From Lotus japonicus (Eukaryota > Streptophyta > Magnoliopsida > Fabales > Fabaceae), in the NCBI RefSeq assembly GCF_012489685.1, contig NC_080044.1, positions 77,238,732 through 77,302,731 of the forward strand: a DNA stretch of 64,000 nt. The letters are read 5' to 3'. Made by a program: the position numbers and the translations under genes. Shown piece by piece: positions 1-64,000 of this stretch. Within the stretch, counting starts at the first letter, position 1, and the number at the start of each line of letters is the position of its first letter. The notes beneath the pieces were generated by a model. It ran no database searches and was not told the DNA's origin. It worked only from the letters and a program-made list of their open reading frames with translations.

Positions 1-79
1 AACCGTTAAAATTTAAAAATATTAGATCCAACGGTACATATGAAACTGAAGCACCGTGTGTCAGTTTGAGACGAAACCT
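1..79 (+). mobile_element. Right-end fragment of a Mutator-like element (tentative)
   Basis: The first ~79 bases resemble, at roughly two-thirds identity by eye, the right end of the complete MULE at 50483-51532: both have an AT-rich stretch, then 'aacggt..atatgaaa', then 'caccgtg', and a closing 'ga.gacaa.acc'. The left end would lie outside the window, so the target duplication cannot be tested. Related ends without transposase are typical of non-autonomous families. Low confidence. Confidence 0.3.
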
Positions 80-1114
80 TAAGTTTACCACTTAATTCTT
101 AGATTCATAACTTGTCGAGTTTTCTGTTTACGACTCTTAAAACAAAGATAAGGGACCAGAATCCCTATTTTGGGTGTCAATAAATTATTTCCCAAATAGA
201 TATTTTGGAAGCATAAGGTTGTATAAGAATGGAATTCTCCTTCTAGCCTTTCTTTGTCCATCTATACCCACCTCACACGTGTTGTTGCCAATTAACAAAA
301 CGGGGGCCCATTCACATAAAGCATTCCAATGTCCATCGTGGGCCTCATAGATGATGATGGCATTGGCCACATTTTTTTTTTGCTGAAACTCGCTTTCTTC
401 TCCCTCCTCCTCCCATTTCATTCCATACATTCATGCCTGCCTGTCACTGCTTTGAAAGGCCTGGAATTGCGAGGGATTAATAGGAGACAATGTCACAATG
501 GAATGAAGCAAATTAGTACAATTGTCCACATACACAACATTAACAAATGTTTTCGAAGATGGAAACGACAGAATTTAATTACTTGTTCACATATCATACA
601 TGCCATATGTTTAGGGAAAGTGGGTGCACTTTGCTGTCACATTATGGAGGGTGGGTTTCTTCTTTGCCGTGTAAACTTTCTCATTCATCACCATTTTGCA
701 ATGCAATTCCGTTCCTTACACACGTTCCCATGTCTACATTCTTCAAGTTGTTGTCCGGTGGGAAATAACACATAATAAATTTGTAAAGATGAATAATATT
801 TTTGAAAAGAAGTCCTTGTATTTGTATGTGCAGGTCAGACAAGTCTACACTGAATTATTCTAAAAATTAATCCACTTATGAATCGTATTTTTGTGCTAAA
901 ATTAATGTGCAAAGAACTTTATTTTTTATAACTTTTTCATGGTGATTAAAAGCTGTGCAGGATTACCTATTTCCAATATATATCCAGCTCACACCTTAAC
1001 TCAAACAACGAAAGTGATGACTGATAAGCAACGAAGAGGATAAGGTTTCAAAAACACTTGAGAAGAGAAGCCTTTATATAGTTGAATAAGGAAGACAAGA
1101 GAAGTGGTTTACTG
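80..1114. other. Intergenic DNA, no gene recognised
   Basis: AT-rich spacer. Short open frames near 185-775 on both strands have no recognisable domain and no supporting splice or promoter context, so they are not called. Before the Tat insertion this DNA would have been continuous with the sequence now upstream of the HD-Zip gene. Confidence 0.5.
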
Positions 1115-1200
1115 CACTACTAAAAATAGCTATTTAAGTGGCATTGCTATGTTATTAGTGATGAAACTTAAAAATCCGTCGCAAATATTTACGGATTTGA
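1115..1200 (+). mobile_element. CACTA-type terminus fragment
   Basis: The sequence starts with CACTACTAAAAATAGC, the classic form of an En/Spm (CACTA) terminal inverted repeat, followed by subterminal motifs (aatccgtcgcaaat) of the kind repeated in CACTA subtermini. No matching opposite end was found within the window; the copy appears truncated or is interrupted by the downstream retrotransposon. No transposase is seen. Confidence 0.35.
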
Positions 1201-1918
1201 TTCAACATGACAAAATGGAACACGAAATATAATGGAATGGAAAATAATAAGATAAAAAATAATAATTTTCATTATTTAAATATTTTATGATGAAGAGAAA
1301 ATGAATTATCATTTCTTTATATGGATAATAGATGAAACAAAGTTATGAATTTTCAAATTTACTTTTTTTAAACCATATGTATCATCTATTGAGATAATCA
1401 TATTCGATTTAGGTGTGATAAAGGTTAATTCTCTCCAAGAAACGTTTATAAGGATTGATTTTTCGATCTCAGAAGTTCAAATAACCATTTTTAACTGTCG
1501 CGACAGACACGCCTAAAAATATTTAATCTTGATCACACATAATTAGTCACATGACTATTAAATTGTTTTAATCATTTTCATAAGATACTGTTGGCCCAAT
1601 ATTTTGGCCCAAGAAAGAAAAACGCATTCAGCCCAAAACTCTCGAGGAAGTCGAATTCTGACTAAAGAAAGGAAGAGGAAGTTGCACCAAGTTAATGGGG
1701 CGGCAAAACTCGACAACAACAATTACTGCTAAACACAGGCACATGTAACACGTGCCACACTGACCAAGTCAAATTCCCCCCACGATGGTCGAAAACATGG
1801 CCAGGAAACGGTTGGAGCAGTTGAAGCACACGATCTCCACCACCATGCGCAGAACTTCCGGAGCAAGCATCAGATCGTGGGAGAAACCAGACCCACTAAC
1901 ACGCAGAACACGAAACTC

Positions 1919-1926
1919 TATAAATA
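1919..1926 (+). promoter_or_regulatory. LTR TATA box
   Basis: TATAAATA in the 5' LTR, about 268 bases before the AATAAA. It should set the start of the genomic RNA near 1950. An identical box lies in the 3' LTR at 15521-15528 and could fire outward toward the HD-Zip gene. Confidence 0.7.
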
Positions 1927-2186
1927 GGAGAATCCAATTCAGAAAGAGGGTTCCCAACTCAAACTCTGAAAAATTCACCAGAAAGCTCTAATGTCCGCAT
2001 CAATGAGACTCAAGGAGCAAAACGTGATGATGAAGGAGTACGTTACAGAACCAACACTTTAGTTTCCCCGCATTTCAGTTTGTTGATTTCCAGTTCTTCT
2101 GTGCAGTTTGTTTGTCGAAATCTGCAGTTCATGTAGTTTTCATGTTATTTTAGTTTGTTTGACTGTTTTGTAATCGACTCGTATTC

Positions 2187-2192
2187 AATAAA
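2187..2192 (+). terminator. LTR polyadenylation signal
   Basis: AATAAA downstream of the LTR TATA box. In the 3' LTR copy it would terminate the genomic RNA. Position and spacing fit an LTR R region. Confidence 0.55.
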
Positions 2193-2346
2193 TTCCAGTT
2201 TCATCTGAGCTGCTTGTTATTGTCGAAAACACATTTATGTACACACAACACTTTGGCAAAGCGTTTTCTCAAAAGGACCCTGAAATCTAAACTTCCTTTA
2301 GTCGAACTAAGAGGATATTTGTTTACCAAAAATCCGTGTAAACAAA

Positions 2347-2366
2347 TTGGCACGCCCAGTGGGACC
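2347..2366 (+). other. Primer binding site candidate
   Basis: TTGGCACGCCCAGTGGGACC begins two bases after the 5' LTR, where the minus-strand primer site of an LTR element belongs. I could not assign the complementary tRNA with certainty from memory. Confidence 0.6.
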
Positions 2367-2460
2367 ATTTTTGTGAAAACTAAGTTTTACAGAAGCGTTT
2401 TGTGTGTTTTGTTTGCTGCATGCTATTTGGTATTTGCTACTTGCCTTGATTGTGATTTAT

Positions 2461-5400
2461 ATGCGCCTGAGAAGTGGTAAGACTATAAGTATGGCAAGCA
2501 ATCGAGGGAGGACTTCCCCCCAAGGGTCTAACGTGGGCAATCAGGGTAGTCCCGGGGGAAGTAGTGGTAATAATAATGAAGAAGTGTCTACTGGAATGGG
2601 GCATGGCACCACTATGTCAACCCAGAATGTAGCAATTTCTGCAGTTGCAGAAATGCCTGTATCTACATCAGTACAGGCACAAATTGTTCCAACAGTTACG
2701 ATGGAAAACATGCCTTATGGTATGCCTACGTCTATGATGCAAGGCATACAAAGCACGTATTCGACGTTCCCTGAAAATGTTCCTCCATTCGGTATACCCC
2801 CTTTTGGGGCAAATGGAACAATGCTAAATTTGGGGAGTCGAGTTAGCCCTTCTATTCCTGGATCTAGTTCACAAATTTATTTATCTACAGGTATGAACAC
2901 TGGTTCACTTCAAGCCATTAGGCAGCAAGTAGATGATAGTAACCATGAAATGGTTAACATGTTATCTCGACAGATAGGTGAGCTAATCAACCCTGTGCTC
3001 CAAAATAATAATGCCAATAATCAGCATTTGGCACGACAGATGGATCGTTTGGCGACAGCCCTGGGGGCACCAGTCGAGATCCAATCGGCGCCAGGGATCA
3101 ACCAAATCCCGTTGCCTAACCATGTCCCTGCCCCTGTGCGCTATCAGGTGCCGCAACACCAAGAGATGAGGGCAAACCCTTTGTACGAGGCAGTGCAGCC
3201 GCCATTGCAAAATGTATATATGGTAAACAGGGAAGAACACACTGATGGTGTGCTAGAAAGAATTCGACACCAGAACGCTGGGGGGCAACAAAATGTTGCT
3301 GCTGTGGTGGAGCAACTGTTGAACCAACATGGTTTCAACGTGGGTTTCGCGAATAGACCCCATTTTGTGTCAGCCTTTACAGAGGAGGTTCTCGAATCAG
3401 AACTTCCTCGAGGCTGGAAGGTCCCCAAATTCACTAAGTTCTCGGGGGATTCAGGAGAGTCCACTGTAGAACACATAGCCAGGTACCAAATCGAAGCAGG
3501 AGACCTAGCCATCAATGAAAATTTAAAAATGAAGTACTTCCCGAGTTCTTTAACCAAGAATGCATTTACCTGGTTCACCACCCTCGCTCCTAGGTCAGTC
3601 CATACATGGGCTCAGTTGGAAAGAATTTTCCATGAACAGTTCTTTAGGGGAGAGTGCAAAGTAAGTTTGAAGGATCTGGCTAGTGTTAAAAGAAAGCCAA
3701 CAGAGTCTATTGATGATTACCTAAACAGGTTTAGGATGCTTAAATCTCGATGTTTCACCCATGTCCCTGAACACGAGCTAGTTGTCTTAGCCGCTGGTGG
3801 TCTAGAGTATTCCATTAGAAAGAAAATCGACACTCAGTATATTCGAGATATGTCTTTACTCGCAGATAGAGTGAGGCACATCGAATTACTAAAGGCCGAA
3901 AAGTCCGAGGAAAGGGCCAAGACTACTAAGTGGCCAAAGAAGGAGAAGGTAGCGTACATAGACGCGGATTCAGTATGTCAAAATCCATGTGTTTATCGAG
4001 AAGTCCCTGCAGACGTCGATTTAAATGATGTCAATCTGGCTGAACTTCAGCCAGGGGATCCTTATGTTTGTAAAGCATTGAAACCACGTGAAAACAAACT
4101 TGGGGAGGAAAACCCCAAGAACACGATTCCTGCTGTGAAAACTTATACTTTTGATGTGACCAAATGTGATGCAATCTATGATATACTTGTGTCTGATGGT
4201 TTGCTTGTGGTCCCTAAAGACCAAAAACTTCCTTCTCCTGAACAAAGGAAGGGGAAGAAATATTGCAAATATCACAACTTTTTTGGTCATTGGACCTCAC
4301 AATGTGTTCGTTTCAGGGATCTTGTGCAGGGGGCATTGGACTCGGGAAGGCTCAAGTATGACGAAAAAGCCAAAAGCCAAATGAAGATTGACTCCGACCC
4401 ACTGCAGGTAGCTGAAGCCAATTACGTGGAACCTTTCTACATTGGCATGGTTGACATTTCTGAGAAGCTGAATCTGGGCCTGACACTCGAGGAGGCAAAG
4501 GAGGAAAACACGGCTGTCGAAGAACCAGACGTCGTGAAAGAGGTGAGCCTAGAGGAGGTTTACCCCAAGGCAGGGGAAACTCTTGTCGAGTTTTTGTCAC
4601 GAAGCAAAGATAGCGAGAAAGAGATCATGCTTTGTCCTCGATGTAGTGCCGTTTTCGACAAGTCAGCAGCTAAAGCCTATCAAGATTCTGAGATGAAGAG
4701 GCATTACCAGAGCAAAATGCCTGTGTCTAGAAGGTTGAAGTATCCCCACGAGGAGTGGGTTGAGAGGGATCAAGAACTCGATGGCCACAAAGGCCAGAGG
4801 TCAAGAATCAAGGACAAGACTTATGTCCCTGATGCTGGTTTGCCAAAGAATCAATGGTTTAGGCCAGCACCCCCAAGACCAAAACCATACCCCAAGTGGC
4901 AGAAAATCGACTTAGGCCAGGGGTCATCTTACATCAACAATTCCCGTGTGTCGCGGAACTATTCCTATGGCTCTGGGAATTATTATGCTCCTGAGCAAAT
5001 GACTAGAACTCAATTCAGATGTTTCCTGAGGAAAAGAAAAGCTGAGAGAGAAAGAGGCGGTAAGTTCCGTTCATTATGGGACATAAAGCCAGAAGACAAC
5101 CCTCACAAGGAACCTAGTGTGGGGTCAATCATCAACCAGCTCGACCATGCTATCAAACAGGGAACAGTTGTGCCCCCAAACCCGGCCAGAGAAAAAGGGA
5201 AAGATGTGGCTGAGGACGAGGATGAAGACATGCTCGACGATTTCGATGATAGCGATGGGGAAGATCTCAACATCATCTGCATAGTGTCTATCTTACCCGC
5301 TGAATTCGACAGGATCTCGGAGGTCACCGAGAATGAAGAAGACTACTACGACGAGGAGGAGCCAGATGACAACCCCTTGTGCTACTACGTGATGCAAAAA

Positions 5401-6093
5401 GGATCCGTCGAAGACGAAAGAGCTATTTTCCAGAGGCCAACGGAGCAGATGAAAAGCCACTTGAAGCCGTTATTCGTTTGGGCCAAAGTCGACGAAAAAG
5501 GAGTCAATAAAGTTCTTGTCGACGGAGGGGCCACGATCAATTTAATGCCTAAGTTTATGCTCAAGAAGCTAGGCAAAACTGAAGCAGACTTAATCCCTCA
5601 CGACATGGTCCTTTCCGACTATGAAGGGAAGACAGGTTCTTCTTTAGGAGCAATTATGATGAGCATAACCGTAGGAACGGTGGCCCGTTCCACATTGTTC
5701 ATCGTGGTGCCCTCAAAAGCCAACTACAACCTGCTATTGGGGAGAGAATGGATCCACGGCGTGGGGGAAGTGCCCTCAACTCTGCACCAACGTATTTCCA
5801 TTTGGAAAGCAGATGGAGTCGTCGAGAACGTGCAAGCAGATCAGAACTACTACTTAGCGGAGACAGGTTACGTCAGCAAGAAAAATTTCGAAAAGAGTTT
5901 AGCCACAATTGCTCCTCTAGACACAGTGGCCTCTCAATATTTCAACCCGTATTCGGAGTACTCGGTGACGTTGGATCCCATCAGGGGTTTAAACCTTAAT
6001 GAAGCGTACAAACCTGATGCCATGAGTGGATGGCACAGCGATGAAGAAAAGGATGCCACAACTGAGTGGCAAAATGAGGTTAAAGATGATTAA
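2461..6093 (+). CDS. Tat gag-protease polyprotein
   Basis: Structural and protease polyprotein of the Tat element, 1210 residues from ATG 2461 (MRLRSGKTIS); the frame is open upstream but has no earlier ATG. Residues ~320-470 form a retrotransposon gag domain (FTKFSGDSGES ... IDDYLNRFR). A Cys/His motif (CKYHNFFGHWTSQC) lies near residue 602 and probably binds RNA. An acidic stretch follows near residue 920. An aspartic protease motif, LVDGGATINLMP, sits near residue 1020. The frame ends in TAA at 6091-6093, directly before two perfect hairpins, and overlaps the pol frame (+1) by about 65 bases, so pol must be reached by frameshifting, splicing or re-initiation. No internal stop is present, so Gag-PR looks intact. 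Confidence 0.9.
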   Translation: MRLRSGKTISMASNRGRTSPQGSNVGNQGSPGGSSGNNNEEVSTGMGHGTTMSTQNVAISAVAEMPVSTSVQAQIVPTVTMENMPYGMPTSMMQGIQSTYSTFPENVPPFGIPPFGANGTMLNLGSRVSPSIPGSSSQIYLSTGMNTGSLQAIRQQVDDSNHEMVNMLSRQIGELINPVLQNNNANNQHLARQMDRLATALGAPVEIQSAPGINQIPLPNHVPAPVRYQVPQHQEMRANPLYEAVQPPLQNVYMVNREEHTDGVLERIRHQNAGGQQNVAAVVEQLLNQHGFNVGFANRPHFVSAFTEEVLESELPRGWKVPKFTKFSGDSGESTVEHIARYQIEAGDLAINENLKMKYFPSSLTKNAFTWFTTLAPRSVHTWAQLERIFHEQFFRGECKVSLKDLASVKRKPTESIDDYLNRFRMLKSRCFTHVPEHELVVLAAGGLEYSIRKKIDTQYIRDMSLLADRVRHIELLKAEKSEERAKTTKWPKKEKVAYIDADSVCQNPCVYREVPADVDLNDVNLAELQPGDPYVCKALKPRENKLGEENPKNTIPAVKTYTFDVTKCDAIYDILVSDGLLVVPKDQKLPSPEQRKGKKYCKYHNFFGHWTSQCVRFRDLVQGALDSGRLKYDEKAKSQMKIDSDPLQVAEANYVEPFYIGMVDISEKLNLGLTLEEAKEENTAVEEPDVVKEVSLEEVYPKAGETLVEFLSRSKDSEKEIMLCPRCSAVFDKSAAKAYQDSEMKRHYQSKMPVSRRLKYPHEEWVERDQELDGHKGQRSRIKDKTYVPDAGLPKNQWFRPAPPRPKPYPKWQKIDLGQGSSYINNSRVSRNYSYGSGNYYAPEQMTRTQFRCFLRKRKAERERGGKFRSLWDIKPEDNPHKEPSVGSIINQLDHAIKQGTVVPPNPAREKGKDVAEDEDEDMLDDFDDSDGEDLNIICIVSILPAEFDRISEVTENEEDYYDEEEPDDNPLCYYVMQKGSVEDERAIFQRPTEQMKSHLKPLFVWAKVDEKGVNKVLVDGGATINLMPKFMLKKLGKTEADLIPHDMVLSDYEGKTGSSLGAIMMSITVGTVARSTLFIVVPSKANYNLLLGREWIHGVGEVPSTLHQRISIWKADGVVENVQADQNYYLAETGYVSKKNFEKSLATIAPLDTVASQYFNPYSEYSVTLDPIRGLNLNEAYKPDAMSGWHSDEEKDATTEWQNEVKDD

Positions 6094-9000
6094 TTCGAGC
6101 CTAGCTCGAATTTCGGCTTACGCAGCCGAAAACAGAATAAGGACGGCCTTAGAGGCCGCAAGAATAGCCAAAGAAATGGCTACTGACGAAGCCAAGGCCT
6201 CAATTCTTCCTGTCGAAATGACATCTCAGGAGGAGGCAAAAGCACAGAAGGATAACACGTGCATAAGGAAAAACGAGCAGAGTGTCGATGAATGCGAATT
6301 CGAGGACCTTTGCAATTTGAGGCTAGATTGCATCTACGATGACGGCCCATTAGGCTTCGAAAAGCCAGTGGTCGACATGTCCAAGAAAATGGAAGCACAA
6401 GACCCTTTAGAAGAAGTGGACCTGGGTGATGGCTCAGAAAAGAGGCCAACATACATCAGTGCTCTTATTGACCCAGAATTAAAGGATAAGATGGTGAAAT
6501 TACTCAAGGAATTCAAAGACTGTTTCGCTTGGGATTACGATGAAATGCCTGGCCTCAGTCGAGAATTGGTGGAATTGAAGTTACCCATCAAAGAAGACAA
6601 GAAACCAGCCAAGCAATTACCCAGGAGGTTCCATCCAGATGTGTTGGTAAAAATCAAGGGAGAAATTGAAAGGCTCCTTAGGTGTAAGTTTATCAGAACG
6701 GCTCGATATGTGGACTGGTTAGCCAACGTGGTTCCAGTGATCAAAAAGAACGGCAAGATGAGAGTTTGCATTGATTTTCGAGATCTTAACGCTGCCACTC
6801 CAAAAGACGAGTATCACATGCCTATTGCTGAAATGATGGTGGATTCAGCTGCTGGTCATGAATACTTAAGCTTGTTGGATGGTTACTCAGGCTACAATCA
6901 AATCTTCATAGCAGAAGAGGATGTGTCGAAAACAGCTTTTCGATGTCCTGGTGCCTTAGGGACATACGAGTGGGTGGTCATGCCATTCGGATTGAAAAAC
7001 GCTGGCGCGACCTACCAAAGGGTAATGAATACCATTTTTCATGATTTTATTGAAACTTTCATGCAGGTTTACATTGATGATAATGTGGTAAAGTCCCCAT
7101 CAAGGGATGACCATTTATCTCATCTGAGGAAATCCTTTGAGAGGATGAGGAAATATGGCTTAAAGATGAATCCCCTTAAATGTGCTTTTGGTGTTATTGC
7201 AGGTATTTTTTGGGTTTTGTGGTGCACAAAAAGGGCATCGAAATCAACAAAAATAAAGCTAAAGCCATTCTCGACACAAGTCCACCAACCAGCAAGAAGC
7301 AACTACAATCGTTATTGGGGAAGATTAACTTCCTAAGGAGATTCATTACCAACCTCAGTGAAAAGACCAAGTCATTTTCTCCGCTTCTTCGACTAAAAAA
7401 GGAAGATGTGTTCCGCTGGGAGGCAGAGCACCAAAAGGCATTCGATGAACTCAAGAAGTACTTGTCCAATCCACCTGTAATGGTACCACCCATCAAGGGG
7501 AGGCCAATGAAGCTGTATATTTCTGCCACAGATGAAACCATCGGGAGCATGCTGGCTCAAGAAGATGAAGATGGCAACGAAAGAGCCATATTTTATTTAA
7601 GTAGGGTGTTAAATAGCGCAGAAACTCGATACACTATGATCGAGAAATTGTGTCTATGCCTGTACTTCTCTTGTGTAAAGTTGAAATATTATATAAAGCC
7701 AATCGATGTAATGGTTTTTTCTCATTATGATATAATAAAGCACATGTTATCCAAACCAATCTTGCATAGTCGAATTGGTAAATGGGCTTTGGCCCTAACC
7801 GAATATTCATTAACTTACACCCCATTAAAAGCGATTAAAGGGCAGGCGGTTGCTGATTTCTTGGCAGATCACACCATGCCTAGAGAGATCATAACCTATG
7901 TGGGCATACAGCCTTGGAAGTTATATTTCGACGGTTCCAGCCATAAGAATGGAACTGGAATCGGGATGTTTATCATGTCCCCGCAGGGCATCCCCACTAA
8001 ATTCAAATTTAGGATCAAGAGTAATTGCTCGAACAATGAGGTCGAGTATGAGGCACTGATATCAGGCCTCGAGATCTTGCTAGCTCTCGGGGCAAAGAAT
8101 GTTGTCGTGAAAGGGGATTCTGAGTTGGTAGTAAAGCAGCTTACCAAAGAATACAAGTGCGTTAGTGAGCATCTAGCCAAATATTATGTGAAAGCAAGCA
8201 ATTTGTTGGCTAAATTCGACGAAGCTGGAATAGGACATGTTCCTAGAATAGAGAACCAAGAAGCCAATGAATTGGCGCAGATTGCTTCTGGGTATATGAT
8301 AGATAGACTAAAGTTAACAGAGTTAATCAAGATCAAAGAAAAACTGAGTCCTTCAGATCTCGACATTATGGTCATTGATAATCTAACTCCTGACGATTGG
8401 AGAAAGCCAATTGTCGAATACCTGCAGAACCCAGTGGGGTCAACTGATAGAAAAGTCAAGTATAGAGCTCTAAGTTACACCATTTTAGGCAACGAGTTGT
8501 TTAAAAAGAACGTCGACGGCACACTGTTGAAATGCTTAAGCGAAGACGACGCATTTATAGCAGTATCAGCTGCTCACGATGGCCTGTGTGGTGCTCACCA
8601 AGCAGGGGCCAAAATGAAATGGATTCTATTTAGACAAGGTTTGTATTGGCCAACTATCATGAAAAATTGCATCGAGTACGCAAAAGGTTGTCAAGATTGC
8701 CAAAAACACTCAGGAATCCAGCATGTGCCAGCTAGTGAATTGCACTCTATTATCAAGCCATGGCCTTTTAGGGGATGGGCAATAGACTTAATTGGCGAAA
8801 TTCACCCAGCTTCATCAAAGCAGCACAAGTATATCATTGTGGCAGTCGACTATTTCACTAAATGGGTCGAAGCCATCCCACTACAAAACGTAACACAGGA
8901 AACGGTGATCGAGTTCATACAAAACCACATTGTATATCGATTTGGATTGCCAGAGTCCATTACAACGGACCAAGGCACGGTGTTTGTGGGACGCAAAGTG

Positions 9001-9660
9001 GCAGCCTTCGCAGAATCTTGGGGCATCAAGCTTTTGACCTCGACCCCTTACTACGCTCAGGCTAATGGCCAAGTAGAAGCAGCCAACAAAGTCCTAATAA
9101 GCTTGATCAAGAAGCATGTGGGTCGAAAACCAAAAAACTGGCATGAATCTTTAAGCCAAGTCCTATGGGCTTACCGGAATTCACCAAGGGAAGCGACAGG
9201 AACGACGCCTTTTCGACTGGCCTATGGCCAAGAAGCCGTATTGCCCGCAGAGGTATACTTGCAATCATGTCGAATTCAAAGGCAAGAAGAAATCCCAAGC
9301 GACGTTTACTGGAATATGATGCTAGATGAAATGGTCAACCTCGACGAAGAAAGGCTCTTGGCACTAGACGTCTTAACAAGGCAAAAGGATCGCATAGCTA
9401 AAGCATACAACAAAAAGGTTAGAGATCGATCTTTTATTACAGGGGATTATGTGTGGAAAGTTATTCTCCCAATGGATAAAAAGGATAGAGTTTATGGAAA
9501 ATGGACCCCCAGTTGGGAAGGGCCATTTACAGTCGAGAAAACGTTACCCAATAATGCTTACGTGATCAAGGAATTGGGCAATCAAAGTCAATGTGTTACG
9601 ATAAATGGCAAGTATTTAAAAGCATATAAGCCAATGTTGCACGAATGTAAAATCGAATGA
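6026..9660 (+). pseudogene. Tat pol (RT, dual RNase H, integrase), one frameshift
   Basis: Replication polyprotein. Reverse transcriptase spans ~6580-7200, with the catalytic YIDD at ~7070-7081. Near 7200-7215, in a T-rich tract after 'gcaggtattttttggg', the frame shifts by one base, consistent with loss of one nucleotide. The downstream frame then holds the RT-linked RNase H (~7430-7870), a second RNase H-like domain starting YFDGSSHKNGTG with D-E-D acidic residues (~7920-8300), an integrase HHCC zinc motif (~8575-8710), and a D-D-E core with D in AIDLIGE, D in TTDQGTVF and E in GQVEAANK. A WEGPF motif follows; no chromodomain. Apart from the frameshift both frames are open, so the break looks recent. 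Confidence 0.9.
6092..6131 (+). promoter_or_regulatory. Tandem stem-loops at the gag-pro/pol junction
   Basis: Two perfect hairpins overlap the gag-protease stop codon. The first pairs 6092-6100 with 6104-6112 (AATTCGAGC, loop CTA). The second pairs 6111-6118 with 6124-6131 (TTTCGGCT, loop TACGC). They share two bases, so they may alternate or stack. Their location, where translation must leave one frame for the +1 frame of pol, suggests a recoding stimulator; this is inference. Confidence 0.5.
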
Positions 9661-9743
9661 AACATGAACGATAAAATTGCCAAATTATATTCATTAATCG
9701 AAAAACGTTACAAGTATGGCAAAATACAAGTAAAACTAGAAAC

Positions 9744-10217
9744 CTAAAAAGGAAAAATGGCTCTGTATCCGTCATATTTAGCTTGCATGGGTGCTAATCG
9801 ACCCACCAGCGCCACCATCTGGCCCTCAAGTCGAGCCTTCTTTTGACGAGCAACCAGGTCTTCAAGGGAGGCTGCAAGAATCGCGACAACTGACTGAACA
9901 AGACCTTCAGGATCTTGCTGATCCAAAGAGGCCTGGAGAAAATCGAATTTATCCCTCCACTCATCTATTTGGTGTTCTTGAAAGAACACCATTACTGAAA
10001 GTTCCCGGAACTCTTCAAACAGAGGCTTGGCCTCCAAGAGAAGCCCCTGGAACTCCTGAAGAGGAATTCTAACGCGCGCAACGATTGGCCTATGAAGTAG
10101 TTGATCAATGAGCCCTAAAAGCTCATCAAGGCCAGCAGAGGAGTCATACAGGTTCTGGAAAAGGTTCTCTTGGAAAGCCAAGTCCTTGATACGACGAAGA
10201 ATTAGTCTGCTATCCAT
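9744..10217 (-). CDS. Antisense ORF of the Tat element, unknown helical protein
   Basis: A 157-residue ORF on the minus strand starting with ATG at 10217 and converging on pol, whose stop is 83 bases away. The protein is leucine- and glutamate-rich with predicted helical stretches (QEFQGLLLEAKPLFEEF; SLEDLVARQKKARLEG). No domain was recognised. A TATA-like box 91 bases upstream suggests its own promoter. It follows the larger antisense gene in the same direction and could be a separate gene or a relic of a 3' exon. Extra ORFs in this position are known in the Tat lineage; the function is unknown. Confidence 0.6.
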   Translation of the reverse strand: MDSRLILRRIKDLAFQENLFQNLYDSSAGLDELLGLIDQLLHRPIVARVRIPLQEFQGLLLEAKPLFEEFRELSVMVFFQEHQIDEWRDKFDFLQASLDQQDPEGLVQSVVAILAASLEDLVARQKKARLEGQMVALVGRLAPMQAKYDGYRAIFPF

Positions 10218-10307
10218 GGTGAAGAATGAAAGGTTCTTGGATCGCAGAAAGAAGGGAAGAATGGAAAGAAAAGAGTTGCTGTTGAAAGACGAGTAGAAAA
10301 CTGCTTC

Positions 10308-10314
10308 ATTTATA
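10308..10314 (-). promoter_or_regulatory. TATA box of the small antisense gene
   Basis: The minus strand reads ACTATAAATGAAG; the TATA element lies about 91 bases upstream of the ATG at 10217, giving room for a short 5' UTR. Sequence match only. Confidence 0.5.
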
Positions 10315-10729
10315 GTAGGGAAGTAACAAACAGACGTATTAATGCAAGCATGCAGTTACCAAAGCGTCAGCCAAACACGGCAAGCCACGTCAACCACTAC
10401 CACAAGTGAAGGAAATTCTTGAGTCGTTGAACAGAAACGTGATAAAAGCGTTATAAATTATCGTGGTTTTCCAAGAAACTTGGAAGCTGAAAGGTTAGAT
10501 TAAGCACCAAGTTAAAAGGTGAGGTTTAGCAATTCAATGCAAGGAGTAATGTAGCGAAAGCTGATTCAACGATAAAATGCAAATCGAGAAATAAAGCATG
10601 TCGAGCATTGCCAATACAAAGTCATTCATTAATTAGAATCGAATAGAGTTACAGGACGGGAATGATAAAGTTGGCAACAAAGGCCATAATAGATCCATGG
10701 CCATTACAATAAAGCAACAATTATGAAGC

Positions 10730-13700
10730 CTAAATTCTCGACTTGAAGGCTTCAAGCTGAACCCCAGCAGCAGCAATCCTACAATCCAAGCTTTGCTTCA
10801 TACGTTGTTCCGCTGCTACTTCTTTAGAAAGTTGAGATGTCGAGAGCATCACGCCCGTGCACTCAGCAGCCAGCGCATTCAGTCGATAATTCACAGCTGG
10901 GCCTTCATCAATCAACATAGCCTTTTGCTTCTCGAGTCTGGCTACCTCCCTGTGAAGCTCATCCAGTCGAGCATCAACACTCGACAACTCAGCTGCAATG
11001 AGAGTCCTCCTAGCAGTCAGCTTGAGAGCCTCTTCTTTTGCGGGCAATAGGCCATTGGTATTGGAAACCACTTGTGCCTTTTTAGTTTCAATAGATTGCT
11101 CCACTGCAATGGCTTTGTCAAGCGTGGCCACAACATCGACCACGAGAGTTTGCAATTCGACGAGAGCATCTGCCTGAATTTGATCAAGTTGTTGGCTTAA
11201 GAGGAAGGCAAGCAGTTCTTTCACTTCTTGGCCTAATTGAGGAGTGACTCGGACACTGCCAATAAAGCCAGTATCGAAAACCAGCCCTTTTAACTTAACA
11301 AGAGCCGCTTCAATCCGGCTATCATCGGGCACTCCACCAGACTGAGCAGTCTCAGCAATTTCAGCTTGGCGCGGCGGAGACTCGAGATCCAAAGTACCAT
11401 CAAAGAAGCTCTGGAAGATAGAAAGAGGATCCTCGACCAAAAGAGCACTGAGTCTTTCACTAGAAGTATGAGAAGAAGCAGCCGTCTTAGAAGAAGCTGA
11501 ACCTCCCTTAGCATGAGGTGAGATCAAAGCGGCTCTAGCATCTTGTTGAAATCGCTGAGGAGAAAGTCGAGGCTGTTGAGGGGAAGTTTGAAGCTGTCGA
11601 GGAGAAGGTTCGGAATGAGTAGAGGCCAGAACATCAGCCTTGGGTGGGGGCATTACGCCAATCACTTGGTCAGGCTGAATGATTGGATCCTCACCACCCT
11701 GCACTTCATCATGCGGCATGCTTTCTTCACGAGCAGGGGAAGGCAGGTTCTGCATATCCTGTGGAGGAAAATTAGAAAGGTTATCTCGACATTCTTTGGT
11801 ATAACAGGGTTCACAACCAGGATGTTGCCAAGCAATTGGTTTCGAGTTAAAATAGAATGTCAGTTTGTCCCACACAGGGTCTGACTCAGTAAAGTCTAAA
11901 CTCGAGCTAGAGGACTCTAAACCGCTCGAAGAACTAGATAGGGCAATTGGTGGAGGTTTAGAAGAAAACCACGTGGCCCGAGGTACAGCCATTTTAGACA
12001 TGCCAACCCTCTGAAGAATCAAAGTAAAAATGATTGAGAAAGAGGAAAAGGAAGCAAATTGAAACAAGATGTGAGCTAATGATTCACCTTAGGGCCAGAT
12101 GCTCTGAGGGGACTGGAACTGGTTGAACTCTTAGAATGGTGGGAAGAGGAGCTGCCAAATTTGCGACTAGACCTTTTCCCGGAGGTCTTCTTGGCTTGAG
12201 CCATCTCGACAGGAATTGGTGTAGTACCTTGAAGCAGAGGATTAGAAGCCTGCTCATCAACACCTTGTTCAACACCTTGCTGCACTTCCTCACGTTGACT
12301 AGCTGATTTAGCCGGGGAGGGATTTCCCACAGAAGATTCACCAGCGCCTTTAGCCCTCTTTTGGCTCGCAGAAGTAGTTGGGATGGCTCCCCGTTTTCGA
12401 CTCTGAAACAAAAGCAAATGATCACAAAAATATACACGTCGAGTAAAAGTCAGAGTTTCACAAGGTTCAGTGTTACCTTAGGAATCTTGAGCTTATCAGC
12501 CAAGGCAACATCATCATCATCATCATCCTCCACTTCGACAATCGCAGAGGCCACCCGAGGAGAAGCCTGAGGGGTCGGTCGAGGAATTGGTTCAGCTACA
12601 AAAAGAAAACAAAGGAGGATTAAGCCATAAATATCGCAAAGATGCCAGGTCGAAATGATTACCTTGACCAATAAGCGATTTTATCGATATGTGGTTGAAG
12701 ATTTCAACCGGCACATGGAGAGGATAATTCCATAGGTAACGCTTGGTCCAGGTCACCCGCTTCCGAGGGGGCAGTGCACTGTGGTAAAAGTTTTTGATAC
12801 TTACATGATCAACCCACTTAGGAAGCACTACCGGAAAAGCCAAAGCATACTTACAAGTAGGCAGTGGTGGGAACCTAAAGCCAGTTTTTCGAATAATAAA
12901 AGAAAGACCGTCCTCATCAGAAGGAAGGTTCAATCGGGTTTTCTTGGCTTTAGCTTCCCACATTTGCCTGAGAACTTGAGCTGCTTTGGCAACCGTTTCC
13001 TGAAGTCGAGGACCCGGAAAGTACACTACACCGAAGAATTGTTGAAAAGCGTTGATCTCAGATGTATGCATACCTTTGGTTTTCTTTGGGGCCTGCCTCT
13101 GCAAAAGAAAAACGTTTGTTATGTGCTGGAAGCAATCCTCAATTGGCGTCGAAATATCATGCCAATAAGCAGACCACCACGCCTTAAACGCCTGGGTGAC
13201 GTAAAAGGATGGAGTGAAACTGAAAGGACTAAGACCAAGTAGCTCCTCATTGTTATAGTAACCAATGGTAGTGTCGAAAACACTACGTTTGGTGATGGTA
13301 CCAGGATAGAGGATGAGGGATTTGTCGAACAAGGTATTGGGCAAATCTTGACTCAGCCCAAACTGTCGAGACACAAGCTGAGGATTGTAACCGCAAAAAG
13401 TAAAATCATTACTGGCGAAGTTGATGGTTAACACCCTGGGAGACAATATAGTCTGCCAAAGCTCGACTTGGTGTTGAGAAAGGTTCTCCGAACCGGGAAG
13501 ATTAGGATATGAATTCCTTAGCCACCGAGGGCCGTAAGAGGGTTTGTGATACGGTGCAAAGCTCGAGCGGAAACGTTTCAGCTCGAAAAACATGGTGAAA
13601 TACTTCTTAAAGTCAAACTCGAACGTGGAGGCATCATAAGGAGGGGTGAGAGCTTCAAGCCTGAAAGCGTCGATCCTTGTGTTAGACACCACAGGAGGAG

Positions 13701-14691
13701 AGTTCTTGGCTGGAAGAGATGGTTCGAAAACCGCATTCATCCAAAGCTGAAGAAGCCAGAAAGGACCAGCTGCATTCAAAGACGCCACTTTAGGATCTCG
13801 AATATCGGCGATTGCTTCATTGATCATTTGGTAGAGATTACCGAGCACGAGCCTAGCCATGGCGATAATTCGACCCTCGTGCAACAGATTGGCTAAAGGA
13901 AGAAGTTTAACCGGAATTCTCAAAGATTTGGTGCAGAACAAATAGGCAGAAAGCCAATACAGTAGAAACGCGACATGCTCAGCATCGGAGACTTCACCAT
14001 TCTCGACATAATGATCTTTAATAAACTTACTGAAAGCAATGTTGTCTGTCGGAATGGCGATAGGATCAGTGGGAGCAGCAGAAGAATGATAATCGTCACC
14101 CACCACCCAAAGGCCAGTGATGGCAGCAACATCGAGAAGAGTAGGAGAAAGCATCCCAAAGGGGACATGAAAGCTATTGGTGGACCGTTCCCAAAAGAAA
14201 AGAGAACTCAGAAGCATGGCAGGGTTGTAAGTAATCGGCGACCTCGACAACTGAATGAGGTCGAAAATGCCAGTCACTTTCCAATGCCCAGACTTACTGG
14301 CCTCCACCCTGTTGAGCCATCTCAGATAGGCTCCTTCACCAGCAGATGGGTTAGGAGGCGCAGACCTGAAAGCCCTTTTGGGATCTTTCAGAAAAGGGAA
14401 GCGGTAAGAAGGTTGGAATGCAAGAATGAGCTCATCCCCACGAATGCTGGGGTGAAAATGCTCGTAGTCCTCAGGGAGACTGTTAGGCCTGCCCTTCTTC
14501 GCCTTCTTCAAAGGGCCCAAAATGGCACGTAAATTGCCATTCACAGAAATAGGAATAAATACCTGGGATTTCCAGATAGCCCGTTTCTCCACGTCATACG
14601 GCGGATCTGGAATGGGAGTGCGCTTGGCTTCATTCATCTCATAAGCAGCAGCCAAAGGGATGACATTGTCAGAACCAGAACCCAAAGCCAT
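10730..14691 (-). CDS. Antisense spliced gene: plant mobile domain protein inside the Tat element
   Basis: A four-exon model that I could follow by splice signals and frame: 14691-12663, 12595-12477, 12402-12088 and 12010-10730, with introns of 67, 74 and 77 bases. All have GT-AG ends and every join keeps the frame, giving about 1247 residues. ATG 14691 starts MALGSGSDN. Residues ~160-190 carry the plant mobile domain (PMD) signature: FFWERSTNSFHVPFG, then TLLDVAAITGL. Exon 2 is acidic (EVEDDDDDD), exon 3 basic and Ser-rich, and exon 4 ends in a long coiled-coil. PMD proteins include the host MAIN/MAIL1 group and transposon-encoded relatives; the role inside an LTR element is unknown. Because the introns are antisense to the genomic RNA, they escape splicing during retrotransposition. 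A TATA box lies upstream. Confidence 0.75.
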
Positions 14692-14848
14692 GGAAGTGTT
14701 CAGAGAATACACCGGGAAAACAGAAACCAAACGATGGAAGGCGGTCACAAGCAAAATCAGGCAAAAGTTTGAGTGTTCGAAAGCTTGAGGATTTGAAAGC
14801 GTGAGTGATTGAAAGAACGGTAAAGCTTGAAGAAGGCCAACAATGGCG

Positions 14849-14856
14849 TATTTATA
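14849..14856 (-). promoter_or_regulatory. TATA box of the antisense PMD gene
   Basis: The minus strand reads CCTATAAATACGCC, a near-ideal plant TATA box. Transcription would start near 14820, leaving a ~130-base leader before ATG 14691. Confidence 0.65.
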
Positions 14857-15175
14857 GGCAAGCGAATAGTCGGACGTGAAGCTGCATTACAGGGTGATGC
14901 ATAAAATTTTTGAAATCCGACGGTTATTTTATTATATAACCGCAAACCCTAATGAAAAGGCTAGGAAAAGGCCATGATTACTCTAAAGTAGAGACGGCAC
15001 ACGGCAGACGAGGTCAGACGCTAAAGCCTCTGATTGGAGCAAAAGTCAAACGATTGGATCTCTGATGGGACTTGAAATCAGAAAAGGAAAAGTCGCGAAC
15101 AGCCGTCAAGTTCCGTCGAAATGCACGGGCGAAAAATGCTTGATCTCTCCAAGGACTGGTAGTCGAGAATCAACA

Positions 15176-15186
15176 TTTTTGGGGGG
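15176..15186 (+). other. Purine/GT-rich plus-strand primer region
   Basis: TTTTTGGGGGG lies four bases before the 3' LTR, where the polypurine tract should be. The pure purine run is only six G, so the assignment rests mainly on position. Confidence 0.5.
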
Positions 15187-15190
15187 CATC

Positions 15191-15946
15191 TGTTGGCCCA
15201 ATATTTTGGCCCAAGAAAGAAAAACGCATTCAGCCCAAAACTCTCGAGGAAGTCGAATTCTGACTAAAGAAAGGAAGAGGAAGTTGCACCAAGTTAATGG
15301 GGCGGCAAAACTCGACAACAACAATTACTGCTAAACACAGGCACATGTAACGCGTGCCACACTGACCAAGTCAAATTCCCCCCACGATGGTCGAAAACAT
15401 GGCCAGGAAACGGTTGGAGCAGTTGAAGCACACGATCTCCACCACCATGCGCAGAACTTCCGGAGCAAGCATCAGATCGTGGGAGAAACCAGACCCACTA
15501 ACACGCAGAACACGAAACTCTATAAATAGGAGAATCCAATTCAGAAAGAGGGTTCCCAACTCAAACTCTGAAAAATTCACCAGAAAGCTCTAATGTCCGC
15601 ATCAATGAGACTCAAGGAGCAAAACGTGATGATGAAGGAGTACGTTGCAGAACCAACACTTTAGTTTCCCCGCATTTCAGTTTGTTGATTTCCAGTTCTT
15701 CTGTGCAGTTTGTTTGTCGAAATCTGCAGTTCATGTAGTTTTCATGTTATTTTAGTTTGTTTGACTGTTTTGTAATCGACTCGTATTCAATAAATTCCAG
15801 TTTCATCTGAGTTGCTTGTTATTGTCGAAAACACATTTATGTACACACAACACTTTGGCAAAGCGTTTTCTCAAAAGGACCCTGAAATCTAAACTTTCTT
15901 TAGTCGAACTAAGAGGATATTTGTTTACCAAAAATCCGTGTAAACA
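15191..15946 (+). repeat. 3' LTR of Tat retrotransposon
   Basis: 756 bp, ending TAAACA and followed directly by the target duplication GATAC at 15947-15951. It matches the 5' LTR at 752 of 756 positions. It carries its own TATA box (15521-15528) and AATAAA, and points toward the HD-Zip gene about 1 kb downstream. Confidence 0.95.
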
Positions 15947-15951
15947 GATAC

Positions 15952-16543
15952 ATTCCTAGTACCATCGATTCAAACATATAAATAAGTTTATGTTCACACT
16001 TTAATCTCATCTACATTGAGGGGGGGAAATGATTTGTAATGTGATAAAAAAAAATTAAAATGATTGTGAATAAATCAAACCCCAAACATTTAGACCGAGA
16101 AAAAAAATCAGAAAATAAGGGAAAGCGCGCGTCACCCACGTGCTAGTGATGCGCGTGATGTTAGACGCTGACGAAACGCCAATCTTAAGTCGGCTCAAAC
16201 AGTGAATCCAAGCTGTCGAAAGCCACGCCGTTTCCATCTTCATACGTATGCACACTGTACACTCTGAGGAAACGGTCCAAAATCCTGACCCGCAACCGGC
16301 TGAACCGGTAGACCAAAAAGTTGCATTTGAGTTGAATTTGGGGTTCATTTGATATCCAACCGCAGTAGCAGTCACCTAACCCCAGTCAGATTTTAACCCA
16401 GGTTGGTTTATTTAAAGACACAAACTCTGCAAACTAAGCTTGGGCTGTGAACTTGTTCACCCTCCACTCTCTCCCATTTCTCTCCAATTTCTCTCTCTCT
16501 TTTCTCTCCAATTCCAAACTCTCTTGTTTTTCCTTCATAGTCC
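15952..16543 (+). promoter_or_regulatory. Probable upstream promoter of the HD-Zip gene
   Basis: Non-coding DNA between the retrotransposon and the HD-Zip transcript. It includes a G-box CACGTG at 16137-16142 (context CCCACGTGC, resembling an ABA-response element), an alternative TATTTAAA at 16409-16416, and a CT-rich tract at ~16459-16540. HD-Zip class I genes are commonly ABA- or drought-responsive, which fits a G-box, but regulation here is inferred. Confidence 0.45.
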
Positions 16544-16550
16544 TATAAAA
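16544..16550 (+). promoter_or_regulatory. TATA box candidate for the HD-Zip gene
   Basis: TATAAAA, about 400 bases before the main ATG and 134 before the upstream ORF. A start near 16575 would place the upstream ORF in the leader. The alternative TATTTAAA at 16409 would give a longer leader that also includes the CT-rich tract. Confidence 0.4.
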
Positions 16551-16677
16551 TTTGGCCATGTAATCCTGTAGTAGAACAACAAAAAGAGACTATAGAGTGT
16601 GTGTGTAAGAAAGATAATTGGTCACATCTTCTGTTGTTTATAATTTGTTAGTTGTTTGTGTGTGTTGGAATTGTTAG

Positions 16678-16836
16678 ATGGGTGTTGAAGAGGGAGAAGA
16701 AGTGTTCAGAAAGAAGGGACACATGGAAGTTAGTGGAGATACATGGTTGTATGCTAGCTGCCTTAAGAACTGTGCAAACTGGCGCTGTTTAAGATACCAA
16801 TCTCCATCTTCAATCACTACTACTCCCTTTAAGTAA
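16678..16836 (+). CDS. Upstream ORF in the HD-Zip leader (52 codons)
   Basis: ATG 16678 opens a 52-residue ORF ending in TAA at 16834-16836, 110 bases before the main ATG. The C-terminal half is rich in Trp, Cys, Ser and Thr (NWRCLRYQSPSSITTTPFK) and does not look random. A conserved peptide-type uORF that represses translation is known for the HD-Zip I gene AtHB1; whether this peptide belongs to that family needs comparison. If translated it should reduce initiation at the HD-Zip ATG. Confidence 0.5.
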   Translation: MGVEEGEEVFRKKGHMEVSGDTWLYASCLKNCANWRCLRYQSPSSITTTPFK

Positions 16837-16946
16837 AAACAAACAACAACCTTGTCAAGTTGTGATCCTCTCACTTTTTCTTAATTACATTTTAAGGGAC
16901 CAAAACTTAAGTACCTTGATCTAACAAGATCTGTGATTTTCCACTC

Positions 16947-18330
16947 ATGAAGAGACTTGGAAGATCTGATTCTTTAGGTGCTCTCATGAAGATTTGTCCA
17001 CCAACAACAGGTTAATAGATAAATCATAATTGAATTGAAACTTGTTCTTTTTTTTACACAATTCAAAACAACCATGATAGGTGTTTGTTCTTTGTCCTGA
17101 CTCAACTTTTTTGCTTATTTTGGAGATCAATTATGCCAATTGTTTAGTTCTTCTTTGCTTTACACCTTTTTCCTACTGTATTGCATTACAATTTACAACT
17201 CATCATGTTCAATTATGCTTTTTTCTCTATATGGGTATCATGTTCTTCTGTGTTTGTTTCAAGAGACAGCAAATACTGTTTCACTAACCATGTTCTGTCT
17301 GATTTGAATTGACACAGACGAAAACCTCAGTCCAAGGAGCAACCACAACCATGTTTATGGAAGGGAGTTTCAGTCCATGCTGGAAGGACTAGACGAGGAA
17401 GGGTGTGTTGAGGAACCAGGACACCACTCTGAGAAGAAACGAAGACTCGGTGTGGATCAAGTCAAGGCTTTGGAGAAGAACTTTGAAGTAGAAAACAAAC
17501 TTGAACCAGACAGAAAAGTGAAGCTAGCTCAAGAGCTTGGCTTGCAACCGAGGCAAGTAGCTGTTTGGTTCCAAAACCGTCGAGCTAGATGGAAAACCAA
17601 GCAATTGGAAAGAGATTATGGCGTTCTGAAAGCAAACTATGAAGCACTGAAACTCAACCATGATTCACTCCAACGTGACAATGAAGCCTTGCTCAATGAG
17701 GTAACAAAATTAATCAAATTAACTAGATTCATGAACCCTTTTGATGAAAGTGTATTAAGAAACTTAAATTTTGGCTTATGGTTGCAGATTAAGGAATTGA
17801 AATCAAGGGTGCAAGAAGAGAACAACAACAACACTGAAAGTGATGCTTATGTGAAGGAAGAGATGATAACCCTGCAAGACATGACTCCACTTTCTGAAAC
17901 CGCCATTCCTGGATCCGATTCCAAGGAATTGAGCTATGATTGCTGCTTCAAGAGCTCTGATGATGGGGTGGACGGAACCACCACCGCGTCGCTCTTCGCT
18001 GAGAATCTGAAAGACGGTTCTTCCGACAGCGATTCCAGCGCGATCTTGAACGAAGACAACAACAGTCCCAACGCGGCGATTTCTTCATCTGGGGTTCTTC
18101 AGAGTCACGACTTTTTCATTTCTCCAGGGTCATCTTCGTTGAAGTTCAACTGCTCTTCGTCTTCTTCGCCGTCATCCATGAGTTGCTTCCAGTTTCAGAA
18201 GCAGTACCATCCTGCACAGTATGTGAAGATGGAGGAGCACAATTTCCTCAGTGCTGATGAGGCTTGTAACTTTTTCTCAGATGAACAACCACCAACCCTG
18301 CAGTGGTACTGTCAGGAAGAGTGGAATTGA
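16947..18330 (+). CDS. HD-Zip class I homeobox-leucine zipper transcription factor (ATHB5/6/16-like)
   Basis: Nuclear DNA-binding regulator. Exons 16947-17010, 17318-17700 and 17788-18330, with introns bounded CAG|GT..AG and GAG|GT..CAG, give 329 residues. ATG 16947 encodes [13 protein letters not shown], matching the family's N-terminus. The homeodomain is at residues ~60-115, with the recognition helix [10 protein letters not shown] from 105. The leucine zipper follows at ~118-157, with heptad leucines in [18 protein letters not shown]; homodimers or heterodimers of this class bind CAAT(A/T)ATTG-type sites. The Ser/acidic-rich tail ends [18 protein letters not shown], the conserved C-terminal activation motif of the ATHB5/6/16 subgroup. 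Intron 2 is 87 bases, in frame and stop-free. The gene appears intact. Confidence 0.93.
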
Positions 18331-18870
18331 CATAGAAAAAACAGAACAAGAAGAAGAAAATCACAATCAACTTCCATGAGTTTTTGCAACAAAAAATAAG
18401 GCTTTTGGCACGGTGTATAGTGTTGAATTTGATGGAGATCTTTGTAAAAATGGAAACATTGAATGGGGAGGCTCTCTGGTTCATGACGCAGGCATTGCAT
18501 GGTGAAGATGAGAGCGAAGGTGAAGGGAGAGAGAGGAAGGGTTGGAAGGAAGTGGTGCAGGCATGGTGTGGGGTAGGGGATGAAAGGTCGATGATGATTA
18601 AGGGTTAATTATCATTCATGACTCTCTCAGCCGTGCGGGGAAAGAGTAATTTATCATGAATAATTATGATTAGGTCGTAATGAAATCTCTACTGTAAAAA
18701 TTTTGCAATTGATTATGAGTAGAAATTTACTGTTCTCAATAGATGCTCATGCTTCTACTTTGTTTTTTCTCCTTTCCTTGCAGTTTTAATTATCGTTTTA
18801 TTACCAAAAATTAAGTCAAGATTTATATAAGAATATGATAGTAGTGTAATTATAACCAGTTGGCACAATC
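18331..18870 (+). other. HD-Zip 3' UTR and downstream spacer
   Basis: It begins at the HD-Zip stop codon. It carries A-rich stretches near 18390 but no unambiguous polyadenylation signal. Beyond ~18600 it is AT-rich spacer with no gene. Confidence 0.5.
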
Positions 18871-19106
18871 AAAATCAGTCCATCTTTAGTTCGTGAATTT
18901 GAGTTTTTAGTTGGGAATTGTTAAGTAGAGGGGGTGGAATAGAGTGTGGAGAAGTAATGAATGTGCTAATCCGATGTATGCACACACAAGGTAAAATTTG
19001 ACTTAAGTATTTTTTTTTTGAAAGACTTAAGTATTTGTTGAATATTAATGAACTACCGAATTTTCAATTCTTCAATTTTTAAAATTTTAAAATATAATAA
19101 TTTCAT
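18871..19106 (+). repeat. Direct duplication, copy 1
   Basis: 236 bases starting aaaatcagtccatctttag, closely repeated at 20605-20801. Copy 1 has extra bases near 18890 and 19008-19030, including a T9 run followed by a short repeat of 'gacttaagtat'. The two copies bracket a MULE and an RNase H fragment, so the segment was duplicated in direct orientation before or together with those insertions. Confidence 0.85.
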
Positions 19107-19117
19107 TTTTTTTGTTA

Positions 19118-20171
19118 GGTTTCATTTAGTGTACACAAGAATTTCCTTGTGTAAGGTTGCACAACCCTAGATTTACCTGTTATAATAGGTTACTTTTAAT
19201 ACTTTTTTTTAATTTTTTTCATCTAATTATCATTTAACCCAAAAATATTTTTTAACCACCACCACATACAGTGGTTTGAGAAGAAAGTGGCGGCACCGGC
19301 TTCGACGCCGGCGGTGGGAGGAGAGGTGGCGGAGGAAGAAACTTGTGCTATGACTCTTATTTATCAATTGAACATATACCAGAGAGAGGATTTGCAATCC
19401 CTAAAAAATGTTCCTTTGGATCCAACCGTGGCACCCACAAATTTTCAACCTTGGATCTATTCTTTGAGTGCTTGTTGTTGTTGTGGTAACCGGTAAGAGA
19501 AGGAGAAGAAGAGGTTAGATCTGGATCTGTGGTGGGTGTTGAACTGTTGATGGTAAATCCGCTCAGATCCACTAACAGTAAAGAGCAAGCATTCATCACC
19601 ATGTGTTGGACTTATGTGTGTTTGTGATGGTTCTGGTGCATCTATGCCGACAAGATCCAGCCACAGACTGACGAAAACCACCAGAGGAGAATCAGATATA
19701 CAAGGAGAACCCACCGCGACATTCTGGAAATGGTAACCAAGGTTTTCTCAGAGACCCACTCGCTGGGAGCTTCTAGAGACAACGCACTCATCAAATTCGT
19801 CGCCTCCCATCGGTGGAGAACCATAACTGCGTGAAGAATATTGAATTTGGGGGATGAAGGAGAAAAGAAGATTTGCTGGTGGTGGTTGGGCGGAGGGTGA
19901 GGAGGTGGAAGAAGAACTGAAGAACCAGATCTGCCAAGATCTGCATGAAGAACCACTGAATTTGGGGGAGAGAGAGGAGAGAAGAAGGTCTAGCGGTGGT
20001 GGTTGGGGCTGAGGGCAAGGAGGTTGAGGGTGGTAAAGGTAGATCTTTTTTGAAAAGAAAAAAACAAAAGATTTAAAAAAAATGATTTAACCGGATGGAC
20101 CTATGATGATGGGTCATTTTAGGTTTGTGCAACCTTACACAAGGAAATCCTTGTGTACACTAAATGAACCC
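19118..20171. mobile_element. Non-autonomous Mutator-like element 1
   Basis: 1054 bp flanked by a perfect 9-bp duplication TTTTTGTTA (19109-19117 and 20172-20180), the Mutator hallmark. The ~50-bp inverted ends start GGTTTCATTTAGTGTACAC and GGGTTCATTTAGTGTACAC, and each contains its own small palindrome around 'cacaag..tt.cttgtg'. No transposase is present. The interior is more GC-rich than its surroundings (for example 19285-19345 and 19700-20030) and contains coding-like stretches without a recognised product, consistent with captured gene pieces. Confidence 0.85.
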
Positions 20172-20198
20172 TTTTTGTTACAAGAGGAAAGCTAAAAA

Positions 20199-20604
20199 GA
20201 AATGACAACTACGCTACAACATCTTTTAGAAGAGCTTCCATACAAACGAGGGTGGTAGACGCCATTCGCGTCTCGCAACGCCCTCCCATTAAGCATGTTT
20301 TGCCAAACAATCTGCCGCATTGTTCTTCTCCCTAGGCACATGAGTGAGCTCCACATTCCAGCCCAACTGAAGCATGGTCCTGATGCGAACAATTGCATCC
20401 CTTGCCCAATAGGTGGATACGTCGACCTGTGACGTGCAGACGTTTGCGGCCTCCAAGCAATCAGAGTAGCAAGACAGCTCCCTGAGTCCCAAATTCCACG
20501 CCTGTTGGAGGCCCAATTCAATCCCCGCGAGCTCCGCTATGAACGTGTCGCCACCATCAACACCAAGTGAGAGCCCCGAGAGCCAAGTGCCCGCAGCATC
20601 CTAG
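20199..20604 (-). pseudogene. RNase H-like domain fragment (retroelement type)
   Basis: Reading the minus strand from ~20604 gives an RNase H fold found at the end of many plant non-LTR elements and RNase H-like genes: an acidic E in FIAELAGIELGLQQAW, a D in LSCYSDCLEA, and the closing motif HVPREKNNAADCLAKHA. The catalytic N-terminal strand is missing or cut off at the junction with the duplicated segment. No start codon or flanking RT is found, so this is a truncated relic used as filler between the direct repeats. Confidence 0.7.
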
Positions 20605-20801
20605 AAAATCAGTCCATCTTTAGTTGAGGTTTTAGTTGGGAATTGTTAAGTAGAGGGGTAGAATAGAATGTGGAGAAGTACTGAATGTGCTAATCCGATG
20701 TATGCACACACAAGGCAAAATTTGACTTAAGTATTTGTTGAATATTAATGAACTATATTGAATTTTCAATTCTTCAATATTTAAAATATAATAATTTCAT
20801 A
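20605..20801 (+). repeat. Direct duplication, copy 2
   Basis: 197 bases matching 18871-19106 in the same orientation. It abuts the RNase H fragment directly and lacks the T-run insertion seen in copy 1. Confidence 0.85.
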
Positions 20802-20915
20802 TTTTATTATCTTTTGAATATCTTTTTCTTATATACTACTTAAATTTAGTAAAAAAATATATATATTTTTGTTTAGAGATGCACACATGTCTCATGTTTA
20901 TGCGAAAATAGGACC

Positions 20916-22528
20916 TTTTTTTTTGTCAAAGATGAATGGAATATAACCCAAAGGATTGCCTCACGGCACTTACATCATGCGAGAATAATCTCTAAGAGTG
21001 CTACAGCAATGCACAAACCAAAAGAAAATGAAGAACAAGCATGCACACTCAGCTGATACATCCAGCTAAAAACATAAAGTAAAATCCATAGGGACGTACA
21101 GAAACCCCTAAAACCCTAAAAACAGAGAGACAATTGACTTCTGAGCGAAGAAGATCTTGATTTACATTTTAATCAGCGCTCCCTTTACGCAACACAACGG
21201 CTCTGCCGGAGTTGCAGTGCAACAATATAGGAAACCAGCAGCGGCTTCAAGTGCACAAATAGGGGTCAAAACCAGCAGCTCTGTTAGCAAGGGGGGATGA
21301 GGAGATATTCTGTAGATTCCAAACATACAGCAGCAGGCGCCGACAGAGGGGCGATGAAGTGATGGATATGACGAAAGAGGAGACGGGATGCCAAGGGGAG
21401 CAGAGACTAAGTGCGGAGTCCAACAGGGTGGAGGCTGTGGCTGGATCCGTCGCCAGAGTTGTAGGTGGCAGCCATAACTGTTGTTGTCGACGGTGAATCG
21501 CCGGATCTAAACCCATATGTTGCAAAACAGAACCAAACAGGGCTACCCTTGCAACCTTTAAAGCCGCCAGGAAGAGACGAAGAGAATATGGCCACAGGCT
21601 TGGGTTGTGGCGAGGCATCTCGGCTGCGGATCGAGCTTCTAGAAACACAGAGGCTTCAGCAAAGCTCTGATTTCCTCTAGATAAGACAAACCGAACACTG
21701 GATCTGCGTTTGGGCACCTGGTGCTAGATGGCGGTGGTAGAGAAGGCCAAGGTGGAGGCAAGCGTGGTGGCGGGTAGAGGAAGATGGTGGAGGCCAAGGA
21801 AAGGGGGAAAAGCCTAGACAAAACAAGAGAACAAACCCACTTATTTGGGTAGAAATCCACCTATTGTGGAAGAAAACCCACCTGATGTGGGAAGAAACCC
21901 ACCTGAAGTGGGAAGAAAACCTACTACCAAAGCAGAAAAAACCTCCCCAAAGGAGGAGAAACCCCCCAATGGGAGAGGAGACCCCCAAAGGGGGGGAGGG
22001 GAGACAGCGCTGAGTATGTTTTGCCCTAGCAGAGGTCTTTAGTTTTGAGATGCGCTAAGTGCAGAGTAGAAGCAAAGCTATCTTGTACAGGTTGTGGGTT
22101 GGATCAATTTTTAGGATTCTTTGTTTCGAACCAACCCAACCCGATTAAAAGCAGGTTGGTTTGAGTCAAGTACTCAAGTTATAATTGAAAAATAAAAAAA
22201 ACTAATATTCTAGAGAAAAAAGTACATAAATGATAAAAAAATGTAATGAACAAAAATAAGATTAGGAACATACAAAATTCTACAGGGTCACCACAGAGTG
22301 GCCCAACAATATCACAGAGGTATATCAGCGACAAGATGAATGACCATAACAAGGTATCCTCTAAGCTATACAACCCTGGTTTGTTCTTAAGATAAAATAA
22401 TTCCCTAATTATTCTAAACTCCAAGCTTATAACTTTTTTTTAATTTGGGAACATAAATCAAGATATATATATATATATACACACACGTATATGTGTGTCG
22501 GGTGATGTCTTTTAACTTATCTGATTTA
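20916..22528 (-). other. Retroposon 3' end and unclassified GC-rich segment
   Basis: A T9 run at 20916-20924 followed by 'gtcaaagatgaatgg' looks like the reverse complement of a plant LINE 3' end with its poly(A). Beyond it lies a GC-richer segment with a minus-strand open frame (21247-21717, 156 codons) without recognisable domains. A short minisatellite occupies ~21850-21930. It may be a 5'-truncated LINE or captured gene DNA; no coding call is made. From ~22080 to 22528 the sequence is AT-rich spacer. Confidence 0.35.
21850..21930 (+). repeat. 21-bp minisatellite
   Basis: About 3.5 imperfect tandem units of the type AACCCACCTGAAGTGGGAAGA. Each unit contains the inverted pair CCCACcTgatGTGGG, so each can fold into a small hairpin. 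Confidence 0.7.
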
Positions 22529-22560
22529 CTAGTGTTTTTACCCGCGCGTTGCACGGGGAA
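22529..22560 (-). mobile_element. Helitron-like 3' terminus
   Basis: Read on the minus strand: a GC-rich hairpin CCCGTGCAACGCGCGGG, an 11-base spacer, then CTAG followed by T. A short hairpin 10-12 bases before a terminal CTRR, inserted between A and T, is the known Helitron 3' structure. The 5' TC end would lie at higher coordinates and was not located; no Rep/helicase is visible, so any element is non-autonomous. Confidence 0.5.
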
Positions 22561-25500
22561 TACATCTATTATATTTGATAGGTCAATTAATACCTTGATC
22601 ATTAAAAATATAATAAACAACTGATGAAATAGAAGAGTATGAAATGATGAGCAAAGTGGACAAAAAGTCTTAAATTAAAACCCTTGTTGCATAGATTGAA
22701 CTTCGTACAATTGAATAACTAATAAAAAAATTGGTTAACCAAATCTCAAATTATGCAAAACATATTAGGGGATGTGGTTTAATGATGGCTAATAAACAAT
22801 AGCTGATTTAATCTACAATGAAAAAAAAAAGAGAAAAGATTCTTTATGTACGTGATTATGCGAGTTCATTTTTTACACAATAAAATAAACTAAGTTTGAC
22901 CCATATCAACATGAAGTCGTTTCACATTCTTCATGAGCCTAAAGACAATAACACAAATTATAGATATGAAGAATCACCAATAAAGCATTCAGAACACATT
23001 TTAATCTTAGAAAAAAAAGAATGTACCGCGAAATTTGTTATTGTATTTGATGCATTAATTAATACTTAATGAAGGTACTTTCTTGTTAAAATATATTTCT
23101 TCCCGTAGGAGAATTTAACTCCTATAATAATTTGTACGAAAAAATTAAAGTGGACTATATTATTATGTAGTAAAAAATTAACATCAAACTATATTATATT
23201 ATGTTTTTCTTGTAACAAAAAAAAATTCCGATGAAATCTTATTAACATTTATTTTTATGTAGAAGTATTTTCATGTAAAATATTCTTCCTATATATAAAA
23301 GCTTTTAGGCTCTTTCTAATACATTTAGATCCAGCTTCTCCTTACTCTCAGGATGCCTGAAAGTCTTTTCTCAAGTCTATCTGGTGGGTAATATCGATGA
23401 AGATGATGACACCCACCATACCTTGCTTGCTTCAAGGTCGATCTCTTGTATCCTCCTCCTGCCGAAGACTTTAAGAGTAAACCTTGCCATTCCAACTTTC
23501 ATCGATCGAGTTTCAGTTGTTTTTTCTGTTGATCCAGGTGAGAAAGCTTACTAAGGCAACCTCTTTTGTCTATCTCCCAATATAAGAAGCATGTTGCTTT
23601 GCTCTTATAGTAGTACTAATGGGCGTACTTTAGAACAAATTTTTAGCGAAGGTCTTGACAGTTTGGAACTGAAAGGTTTGGTTCATTAATAATATCTAGT
23701 AGTTTCATCATGCTATTCTGCTTTTGAGCTTGTTGTACTTACCGGAGCATTTCTGCGATAAAAAAATTCAGAATAGTAAAGCAGTCGTAGTATGCTCCCT
23801 TTACTTGCTCTAGTGCTCAAGTGATAGCTGAGTGCATACTGTTTGTATCTGAATTATATATAAAAGACTCTTAAAAACAACTACTTAATTCTCCATTACA
23901 AAGAATATACATTACATCATAACCTAATTATTATTTGTCAGTGACATAAGTGTCGAAATAATAGTAATGGAAATTTCGAATGGTGTGGATAAGGGTTAAA
24001 AGTCCAATCTCATAAGAAAGAAAAATCTCCATTTACATCAAAATCTCTCTCAGATTTCTCTACCTCACTATCACCACCGTTTTTCTTATAAATTATCCAC
24101 AAACACACTCACAAATTCCACACAGTACCTAACATCATATGCAAATTTTGTTTTCACTGCAACCAGAGTCTGTTCTCTGACATAAAAAAAAACACTTCAT
24201 AAAGTAAGAAGGTATCACATTTTGAATTTAAATAATTAAAATATTTATTTCTAATTAAAAAATTAAATGAAACTTGCTTCCAAATCAGCAGCAATCCTAG
24301 GTGCTATTTCTGATTGTTGTCCAACTTGAAAATGAATTAATATGAACTCATGCTAATTCAAATGAAACTTGCTTCCAAATCAGCAGCTTCCAGCCGTATC
24401 TGCATTCTAAGTAACAGAAAATCAAGAACTCATGAAGTGAGATTGATAGACATGTTAGAGTAGGATAGACTAAAGACCACCAAACATAATAGAAATATGT
24501 GCAACATCAATCTAGCTATGATAGTGCAAAGATAGCAATCAAATTTGCAGACAGATATGAAAGCCAAAGAATGAATTGAAGCCACTTTTTGGCTATGGCC
24601 TTCCAGTGGTTTCCATAACCAATCAGATCTATTTGTAAGGGGAAACTAATCACATGCTACTAAAGAAGATGAATGGAAGAAAACCCCTCTAGAAATTTTA
24701 GACCCATTATATTTGTTGAACGGCTAAAACAACTCTTTGCTTTATGTAGCACTGTTGTTGAAAGTACAATAACCAAATCAAAAACATATGCTGATACTAT
24801 CGTAATGTGATAATTACACACTCATGCAAGCAAGACTTCCAATCACACTAAAGTTTGATTAATTGAACCATAGTAGAACAACGATTAATGATAAAATCTA
24901 ATATTGCCTTCGAAAAGTGACTTTTAATATATGTAATGATGATAGATAGATAGATGTAGAATTGATGAACTAAGTCAGTAAAACTATATATGCATCACAG
25001 TAGTGCAACACCAAACACATATCTCTATCTCTTATCTGGGGAATATATACATATGCATCACAGTAGTGCAACACCAAACACACATCTCTATCTCTTATCT
25101 GGTGAATATATACATATAATGGACTGAGAAAAACCTCCATGAGTACTGGTCTCACATGTTTCGTGACTTACTTGAAATGAGAGCAAGATAAGATCTTGAG
25201 TCATCAATCATGTTTCATCTTCAGCTAGCTGAGAATCAGAGAGTGTAGTCAGAAAGAGGTATACACCTCATTGTCGTTCTGTACCTACGGATAAATTCAT
25301 GTCAAATGTTTCCAGGGAAGCCAAGGAAATCAATTTATTGTTAGAACATTGGTTTAGACGTTTAGCATATTAGAAAGGATAGCACCAGTTTTAAAAGTCT
25401 AACCTCAATAGTATAGCTTGAGCGAACAAAGATAAGCAGTAAAATCTCATCCATGATATGTAGTTCTGTAGTTGTAACGGTAAGCACCAACAATAACCAT

Positions 25501-26071
25501 ATTGCAACACGTCACTAACTTGGCCATGTAGTTCTGTAGTTCTGTAGTTGTCACTAACTTGGCCTGTGAGAGCGACACGTCATGTTAGAAGTTGTTCTTT
25601 TCTAATATATATTGATATTGATTTGATATTTTTCTTCACAAATTTAAAATTTTAATTACCATAATTTACTTAAAATTTTAAATATTTATCTATTAAATAT
25701 TTTTACTTTTAATATCATTTAATTTTCAAAAAGAAATAATTTATAGCTTGAAAATATAATAATGTGTCTTTGCACCTTATCCACTTATTTACAACATTTC
25801 AGCATATTTTATTTAAGGTAATAAGAACTATTATTACGATACATGAGAATATTAAATCATGATTTTCATATTCAATTACGAAGAGGTGAGATTAATATCT
25901 AAGATAATGTAGGTTTGTTTGAAATCACCATTTTTGTTGCAATGGTTATTTCCTAAATTTGTCTAAGAGCTTAATTCACTGTGCAATTACACGTCTCTTT
26001 CGCTTTTCCAATGGAACGAAGAAGACAAGCTAGTACTTGAGCACCCACTCCTCGTTTGTCAACATTGTCTT
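22561..26071. other. AT-rich intergenic region, possibly Helitron body in part
   Basis: No gene recognised in about 3.5 kb. A stretch from 23287 (TCCTATATATAAAAGC) has the look of a Helitron-type 5' end on the plus strand, unproven. Direct repeats of 28 bases lie at 24265-24292 and 24360-24387 (aaatgaaacttgcttccaaa). A 63-bp tandem duplication lies at 24988-25113. The motif 'tgtagttctgtagttgt' recurs around 25460-25550. Confidence 0.4.
24988..25113 (+). repeat. 63-bp tandem duplication
   Basis: Two adjacent units (24988-25050 and 25051-25113) starting ATATGCATCACAGTAGTGC, with three or fewer differences. It translates into a repetitive open frame on the minus strand that is a by-product of the duplication. 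Confidence 0.9.
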
Positions 26072-26074
26072 TTA

Positions 26075-27121
26075 GGGCCCGTTTTGTGACCAGGACAGGA
26101 TAGGATAAGACAGGATAATAATCATATCCTGTTGTTATATGTTGTTTGTTGCGCCAGCAGGATATGATAACACTATCTTGTCTCCTATCCTATCCTGTCA
26201 ATCATGTGTAAAAGTTATCCTGAGGGGGGAGCTAGGATAGAGCAGGATAGGATACCAGTTATATATTTTCTTTCAGTATCCTAACTCCAAATTAATTTAT
26301 TTTAATATTATATAATTTATAATTTATAATAATATTAATTAATAAATATAAAAATATTAATTTAACTAAAATAAAAATAAATAAAATTATTATTCATAAA
26401 TAGTAAAATAGACTACTCACTTACAAATATTGATTTATTAATAATAATAGATTAATTTAATATTTTCATATCCTATTATCTAAAAATTATTTATCTACTT
26501 ATATAATAATTTAAATATAAAGTATTTTTGAAATAATAATATTTTTAATTTAGTTAATTTTTATTGTTTATCACGTGTCACAACTAAGTGAAAAACATTG
26601 ATTACAAATATTGATTTTTTAATAGTAATAGATTAATTTTTTTTTTCATCTCCTATTATTTAAAACTACTTATCTACTTATATAATAATTTATAATTCAA
26701 ATATAAAGTACTTTTGAAATAATAATATTCTTAATTTAGTTAACTTTTATTGTTAATTATCACGTGTCACAACTAAGTGAAAACCAATCGGTTAACTGCA
26801 TAATTTTATTTAACATATAGGGCATCTTCAAAACAATAAAATAGGCTAATTAATAAAATTTAAAATAATTTTATTTATTTTAAAATATAGACTCATTCAC
26901 GAAAATGTAAAGAAATTAAATTTAATAGAATGATCAATTTTAAATGTATTTTTTATTCAAATATAAATCTGATACATTTTTCCTTATCATATCATGTTCT
27001 TATCATGTGCACCTCAAACACAGGATATGATAAGAGTCTATCCTGCTCTTATCCTATCCTGTTGATATCCTATTCACATATCATATCATATCATATCCTA
27101 TTCTGACCACCAAACGGGCCC
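26075..27121. mobile_element. Tourist-type (PIF/Harbinger) non-autonomous element 1
   Basis: 1047 bp with inverted ends GGGCCCGTTTTGTGACCAGG and GGGCCCGTTTGGTGGTCAG and a 3-bp duplication TTA (26072-26074 and 27122-27124). No transposase. The subtermini are full of 'aggata' repeats on the left and their complement 'tatcct' on the right, forming long imperfect inverted arms. Inside is a ~181-bp tandem duplication (26422-26602 and 26603-26783), each unit ending in a CACGTGTCACAACTAAGTG motif. Confidence 0.85.
26422..26783 (+). repeat. ~181-bp tandem duplication inside the Tourist-type element
   Basis: Each unit starts acaaatattgatt and ends cacgtgtcacaactaagtga, with scattered substitutions and short indels. 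The conserved end contains a G-box-like CACGTG. Confidence 0.8.
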
Positions 27122-27124
27122 TTA

Positions 27125-27857
27125 ATTTATAGGGAAAGGATTGTGAGTAGAAAGGAAATATAGAAATTGTATTATTTTTCTTGTTTGATTTATATATAGT
27201 AATTGATAAACAGTCAAGGAAAGGGGAAAAAATCATACGACCACAAAGATGCTTTTGGTTTAGAAGAAAATGGGAAAATGTGTATCTTTTTCAAACAAAA
27301 ATAGCAAGGGGATGGTCTTTTTTTTTTCCAACTATAATTACTTTTCTATAAATCAAATTTATATACCATTTACAAGATGTTGTTTTTGTCGTAAATAAAT
27401 CCAGGCAAGTAAAAGTTTGAATCTCAGGAAAAACAATACTTCAACGTTAGAAGTTAAAATCTTTTTTCTTATTGGGACAAATTTGGTGTTTTGTACAAAT
27501 GTAGTAATGATTCATACACACTTCATTTTTTCTTCTATCTTATTTTCGCACATTTTTTTTCATATCTCTCTTTGTAATTCCTATTACATAATAAATTATA
27601 TCACTCATTCCTCTTACATAAGATGGAGGTGAAAATGGTGGGATGCCAATAAAACATTATTCGTAAATATGTGTATATGAAAATTTGATAGGTAATTTTC
27701 AATCGACTTCAAAAACTAAACCAATTAACACACTAGAAGCCCTCTATTTGTGACAATCAATTTTTTTTTTGGTCTTTAACGGAAATTGTCACTCATTCAA
27801 AAAATGATTATACGTTCTCAACAAATGTTTTTCCCAAAATTTAAATTGAGAAAAAGG
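27125..27857. other. Intergenic DNA with a T-rich dispersed repeat
   Basis: No gene recognised. 27500-27655 resembles a T/C-rich repeat seen at several other places in the window, closing in 'aaaacattattcgt'. Confidence 0.4.
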
Positions 27858-28031
27858 ATAATGCAATGACAATATAAAAAATTTTTACACCGTCAACCAA
27901 TCAGATTGTTAGGATGTGTCACGTTAATTAATGAAATTAAATGAAAAAAATAGATTTTCTCACATCCTTAAAATCTGATTGGTTGACTGTGTAAAAAAAT
28001 ATTATACCATCTGTGCATAGAAATTCAACTC
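27858..28031 (+). mobile_element. MITE-like repeat, copy A
   Basis: About 170 bp with inverted arms around 'acaccgtcaaccaatcaga' and 'tctgattggttgactgtgt'. A related copy sits in reverse orientation at 44367-44535; both carry 'gcatagaaatt.aactc' at one end. Superfamily not determined; target duplications not resolved. Confidence 0.65.
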
Positions 28032-29071
28032 TTGAGAGTACATAATTAAATGCTGATTTACATTTAAATCAACATGATAAAATCTTCCTTTTCTTTTTGA
28101 AATAGATAAAATCTTCCTTTTCATTAATACATTAAAGTGTGTATTTTTTACCTATATTGACACATAAGCTAAACCAAACAAGCACTAACTCCATTACATA
28201 ACAAAAATTGAGATAGTTTCATTGTAACATAACTTTAACCCATTGTTTTATTTTTAACCATCAACGTAGACGTACAAATCTTTTTTCTATCTCCATCCAA
28301 GTAGACCAGTAACAAATTTGTACTGTTGTTTCTCAACCTTGTTCTTTGTAAAAGCAAACCTTGGAACTTTCCTCATGCCCCAATACCAGCAACCCTCAGG
28401 AAAACTATGTGCCAGAAGCTCCCTATAGAAATCCTTCTTCATCACCTGCTATTGCTTCATCAGTCACAAGTATATATGTCAAGAAGATTCCATATCCCTT
28501 TCTCATAAACTACACGCTTGTGGTCTTGATGACGTTTCTGCTCCCCACCATCTGTGTCACCTCAACTAAAAGACAAACTAGCTAGGGTCCATAACCATAT
28601 GTACTCTAGTCTCTAGGTAGCCTCTAGCCATCATTACTTTATCTAACCAGTTCTCCAATCCCTCACGAGATCTGAAAACAAAAAGACTTTGTTTATTTTT
28701 TCAAGTCTTTTGATCTTGGAATTAGATTCCCTCAAATTCAGGAAATTTTGGCAATAGATCAAGATCACCCCACTTATATGTTTTTTTTCAAATGATGGTG
28801 ATATCTTGCAATTTTGTCTTTTGATTTGTTGATTATGTTAATTTGAAAAATTGACGACTGCAAACAATTTAAATTTGTTGATCTTGTTATCTACATTTCA
28901 ATTGTGACGTGGTTAATAGATGATCGACTCTTATTAAAAAATGCGACGTAGTTAATAGAGCTTTACGTTAATGTTTGATAACTTAATGATCTCATATGTG
29001 TCATCCTACATAGTTTTTAAATTCATCTAACATATTATGGGAAAACCATTAATTTACCATTCCTTCACTTT
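28032..29071. other. Intergenic DNA, no gene recognised
   Basis: AT-rich. Short open frames at ~28326-28585 have no recognised domain. Nothing else supportable. Confidence 0.4.
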
Positions 29072-29073
29072 TA

Positions 29074-29369
29074 CTCCCTCCGTTCTCTATTATAAGTCAC
29101 ATTTTTTGAAAAAAAATTGTTACAAAATATAAGTCACTTTTTAATATCTAGGAAGCATTAAATAATTTTTTCCAAGTTCATCCTCATATTTAATATGAAA
29201 GAGATAATAAACTTTAGAAGTATTAACTTGGAGAGAGAAAATTATAGGAAAGTAAATAAGGGTAATCTAGGAAAGTAAATCATTTTTTTTACAAATTTAT
29301 TACTAGTAACTACTTTTCTTAATCTAAGAGAATTAGTTATTTGTGACTTATATATAGGAACGGAGGGAG
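29074..29369 (+). mobile_element. Stowaway-type MITE, copy 1
   Basis: 296 bp with inverted ends CTCCCTCCGTTCTCTATTATAAG and CTCCCTCCGTTCC, flanked by TA on both sides (Tc1/mariner target). Two relatives lie at 42953-43221 (inverted) and 46647-46944 (same orientation). It abuts the decayed copia gag region on its right. Confidence 0.9.
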
Positions 29370-29371
29370 TA

Positions 29372-29945
29372 TATATTAAGCGATATTGTCTCCCTAGTGT
29401 TTTCAACTGCGCCTTCTTTAATTTGTCTACTCCTGCACATGCAATACTTCTTTGTCAATTTCCAAGCTTCTTTAACATTCTCAAAATTTACAAAGTCCAC
29501 AGTCCACACATTGATGACATGAGAACAATGCTTTTCGATATTTCTTCTTGGACTCGCGATGATCTTCATTTGAATGCACCACTTCGATCTCATAAATCTT
29601 CCCATCAAGTACATGAAGCAAAGTTGGAAATTTATCATTCATTGCAGTCATGATGGTCCCAATACTGTATACCAGGATGGGAACTAAGTTCATGATACCA
29701 CTTGTTAGAACATCTCAGTCGAGTTTTTTGAATCACACACATTCATACACAAAGTATCACACACATGGAGAGAATCGGGGGAGAAAAATTAGAAGCAAAT
29801 GAACTATATTGTTCATCATCTCATTAGCACAAACACTTACCACCTACACACCTACACACTATAATAACCACTTATCGTGCACAATTTACCACCTACACAC
29901 TATTATAACCACCCATTAATCGTAATTGAATTACTAATTACAACA
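29372..29945 (-). mobile_element. Decayed Ty1/copia 5' end: LTR, primer site and gag remnant
   Basis: On the minus strand an LTR-like stretch (~29945-29703) ends in TTCTAACA, followed after 'ag' by TGGTATCATGAAC, the tRNA-Met primer site form used by copia elements. Then comes broken gag-like coding with a DGK.Y start and NFENVKEAWKLTKKY, split over frames. The element is cut at 29371 where the Stowaway begins. The outer LTR boundary is approximate and no pol is present. Confidence 0.55.
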
Positions 29946-30470
29946 CATAGATGGACGGAGTACAATTTTTTTTCTTATGCCCTCAGTAATTTATTGAGTT
30001 ATGATTCATTCACACTCTCACTTTATTTTCACATTCATTTTCTATTATCTATTTATTTACTTTTAATCATATCATTCATCAAATTTTTTAGTTTTTCTCT
30101 TTTTTCTTCTCATTTTTCTTTTCTCTCCACTCAATTTCTTTAAGGAGAGTGCAATTAAAACATTATTATTCGTCCTCCTCGGAATTCTTATACTACCTAG
30201 CTAGCTACTCAAATTAACCAATATTGTGATCTATCATCTATCCCATGAAGAGCTAGCACACATGCATGTGAACGGCCCGCCGCGGTGGTATTCCAGCGAG
30301 AAACACCAAATTTTAATTTGCATCGAGAAACTCATTTTAAATAGTACAACTTCCACATCTTCATGAAACGGAATGTTACATATGGTCCTCATCATCCAAT
30401 ATCCATATTCCATGCATGTATTTCAATGTATGAACGAATCATAGCAACACTAGTTACCACTAAGACTATC
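29946..30470. other. Intergenic DNA with a T-rich dispersed repeat
   Basis: No gene recognised. 29995-30175 belongs to the T/C-rich repeat group ending 'aaaacattattattcg'. Confidence 0.4.
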
Positions 30471-30920
30471 AGCAATGGTGTGTAAAGGGGGGAGTTGAAT
30501 GTTGAAATGGGTGATTAATGGTGTTGAAATGTGGTGTTGAAAGTTGAAAGGAGGAGAGAGGTGTTGAAAATTTTCAACACAGCTTAAACCTGAACGCGGT
30601 GACACGTGGCAGCGCCTGGTTGGTGAATGTCAGGCGCGTGCCACACACGCGCCAACAAGACGCGTTTGTTGCAGAAATGGCAGGGCTGTGGGACCCAGGC
30701 GGACCGTGGTGGAACGCGTGGCACGCGTCGGTTGGGCACCGACAGGCGCGTGCGTGCCACGCGTCAGAGGAGAGAGGGACATTCTGATGTCGGACACGTG
30801 TCGCGTTTTAATTCGTCCGGGCGATTTTCTTTTATCTTAATCTTTCCAACTCAATTATTTCATTAAAAAAATTTTAAAAAAATATAAAAAAATTACCAAA
30901 ATTCATGATTTTTTTTTCTC

Positions 30921-30928
30921 TATAAATA
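30921..30928 (+). promoter_or_regulatory. TATA box of Harbinger ORF1
   Basis: TATAAATA after a T-rich tract. Transcription would start near 30952, so the ATG at 31024, rather than in-frame upstream codons, is the likely start of ORF1. Confidence 0.65.
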
Positions 30929-31023
30929 GAGACTTGGTTCGTTTGATTTGGACACAGAAAAAAACCAAGTTTTCCATCATCTTATTCATCTTATTATCTT
31001 TCAACTATCCCTTTTGCTTTGAA

Positions 31024-32250
31024 ATGGATCCCAACAACTACCATTTCAACACCCAGAATTCTTCTAACCAAATTCCCAACAATTATCAACATCCAAATCA
31101 GTTTCCCAACAATTATCAACATCCAAATCAGTTTCCCAACAACCAAATTTCCAACAATTATCAACATCCAAATCAGTTTCCCAACTACCAAAATCCCAAC
31201 ATTTATCAACATCCAAATCAAATTTCCAACTACCAAAATCACAACAATTATCAAGATCCAAATCAATCCAACTACCAAAATCACAACAATTTTCAAGATC
31301 CAACTCAATTTCTCAACCAACGTCCTCATCCCCATCATGGATCTATGTTCAGATATTCATCTCCAACACCGTCGTCTAATGATGGTGCACCTGAATTTCC
31401 CAAGTTTTCAACACAAATGAATCTTACTGGCATGACAGCTGGTAATGAAGCCACTCCAAATGAAGAGGATTCAACTCCTACGAGCAGGAGAAGTCACTTA
31501 CCAGCATGGAACACTGATCAAAATAAGGTGTTAATTAGTGGGTGGCTTAAATATGGAACAAACAGTGTTGTCGAGAGAAACCAAAAAGGAGAAACATTTT
31601 GGGGTCAAATTGCTGAGTATTGTAATCAACATTGCTCATTCAATCCTCCGCGGGATGGAAATGCATGCCGAAACCGTTATAATTATATGAGCAAGCAAAT
31701 AAATAAATGGATTGGCGCTTATGAAGGCGCTAAGCGTATGCAACGAAGCGGTTGGTCGGAGAATGATATTTTGACCCAAGCGCACGAATTATACGCAGAT
31801 GGGAAGAAGGGTCAATTTAATTTGATGGCAGAATGGGAGGCTCTCCGCGATCAACCACGTTACAGTAGTCAAGCAGGAGGAAGTGTTGGCTCAGGAAGTA
31901 GTGGATCTAAGAGATCTCGCGAGAGTGATGCATGTGGCTCAAACTCTATAAGATCGATTCCCCGTCCAATGGGTAGGGATGCAGCTAAAAAAAAGGGTAA
32001 AAAGAAGAGCACAACAGCTGCCTTGGAGGCGATGGAGAAAGATTGGACTGCATACAAACAAGTCAAGGAGATAGAGGTTGAACAATTGAAGCAGATGGCG
32101 GCGATGCAACAAGAGACTAATAGATTGAGGAAAGAGGAGACTGAAGCTAAGAAAATGGAATTATTTCTAAAGTTAAGTGAAGATGAGCATCTCAGTGACC
32201 ACAAGAAAGAGCTGTTGAAGCGGTTGTCCCAAGAGCTCTTTGGAAATTAA
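31024..32250 (+). CDS. Harbinger ORF1: Myb/trihelix-like DNA-binding protein
   Basis: 408 residues from ATG 31024 (MDPNNYHFNTQ). Residues ~15-95 are a low-complexity region of degenerate 10-residue repeats (NNYQHPNQFP), encoded by 30-base units. Residues ~155-240 form the Myb/SANT-like domain of PIF/Pong ORF1 proteins, from PAWNTDQNKVLISGWLKYG to ACRNRYNYMSKQINKWIG. A basic stretch (RDAAKKKGKKKS) near residue 320 could be a nuclear signal, followed by a charged coiled-coil to the C-terminus. In this superfamily ORF1 binds the element ends and cooperates with the transposase for excision. No stop or frameshift is seen. Transposase follows 419 bases downstream. Confidence 0.88.
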   Translation: MDPNNYHFNTQNSSNQIPNNYQHPNQFPNNYQHPNQFPNNQISNNYQHPNQFPNYQNPNIYQHPNQISNYQNHNNYQDPNQSNYQNHNNFQDPTQFLNQRPHPHHGSMFRYSSPTPSSNDGAPEFPKFSTQMNLTGMTAGNEATPNEEDSTPTSRRSHLPAWNTDQNKVLISGWLKYGTNSVVERNQKGETFWGQIAEYCNQHCSFNPPRDGNACRNRYNYMSKQINKWIGAYEGAKRMQRSGWSENDILTQAHELYADGKKGQFNLMAEWEALRDQPRYSSQAGGSVGSGSSGSKRSRESDACGSNSIRSIPRPMGRDAAKKKGKKKSTTAALEAMEKDWTAYKQVKEIEVEQLKQMAAMQQETNRLRKEETEAKKMELFLKLSEDEHLSDHKKELLKRLSQELFGN

Positions 32251-32253
32251 TTT

Positions 32254-32415
32254 TCTGTAGTGTTTGCTTTATTATTTTTCATGTGGTGTCAAGTCTGTAG
32301 TGTTTGCTTTAATAATTTGTCAGTGTTGTCGAGTCTGTAGTGTTTGCTTTAATAATTTGTCAGTGTTTTGTCAAGTCTGTACTGTTTACTTTAATAATTT
32401 GTCGGTGTTGTCAGT
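32254..32415 (+). repeat. ~40-bp tandem repeat between the Harbinger genes
   Basis: Four units starting at 32254, 32294, 32334 and 32376, each with TCTGTAGTGTTTGCTTTAAT. It begins immediately after the ORF1 stop codon, so it is the ORF1 3' UTR or the transposase promoter region. Confidence 0.85.
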
Positions 32416-32577
32416 GGCTTTAATGTATGGGTTACCGAGTTTGAATATGCATCACTCAATTCGAATCTAGTCCTTATCCGATAATTAACTATAGTTCATA
32501 TTATTTCGAATCCGTCAATGTCCACCATTCAAGTTATCTATATATATGGACTCATAGATCCACCATTCAATGTATCT

Positions 32578-32655
32578 CTTCCCATCTACTTCCCATCTAC
32601 TTCCCATCTCTTCCCATCTACTTCCCATCTTTTCCCATCTCTTCCCATCTACTTC
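32578..32655 (+). repeat. CTTCCCAT-type pyrimidine repeat in the transposase leader
   Basis: About eight repeats of CTTCCCATCTA or CTTCCCATCT directly before the transposase ATG, probably in its 5' UTR. Confidence 0.85.
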
Positions 32656-32669
32656 AAATTTCACAAAAA

Positions 32670-33956
32670 ATGGATCCACCAGAGTTTGATCTCGAAGCTT
32701 ACCTTGAAAAAAGCAAGAGAGAAGACACTTATGTACTCAACCACTTTAGGGAGCGTAGAAATCTAATATTGGAGGGTAGCGCACCTCGTGGTAGAAAATA
32801 TCTCAGTAGAGATCATGCAGGGGCAAACCAAAGGCTAATTGACGACTACTTTGCCAATGAGCCTACATACGACGATGGAATATTCCGTCGCCGGTACCGG
32901 ATGCAAAAACATGTGTTCCTTCGAATCGTTGCGGACCTTTCAAGTAGTGATAGCTACTTCACCCAGCGAGTCGATGCAGCAAAGAAAGAAGGTATATCGC
33001 CCTTAGCAAAATGCACCACAGCAATGCGAATGTTAGCATATGGTGTGGCAGCAGATGCAGTCGACGAGTACATCAAAATAGGAGAGACTACAGCATTGGA
33101 GTGTGTACGTAGATTCTGTAAAGGAATCATACGATTGTATGAGCAAGAGTACATGAGAGCACCAACCCAAGAGGACCTGCAAAGAATACTACAGGTTAGT
33201 GAAATGCGGGGGTTCCCAGGCATGATCGGGAGTATTGACTGCATGCACTGGGAGTGGAAAAATTGTCCTAAAGCATGGGAAGGTCAATTTGCTAGAGGGG
33301 ATAAGGGAACCACCACAGTTATTCTTGAAGCAGTTGCATCTCCTGATCTTTGGATCTGGCATGCCTTTTTTGGATGTCCGGGAACCTTGAACGATATAAA
33401 CGTTCTAGACCGGTCACCAGTGTTTGATGAATTGGAACAGGGAAACGCTCCACGTGTGAATTTCATCGTGAACCAACGTCCCTATAATATGGCATACTAT
33501 CTAGCTGATGGTATCTACCCTTCTTATCCAACTTTTGTCAAGTCTATTAGACTTCCTCAAACTGAACCCGATAAGTGCTTTGCAAAACATCAGGAGGGAT
33601 GTCGGAAGGACATCGAACGTGCATTTGGAGTGCTTCAAGCTCGTTTTAAAATCATCCGTGAACCAGCTCGCTTCTGGGACATAACTGATTTGGGTATCAT
33701 CATGAGGTCATGCATCATATTACATAATATGATTGTTGAGGATGAACGAGATACATATGCTCAACGCTGGACCGATTTTGAGCAAGCTGAGGGAAGTGAA
33801 TCTAGTACACCGCAACCATACTCGACCGAGGTGTTACCCGCTTTTGCGGATCACGTGCGTGCTAGATCCGAGTTCCGTGATCCAAATGTCCATCACCAAC
33901 TACAAGCAGATCTAGTGAAGCACATCTGGGCAAAGTTTGGAATGTATGATGATTAA
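32670..33956 (+). CDS. PIF/Harbinger transposase (DDE superfamily 4)
   Basis: 428 residues from ATG 32670 (MDPPEFDLEAYLEK), the usual size for Pong-type transposases. The N-terminal part has a helix-turn-helix-like region (YRMQKHVFLRIVADL). The DDE nuclease core shows the first Asp in GMIGSIDCMHWEWKNCP, the second in FFGCPGTLNDINVLDRSP and the Glu in the ERAFGVLQARFKII block, then FWDITDLGIIMRSCIILHNMI, all characteristic of the family. It cuts at the inverted ends and inserts at TTA/TAA together with ORF1. The frame is complete with no disruptions. Confidence 0.95.
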   Translation: MDPPEFDLEAYLEKSKREDTYVLNHFRERRNLILEGSAPRGRKYLSRDHAGANQRLIDDYFANEPTYDDGIFRRRYRMQKHVFLRIVADLSSSDSYFTQRVDAAKKEGISPLAKCTTAMRMLAYGVAADAVDEYIKIGETTALECVRRFCKGIIRLYEQEYMRAPTQEDLQRILQVSEMRGFPGMIGSIDCMHWEWKNCPKAWEGQFARGDKGTTTVILEAVASPDLWIWHAFFGCPGTLNDINVLDRSPVFDELEQGNAPRVNFIVNQRPYNMAYYLADGIYPSYPTFVKSIRLPQTEPDKCFAKHQEGCRKDIERAFGVLQARFKIIREPARFWDITDLGIIMRSCIILHNMIVEDERDTYAQRWTDFEQAEGSESSTPQPYSTEVLPAFADHVRARSEFRDPNVHHQLQADLVKHIWAKFGMYDD

Positions 33957-34468
33957 ATATGCTTTGTATCGTACTAATTACGTTATTTGTGTGTTGTGTG
34001 TTTAGTTTGTTGTCTTGCATTTTAAGTTAAGCAAATAAAATGTATTATTGTGTGCTTAGTTTCTTTTCTTCCATTTGAAGTTAATAAAATAAAATAAAAT
34101 AAATTATTGTGTATATTTTATTTAAAAAATATTAAATTGTTAAGTTTTTAATTTAATTTACGTTAAAAAAATATTACGTTAATTTAATTTAATTTAAATA
34201 AAAAAAATTAAGTTAAATTAAATCGATAATAGTTTATTTAATTTAATTTTTATCGTAAATTTTAATTTTATGAAATCATAAAACGAAAAATATAAAATTA
34301 AATCAAAATATGAAATAAAAGTGGTGGGGTAGGGGTAGGGTGTTGAATTAAAAACCATTGGAGTTGGTAAAAGTTGAATGAAGTGTTGAACTGGAGAGAG
34401 AAGGTGATGTGGAGTGTTGGGAAGAGAAAAAGTGGTGTTGAATGTTGAAACCATTGTGGGTAGTCTAA

Positions 34469-35382
34469 CAAAGAAACTAGCTTGTAGCTGTAGGAATAGG
34501 TGTGTTTTTTTGCGTTTATTTGTGGCCTTTGCTTTAATCAAATCCGATTCCAAAAAAGAAAAAGACAAAACATGATTAAAGAGAGCGTTTCCTTAAAAGC
34601 CGTGCCGTATGATTGGATCTGCTCCGTAACATTAAAACATCCTTCACTTTTTATGTTAATAAAGGTTAAAAACCAACAATATTTAAAATATAAAAAAACC
34701 ACACAATTGCAGTAGTATATCACAATATTGTATGAGCGCACCACGGTCAATACTACTAATTAATTAATTAAAAGAAGATCTCTTTTTAGTATGCATTTCA
34801 ACAAAAAAAAACAAAACTATTGAGTAGTTAATGCATATATATTTATAGATATTATAATTAGAACTCAGACGAAAGAAGAATACAAAACCAGCATTTTATT
34901 GAGGGTACGGCAAGCTCGCGAATTAGCTGACTCGAAAACCGTGCTTGCATTGCAGCAGGGTCGCACATGGGGGCACACAACTCTCTCTTATCTTTTTGTG
35001 ATTGTGCGCAGGCAGGAGTAGTACTAGTACGTGTTCTGTTTTTTCGAAACCCACATTCATTGTACACGTGTACGGTGATAGGGCCTGGTCCACTACCCTC
35101 TGTTCAAGTGGTCCTTTCTTCAATTTCCTTCCCATATGACATGAACACACGACAAAGACTACGTAGTACTCACTGCACCTTATTTCACATACACAATTAA
35201 TTATTACTTCTACTTTCTAGCTATATCAAACGTGTGCCAATTTTCCTTTTTTTTCCTCAAGATTTTCGATTATCCAAACTTCTAAAATACTAAATTAACA
35301 AGTAATTCTAATTCAGTTTGTTTATATTCGATTCTCAGCAAAACCAGTAAATAGTGATGTCCTTTCAGTATTTCTAAACACC
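34469..35382. other. Intergenic DNA, no gene recognised
   Basis: Between the Harbinger element and the copia element. Short open frames at 34858-35200 lie on both strands without domains. Nothing supportable as a gene. Confidence 0.4.
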
Positions 35383-35387
35383 AATTT

Positions 35388-35525
35388 TGATAGAATAGGA
35401 TATTATTTATTCTCTTTGTAATTACGCCTGTAATTAGGGTTTAATATTTATTGTTAGTAAACTAGGTAAGTTGTATATATAGGGTATTTCATTATCAATA
35501 ATAGTCACGGAATTGATTTCCTTCA
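35388..35525 (+). repeat. 5' LTR of copia element
   Basis: 138 bp, TGATAGAATAGG to TTTCCTTCA, identical by eye to 40410-40547. TATATATA at 35474-35481 is the likely promoter. Confidence 0.95.
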
Positions 35526-35537
35526 TGGTATCATTGA
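35526..35537 (+). other. Primer binding site (initiator tRNA-Met type)
   Basis: TGGTATCATTGA starts immediately after the LTR; the first eight bases match the canonical TGGTATCA of plant copia elements. Confidence 0.75.
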
Positions 35538-36049
35538 GCAGGTTCAGATCCTCTCTTCACATCTGACCTAATTTTTTTTTTATTTTCCTAATTCTCCTTC
35601 CAAACCCCCCCCAGCCGCTGCCTCTCTCTCTCATCACAGCCGCTCCGCCGCCGCGCTCCCCTTATTCCAGCGCCGCCGCCGCCGTCGGTCACCTTGCTCC
35701 AGTCGGTTCTTCTTTTCCCATCGAAGCACCCACCGCACGCCTCCAAAGGCCTTCTCCCCTTGTGCCCGCGTGCCTCTTCGAGCAACCCCTCCCGTGACCA
35801 AATCCAACGACCGGACACCCAGCCGCCAGCGCCGGCCTCCGCCGTCCCTTACGCCGTCCCCGTCGGCCCCTCCTCTCCGTCGCTGCCCTGTTTGGCTGCC
35901 GCCGACCCGTCCAAGCCAGGACCCCAAAACCCGACCCGCCCTCCCCTTCCCAAACGTGTTTCTTGTTTTTTGTTTGGTCGACCGGTTCACACAGCCCGAC
36001 TCGACCAGACCGGTTCATTAAAACCCGGTCCAACCACACCTGCAGCAAC

Positions 36050-36080
<31 letters not shown>

Positions 36081-36107
36081 CATTACTTATTCTGTTTTGC
36101 AGGTTAC
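35538..36107 (+). other. GC-rich copia leader with a long poly(A) tract
   Basis: An untranslated leader, unusually GC-rich for this window (proline/arginine-type codons in all frames), ending with an uninterrupted A tract of about 27 bases at ~36054-36080. It is open in the gag frame, but only through non-ATG codons, and is not called coding. Confidence 0.6.
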
Positions 36108-37085
36108 ATGGCTACGTCCGCTTCAACCCCTGGCTCTCCGAACGGTGCCCCCACAAATGACACCGCTACTACTGTGGTCACTCCACATGACCCGCCGGCG
36201 TCTGCCAAGTCGGACTTTCATCCGGCCCTTGCTGTCACCAATATCAAAAACAACATTCCCTTCAAACTCGAGATAGACAAGGACTATTATGCTATGCGGG
36301 CTGAATTGTTTGAAACTCATGCTCACGCCACTCAAGTGCTCCACCACATCATTCCTCAAGCTGGCATGGAGCCTCCTGCGCGCACCGATGCTTCCTATGC
36401 CCGGTGGGCCACTCTTGACTCTACTGTCAAACAATGGATTTATTCCACCATCTCCTTCGATCTTCTCGCCACTGTTATGGAGAAAGGTTCTACTGCTATG
36501 GATACTTGGAACCGTATAGCTTCTCTGTTTGAGGACAATCAGAACTCTCGTGCTGTCGCTCTCGACCAGGATTTCATCTCCACTCGCATGGAGGATTTTC
36601 CTAATGTTTCGGCCTATTGTCAACGTCTGAAACATATCTCTGATCAGTTGAGGAATGTTGGTGCCCCTGTTAGTGATCATCGTCTTGTTCTCCAGTTGGT
36701 CTCTGGTCTCACTGAGCCTTTCCGTGGTGTTGCCACCCTGATCCGTCAGAGTGAGCCTTTGCCTCCTTTCCTCAAGGTCCGCTCCATGTTGATTCTAGAG
36801 GAATCTGGTCTCGCCAGGATGTTAGGTCCGGCCTCTCAGACTGCTTTGCACACCTCTGCTTCCCGTCCACCGGCCTCCGTTGACTCCTCTCAGCAGCGCC
36901 CCACCTACCGCAGCGATCAGGGCCACTCCAACCATCGTTATGGGTCAGGGCAAAATCGCAATTATCAGGGTGGTTCTGGTAAACCTAGGAAGAAAGGTGG
37001 CTCCCGTTATCCTGGATCACCTGGCTCCTCTGGTTCCTCTGCTGCATCTCCTCCACCCTGGCGCCCACCACCGCAGGCATCCTAG
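36108..37085 (+). pseudogene. copia gag, ended by an in-frame TAG
   Basis: Starts at ATG 36108 ([13 protein letters not shown]). It contains the copia gag region ([20 protein letters not shown] through [20 protein letters not shown] ... [19 protein letters not shown]), which forms the particle. The C-terminal tail is Gly/Ser/Pro-rich. No CCHC zinc knuckle was seen where one is usual, which is odd but known in some lineages. A TAG at 37083-37085 follows 'PQAS'; the next codons continue in the same frame into the protease, so Gag and Pol were originally one polyprotein. Confidence 0.85.
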
Positions 37086-40000
37086 AATCCATGGGGTTGG
37101 GCTCCTCCCCCTGGTTGGACTCCTTCCCCTTGGGGCATGCCTCCTTGTCCTTACCCCACATCTCAGTGGTCGCGTCCCATGGGTGTTCCGCAGCAACCCG
37201 GCGTTTTAGGTCCGCGTCCTCAGGCCTACACCGCTACTGCTTCTCCAGCACCCACTGATATCGCTGCTGCCATGCACACCATGTCCTTGACTCCTCCAGA
37301 CACCACGTGGTACATGGACACTGGCGCCTCGTCCCATACTGCGGCATCTCAAGGTACTCTCACGTCTTATTCTAATTTAAGTCATTTAAATCAGAAACTG
37401 ATAGTTGGTAGTGGTCAGGGCATTCCAATTCAGGGTTCAGGATACACTTCTATTCCTACCCCTCACAAACCTTTAGCACTCAATCATGTCTTGCACACTC
37501 CGCGAATTATTAAAAACTTAATTTCTGTGCGACAACTCACTACTGACAATAATGTTTCTGTTTCTTTTGATCCATTTGGATTCTCGGTGTCTGACTTCAA
37601 GACGGGGATGCCTCTCCTGAGATGTAACAGCCTCGGCGACCTCTACCCAGTCACTCGTTCCTCTCCCTTTGCTGGTCTTGCTTCTAGTGTCTGGCACAAT
37701 CGACTTGGTCATCCAGCTTCCTCAGCTTTAAACCATCTTAGGAATAATAAACTTATTTTTTGTGAACCTTCGCGTTCTAGTTCTGTTTGTGACTCTTGTG
37801 TTTTAGGCAAACATGTCCGGTTGCCTTTTAGTTCATCTGCAACTATTACTTTGAGACCATTTGATATTTTGCATAGTGATTTATGGACGTCTCCTGTTTT
37901 AAGTACTGCTGGTCATCGTTATTACGTTTTGTTTTTGGATGATCACACTGATTTTTTATGGATGTTTCCGATTAGCAAGAAATCTCAGGTTTATGAAACG
38001 TTTACTACTCTTGCTACCCTTATTAAAACACAATTTTCAGCAAATATTAAATGTCTTCAATGTGATAATGGACGTGAATATGACAATGAATCCTTTCATC
38101 GGTATTGTGATGCTAATGGCCTTATTTTTCGCTTCTCTTGCCCTCACACTTCTTCTCAAAACGGCAAAGCTGAACGGAAAATTCGCACCATTAACAACAT
38201 GATCCGCACCCTCCTCGCTCATTCGTCAGTTCCTCCTTCATTTTGGCATCATGCCCTTCAAATGGCAACATATCTTCTGAACATTTTGCCACGCAAGACT
38301 CTTCAAAATGATTCTCCTACTCAGCTGTTGTATCATCGCAACCCTTCCTACTCCCACTTACGTGTCTTTGGTTGTCTATGTTTTCCTCTATTTCCTTCCG
38401 CTATAATAAACAAATTGCAACCACGATCGACTCCGTGTGTTTTTCTAGGGTATCCGATGAATCACAGAGGTTATAAATGTTATGATTTGTCACACAGAAA
38501 AATTTTAATATCGCGGCATGTCATTTTTGATGAAACCCGATTTCCCTTTGCTGACCTATCCTTGACTCCTGCCCCTTCTTATGAGTGTTTCACCGAGGAC
38601 CTCCCTCCTTCCTTGATCCACCATTGGCAAACCGTATCCTCCCGCCCACCTGACCCTCCGGTCCAGCCGTCGAGTCCCACTGACTCTTCGCCTCCCTTAT
38701 CGGCTCTTGTCTCCCCTATCGCTTCTCCATCACCTTTGCCCTTGCCTCCGGTCCCTCCTGCACCACCCGTACGGACCATGACTACCCGTAGCATGCACGG
38801 CATTTCCAAACCTAAAAAGCCTTTTAGTCTTTCGGTCTCTATTGATGACCCGTCCATCTCACCCTTGCCTCGTAACCCAAAACAAGCCTTATCCGATCCA
38901 AATTGGAAGTCCGCTATGCAGTCTGAATTTAATGCTCTTATTAGAAATAATACGTGGGAGTTGGTTCCCCGTCCTTGTGATGTTAATGTTATTCGTTGCA
39001 TGTGGATTTTTCGCCATAAAAAGCAGTCTAATGGTTTGTTTGAGCGGTATAAGGCTCGTCTTGTAGGTGATGGCAGGTCTCAGATTGCAGGTGTGGATTG
39101 TGATGAGACATTCAGCCCCGTGGTGAAACCGGCTACCATCCGGACAGTTCTCAGCATTGCTCTCTCCAGATCTTGGCCCATACATCAGTTGGATGTCCAG
39201 AATGCTTTCCTGCATGGTGATCTCCATGAGACTGTCTACATGCATCAGCCTTTGGGTTTCCGCGACCCTCACCACCCGGACTATGTCTGCCGTCTGAAGA
39301 AGTCCCTTTATGGTCTGAAACAGGCGCCTCGTGCTTGGTATCAGCGATTTGCTGATTATGTTTCCTCTATTGGATTCCGGCACAGCACTTCAGATCATTC
39401 TCTTTTCATCTTCCGGCAGGGTTCTGATATTGCCTACATACTTCTCTATGTTGATGACATCATCCTGGTTGCATCATCGCATGATCTCCGCAAATCTTTT
39501 ATGGCACTTCTTGCATCCGAGTTTGCTATGAAGGATCTCGGTCCTCTGAGTTACTTTCTTGGCATCGCTGTCACTAGACATGCAGGTGGCCTTTTCCTCA
39601 GTCAGAGCACTTATGCTACTGAGATTATTGCTCGCGCCGGCATGGCCTCATGCAACTCTTCTGCTACACCGGTTGACACCAAGCAGAAGCTCAGTTCTTC
39701 CTCTGGGACTCCTTGTGAGGATGCCTCCCTATATCGGAGCCTTGCTGGTGCCCTACAGTACCTCACATTTACTCGTCCTGACATTTCCTATGTTGTTCAG
39801 CAGGTTTGCTTACATATGCATGCACCCCACACCGAGCACATGCTTGCCCTCAAGCGGGTTCTCCGCTATGTTCGTGGCACATTGACTTATGGGCTACATT
39901 TGTATCCCTCCCCGGTTGAAAAGCTTGTTTCTTACACTGATGCTGACTGGGGGGGCTGTCCTGACACCAGACGCTCCACTTCTGGTTATTGTGTTTTCCT

Positions 40001-40412
40001 CGGTGACAATCTCATATCTTGGTCCTCCAAGCGGCAACCCACTCTCTCTCGCTCTAGTGCTGAAGCTGAATATCGCGGTGTTGCTAATGTTGTCTCCGAG
40101 TCCTGCTGGATCCGCAATTTACTTCTGGAGCTTCATTTTCCTCTCTCTCAGGCAACATTGGTCCACTGTGACAATGTTAGTGCCATCTACCTCTTTGGGA
40201 ATCCAGTGCACCATCAGCGTACCAAACATATTGAGATGAATATCCATTTTGTTCGGGAAAAGGTCGCGCGTGGCTAGGCTCGCGTCCTTCATGTTCCTTC
40301 CCGTCATCAGATTGCGGACATTTTTACCAAGGGCCTACCTCGGCTTCTTTTTGATGATTTTCGTTCCAGTCTCAGCGTCGGTGAACCTCCCGCTTCGACT
40401 GCGGGGGTGTGA
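37086..40412 (+). pseudogene. copia pol (protease, integrase, RT, RNase H), one internal TAG
   Basis: Continues the gag frame. Protease: MDTGASSH at ~37314. Integrase: zinc motif WHNRLGHP ... CDSCVLGKH, then a D-D-E core (HSDLW; CDNGREY; E in NGKAERKI). RT: QLDVQNAFLHGDL and catalytic YVDD at 39447-39458. RNase H: YTDADWGG ... SSAEAEYRG ... HCDNVSAIYL. A second in-frame TAG at 40275-40277 falls 44 codons before the natural end, after EKVARG; the remaining frame keeps the conserved LHVPSRHQIADIFTKGL and ends at a TGA overlapping the first bases of the 3' LTR. Without the two TAG codons the frame is open throughout. Confidence 0.92.
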
Positions 40413-40547
40413 TAGAATAGGATATTATTTATTCTCTTTGTAATTACGCCTGTAATTAGGGTTTAATATTTATTGTTAGTAAACTAGGTAAGTTGTATAT
40501 ATAGGGTATTTCATTATCAATAATAGTCACGGAATTGATTTCCTTCA
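40410..40547 (+). repeat. 3' LTR of copia element
   Basis: 138 bp, identical to the 5' LTR. Directly preceded by CTGCGGGGG, the probable plus-strand primer tract. Confidence 0.95.
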
Positions 40548-40631
40548 AATTTCAACTTCAAATGTGGAACCCAGCTGACGTTACATTTTGTATTTATTAA
40601 CGTAATAGTATTTAACTATTTATATTTTCTA

Positions 40632-42249
40632 GGCTTAATTCCACTTTGGGCCCCTGATGTTTCATAAATGTGCGATCTGCACCCCCCGTGTATAAAACGT
40701 GCGGTCAAGGTCCCTGACGTTTCTAAAACGTGCGATTAACGCCCTTCCGTCCAAATCCGTTTGGTTCCTCAGTTGACCAAACGGAAAATGCTGACGTGGC
40801 ATTATTTAATTCATAAAATATAGGCTACGAATTAGTGACGGAAATAATCCGTCACAAAACCCTTCAATGCTTTTTCTTCTTCCTCACACATTTTAGAATC
40901 AACGGAGACAGGTTGGATCCAAACAGAAACACATCAAGTTCAAAACTTTGTGATAAATATGCATTCTACAATGCTAATTGCCAAATACCCAGAAGTAAAA
41001 AAAGATTATTTAACCCATAATAATCCCCACGACCAATCACAAAAAAATGACAAATTGAAGATTCATCAAATTTCTCAACCAGAACAAATTCAAGAAAGAC
41101 TAGCGTATGCAATTGGGAATGGAGGAAATTGAGAGAAGGCCATACCAGAATGAGGGGTGGAGGCGAAGACGGAGAAATCAGTGCGACGTTTGGGAGGAGG
41201 AGAGCTTCTGGGTTGTTCAGAATGGTTGGGCATACAATTAACCATCTGGGTATAAGGGTATTCCTCATCTTCGCCATTGGTGGAGCAAGAAGAAGAGAAT
41301 TAGAGAACCCTAGAAGAGGAGGAAAATGGGAAAAAGAAGAAGGAAAAAAAGAAGACAATCTGATTCTGATGGGGCCATAATAAAGATTGAAACTTTGAGT
41401 TTGTGAGATTCGTTAATTACATAGATTTAAGAATTCGAGTTTGACGATGGAGATCTGCACGGCTGTGCTCGGAGGCTTCCAATGCGGCAATCTCTGCGGC
41501 GATGCGGCTTGTGAGGTTACTTTGGGCACGGCACGACGCGGTAGATCTGGCACGGTGTTGGGGTCCAAGTCCGGTGATGCTTCAATCTAAGAGAGGGGTT
41601 TTGTGTGGTGGTGACGGTTGCATTAGTTGTTGGCTAGGAGGTGATGGTGGTGTGGGCTCTCTTTCAGCTTTTCCTCTGGTTGAGATTTGGGGTTGAGAGG
41701 GTGGAAGGCTTTGGTTGGATTACGGTTGTACAGGGTAAAGGTCTTGGGTTTATTGCTGTGTTCAGAAAGTTTTGTCTAGTATTTGAGTTTGGTTGAAGAA
41801 GGGTGTGAAGGTGCTTTTGATTAGAGTTGGAGGATTTTTAATTTATTGGGTAATAATTTTTGAGAGGAGAAAGATTAATTTTTATTTAGTTGTGTTTATA
41901 TGAAGATGATGGAAAAATGGAATGAACACATGAATATCTGGGTTTTTCAGATGAAGGTTTCTATCCTAACATTCATGTTTTCTGACTTTTTAATTTTTGA
42001 TTATTATTTTTATTTTTATGTTTTGAAATAATGTTGAAATAATTTTATTTGAAAAATGAATTCTTAATTAATTAAATAATGCCACGTCAGCATTTTCCGT
42101 TTGGTCAACTGAGGAACCAAACGGATTTGGACGGAAGGGCGTTAATCGCACGTTTTAGAAACGTCAGGGACCTTGACCGCACGTTTTATACACGGGGGGT
42201 GCAGATCGCACATTTATGAAACATTAGGGGCCCAAAGTGGAATTAAGCC
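40632..42249. mobile_element. Non-autonomous Mutator-like element 2 with 180-bp inverted repeats
   Basis: 1618 bp with long inverted repeats (40632-40811 and 42070-42249) that differ at about 1 of 180 positions, starting GGCTTAATTCCACTTTGGG, and a perfect 9-bp duplication TATTTTCTA (40623-40631 and 42250-42258). It contains no transposase. The interior at ~41110-41700 is GC-rich with open frames on both strands (for example 41502-41696) but no recognised product, as expected of captured gene fragments. The near-identity of the arms suggests recent activity. Confidence 0.92.
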
Positions 42250-42258
42250 TATTTTCTA

Positions 42259-42769
42259 TAGTAACATCACTAACATGGATGTTAGCTTAGCTATCAGCTT
42301 GTGTAGGCATTTCGTGATGCTGCTGCTTGGTCCTTGATTTCACATTGATTTGTTCACACTTTCTGACTTGGAGTGTAGGTATTTTTAAAGGATTAATTAT
42401 ATTCTAGAGGATCAATAAGAAGATTCAAAGAGTCTAAAGAAAATATTACAAAATTTATAACTCATTTATTTTAGATATCATTTGTACGTCCATGATCTAA
42501 AATGATTTTTCAAAAAAAAAAGATCTAAAATGATGTTGAGGTTAAATAACTGTATATGTAATTTACATGATCCCATTTTTAATTACTGTGTGCTTGAATC
42601 CAAATTTAACTTAAGATAAAAGTACTTTCTCTTTAATCTATTATAGAAAAAGTTTCAGTTAATTTTTACGTCAAAGCAAGTGCACGCTTGTTTTCACATG
42701 TGCTAAAGAAAAAATGACTTTTATACACCTCGATCTCTACCTCCACTCGGTTAAGGAATGAGATAAGAC
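42259..42769. other. Intergenic DNA, no gene recognised
   Basis: AT-rich spacer between the MULE and the Tourist-type element; nothing supportable. Confidence 0.4.
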
Positions 42770-42772
42770 TAA

Positions 42773-43879
42773 GTGTCTGTTTGGCATCCCGTTGGAAATT
42801 GGTGTTTGAATTAACGTGATTTTATTAAAATGATTTTGAGTAAAATTGTGTTTGAGTAAACGTGATTTATGTTTGGATGATTTGTAACAAACGTGATTTT
42901 AAAATAATGAATACCGTTTGGATGATATTAATTGAACTCATGTTTGGAACTACTCCCTCCGTTCCTATATATAAGTCACAAATAACTAATTCTCTTAGAT
43001 TAAGAAAAGTAGTTACTAGTAATAAATTTGTAAAAAAAATGATTTACTTTCCTAGATTACCCTTATTTACGATACTTCTAAAGTTTATTATCTCTTTCAT
43101 ATTAAATATGAGGGTGAACTTGGAAAAAATTATTTAATGCTTCCTAGATATTAAAAAGTGACTTATATTTTGTAACAATTTTTTTTCAAAAAATGTGACT
43201 TATAATAGGGAACAGAGGGAGTATAATTTAAAAAATAGATTATATTTATATTATTAAATATAGTTTTAAATAAATTATGTATAATAAAATCATAAATTAT
43301 ACTATTTCTTTATTGTGAATATTTTTCAATTTTCATTACTAAATATAAAATAAAAAAATAAAAAGGAAACAAGATACACGGACACCAATTTTCATTTCAA
43401 TTTGGTTAGATATGAAACTTCATCTCCTCTTCTTCTTCGTTGGCTATTCTCCCAATTCAAACCCAGAAACAGAGGAACCAAAAACAGAGCAAGAAATGAA
43501 ATAGATCTGAACAGATCCATTAGATCTCCTAAATTCCCTTCTTCTTAAAAATCACCAACAGAGGTGTGTGAACAGAAAACGAACAGAGAAAGGACGGCGG
43601 ACCGGTGGACGCCGGAGGGAAAACGACACAGTGCGAACAACGGTTTGGTGGATGGATCTGAGCAGAAAATAAACAGAGGTGAGTATTTTCACCCATCAAC
43701 GCTGAACGCCCAACGCCAACGCTCGAATTTTTAGATTCCAAAAAAACGTGATTTTGATGCAAAAGAGCATTAACGCGTTAAGGAAAACGCGGATCCAAAC
43801 GGCTTGGCGAAACGGCAAAACGGCGTTTACGGCAACGCAACGCACGTTTGGCCTCTCCAACGCCAATCCAAACAGGCCC
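42773..43879. mobile_element. Tourist-type element 2 with a nested Stowaway
   Basis: 1107 bp with TAA on both sides (42770-42772 and 43880-43882) and inverted ends GTGTCTGTTTGGCATCCCG and GGGCCTGTTTGGATTGGCG, which share CTGTTTGG and CGTTGGA. A Stowaway MITE sits inside (42953-43221). The right third is GC-richer and repeats 'aacgc' motifs (43690-43870). No transposase. Confidence 0.8.
42953..43221 (-). mobile_element. Stowaway-type MITE, copy 2 (nested)
   Basis: 269 bp with ends CTCCCTCCGTTCC and CTCCCTCTGTTCC and TA on both sides. Inverted relative to copies 1 and 3, with an internal deletion of about 27-29 bases compared with them. Nested in the Tourist-type element, so it inserted later. 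Confidence 0.9.
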
Positions 43880-43882
43880 TAA

Positions 43883-45373
43883 AATGTACAGAGTAACCCT
43901 CAAGGTTTGCCAGAATGATATCCACATCATTTTGTCTAAAATATACACTTCACTCACCCATTTTCAACATTTGCGACAGAATTATCATAATCTGTCATAA
44001 AATCCAAATAATATAGGTTAGTGACGAGTTTTATATAGGGAAGTTTTCTATCGCAAAATTCGTTAGTAATTTAACTCTGTTTATTTTAGCGATAGATTAT
44101 ATTTTCATCTCTAAAATCGGTAAGTATAATTTAAAATACTTGTTAAATTTTGCATTATTAGTAATGGATTTTTGAAATGAAAAAGAATTTCATTGCTAAA
44201 ATGAGGATTTAAATTAGCAACGAATTTTGCGACGAAAATCATCCATTTATAAAATCTATCATTCAGTTTGTCTCTATTTTTCATTATTCAAATTTTTTGT
44301 AATGGATTCTAATATTGTTATAAAATTTAAAAAGAATAAAATTAAGTTTATATTTTAGTAAAAATATGAGTTTAATTTCTATGCACCGACGGTGTAAAGT
44401 TTTTTTACACTGTTAACCAATCAGATTTCAAGATGTGAGAAAATATATATTTTTATTTAGTTTCATTAATTGACGTAACACATACTTAAAATCTGATCGA
44501 TTGACGGCGTAAATCAGTGCATCATCATTTTCCTCTAAAAATATAATAGAATGAAATGTCATTTTGGAAAATATTGAGGATTGTGTGTATTTTGTCAAAA
44601 ATAAACATTTGAAAAATCTGTGGTTGGCACAGAGAAAAAAGAATATAATAGTTACTTGACAAATAATAAAATAAAAAGCAAGGAGGAGTGTGTGGTCCCT
44701 AAGATGTAACAGTGGGTCCTAGCTTTGATTCCCGTATTGGTAGAGCCATGTGATGCGGGTCCCGCTGTGCATCGAAGACGTCCACATCAAGGGTCACCGT
44801 CACGTAAAAATTGCAACAAAGCTGGGAGCTGCACGACGAGAATGTGAACAGTGTTTCTTCTTTGGACGCCCCGATTGCGAACAGCTCATCCACCTAATAA
44901 TCAACATGACACCTCTATCTACGCTAAATAACGAGTTATTAGTTTAAGTGATACATGTTGAATTTCATTTGAACATACTTTCAGGTTTGAATAATTGAAT
45001 CTAATGAATGAAAAAACCGGTTGGATTAATTAGTCTTATTTAATTGTAGATGTTTCTAACTCAAAAATGATTTCTACCTTTACATGTGTCTACACAAAAA
45101 AAACTCTGCTCACACAGATTTTAGTGTTGTTTGTTTGCTTGTTCTTCTTTATTTTCGAATAAAAATTGATTGATGAGAGATTAACCAAGAACTGTCAGAG
45201 TCTTATGACGCTACTTAGCAAGTGTTCATGAGTGGTCCTGGTAAGTTTTTCATCATGAGATTGTTGATAATTGGAATCTCTAAACCTTTTAAAGAAACAA
45301 CTTAAGTTCTTCTCAATTGTACTAAATTAACCAAATTAAGACTGTGATTAATTTTCTAGTCACGTCTAATTAA
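43883..45373. other. Intergenic DNA with CACTA-like and MITE relics
   Basis: 43972-44290 is dense in short motifs such as 'gcgacagaatt', 'tcgcaaaattcg' and 'gcgacgaaaat' on both strands, resembling CACTA subterminal repeats, but no CACTA end was found. A MITE copy lies at 44367-44535. 44700-44930 is GC-richer with open frames on both strands but no domain. No gene called. Confidence 0.4.
44367..44535 (-). mobile_element. MITE-like repeat, copy B
   Basis: About 170 bp, the reverse-oriented relative of 27858-28031, sharing 'ctgattggttaac' and 'attaatgaaa' and the 'gcatagaaatt' end. Confidence 0.65.
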
Positions 45374-45382
45374 TATAATTTA

Positions 45383-46590
45383 GGTGCCCACTAGGGTGGT
45401 CAACTTAAAAATTGGTCCATGGGATCCACCCATGGACCAAGGGCCCCTTTAGTAATTTACTTATTAAACAAAATTAAACCCTAATTTTTTTTTTGTAATC
45501 TGCTTCTGCAATTTCATTTCTCTCGTTTCTGTTCAAACACATATCACACATGCATAGAAATTTCAATATTGCTTTTCAAAAAAAAAGAAATTTCAATATT
45601 GGTTGAGTTGGAAGTGAGAGTGGCATTGCTCAAGTGCAATTCAATTGCAGAGAACTTCAATTCTGTGTGATTTTGGTGCCAAATGCTGAAGTGGGTATGA
45701 ATGGTGGTGGGTCATTGGGTATTCGTTCTTCTGGGAGTTACGGGTCTTTGGAGGAGCAGCAGCTACTACAGAATGGTGTGTAACCTATTCAAAGTTCAAA
45801 CAGCAGCGCCAGCACGCAAACCTTCCAAGGTGCTCAAGGAGAAAGAGATCCTTCACCAGATATGGATCTTATCCCCCTTATGCACCTTCTTCACCAGACC
45901 CACAACACCAGATCCAAATCCTCCATCCTCTCCGCCGATGTCGACATCGGTGACGGGACCATACCCACTTTCAGTAATGGCAAGAAAAACACAACACTGC
46001 TTATGACTTCGATTTTGCATTTCTCGTTGTTGGTAAGAAAAAGAGCGATTCGTGGTGTTGTCGTGTTCTTGTGCGACGATCCTGGAGAGATCGCGCTTGA
46101 AGGTGTCCCAGGCGAGCTCGGTGAGGAAGAGATTTCGGGTCAGGTGGAGGGAGAGAGATGGGGTTTGGAACTTGGGGTTACCTTTCTATCTTGACAATTT
46201 CAACTTCAGTTGTTTTTCTTCATCAGTAGAAAAGAAAATTTCTTAAGTAGTGTAATCTGTTTCCCATAAACTCATAATTGCAAGAACGAAAAGAAGTGCT
46301 CTTATGAAAGTGAACATGAAGGGAATGCATAAATCAGATATTGGCCTCAGATAGAATCTTCATTATGGGGAAGTGATGGAATGGTGATTCAAGGAACGGA
46401 GATGTGATTCAGTTTAGGCAAGGAGGGGAAGGGGTGGGGAAGAAGTGTTACACTTACATTTTTACCCTTTTTTCATCTATTAAATCCTGACCATTCAATT
46501 AGAGAATATTTCAAGTTGCTAAACACTAATGGTTATAAATCATGGTGCACCGGTGGACCAAAATATTAATGGTCCACCTTAGTGGGCACC
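45383..46590. mobile_element. Pack-MULE-like element 3 carrying gene fragments
   Basis: 1208 bp with a perfect 9-bp duplication TATAATTTA (45374-45382 and 46591-46599) and inverted ends GGTGCCCACTAGGGTGG and GGTGCCCACTAAGGTGG. Inside, from ~45698, a coding-like stretch starts MNGGGSLGIRSSGSYGS and stops after about 30 codons. Another frame continues with ARKPSKVLKEKEILHQ. This looks like the N-terminal exon of a host gene with splice junctions or frames disrupted. The donor gene was not identified. No transposase. Confidence 0.85.
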
Positions 46591-46646
46591 TATAATTTAA
46601 TATATGAATCACCATAGTATCTTTTAGACTTTAAGTTTAGTTATTA

Positions 46647-46944
46647 CTCCCTCCGTTCCCTATTATAAGTCACATTTTTTGAAAAAATTTTGTTACAAAA
46701 TATAAGTCACTTTCTAATATCTAGAAAGCATTAAATAATTTTTTCCAAGTTCACCCTCATATTTAATATGAAAGAGATGATAAACTTTAGAAGTATTAAC
46801 TTGGAGAGAGAAAATCATGGGAAAGTAAATAAGGGTAATCTAGGAAAGTAAATCATTTTTTTTTTACAAATTTATTACTAGTAACTACTTTTCTTAATCT
46901 AAGAGATTTAGTTATTTGTGACTTATATATAGGAACGGAGGGAG
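46647..46944 (+). mobile_element. Stowaway-type MITE, copy 3
   Basis: 298 bp with ends CTCCCTCCGTTCC on both sides and flanking TA. Very similar to copy 1 over its whole length. Confidence 0.92.
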
Positions 46945-46946
46945 TA

Positions 46947-47977
46947 TTATGTTGTAGTTTTAACCATTATTAACGGGTACCCTCAAAATAAAAAATAAAA
47001 ACCATTATTCATTTTGCTAAGATTAACAATAATATATACACAACTCATTTTCTAAATACTTTATTTTCACTTATTTTTGTTTCTATCTCTCTCCTCTTAT
47101 CATCTATTACATCTTATACTTTCTTTCTTTTACTTTTTCTTTTCTTCATATCTCTCTTCTGATTCCACCTCTTTCACCTCAAAAAGATGTGTGTAAATAA
47201 CATTATTGGGCCAAGATATATATAAAATTTTATAATGGTGCTTAAATCTCAACAATTGATCAAATATCCCAGTATAAATTAAAGTATATCATATAAAAAT
47301 AAGAACATTTCTGTGTTGCTAGGGTTTGACGGGTTCAGTTAGCAAATTGCGGGTTTTAGTTAAAAATAATTGTGATAATTATAATTAATGGTATCTAATT
47401 CTGTGGAAGTTTGTGGTAGGGTTTTGTATTTCAGTTGTTTAAATACTTGGGAGAGTTTATTAATGTCTCCTAGCATAAGAAAAAATGTTAGCATGTAACA
47501 TTCACCTTTAACACCATCTTTTTCTTTAATTGAGTAGTTAGAATTCATTTGAGGATCCAAGGCAGGGTTCTTTACTATTGTTTCATGATAGCTTTTGTTC
47601 CAAGTGCGTCACTAGCACGACGATGAGCGGGATCTTATTGTTTCACAGGGTTAATTAATCTCTCTTTTCTGCCTCTTTACCCATTTCAGGTGCTTCAGTT
47701 TGGTTGGTCCCTTTTCTTTTTGTGGTGAGTCCTTGATTATATTGCTTCTCTTTTTGTAATTAAATCCAACTTTTTCTAACACACTCAATTAAAAAAAAAA
47801 CTTTTGCTAACCCTCTCAATTCAAAGAATTAATCATCACCATTATTTGCACTACTATCACTTTTTCATCTTTATTATGGGTATTCTGAGGCAGCTTATAC
47901 CTTAGGTAACATGCTCCACTTTCTCCTCACAATCGATGTCATTTTGGCAGTTTATTTTTTATGTATAAAACAAAAGC
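46947..47977. other. Intergenic DNA with a T-rich dispersed repeat
   Basis: 47035-47215 belongs to the T/C-rich repeat group (ending 'aataacattattggg'). No gene recognised in the rest. Confidence 0.4.
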
Positions 47978-47982
47978 AAATC

Positions 47983-48524
47983 TGTTGAGAATTCAAGTGC
48001 GGAGTTTAAGTCCGACATTGGTTAAGTGTGGGTGAGGAGAAGAGTTTATAAGAGATGTGACTCATAAACCTAATGCCTTAAGGTTTTGGGTTAAGATGTG
48101 GTGTTAATATCTCTTGGTTTCTTGCTCCTCGACCCATGGGCTCCCCTGTCTCCCCCAACAAGTGGTATCAGAGCCGATGGTTGGTGTAGTCATGGTTACG
48201 ACTTCTTGTGTCGAAAGTCTTCCTAGCGATGTGGCTAGGCGGCGCGTTCCGTTGACGCGGTGAAGCGAACGACGGTGCAAGAGTGGATAAGCTTCCGCGG
48301 AGGGGGCATGATAATGTGGAGGTGACTCGCACTTGAGGGAGAGATTGTTGAGAATTCAAGTGCGGAGTTGGAGTCCCACATTAGTTAAGTGTGGGTGAGG
48401 AGAATAGTTTATAAGAGATGTGACCCATAAACCTAATGGCTTAAGGTTTTGGGTTAAGATGTGGCGTTGATATCTCTTGGTGTCTTGCTACTCGGCCCAT
48501 GGGCTCCCCTGTCTCCCCCCAACA
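47983..48524 (+). mobile_element. TRIM: miniature terminal-repeat retrotransposon
   Basis: 542 bp complete element. LTRs 47983-48160 and 48346-48524 start TGTTGAGAATTC and end CCCCAACA; they differ by about 12 substitutions and one indel (~93% identity). Target duplication AAATC on both sides (47978-47982 and 48525-48529). Two bases after the first LTR is TGGTATCAGAGCC, the tRNA-Met primer site, and a purine tract (gagggagaga) precedes the second LTR. The 185-base interior cannot code for a protein, so it must be mobilised by other elements. Confidence 0.93.
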
Positions 48525-48529
48525 AAATC

Positions 48530-50473
48530 CAATGACATTTTTTATTTGTAAATCATCCCACCATATTATAAATATTTTTCTATATATTATCAACAATTTT
48601 ATGTTAGATCATGTTAAAAATAAATTCACATAATATGAACCACGACTTTATAACAAGACTAAAGGTGCAAGCATCTAAACACCGGCAACTAATATGCCTA
48701 AAGGAGAGTCTTTAACATTAGAATTATAGTACTTGAAGAAGTTATTCACATAAATTTCAATGATTTTTAAAAGGTCTCGAAATTATATAAAACTCATGCA
48801 CTAATGATTTTAATGAATGGATATGAAATGGAGGAAAAACTCTCTGGAACAACCAATTAAACAGATTGAAAAGCCTGAATTCTACAAGTGATGTTGAAAC
48901 TTGAAAATTATCTACATACAACGCAACTTACAAGTTATGAAAAGATAATTGGAGAAATCTCTATAGGAGATAATTAGAACAAGGTTCAAATTCAGAGAAG
49001 AAGAAGAAGACCTTGCTCTAATATCAGAAGTAGAGCTCAAAAGAATAGAAGTGCTCTAAAATATGAAGGATGAGCTATATATGGTAATGCAAGATAAACC
49101 CAACCAAGGCATAAGAAATGATTTTTTTGAGCTTGCTCTAGAACGACACCAGGCCATAAAACCATCATATGAACAAGATGAATATTCACAAATAAACTAA
49201 ATGATAAGATTTTTTCTTTTTGTAAAACATCATCTTATTTATAATATGTCACCGTTAATTGATAATGAGACTAGCAAAGAAACATGTCACAATTGCTACT
49301 TGGCCAATTGTAATTAATTACACAATATATGTAGACAATAAATTGAATAAAGTGTATATAAAATCATCTCTCCTTCGATTTTTTATCCACAATTAATGGC
49401 TAGTAGTTGGGTGATGATGTATTATACTATTATCTAAATAGTTAGCTATTAGAGCTAGGCTATATAGCTGGGACACATAGGGGTGTTGGGGGTTGGACAA
49501 TAACGGATGAGAAAATGATTGCCAAAAGTTATTTCCGTGTGCGCACCATTTTCATACTCACGGTCACGAACCTTGCTGCAGCTTTTATTCACTACGAGGA
49601 AGGGAGAAAGAAAAAGAATCAGATGATGACAAAGAGTGAGTAAGATACTGTGGCCTGTAGCCTGTGGGTATATTTGTATATATTTTCTTGTTTACGTTAT
49701 TAGATATTTTTTTATAACTGTTGTTCTGTTTATAAGCATACTTTAGACCTGAGGAATTCAAAGAGTAGCATATATTAATGCTTAGAGTTTCAATTTCCAC
49801 AAGCTACTTTTAACGTTTCGTAATTAATCAAATGAGCTGACATAAGTTCAACACTGTTAGTGGGGTGAGGAATTGAGGATTAGTCACACTTTTGTGGATG
49901 TGGTTGTGGGAGCACTTTAGTTAATGATTGAAAAAAGTTAAAAAGTTTTATTTATCTTTAAAAATGTCACATTTATAAATTTAAAGATTAATTGTAACCA
50001 AAAAATAAATTTAAAGATGGATGTTGTTACCTTGCAATTCTTGATGACACTGTATGCGCGATAATTCTAATGGGCTTTTATACAAGGCCTAACCTAGATT
50101 GAGGCTTGTCATGGCTATTAAGTATTGAGTACGACTACTGCTTACCTATACATATAAATTCCTTTTTCTTTCTGGGCCCAAGAGTGGTTGTGGATGTACT
50201 CTAGCTTCTCTGCCCTTGACCAAAAAAAAAAAAAAAAAAAAAAAAAAAGCTTCTCTGCCCTTCATTTATGCAAAACTTCTAGATCAAATGCTTATGCTTG
50301 TACGCACACACTAGTCATAATCTCTGCGAAACGGCCATATATTTTGTACTTCAATATTAATAGTTATTATTTGCAGATAATCACAATTAAATTTGATTTA
50401 AGAAGAATGGTAGTTAACAATCTAGTCAATTAAGTGGGGTTTTGAGGTTATCTAATATCTTGGTAAAACCACT
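48530..50473. other. Intergenic DNA, no gene recognised
   Basis: Nearly 2 kb of AT-rich spacer. The only distinct structure is the poly(A) insertion at 50203-50262. Short open frames have no recognised domain. Confidence 0.4.
50203..50262 (+). mobile_element. Poly(A)-only insertion with a 15-bp target duplication
   Basis: The 15-mer AGCTTCTCTGCCCTT occurs at 50203-50217 and 50248-50262, bracketing only GACC plus an A tract of about 26. This is what LINE-type target-primed reverse transcription leaves when it copies almost nothing but a poly(A) tail. Confidence 0.75.
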
Positions 50474-50482
50474 CTAACTTAG

Positions 50483-51532
50483 GACAATGTCTTCGGTGGG
50501 TCAGCTTGTTTAGTGAAGCACCGTGGTTCACTCCATTTTACTGTCTTAAAATACAAAAATAACCTTTTAACAAACAGATATTCCAAAAATACCATTTTCT
50601 CTTTTCCACCATACCTCCTCCGCCGTGTATCTTCCGGCCACCACACCATGTCCAAGCAAAGCAGTAATTTGTAATCGTGATATGTCATGGGTCCAATTTC
50701 TTTGCTGCGGACCTTGGTCCCTCTGCTCCCAACTCTTTTATTTTTTCTGGTTTTTAGATCTGTCTCATCCCTTCGATTAATGCTTTGATTGAGATAGCTT
50801 TCCTTCGATTAATCCGGTAAACACCGTCGTCACAACTAGTTCACATCCTCCCTCTTCTTCCCCACCATGTAGCCTCCCTCCTCCGCCTATGCACTTAGTT
50901 GTGGCTGCCGAAGATGGGATGAGAATCTGGAGATGGAGAGGATATCAACAACTTTTGTCGACTTCTTCTTCGCCGAAATTAGTCCTCCGTGCTTATCACT
51001 TCCGCGACAACCATTATTGCCGGCGGCGATGCCGGAAGCGGCAAGCGAGTACAGATCTGAGCAGATTTGGAAGACAACTACTCTCTCTGGAAACCTCAGC
51101 GATGTAAACAATGGTTGCGGAATCCCGATTGTGGTTCTGTCATTGGAGATCTTGGTGGTGTTGGTCGACATCGGGAGTTAAAAGATCTCCACCGGAAACA
51201 CACGTCGCTGCTGAACTTGTTCATTGCTTGTGGCGGCGAACGTGGCAAGAGTCACTACTGGAGATAATGGCGTGAAGGGACCCAGAGATAATGACGTCAC
51301 GCCGGAGAGCTTGGAGGAGGTGCTGCCGGCGAACTTCGGGTTCTAATGTCGTCGTACATGAAACTAGAAGCTTCTAGAGCGTGGAGCTATGGAGGAAAAG
51401 GACATTATTGGAAATGTCGTTTTAAAACTGATAAGATCTAAGCCATTGAAATTTTTAATAATATATCTAACGGTGTATATGAAAGTGAACCACCGTGGTT
51501 CATTTTTCAACTGAACCACGGAAGACAACACC
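50483..51532. mobile_element. Non-autonomous Mutator-like element 4
   Basis: 1050 bp with a perfect 9-bp duplication CTAACTTAG (50474-50482 and 51533-51541). Ends GACAATGTCTTCGGTGGGTC and GGTGTTGTCTTCCGTGGTTC are diverged inverted repeats, followed by CACCGTGGTTCA on the left and its relative on the right. The interior at 50880-51350 is GC-rich with open frames on both strands but no recognised product; probably captured gene DNA. A related right end opens the window (1-79). Confidence 0.85.
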
Positions 51533-51541
51533 CTAACTTAG

Positions 51542-53240
51542 GTGGCTGAATAATATTTTAACTCATGTCTTAAAAATCATAACTCATAATACATAACAAA
51601 ATACTATTGGACTATCTAATACTATGGTGATTTTATCTAATATTAATTTTCTGTGGTTCTATACCACTGTTAAAACTTAAAAGCATAGAGAATAATTGAA
51701 ATTAAGTGTCAAAGTGAGTGTTGCTAACATTCATTTTTAATTATTTTTTCTTGAAATTAAATATAGAGTTCCGATCAGCCCAAAAAATTACTGAACCTTA
51801 TATCAGTTAAGCTAGCCCAAATAATCCATAACCAAGTGGACGGCATATTCCTTAGCCGAAGTGAGATTTAATTATCTCGTTCAACTTACGGTCAAGTGCA
51901 CTTATGTAGTCAGTTTTATAACACCATAGTGTTGCATGCTGGGCAAACATTAACTCGAAATACTTGCAACAAATGCGTAACGTATTGAGTATGACTTTAC
52001 TCATTAAGTTATCTCATTGTTTTTCTAGGACTATGAACTTCTCATTAAATATTCTCATACTCACTTAAGCGCTAGAGAGCATTTGCAGGGTACCCTTCTC
52101 GCCATGTCATCACACATTACCACCATTCCGGAGATTGCACCGCCATAGCACTCAGATTTTGTAAGTATAGATAATTCTAGATTTCTGTTAATTCAAATTA
52201 AGATGAAGAAAATCATGATATCTTTCCCTCAAATTTCGTGCCAAAACGTAAAACAAATTAATAGTCAAATTAATACGAAGAGCGAGTTATCATCAACTAT
52301 GGAGAACGGTGGGCAGATTCATTAACCATGAGATCGAGTGTTGGAAGCAAACAAGTGGGGTGAGGTGTTGACAATGACCATGCATGAATAGATAGCTATA
52401 ATGGGGAAAAGAGGGAATGAGAGGGACGTCACTGTTTATTGTGACAAAACAAAACAAAACTGGGGACTACTTGATGCATGGGATTGTGATTGTCATTTGT
52501 TAGTTTCTACGTTGAGACCCCCCTCTGTACATATTTGACCTTACCATCTCTGAATATATTTTTAAGGACCACTCCAACAATCTTGGTGAAAAGTTATGAG
52601 TCAGCTCAAATTGATAACAATGTCAAAATTAATGTTCATTTTTCTTGCTCAACTTTAAAAGAAAAATGCAATTTGAAGTCATCTTGATGGATTATTTGAT
52701 GAATGATGGTTGAAAACCCAAAATATTTTCAACAATTCTTTTATAAGGATATATATGTTACCCTAATTTGACTTACAAATTCTAACAATATTTCAGGGTA
52801 AACCTAATTAACCCAAATGCTAGTCAATGAGGTTTGTTTTATCCTATATAAGGAATATTTTTATCATATTTTTAATCAATGTGAAAGCGTAACATATAAA
52901 TCAGTTTTTTATTCATTAAATTCATGTGTTAGTTTGTCTTAGATGGTAGCTGCAGCTCGGGATTCAGCGGATGACTTTATAATAATGCTAGGGTTTGAAT
53001 TGTTGGTTCCGTTGGTTTTGGTGGGGACTCTAACACTCTTCATAAAGAGCTTCTAATTTGGAATTTTTGTGCAGATTTCTTAAAATTGGAGCTATGTAGA
53101 TGTTGGAATTCCTTCTTATTCAGGACCCCTGAAATGGACTAGCTCTGTTATGGTGTAGGTGCCTAGGAGTTTCTCTTTAAGGGCGGAATAGTGATGACAA
53201 TGACTCTAAACATATAAATGTCAGTTACAGTTTAACAGTC
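51542..53240. other. Intergenic DNA, no gene recognised
   Basis: AT-rich spacer of 1.7 kb before the tandem array. Nothing supportable. Confidence 0.4.
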
Positions 53241-53880
53241 ACATTTGAACGTTGACACTTCAGAGAGTATATGTCTATATATAAGCAATGAAAGAAGTTT
53301 CAAGCTTTAAAGAGAAGTATTCAAAGAAAAGAAAAAAGATATATCCAAACAAGCTCTAAACCTAAAATCTTCGATTGAACGTCTACTTGAGGGAGTATAT
53401 ATTCATAAGAAACAGAAGAAAAGTTTCAAGCTTGAAAGAGAAGCATTCCGGCTTATCAAAAAGAAAGAAAAGATCGAGAAGCATCTAGAGAAATAAAATT
53501 GTATCCAAACTTGCTGCAACCGCTGATTACTGTAACATTTGAACGTTGAGACTTGAGAGGGTATACATCTATAAGAAATCGGAGATCGAACAATTTCAAA
53601 CTTGAAGGAGAGGTATTCAAAGGGGGAAAATAAATAAATCGTATCCAAACGAGCTCCAAACCTATATAACGGCGGGCTAGAGTAACATTATTGAAACGTG
53701 GAGAATTAAGAGAGTATGTATTTATAAGAAAGGGGAGTAAAGTTTCAAGTTAACACAAGGTATTCAGAGGGGAAAACTGAATAGAAAAGTTGTATCTAAA
53801 TAGACTCTAATCCTTTAATTGCCGATTATTGTAACATTTGAACAATGAGACTTGAGAAAATATATATCTATAACATTTAT
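53241..53880 (+). repeat. ~150-bp tandem repeat array, about 4.3 units
   Basis: Diverged head-to-tail units start near 53241, 53371, 53535, 53685 and 53834. Each has the order 'acatttgaacgttgagactt', 'gagagtatat.tctataag', 'gtttcaa.cttgaa.gagaggtattca', 'gtatccaaac.agctc.aaacc' and 'gattattgtaac'. Unit lengths of ~130-164 bp are close to nucleosome size. The last unit is truncated. Confidence 0.85.
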
Positions 53881-55314
53881 AACATTTATTTTTCTCACTA
53901 GAACATTATTTAGAAAAATATTAGTTAATTTTCTCTTAAATTACTAAATGAATATATACGTTTGAAGTTTCCTTTAACTATCATTTATTTGTGAATCCCA
54001 AGTGCAACCTCAACAATGATATACGTGCATCTCATTTTTTAAACACTTCATTTTCACCTATTTTTGTTTCTATCTCTTCTTTTATCGTGTGTGAAGAGAA
54101 CATTATTCATCCCAAGTGGGAGTGAAATAGGAGAACACTTGAGCAATTTTTTTCTTATAAATGGATAGTTAATAAGAAATAAATAGGAGTATAATTTTTG
54201 TTAAGAACCATTTTAAATTCAAGTGGGTGAGTTAGATAAAACATATTTAACCTTAATTTATAATTAACTGTGTAATTTTTTTAAAGAAAAAAGGTGATAG
54301 GGACACCCATTTCCCCTTTTTTCTTCAAAATAAAAAATTGAGTTTGGTACGTGTCTTACGTCAGGAGTGGGGACATGCCATTGACAAAAGAAGCCCCCAA
54401 TTGTATTATTAACTTTAAATAATATATTATACTAATTAAGCAATATTAATAAATAATAAATCTCACTTATGTCCCCATCCGGTTATATGTCTCAGTTCCA
54501 GGCACTGCACTGCACTGCAGAAGAGGATCAGAGCCACCAATGCTTATGTGGCTCGGCTCATCAACTGGCTTAAAATTAATTTGTAGCCTTCCATACTTTT
54601 CAATCTCAATGTAAAAATAAGAGGAAAAAATATAGAAATGAATATATGAGAAAAATAGACTATTTTTAAGTTATTTAGTTTAGGAAAAAATAAGAGAAAT
54701 AAAAGGAAAAGTAAACTAAGATTTACTCTATTATCATTTTGTATAGTTGCATAACAATAGTTTATCTCATATGTATATAAATAAAGGCTTTTGAAAATAA
54801 TTTTTAAATACATATAAAACTTAATTAAATATTGTGGTTATAAATTTAAATTAATGTTCACATTATTATATTGTGATATTAGTATATTAAAACATAATAT
54901 TTAAAATAACTAATAATTTATTATTATTTCAATAACAAAGAGCTTCTACACTTTCCAGCCATATATGAACGAGAATGTGACATTAGTGACATTTTAAAAC
55001 ATTATTTCTAATATATTAGTGACTTGAGTACTTGTGATAATGAAAATTTCATCATAATATACTTGTAGAGACAATTTTTTTAGACTTTTAAAGACGTAAA
55101 TGATCGTCATTAAAAGCATTATTTCTTGTAGTGTTCATTTCCCCCTAAGTTTTCATGGTGATCCAAGTTTGTGTGTGGTGGACAGAGGAAACTAATCGTG
55201 GTGGAAAGGTAGAGGGATGCCATGTACGTCATTACTTGCGCCCCTTGAACCTGAGGGACTTGTTTTAAAGCTTCGTGTTTGTTTTTCTTCAAATCCGGTC
55301 CCAATCTGCTCTCG
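53881..55314. other. Intergenic DNA with T-rich repeat and a CACTA-like end
   Basis: 54030-54122 belongs to the T/C-rich repeat group. At 55133 the sequence ends CTTGTAGTG, the complement of CACTACAAG, which looks like a CACTA terminus with subterminal 'gtgac' motifs upstream; its partner end was not found. No gene recognised. Confidence 0.4.
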
Positions 55315-55322
55315 CTCACCGC

Positions 55323-55520
55323 CAGTGGCGGATCCACCACCAGGCTTGGTGGGTCCATTGCCCTAGCTCAAACAAAAAAAAGAAAATATTTCTTTGGATC
55401 AAGTAAGTTTTTGGGCAAAAAAAAAAAAAAGAAAAAGGCAAAATTTACAAGATAAGACAAAATTTGGGGACTTAATAATAAATTTGCCCCAGCTTCCCAG
55501 ATTTTCTGGTTCCGCCACTG
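55323..55520. mobile_element. hAT-type MITE
   Basis: 198 bp with inverted ends CAGTGGCGGATCC and CAGTGGCGGAACC and an 8-bp flanking repeat CTCACCGC / CTCACAGC (one mismatch), the hAT target size. Interior A-rich, non-coding. Confidence 0.8.
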
Positions 55521-55528
55521 CTCACAGC

Positions 55529-57005
55529 TGCTAATTAACTCTTCCTACAAAACTAAAAAATACTAGAGTTACAATTTTGACCCTCATTTTCATGTATTAT
55601 GTAACACTTTTCCAAGTGTTGCATATTAGAACAACAATCAAACTCACTTTCTCCTTCATCGCAATATCGTCAACTTTTTTTCTCACTTCTCTTTTTTCTT
55701 TATATCAAAACACTCATTATATCTCTAATATATTTTTATCGTGCTCTAAAGTGGAAGTGAAATTTGGGTGCGAAAAAAATCTAAGAATCCAAACATCAAT
55801 AGACGTTGTAGATACTGAGAAACTGTAGTATTTGATACTTCCCCATTTAAGAAAATAGCTGAGTTAAGCGCTTAAGTCGCTTATAGATATATACTCCCTC
55901 AACTGACACATATACAAAATGAGTGAAACTATTTTTATAAATGAAATTGAATTCAATCCATATTACACTTAAGTGATATAATCGTATAGATCAAGATAAA
56001 AGTTACTTCAAGGTTCAAGCTATATTCATAAATGTGAGATCATTGTATATATGCTGCAAGAAAAATGTCATTTTAAGACTAACCACAAAGTGCCAAACAT
56101 TACACGGATTTGGGAATTGTGTCTTTGATGAATATGTCTGTATTCTTTTGGTGCCAAACTGATATCTGTCCTGTAATCCTCCTTCGAGCCAAACATGTGC
56201 ACTGTTGCTCTTGTGTCGGCAATTTTTATGATCAAGATCTTGTTTTATCTCTTCACCGGCAAGTTTTATGATCAAGATAGTGTTTTCTCTCTGAATAAAT
56301 AAATTTGTTCAAACCCCTTCTGATATTTTTATTCCAAACTACATGGTGACAACTACTGCTATGAATTATCAGTGATATAAACAATGGGAGAAAATCTGTT
56401 TGGAAAGCATAAAATCTTGTATTTAATTCTCATATCCCAATATGAATTTGTTTTCAGTATTTAAATGTTGTACTCTATGTTTCATTTTCACCACTGATTT
56501 TCAGACATACCTAGCAAATTCCTTCTAGAGAATATTTAAATAATGTTTCCCACGTGATTTTTATTTTTTTAATATTAGGTCTTAGGAGGAAATATAAGCA
56601 CGCAACTACCTTGCCAGATGGTTTTGTGAAATTCTTGTCTAAGTGACAGTTTCAACTAATGAAAATAAGTTCCCATTAAATTTCGACACATGTATACATC
56701 AAATGTCATCACGTCAAATAATTATAATTAAAAAGAATATGAGTCTACAGCCCTTGAAGCCCTTGAAGGTATAAATTACACTTTGGTGATATTCAAAAAT
56801 AGAAATGGGAGAGATAAAATGAGAAAATATAATAAATATTGTGATGAGAAGACAGAGACTGTGAAAAAAAAAGAGGTTTATCTATTAAAATTTTAGCTCT
56901 TATAAAAAATTACAGAAACCATTACAATTTTCTTCTCTCTCAAACTAATTTCCCCTTTGAATTTCATATAACAATTCACCTGGGGCATTGATTTTTTTGT
57001 TTGTA
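55529..57005. other. Intergenic DNA, no gene recognised
   Basis: AT-rich. T-rich stretches near 55630-55745 may be another relic of the T/C-rich repeat. The duplicated phrase 'caagttttatgatcaagat' recurs at ~56217-56280. No gene. Confidence 0.4.
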
Positions 57006-57008
57006 TTA

Positions 57009-57400
57009 GAGCATCTCCAATGGAGTCCTTATTTTGAGATCTTAAAATAAGATCCGGATCTTATTAGATTCCACCATTGGAGCTATCCTACATGGCATGA
57101 GATCTTAGCAAAAGCTAAGATCCGTGCCTTAGCTCAGGTACTCTCAAATGTGGGATCTTAAATAAAATAATATTTTTTTCTCTTTCCTCCAATACCATAA
57201 CTAAAGTGAAAAATAAGGAGGGAAATAAATAATATAAATATATTGGGTATTGTGGGCCCGGTCAAAAGTAAAATAAGATCTCAACCACTAGAGTGAAATG
57301 TGCATAGAGACCTTATGAGTGTCTTCAATCCTATGTGGCAATCTGGGCCCACAAAAAATGAGTAAAGTCCCAAAATAAGTTACTACCATTGGAGATGCTC
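57009..57400. mobile_element. Tourist-type MITE 3
   Basis: 392 bp with perfect 15-bp ends GAGCATCTCCAATGG and flanking TTA (57006-57008 and 57401-57403), the PIF/Harbinger signature. Internal arms are rich in 'aaataagatc'. The end resembles that of the Pong-type element (GACTATCAGCAATGG), so cross-mobilisation is conceivable. Confidence 0.9.
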
Positions 57401-57403
57401 TTA

Positions 57404-59135
57404 GAAGTGTAAGCCTTTAGGAAAAAAGATGAGTAATTTAGTAAAGAATTAAACTTTAAAATATCATATCTCAATCTTAATTCTTAAATGGTAACTGTCC
57501 ATCGTGGAACCACTTTTAGTTTGGGACCATCAAAAATCATTTTGGCATGGTCAACCATTGTTTGACCTAAAACTCAGGTATTTGTCATCTCTCAATGAAG
57601 TGATTCTAAAGTCTAAACTCTACAACTGAGTTTGTCAGAAGCTAATGGTTTACCTTTTGAGTGAAGAATTGTTTTGTTTCAGACTATTAGAAATTCATTC
57701 ATACGTTATTTGTCCAATAATTTTAAAATTCTTAATATAATTGGTTTCATCACATGGCTGTGATTAAGTTATTTAGAGTTTAATTATTGTCGCCTTCAAT
57801 TATTCTAATAAAAATAATGAATTTTGACATATATGGTAGATTAGAACTCTTTCAGAGAGAGAGTAATCACTCGTATGTCCAAAATACTCGTTTTGTTATT
57901 TTCTCCTCTTACCAAAAGCAATTTTGGACAAAGCTCTTAAACAGCATTACCCATTTGCCCTTCATGAATTGATCAAATGTTTAGCGGGCTACAGTTGCAT
58001 CAAGTTCCTTTTGTGGACCCCAAAAAAAAAGCTAACATCCTTTTGAGCCCAGTCCAAAATTTAGGGCCTAGTACGTACTCGTACCCAACAATATTGATTG
58101 TAATCAACACGCACAAGTTTGACCCAAACATAAAAAGTAAAAAAACATGTACAAAGTGTGTTAAAGGGTTGAATAATGTTTCATTAACACTCAATCCACA
58201 CCTCCACCTAATGAGAGAATGAAAAAAAAAATAGAAAAATGAAAGATATACTAGATTATATGTGATAAGAAAAATTAAAGAGAGACATTTGAAGAAAAGA
58301 TAAGTTAAAATACGATGAAAGAAAAAATAAGTGTGAATGAATTAATACTCTAAATTTCAATATTACTAACAGTTTAATCACGTAAAAGAGAACTAATTAA
58401 TATCAGTCTCTTTTTATTGTTTTTGTCAATAAATGGCTATGAAGAATATGAAGATCAATGGCTAATATTTTATTGTAGGGGAGGCTGGAGAAAATGTGGC
58501 ATGGGTTGGGTATCACTATCAGAGTAAATGGCTATGGTGGCTTATTTGAGGAGGCCCGCAATAATGTTATCTCTAAAGAGACGTTGGCCCAACCTCGCTA
58601 CGGGCCATCAAAATATAAGTTTAGAATCTTGATCTTACACTCCACTTTCTCATATGATATTAAACTTCAGACCTACTTAAATATTATACTCTACCTCATT
58701 CAGTAGTTATTACCTGTGACTTTTATCATCAATTTTATCCCAATTTTATTCACAAATATTTTGGTGAATTCTTCTACAACTTCGAGTAATATTCATATAA
58801 ATCTATATTTACAGATAATTTCACAGTTAATTAATGTAATTTTCTCTCATTTTTCCTTTATACATGTTTTTAATCTTTCCATTTTTTCCCTTTAATATGA
58901 TCCTTCCAATTTTTTACAAAATCACCTACGCAAACATATCTCTATATACACTTTCGAACTCTGCTACCTTCCTTAATTCTTCTATTGTATTCGGGTTGAC
59001 ATCCCTTATGCTAAATTGAATACAATAAATGGCTTAAAAAAAAACTTTTGTAGAATCAAACTTTTAAAAACTTCAAGGATTTAGCTAGGCAGCAGAATTT
59101 CTGTGATCAAATGTGTTAAAATTTGTTAATACTAG
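57404..59135. other. Intergenic DNA with a reverse-oriented T-rich repeat
   Basis: 58155-58345 is the reverse complement of the T/C-rich repeat group (starts 'gttgaataatgttt'). Open frames at ~57787-58222 and ~58494-58706 have no domains. No gene called. Confidence 0.4.
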
Positions 59136-59419
59136 TTTTTTTTTTTGATAAGCCATGAAGATTTATTGAATAGAAGTACAAGGGGTACTTCAAACCCAAT
59201 ACATCAAGAGAAGAGTAGCAAAAAACAAGAAAAACCTAAGAAATTGTAAAAAACTTAGGCAAGTAAAAGAGATCACTTGGCAGTATACCACCAAGAGATC
59301 AAATACACAGTACCCCACAGACCCCTTTCTATAGTTTCGAATCAAATAAAAAAATAACACGATCCTTCCTTCAAGCAAGAACCAACAACAAAGCCAATGA
59401 CAACATGCTAGAAACGACT

Positions 59420-62400
59420 TCACACATCAGCTAGGCAAGATAATGGTTCATTGACCCACTCGGAAACAGCATGGAAGAATTTCTTATTTTTGGCCCTCAG
59501 CCAAAGCCATGCTTTCATTCTAGCTTGGTCGAAAATCTCTGCAGAAGTATATTCCTTCTCGTTAAAAATTTTAGCATTCCTGCCATTCCAAGTTTCCCAC
59601 ACTACAGCCAACCAGATTGTAGATAAACCAGCTCTAATTTTTGGAGATAAGTCCCAGCAAAATTGCAAAAAATGGTCCTCAGGGGATGCAGGAAGAACAG
59701 AGGTCATACCCAGCCACTTTAGAATACAAGACCAGACCTCCCACGCAAACCTGCAGGAGAAAAAGAGGTGTGCAGCGCTTTCCTCCACCGCCAAGCAGAG
59801 AGCACAAGATGAGTCTGCAATTTGAATGTTCCTCCTTGACAAGTTGTCTTTCGTTTGGATTCGATTTAAGATTAATTTCCAACCTAGTGCCAAAGCATTT
59901 GAGGGAGCTGCCACCTTCCACAGCAGCTTGAAAGTTGGTTTATCAGTAGTAATGGCGCCTGCAAAGATAGATTCATAAGCGGAACTGACTGAGTAGTTCC
60001 CACTCCCCTCTTTAATCCACTTCCACGAGTCTTTAACCCCCAAGGTTGGTTTGAAACAAGTAACTATGCTTAGCAGAGAATTTAATTGCCCCTCCAAAGC
60101 ACTGCTCAATCTCTCTTTCCAGCGGAACGACCATAGCCACTTACCATCAACCCAGCGTCCCATCTGTAATACAGTGAAATTTTGTTGAAATGAAACAGAA
60201 AATAGATCAGCAAAAACATCTCTAAATTTTCCACGACCATGCCAATCTTCCACCCAAAATAGTGTCGCATCACCTTCCCCAATTCTCCGGCATAGACAAC
60301 CTTCGAACCAATTTCCAGCAGCTGGGCCTACACAAGTATTAGTCAGATCCCTCCACCACATTGACGCCTTTGGAGAGTGTCTATTACCATACTTTATCCA
60401 AAGAACACGGCACCATAATTTATCTCTCTCATGGAGCATACGCCAGCGCCATTTACCAAGCAAGGCAATATTAAACTTGTCAAGATCTTTGACTCCAAGG
60501 CCCCCTTCCCACTTGTGTTTACAGATATGATCCCAACCCACCCAGACAATCTTTTTAATTTCATCAGAGCCTCCCCATAGGAAGCGCACCATGAGCTGTT
60601 TGCACCTCTGAATAACTCCCTTTGGCATCCTGAAAAAAGAGATAAAGTACAAGGGTAGTGCAGTCAAGACACTTTTCACCAAGCAAAGCCTACCACCAAA
60701 GGACAATTGTTTTCCTTTCCAACTAGCCAATCTTTTTTTGATTTTTTCAATAACTGGGTCCCAAAAGGCCAAACGTCTTGGATTACCACCCACCGGCAAA
60801 CCCAAGTATGTGAACGGGCAACCCATAGTCTTGCAATGTAAGAGAGCAGCAAAGGCATTTTGCACTGAAGCATCCAAAGACATACCTGCGAGCTTGCTTT
60901 TATGAAAATTGACTTTCATGCCAGAGACCAATTCAAAGCATCTCAATATACACTTCAAAGTTGTGATATTCTGTATAGTGGCATCTCCAATAAATAAGGC
61001 ATCATCAGCAAATTGTAAAATGGATACCTGAGTTTCCTCTGAACCACCAAATTTTAGAGGGGAGAATTTATTTATAGCTACTGCTTGCCTCGTCAGTCCA
61101 GTCAAGCCCTCCGCCACAATTAGAAAGAGAAAAGGAGCAAGGGGATCACCCTGCCTAATTCCTTTTTCCATCTTAAACTCACCAGAGGGACTGCCATTTA
61201 CAAGGATAGATACATAGGAAGATTCGAGGCAACCCACCACCCAACGAATCCATTTATCACAAAAATTAAGCCGCCTCAACATATAGACAAGAAAGCTCCA
61301 ACTAACAGAATCGTATGCCTTCTCAAAATCAACTTTGAAGAAGATAGATGACACTTTAGAGACCTTAGCTTCATGCACCGCCTCATTCGCAATCACCACA
61401 CAGTCCAACATGCTTCTTCCCCCAAGGAAAGCATATTGGTTCTCATCAATCACCTTATACAGCACATTCTTGATCCTTGCAGCAAGAATTTTAGTTACCA
61501 ACTTGTAGAGACACCCAATCAATGAGATAGGTCTAAACTCATTTAAGTGTTGGGGAGAGACCACCTTCGGAATAAGTGTGATGAAGGATGAGTTTGTCCC
61601 CTTAGGCCACTTACCACGCGCGTGGAATTCATCAACAACCCTCTTGATGTCATACTGTAAGATCTCCCAGAACTCCTTTATGAAATGGAAATTATACCCG
61701 TCCGGGCCCGGGCTTTTATTACCATCACACTCCCAAACAGCTGCTCTAATCTCCTCCATCCCAAACTCAGCTGTAAGAAAATCATTATCCACCTTATTTA
61801 GCTTATTAAAAGGAATACCATCAAGATTAGGTGATGAGGCCCGACTCTCTTTGAACTTAGACTCAAAGAACGCACGAGCACCCTCTTTAACCTCCAAGGG
61901 ATCATCAACCCAATGGCTATTCAGACTCAAGCCATTCAAAGAATTAGTACGTCTCCTCCAATTAACAAACCGATGAAAGAAACCAGAATTTGCATCTCCC
62001 TCTCGAAGCCATTGAATTCTGGATTTTTGGCAAAGAAGCGATTCCTGTAATTTAGAGATCCGCCAATACTCACCTAGCAGGTCCTTCCGTTCAACAACTT
62101 CCGCTTCCGTGAGATGTCGTTCACCCGCCAATTCATCTAGTGAATTCATTTTCCCAACAACCTCGTTCCTTTTGGTATTTATATTTCCAAAAACATCAGA
62201 ATTCCACTGTTTTAGGAGATTTTTTAACAGTTTCAGTTTCTCCTTCATTACAAAAGCCCCACACCCATGAACCACAAGCCCCTTCCAAGCTTCCTCCAAA
62301 AAACCACGAAAGCGAGGATCACTAAACCAGCAATTCAACACCCGGAATGGCTTGGGGCCCCAATCCTGGTTTAACAGTTTTAAGACCACTGGACAATGAT

Positions 62401-63082
62401 CGGAGAACTCTCTGTTTAGCACCTGCTGTATGGTATTAGGCCACAAAGTCAACCAGTCCATAGACACTAGAAACCGGTCTAATCTACTCATAGAGGACCC
62501 ATTGGGTCTAAACCAAGTGAATTTGCTGCCGGTTAAAGGGACATCAACAAGTTCCATCTCATGAATAAAATCATTGAACTGTTCAGAATCTCTCCTAGAT
62601 TGTGAAGAGTCAGCCAGCAAACCCCTCCTCTCCTTTGCATTTCTGACAGCATTAAAATCGCCGACTACACACCAACATAGGATCGAATTCCTCCTTTTCC
62701 AATTGATAAGTTCAGCCCACAATCTCCTCTTTTCCTCAGCATTACAAGGAGCATAGACATTCAGAATTATACACATATCACCACTAGAACTCAACCTGCC
62801 ACGCAAGCTAACCCACCTTGACTGGCACTGAACATCTTCTACTACAATAAACCCCTTTCTCCACACACACAACAAGCCACCACCCCTGTTTACAGCAGGA
62901 GAAAACGCCCATTCTACTTCCTCATTACCCCATAAACTATTACAAAGAGAAGCATCAATAACAGATAATTTAGTTTCTTGGAAGCAGGCAATATCAATCT
63001 TATCCCTCTGAATTAATGATCTAATAGACCGCCCCTTCACCCCGCTTCCGAGCCCTCTTGTATTATAGCTGAGCAACTTCAT
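59420..63082 (-). CDS. LINE ORF2: endonuclease-reverse transcriptase
   Basis: 1220 residues from ATG 63082 (MKLLSYNTRGLGSG), uninterrupted. Residues ~1-230: apurinic-type endonuclease that nicks the target (CFQETKL; VVGDFNAVRN; SRLDRFLVS; SDHCPVVL). Residues ~490-760: reverse transcriptase, with LIPKV, EFRPISLIGCLYKL, KVDFEKAYDSVSW, GIRQGDPLAPFLF and the catalytic FADD in ILQFADDALF. C-terminus: zf-RVT region (FKLLWKVAAPSNALALGWK ... CALCLAVEESAAHLFFSCRFA). It overlaps the ORF1 stop by ATGA, suggesting termination-reinitiation. Length and motifs match full-size plant L1 ORF2, so it may be functional. Confidence 0.95.
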   Translation of the reverse strand: MKLLSYNTRGLGSGVKGRSIRSLIQRDKIDIACFQETKLSVIDASLCNSLWGNEEVEWAFSPAVNRGGGLLCVWRKGFIVVEDVQCQSRWVSLRGRLSSSGDMCIILNVYAPCNAEEKRRLWAELINWKRRNSILCWCVVGDFNAVRNAKERRGLLADSSQSRRDSEQFNDFIHEMELVDVPLTGSKFTWFRPNGSSMSRLDRFLVSMDWLTLWPNTIQQVLNREFSDHCPVVLKLLNQDWGPKPFRVLNCWFSDPRFRGFLEEAWKGLVVHGCGAFVMKEKLKLLKNLLKQWNSDVFGNINTKRNEVVGKMNSLDELAGERHLTEAEVVERKDLLGEYWRISKLQESLLCQKSRIQWLREGDANSGFFHRFVNWRRRTNSLNGLSLNSHWVDDPLEVKEGARAFFESKFKESRASSPNLDGIPFNKLNKVDNDFLTAEFGMEEIRAAVWECDGNKSPGPDGYNFHFIKEFWEILQYDIKRVVDEFHARGKWPKGTNSSFITLIPKVVSPQHLNEFRPISLIGCLYKLVTKILAARIKNVLYKVIDENQYAFLGGRSMLDCVVIANEAVHEAKVSKVSSIFFKVDFEKAYDSVSWSFLVYMLRRLNFCDKWIRWVVGCLESSYVSILVNGSPSGEFKMEKGIRQGDPLAPFLFLIVAEGLTGLTRQAVAINKFSPLKFGGSEETQVSILQFADDALFIGDATIQNITTLKCILRCFELVSGMKVNFHKSKLAGMSLDASVQNAFAALLHCKTMGCPFTYLGLPVGGNPRRLAFWDPVIEKIKKRLASWKGKQLSFGGRLCLVKSVLTALPLYFISFFRMPKGVIQRCKQLMVRFLWGGSDEIKKIVWVGWDHICKHKWEGGLGVKDLDKFNIALLGKWRWRMLHERDKLWCRVLWIKYGNRHSPKASMWWRDLTNTCVGPAAGNWFEGCLCRRIGEGDATLFWVEDWHGRGKFRDVFADLFSVSFQQNFTVLQMGRWVDGKWLWSFRWKERLSSALEGQLNSLLSIVTCFKPTLGVKDSWKWIKEGSGNYSVSSAYESIFAGAITTDKPTFKLLWKVAAPSNALALGWKLILNRIQTKDNLSRRNIQIADSSCALCLAVEESAAHLFFSCRFAWEVWSCILKWLGMTSVLPASPEDHFLQFCWDLSPKIRAGLSTIWLAVVWETWNGRNAKIFNEKEYTSAEIFDQARMKAWLWLRAKNKKFFHAVSEWVNEPLSCLADV

Positions 63083-64000
63083 TGATTCACTGAATTTTCT
63101 CCCCCATCATCATGTTGTACGTTTTCTCTGACATTTCCATTCTCATCCCTTGATTCCATTTCCACTATTCTGTCAACCATTAAGTTTTCATCTCCATGAA
63201 ATCTTACCCCCAATTCCTTCCCCCACGCCCACAAGTTTCTGGCCTCATTCTCTTTATTCTTTAACCATCTTGTATTACCACAGCTCAACAATCTTGAATG
63301 GATGGCGGAATCACTAAAGGAGAAGAGCACTCTGCGCACCTCCTTCCGTGTTGCTGCACTGTTCAAAGAGCCTCTACATTCAGCTACAGCAGAGAGTGGA
63401 GGCATACCTCTGAGAGAAACGTGACTTGAGGTACCTTGATTCGCCATAGCCACACCTTCGGAAAAGCAACCCGGCAGCGCTGAGGCTAGCCCTGGTCGAT
63501 TCAAATAACCCACTCGATCACCACCAACGCACAGAGCATCAAATCTGTTGGAGCTCGGATTCGAACTCCCCCCCACTGCCACCCACGCAAGATTGAGAGT
63601 CAGGAACAACTTGGGCATCTTGGGGAGAGAGGCAGGTTCTTATCTCCCCTTCCTCAAGAGAATGCTGGTTGGGAGTGGAATCCCTAATAATTGGGGAAAG
63701 AACGTGATTGTTTGTCTCACCAGGGGGTGCATAGTCAACCAAGTTACAATTACTGGATCCAAATACAAGACCCACCTCAGAAGCATGATGGCCCGCTCCA
63801 CAACCCGATCCACCACTAGAGCCCATCTGATTTAAAATTGGTCTTTCTGCTTCAGAAGGAAGTGGGCCGCAAGGAATAAAATCCACAAGAGGAGGACCCA
63901 CATTTGAATTGCTAGTAACAAAATCAGGGTTTGTCCTTTCTACCTCCAGCGTTACTGGTTCTGGTTCATGACGGCTAGGCTCCTCATTATTTTCAAAATT
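63079..64000 (-). pseudogene. LINE ORF1 (nucleic-acid-binding), 3' part, frameshifted
   Basis: The minus strand is open from the window edge to ~63539 in one frame (with FIPCGPLPSEAERP, HSLEEGEIRTCLSP) and from ~63640 to the stop at 63079 in another (FDALCVGGDRVGYLNRPG, ending GGENSVNQ). The switch probably occurs at a 7-base C run (63568-63574, G on the coding strand), where coding sense passes smoothly between frames. No zinc knuckle is visible in this portion; the N-terminal part is outside the window. Its stop overlaps the ORF2 start. Confidence 0.65.

Follow-up and report, generated by a model that had tools for sequence, protein, structure and literature searches.

How can an LTR retrotransposon keep a gene that bears introns, and what might the protein of such a gene do for the element that carries it? 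Both questions are raised by a locus of Lotus japonicus, in a window of 64,000 nucleotides (the whole stretch of DNA that was analysed; contig NC_080044.1, positions 77,238,732 to 77,302,731 of the forward strand), where a first-pass annotation had proposed a multi-exon gene for a plant mobile domain (PMD) protein on the strand opposite the polyprotein of such an element. Plant LTR retrotransposons are described as generally without introns, with Ogre and EVADE as the notable exceptions (PMC12786077). The PMD has been reported as the most frequent atypical domain in plant Gypsy elements and as one of unknown function (PMC9289625, PMC8616336), it is recorded as an extra ORF in 57% of Ogre elements (PMC6317226, PMC9289625), and the Gypsy-encoded PMDs are placed in clades, PMD-A1/A2, that are found only in Gypsy elements (PMC5418596). 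A predicted fold linking the domain to a DNA-binding anti-silencing protein, conserved splicing and a candidate self-motif make PMD function testable, and placement on the opposite strand offers a retroelement route to keeping an intron-bearing gene.

Structure and age of the host element

The element occupies positions 1589..15946 of the window on the plus strand and is flanked by a 5-bp target duplication, GATAC (1584-1588 and 15947-15951). Its two 756-bp LTRs (5' LTR, 1589..2344; 3' LTR, 15191..15946) differ at 4 of 756 aligned bases, all of them transitions, which at a substitution rate of 1.3e-8 per site per year gives an age of about 0.2 million years; the window element is young. Between the LTRs lie a gag-protease ORF (2404..6093; Retrotrans_gag E 1.1e-12, with a weak protease match at E 0.013), the reverse transcriptase part of pol (6026..7336) and a second pol ORF (7180..9660) that holds RT_RNaseH (108-209), the archaeal-type RNase H RVT_3 (250-367) and the integrase domain rve (529-625) in that order in the Pfam scan, the pol frame of this copy being broken near 7.2 kb. 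In angiosperm Tat elements an archaeal-type second RNase H lies between the RNase H and the integrase (PMC6317226); the window element has this order and is accordingly of the Tat type of Ty3/gypsy. Ogre elements are characterized by a spacer or intron, with a reported mean of 274 bp, between the gag-pro and pol ORFs; in the window element this spacer is absent and the ORFs at 2404-6093 and 6026-7336 overlap, and for that reason we do not class it as Ogre. A PMD extra ORF, which is common but not defining in Ogre, is present. Retand elements carry an antisense ORF with TRP28 (PF04195), a domain that neither antisense protein of the window element matches at E<=1.

The antisense gene

On the minus strand, in the interval between the integrase and the 3' LTR, four exons join in a single frame of 3,744 nt that encodes 1,247 amino acids and a stop, just as the first-pass annotation had assembled them across GT-AG introns of 67, 74 and 77 nt. 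Exon 1 (12663..14691, residues 1-676) contains the PMD at about 13174-14271, where PF10536 matches residues 141-506 with an E value of 9.7e-35 and 120.8 bits against a curated cut-off of 34.9. Exon 2 (12477..12595) encodes an acidic stretch and has a homologous exon in the sister family described below, exon 3 (12088..12402) a Ser-rich basic segment with a bipartite-NLS-like cluster at about 12349-12399, and exon 4 (10730..12010) a predicted coiled coil at about 10733-11458. The cluster, RKR-X10-KRAK, recurs in the Lotus homologues P0001, P0003, P0005 and P0007, takes a variant form in P0009-P0011 and is missing from P0002 and P0006. The structure model of a Trifolium homologue predicts a disordered linker followed by long helices at 903-1065, and the order PMD-linker-coil is common to gene models of Lotus, Glycine and Trifolium. 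In another homologue, P0044, an RVT_3 domain adjoins the PMD. A search of viral contigs with the PMD protein returned no match.

The first-pass annotation had also given the gene a TATA box of its own, and the motif is there: TATAAAT lies on the minus strand at 14850..14856 (starting at 14856), 165 nt 5' of the ATG. An exact scan for TATAAAT and TATAAAA over 1501-16000 of the plus strand and 9000-16000 of the minus strand gave few occurrences: on the plus strand, those in the two LTRs, one at 10452 within the element and one at 15977 beyond it; on the minus strand, the one just described and a TATAAAT at 10314, which stands 97 nt 5' of the start codon of a second antisense ORF (9744..10217, minus strand, 157 aa). 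This shorter ORF had no homologues at E<=1e-3 among 133 candidates, and its comparison with the PMD protein and the homologues of that protein gave chance-level matches only.

Splicing

The proposed introns (intron 1, 12596..12662, with its donor at 12662; intron 2, 12403..12476; intron 3, 12011..12087) rank first, third and fifth among 979 GT-AG pairs of 60-150 nt on a crude score built from the plant splice consensus, and retention of any one of them leads to a stop within about 24 codons past the exon end. Ranks 2 and 4 both use an alternative donor, AAAG/GTATGC at 13072..13073 of the minus strand, which scores top among 200 donors and, when paired with the acceptor at 12596, skips residues 541-676 with the frame kept. 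In eight of ten Lotus gene models (P0001-P0007 and P0009-P0011) the counterpart of residue 677 follows directly on that of residue 540, which corresponds to pairing donor 13073 with acceptor 12596, the exceptions being P0002, which reads through both donors into intron 1, and P0004, which ends earlier. The PMD part of P0001 is 96% identical to the window protein, and this model joins intron 2 exactly as predicted for the window; P0008 reads through where P0009-P0011, of the same 43%-identity family, are spliced, and at the place of intron 3 the intron seems to be removed in P0010 and kept in P0009. Use of donor 12662 is clearly shown in none of 49 homologue models, among which only P0017 from pea aligns across the point in question, with a gap just after it. 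These homologues are NCBI gene models, that is, gene predictions, and the splice choices read from them are predicted in the same sense.

Intron 1 is better described, from these models and from the copies discussed below, as alternatively spliced. What stands of the original proposal is that the GT-AG ends of the intron are kept in all eight copies read and that it ranks among the top five pairs; the choice of donor fared less well, given the preference of the Lotus models for 13073, and the form that uses 12662 is probably the minority form. Residues 541-676, which only the longer form includes, have a pN/pS of 0.226 among copies of the window family and are thus constrained, so the longer splice form is probably real.

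Copies, sister family and selection

When the window's genome was searched at the DNA level, 37 of 660 candidates were scored, the window included, and all 37 places cover the whole or nearly the whole gene at 95-100% identity over spans of 3,944-3,962 nt. With spans of this size, none of the places can be missing a 67-77-nt intron, save where an insertion compensated for it. Eight of the 36 other copies were read, picked among the most diverged (C3:90255143, a partial match, was omitted), and all eight preserve the alternative donor as well as the GT and AG ends of the three introns. The introns lie opposite the strand of the genomic RNA, so reverse transcription copies them unspliced and the gene stays intact; the earlier suggestion that they are carried through retrotransposition agrees with what the copies contain.

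The PMD frame is unbroken in three of the copies read, has a one-base gap in one and stops in four. Pooled over all pairs of the nine sequences (the window and the eight copies), pN/pS is 0.189, with values of 0.147 for the PMD, 0.158 for the coil, and 0.27 and 0.35 for the linker parts. The window compared with six more distant copies gives 0.16-0.21 and compared with the two closest copies read 0.38-0.43; higher values against close copies are what one would expect of selection that works on the lineage as it replicates and ceases once a copy has inserted. The pN/pS of the PMD gene is about twice that of pol, for which four sequences give 0.092, L039 being excluded because its fetched stretch was unaligned at 42% identity (the pooled value with L039 is 0.61). 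The first-pass annotation had held that frame-breaking changes together with a dN/dS near 1 would count against the gene; although five of the eight copies are broken, the ratio is far from 1, and the comparisons show, at the level of sequence, that the PMD gene is under purifying selection. Introns diverge less overall than synonymous sites (0.035 vs a pS of 0.093), but at C/G positions introns (0.060) and 4-fold sites (0.059) are equal, and we accordingly claim no constraint on intron interiors. Neutral simulations, which were conditioned on annotated models and are biased towards open frames, were non-significant for the close homologue P0001 (32/200) and, for region 541-676, significant against P0002 (3/300) and non-significant against P0008 (59/300).

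A sister family extends the comparison to a greater distance. At its locus L042 the PMD protein is 71% and the RNase H-integrase 77-90% identical to those of the window element, the two are again on opposite strands, and the splice sites and TATA motifs are homologous. With a dS of 1.3-1.9 the synonymous sites are near saturation, yet comparison with this one sister locus gives PMD exon 1 a dN/dS of 0.111 and pol one of 0.065. A genome search with the sister protein was scored at 40 of 2,639 candidates; each of the 40 places matches both exon 1 and the C-terminal part within 5 kb, and a separate exon-2 match was present in 20. By these alignments, the introns and splice sites are conserved over the copies and in the sister family.

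Predicted fold and a candidate target motif

The PMD core is predicted to take the DNA-binding fold of VANC21 (PDB 9lnj), the model reproducing the fold of the VANC21 DNA-binding region that characterizes the VANC family, at a structural identity of 8-10% and from moderate models (mean pLDDT 65 and 60). Likeness of fold does not demonstrate a function. DUF1985 and DUF287, the domains that VANC proteins carry, were both missing at E<=1 in a Pfam scan of the antisense proteins, and among the matches listed for a sequence profile against the PDB there were chance or coiled-coil matches only, with 9lnj absent from them. The likeness to VANC21 and its relatives of the Arabidopsis VANDAL MULEs (PMC5735166, PMC10398659) consists in the predicted fold of the PMD core, in a transposon-encoded gene with introns, and possibly in a protein that recognises its own element by a short repeated motif. 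VANC21 differs in coming from a DNA transposon and in having a gene that is not antisense to a polyprotein, and its motif, YAGTATTAY, sits in noncoding repeats.

A search for a VANC-like target motif led to TCGA, which, unlike YAGTATTAY, occurs throughout its element, coding parts included. The element (1589..15946) holds 140 of these palindromes, against 44.4 in dinucleotide-preserving shuffles (sd 5.5, maximum 58 in 200 shuffles) and 53.5 predicted by base composition, and among 136 strand-merged 4-mers TCGA shows the strongest enrichment there, with a mild preference for the context WWSTCGASWW. Counts per kilobase step sharply at the element borders, and the right flank has 85 sites against 113 expected. 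In synonymous-codon shuffles the excess persists: gag-pro has 31 sites against 17.0, the second pol ORF 29 against 11.7 and PMD 40 against 20.5, with none of 500 shuffles reaching the count in each case, and we therefore reject a by-product of codon usage for these three large genes. The first pol part is less marked (12 vs 7.2, reached by 5 of 500 shuffles), and the 157-aa ORF has no excess by the same procedure (3 vs 3.0). The noncoding parts combined hold 17 sites against 6.7 (0/500), mostly from the LTR (8 vs 2.5); noncoding stretches outside the LTR and introns are weak, at 7 vs 4.1, with 51 of 500 shuffles reaching the count.

At the sister locus L042, TCGA again comes first of the 136 4-mers (74 vs 21). 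Of 36 pol sites the two loci have 19 in common, and of 30 sites in PMD exon 1 they have 10 in common; the others have been gained or lost, with the totals staying level. Across nine related sequences, CpG columns are invariant at 36 of 49 positions inside TCGA and at 56 of 137 other CpGs (p 1e-4), a difference in retention that holds at codon positions 2 (p 0.016) and 3 (p 0.004) and disappears at position 1 (p 1.0). CCGG, from few sites, is kept equally well. Nineteen of 20 other PMD loci (L010-L029) are without a clear excess (z 2.0 or less), among them L010, another element with a PMD antisense to pol (38 vs 27, z 2.0), and the exception, L019, overlaps the 5' part of a window-family copy; an excess general to PMD loci is thereby rejected. 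As far as tested, the TCGA tag appears to be a property of the window family and its sister family, and its concentration in the window element and the sister locus makes it a candidate motif. A narrow literature search for this tag found no prior account.

Discussion

The reading that we favour, at a probability of about 0.5, is that this is an autonomous, alternatively spliced antisense gene whose product would be a nuclear DNA-binding protein that counters host silencing of its own family. Transcription would start from the gene's own antisense promoter, splicing would unite the PMD, the basic NLS-like segment and the coiled coil, and a coiled-coil dimer could then bind element DNA and block or remove silencing marks, an anti-silencing role such as VANC21 has for the MULE transposon VANDAL21. 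More speculatively, the TCGA palindrome that marks these elements may be the target of the PMD protein; a dimeric reader fits a palindromic target, which makes TCGA the obvious candidate. A wider conjecture, in which the PMD is the DNA-recognition fold common to VANC anti-silencing proteins, the dimeric protein of the spliced antisense gene reads the TCGA accumulated throughout its own element and shields it from silencing, and MAIN and MAIL1 are relatives turned to host use, we consider rather unlikely to hold in full. The broken frames in five of eight copies, a pN/pS about twice that of pol, the low structural identity to VANC21 in moderate models and the lack of a sequence match to VANC domains count against anti-silencing. 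Against TCGA as a target count its spread over coding sequence, where VANC21 has its sites in noncoding repeats, its weakness in noncoding stretches outside the LTR and introns, its normal frequency in the 157-aa ORF, the equal retention of CCGG, the missing difference at codon position 1 and the lack of a clear excess in L010.

The chance that the TCGA excess is unrelated to the PMD falls just short of even: it might reflect, for example, a packaging motif in the RNA that is bound by Gag, or a context protected from CpG mutation. The sites are spread over all major parts of the genomic RNA, gag-pol included, and CpGs inside TCGA are better kept than most others, but protection alone cannot yield sites above base composition (140 vs 53.5), an objection that leaves the RNA motif untouched. 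As to the protein, MAIN and MAIL1, which are PMD proteins of the host, are reported to act in favour of silencing (PMC5418596); a PMD might accordingly be a silencer, against the anti-silencing view. That would suit a gene that represses its own element as copy-number control, through a MAIN/MAIL1-like PMD or through antisense RNA pairing with the genomic RNA, antisense transcripts being described as possible triggers of silencing (PMC7264820); repression by RNA alone does not predict a pN/pS of 0.19 among copies or a dN/dS of 0.11 between families, and we hold self-repression as a whole to be improbable. Somewhat less doubtful, if still unlikely, is a structural or replication helper (pre-integration complex import, integration targeting or packaging) that binds DNA or chromatin with no anti-silencing. 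Such a role has been suggested for antisense aORFs, the Grande GENE23 protein being nuclear (PMC7264820), the NLS-like cluster and coiled coil would serve it, and purifying selection suits any life-cycle role; yet the sole solved fold that the predicted core matched well is that of an anti-silencing factor, and a promoter of its own on the opposite strand would suit trans-acting control better than it would particle assembly. The broken copies might also suggest that the gene is a passive relic, in which a fragment captured from a host gene drifts within a single lineage. Against this, 37 places retain the gene almost whole at 95-100% identity, a sister family whose synonymous sites are nearly saturated still conserves it, and models from three genera keep the PMD-linker-coil order; these and the low pN/pS across copies and dN/dS against the sister family lead us to reject it as very improbable. 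Domestication of, or donation from, host PMD proteins, which the first-pass annotation had put forward, finds no support in the published tree, with its Gypsy-only clades PMD-A1/A2 and an original direction of exchange that is left open (PMC5418596).

Published work already covers the PMD of Gypsy elements and the antisense accessory genes of the Tat type, one of them with a promoter of its own (PMC6317226, PMC9289625, PMC7264820), and cites Steinbauerova 2011 and Gomez-Orte 2013. A multi-exon antisense gene with conserved introns in a Tat-type element was not found in print among the portions of the literature that our search covered. Maize Grande (gene23), rice RIRE2, Silene Retand and Phaseolus PvRetro13 resemble the window element in having an antisense ORF between pol and the 3' LTR (PMC7264820, PMC11963269), and gene23 is further described with its own promoter and a nuclear product, as proposed here. 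These accessory genes encode other or no known domains (TRP28, SMC-like) in the accounts given of them, whereas the window gene combines a PMD and a predicted coiled coil with three conserved introns, and the terms PMD, plant mobile and intron are absent from the texts of PMC7264820 and PMC11963269. The PMD extra ORFs of Ogre and other Gypsy elements have PF10536 in common with the window gene; their orientation and splicing are not described in the passages of those sources that our search covered (PMC6317226, PMC9289625, PMC5418596), and the window element differs in being without the typical Ogre gag-pro/pol spacer.

A further comparison comes from HTLV-1, in which the HBZ transcript is spliced, and we know of no similarity between HBZ and the window PMD protein. 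HBZ is likewise described as an antisense nuclear regulator in an LTR element (PMC11963269).

Sequence composition and possible mosaicism of the element

In the window copy of the Tat-type element, the pol frame is broken at approximately 7180–7336, yet the antisense plant mobile domain (PMD) gene is intact. In the comparison of L038 with L031, the synonymous difference of one copy from the window was 0.29 in pol and 0.14 in the PMD gene, an approximately twofold mismatch that hints at a mosaic element. The palindrome TCGA is strongly enriched over the entire element (1589–15946), with sharp borders, and also in the sister-family locus L042; this excess could possibly represent a self-tag or a packaging motif. 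A second antisense ORF of 157 aa (9744–10217, minus strand) has its own TATA box at 10314, 97 nt upstream, and a search of annotated proteins returned no homologue for it.

Other PMD loci and downstream features

A distant element-like stretch, L010 (G000:C4:32007010-32017009), carries an RH-integrase stretch (26% identity) with a PMD on the antisense strand, and showed no clear excess of TCGA. PMD matches were also clustered at G000:C6:44.81-44.94 Mb (L001, L003-L006, and L008), where the frames are long, open, and stop-free; these matches resemble the Pfam PMD profile far more closely than does the PMD of the element itself.

Downstream of the element, approximately 1–1.4 kb from the 3' LTR, lies a plus-strand gene (~16946–18330) whose ORF at 17377–18330 we take to be homeodomain-leucine-zipper-like; by eye, a possible earlier exon starts near 16946. 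Farther along are an 85-bp repeat pair flanking inverted 74-bp arms that are 86% complementary (18931–20739) and a 63-bp tandem duplication (24985–25110).
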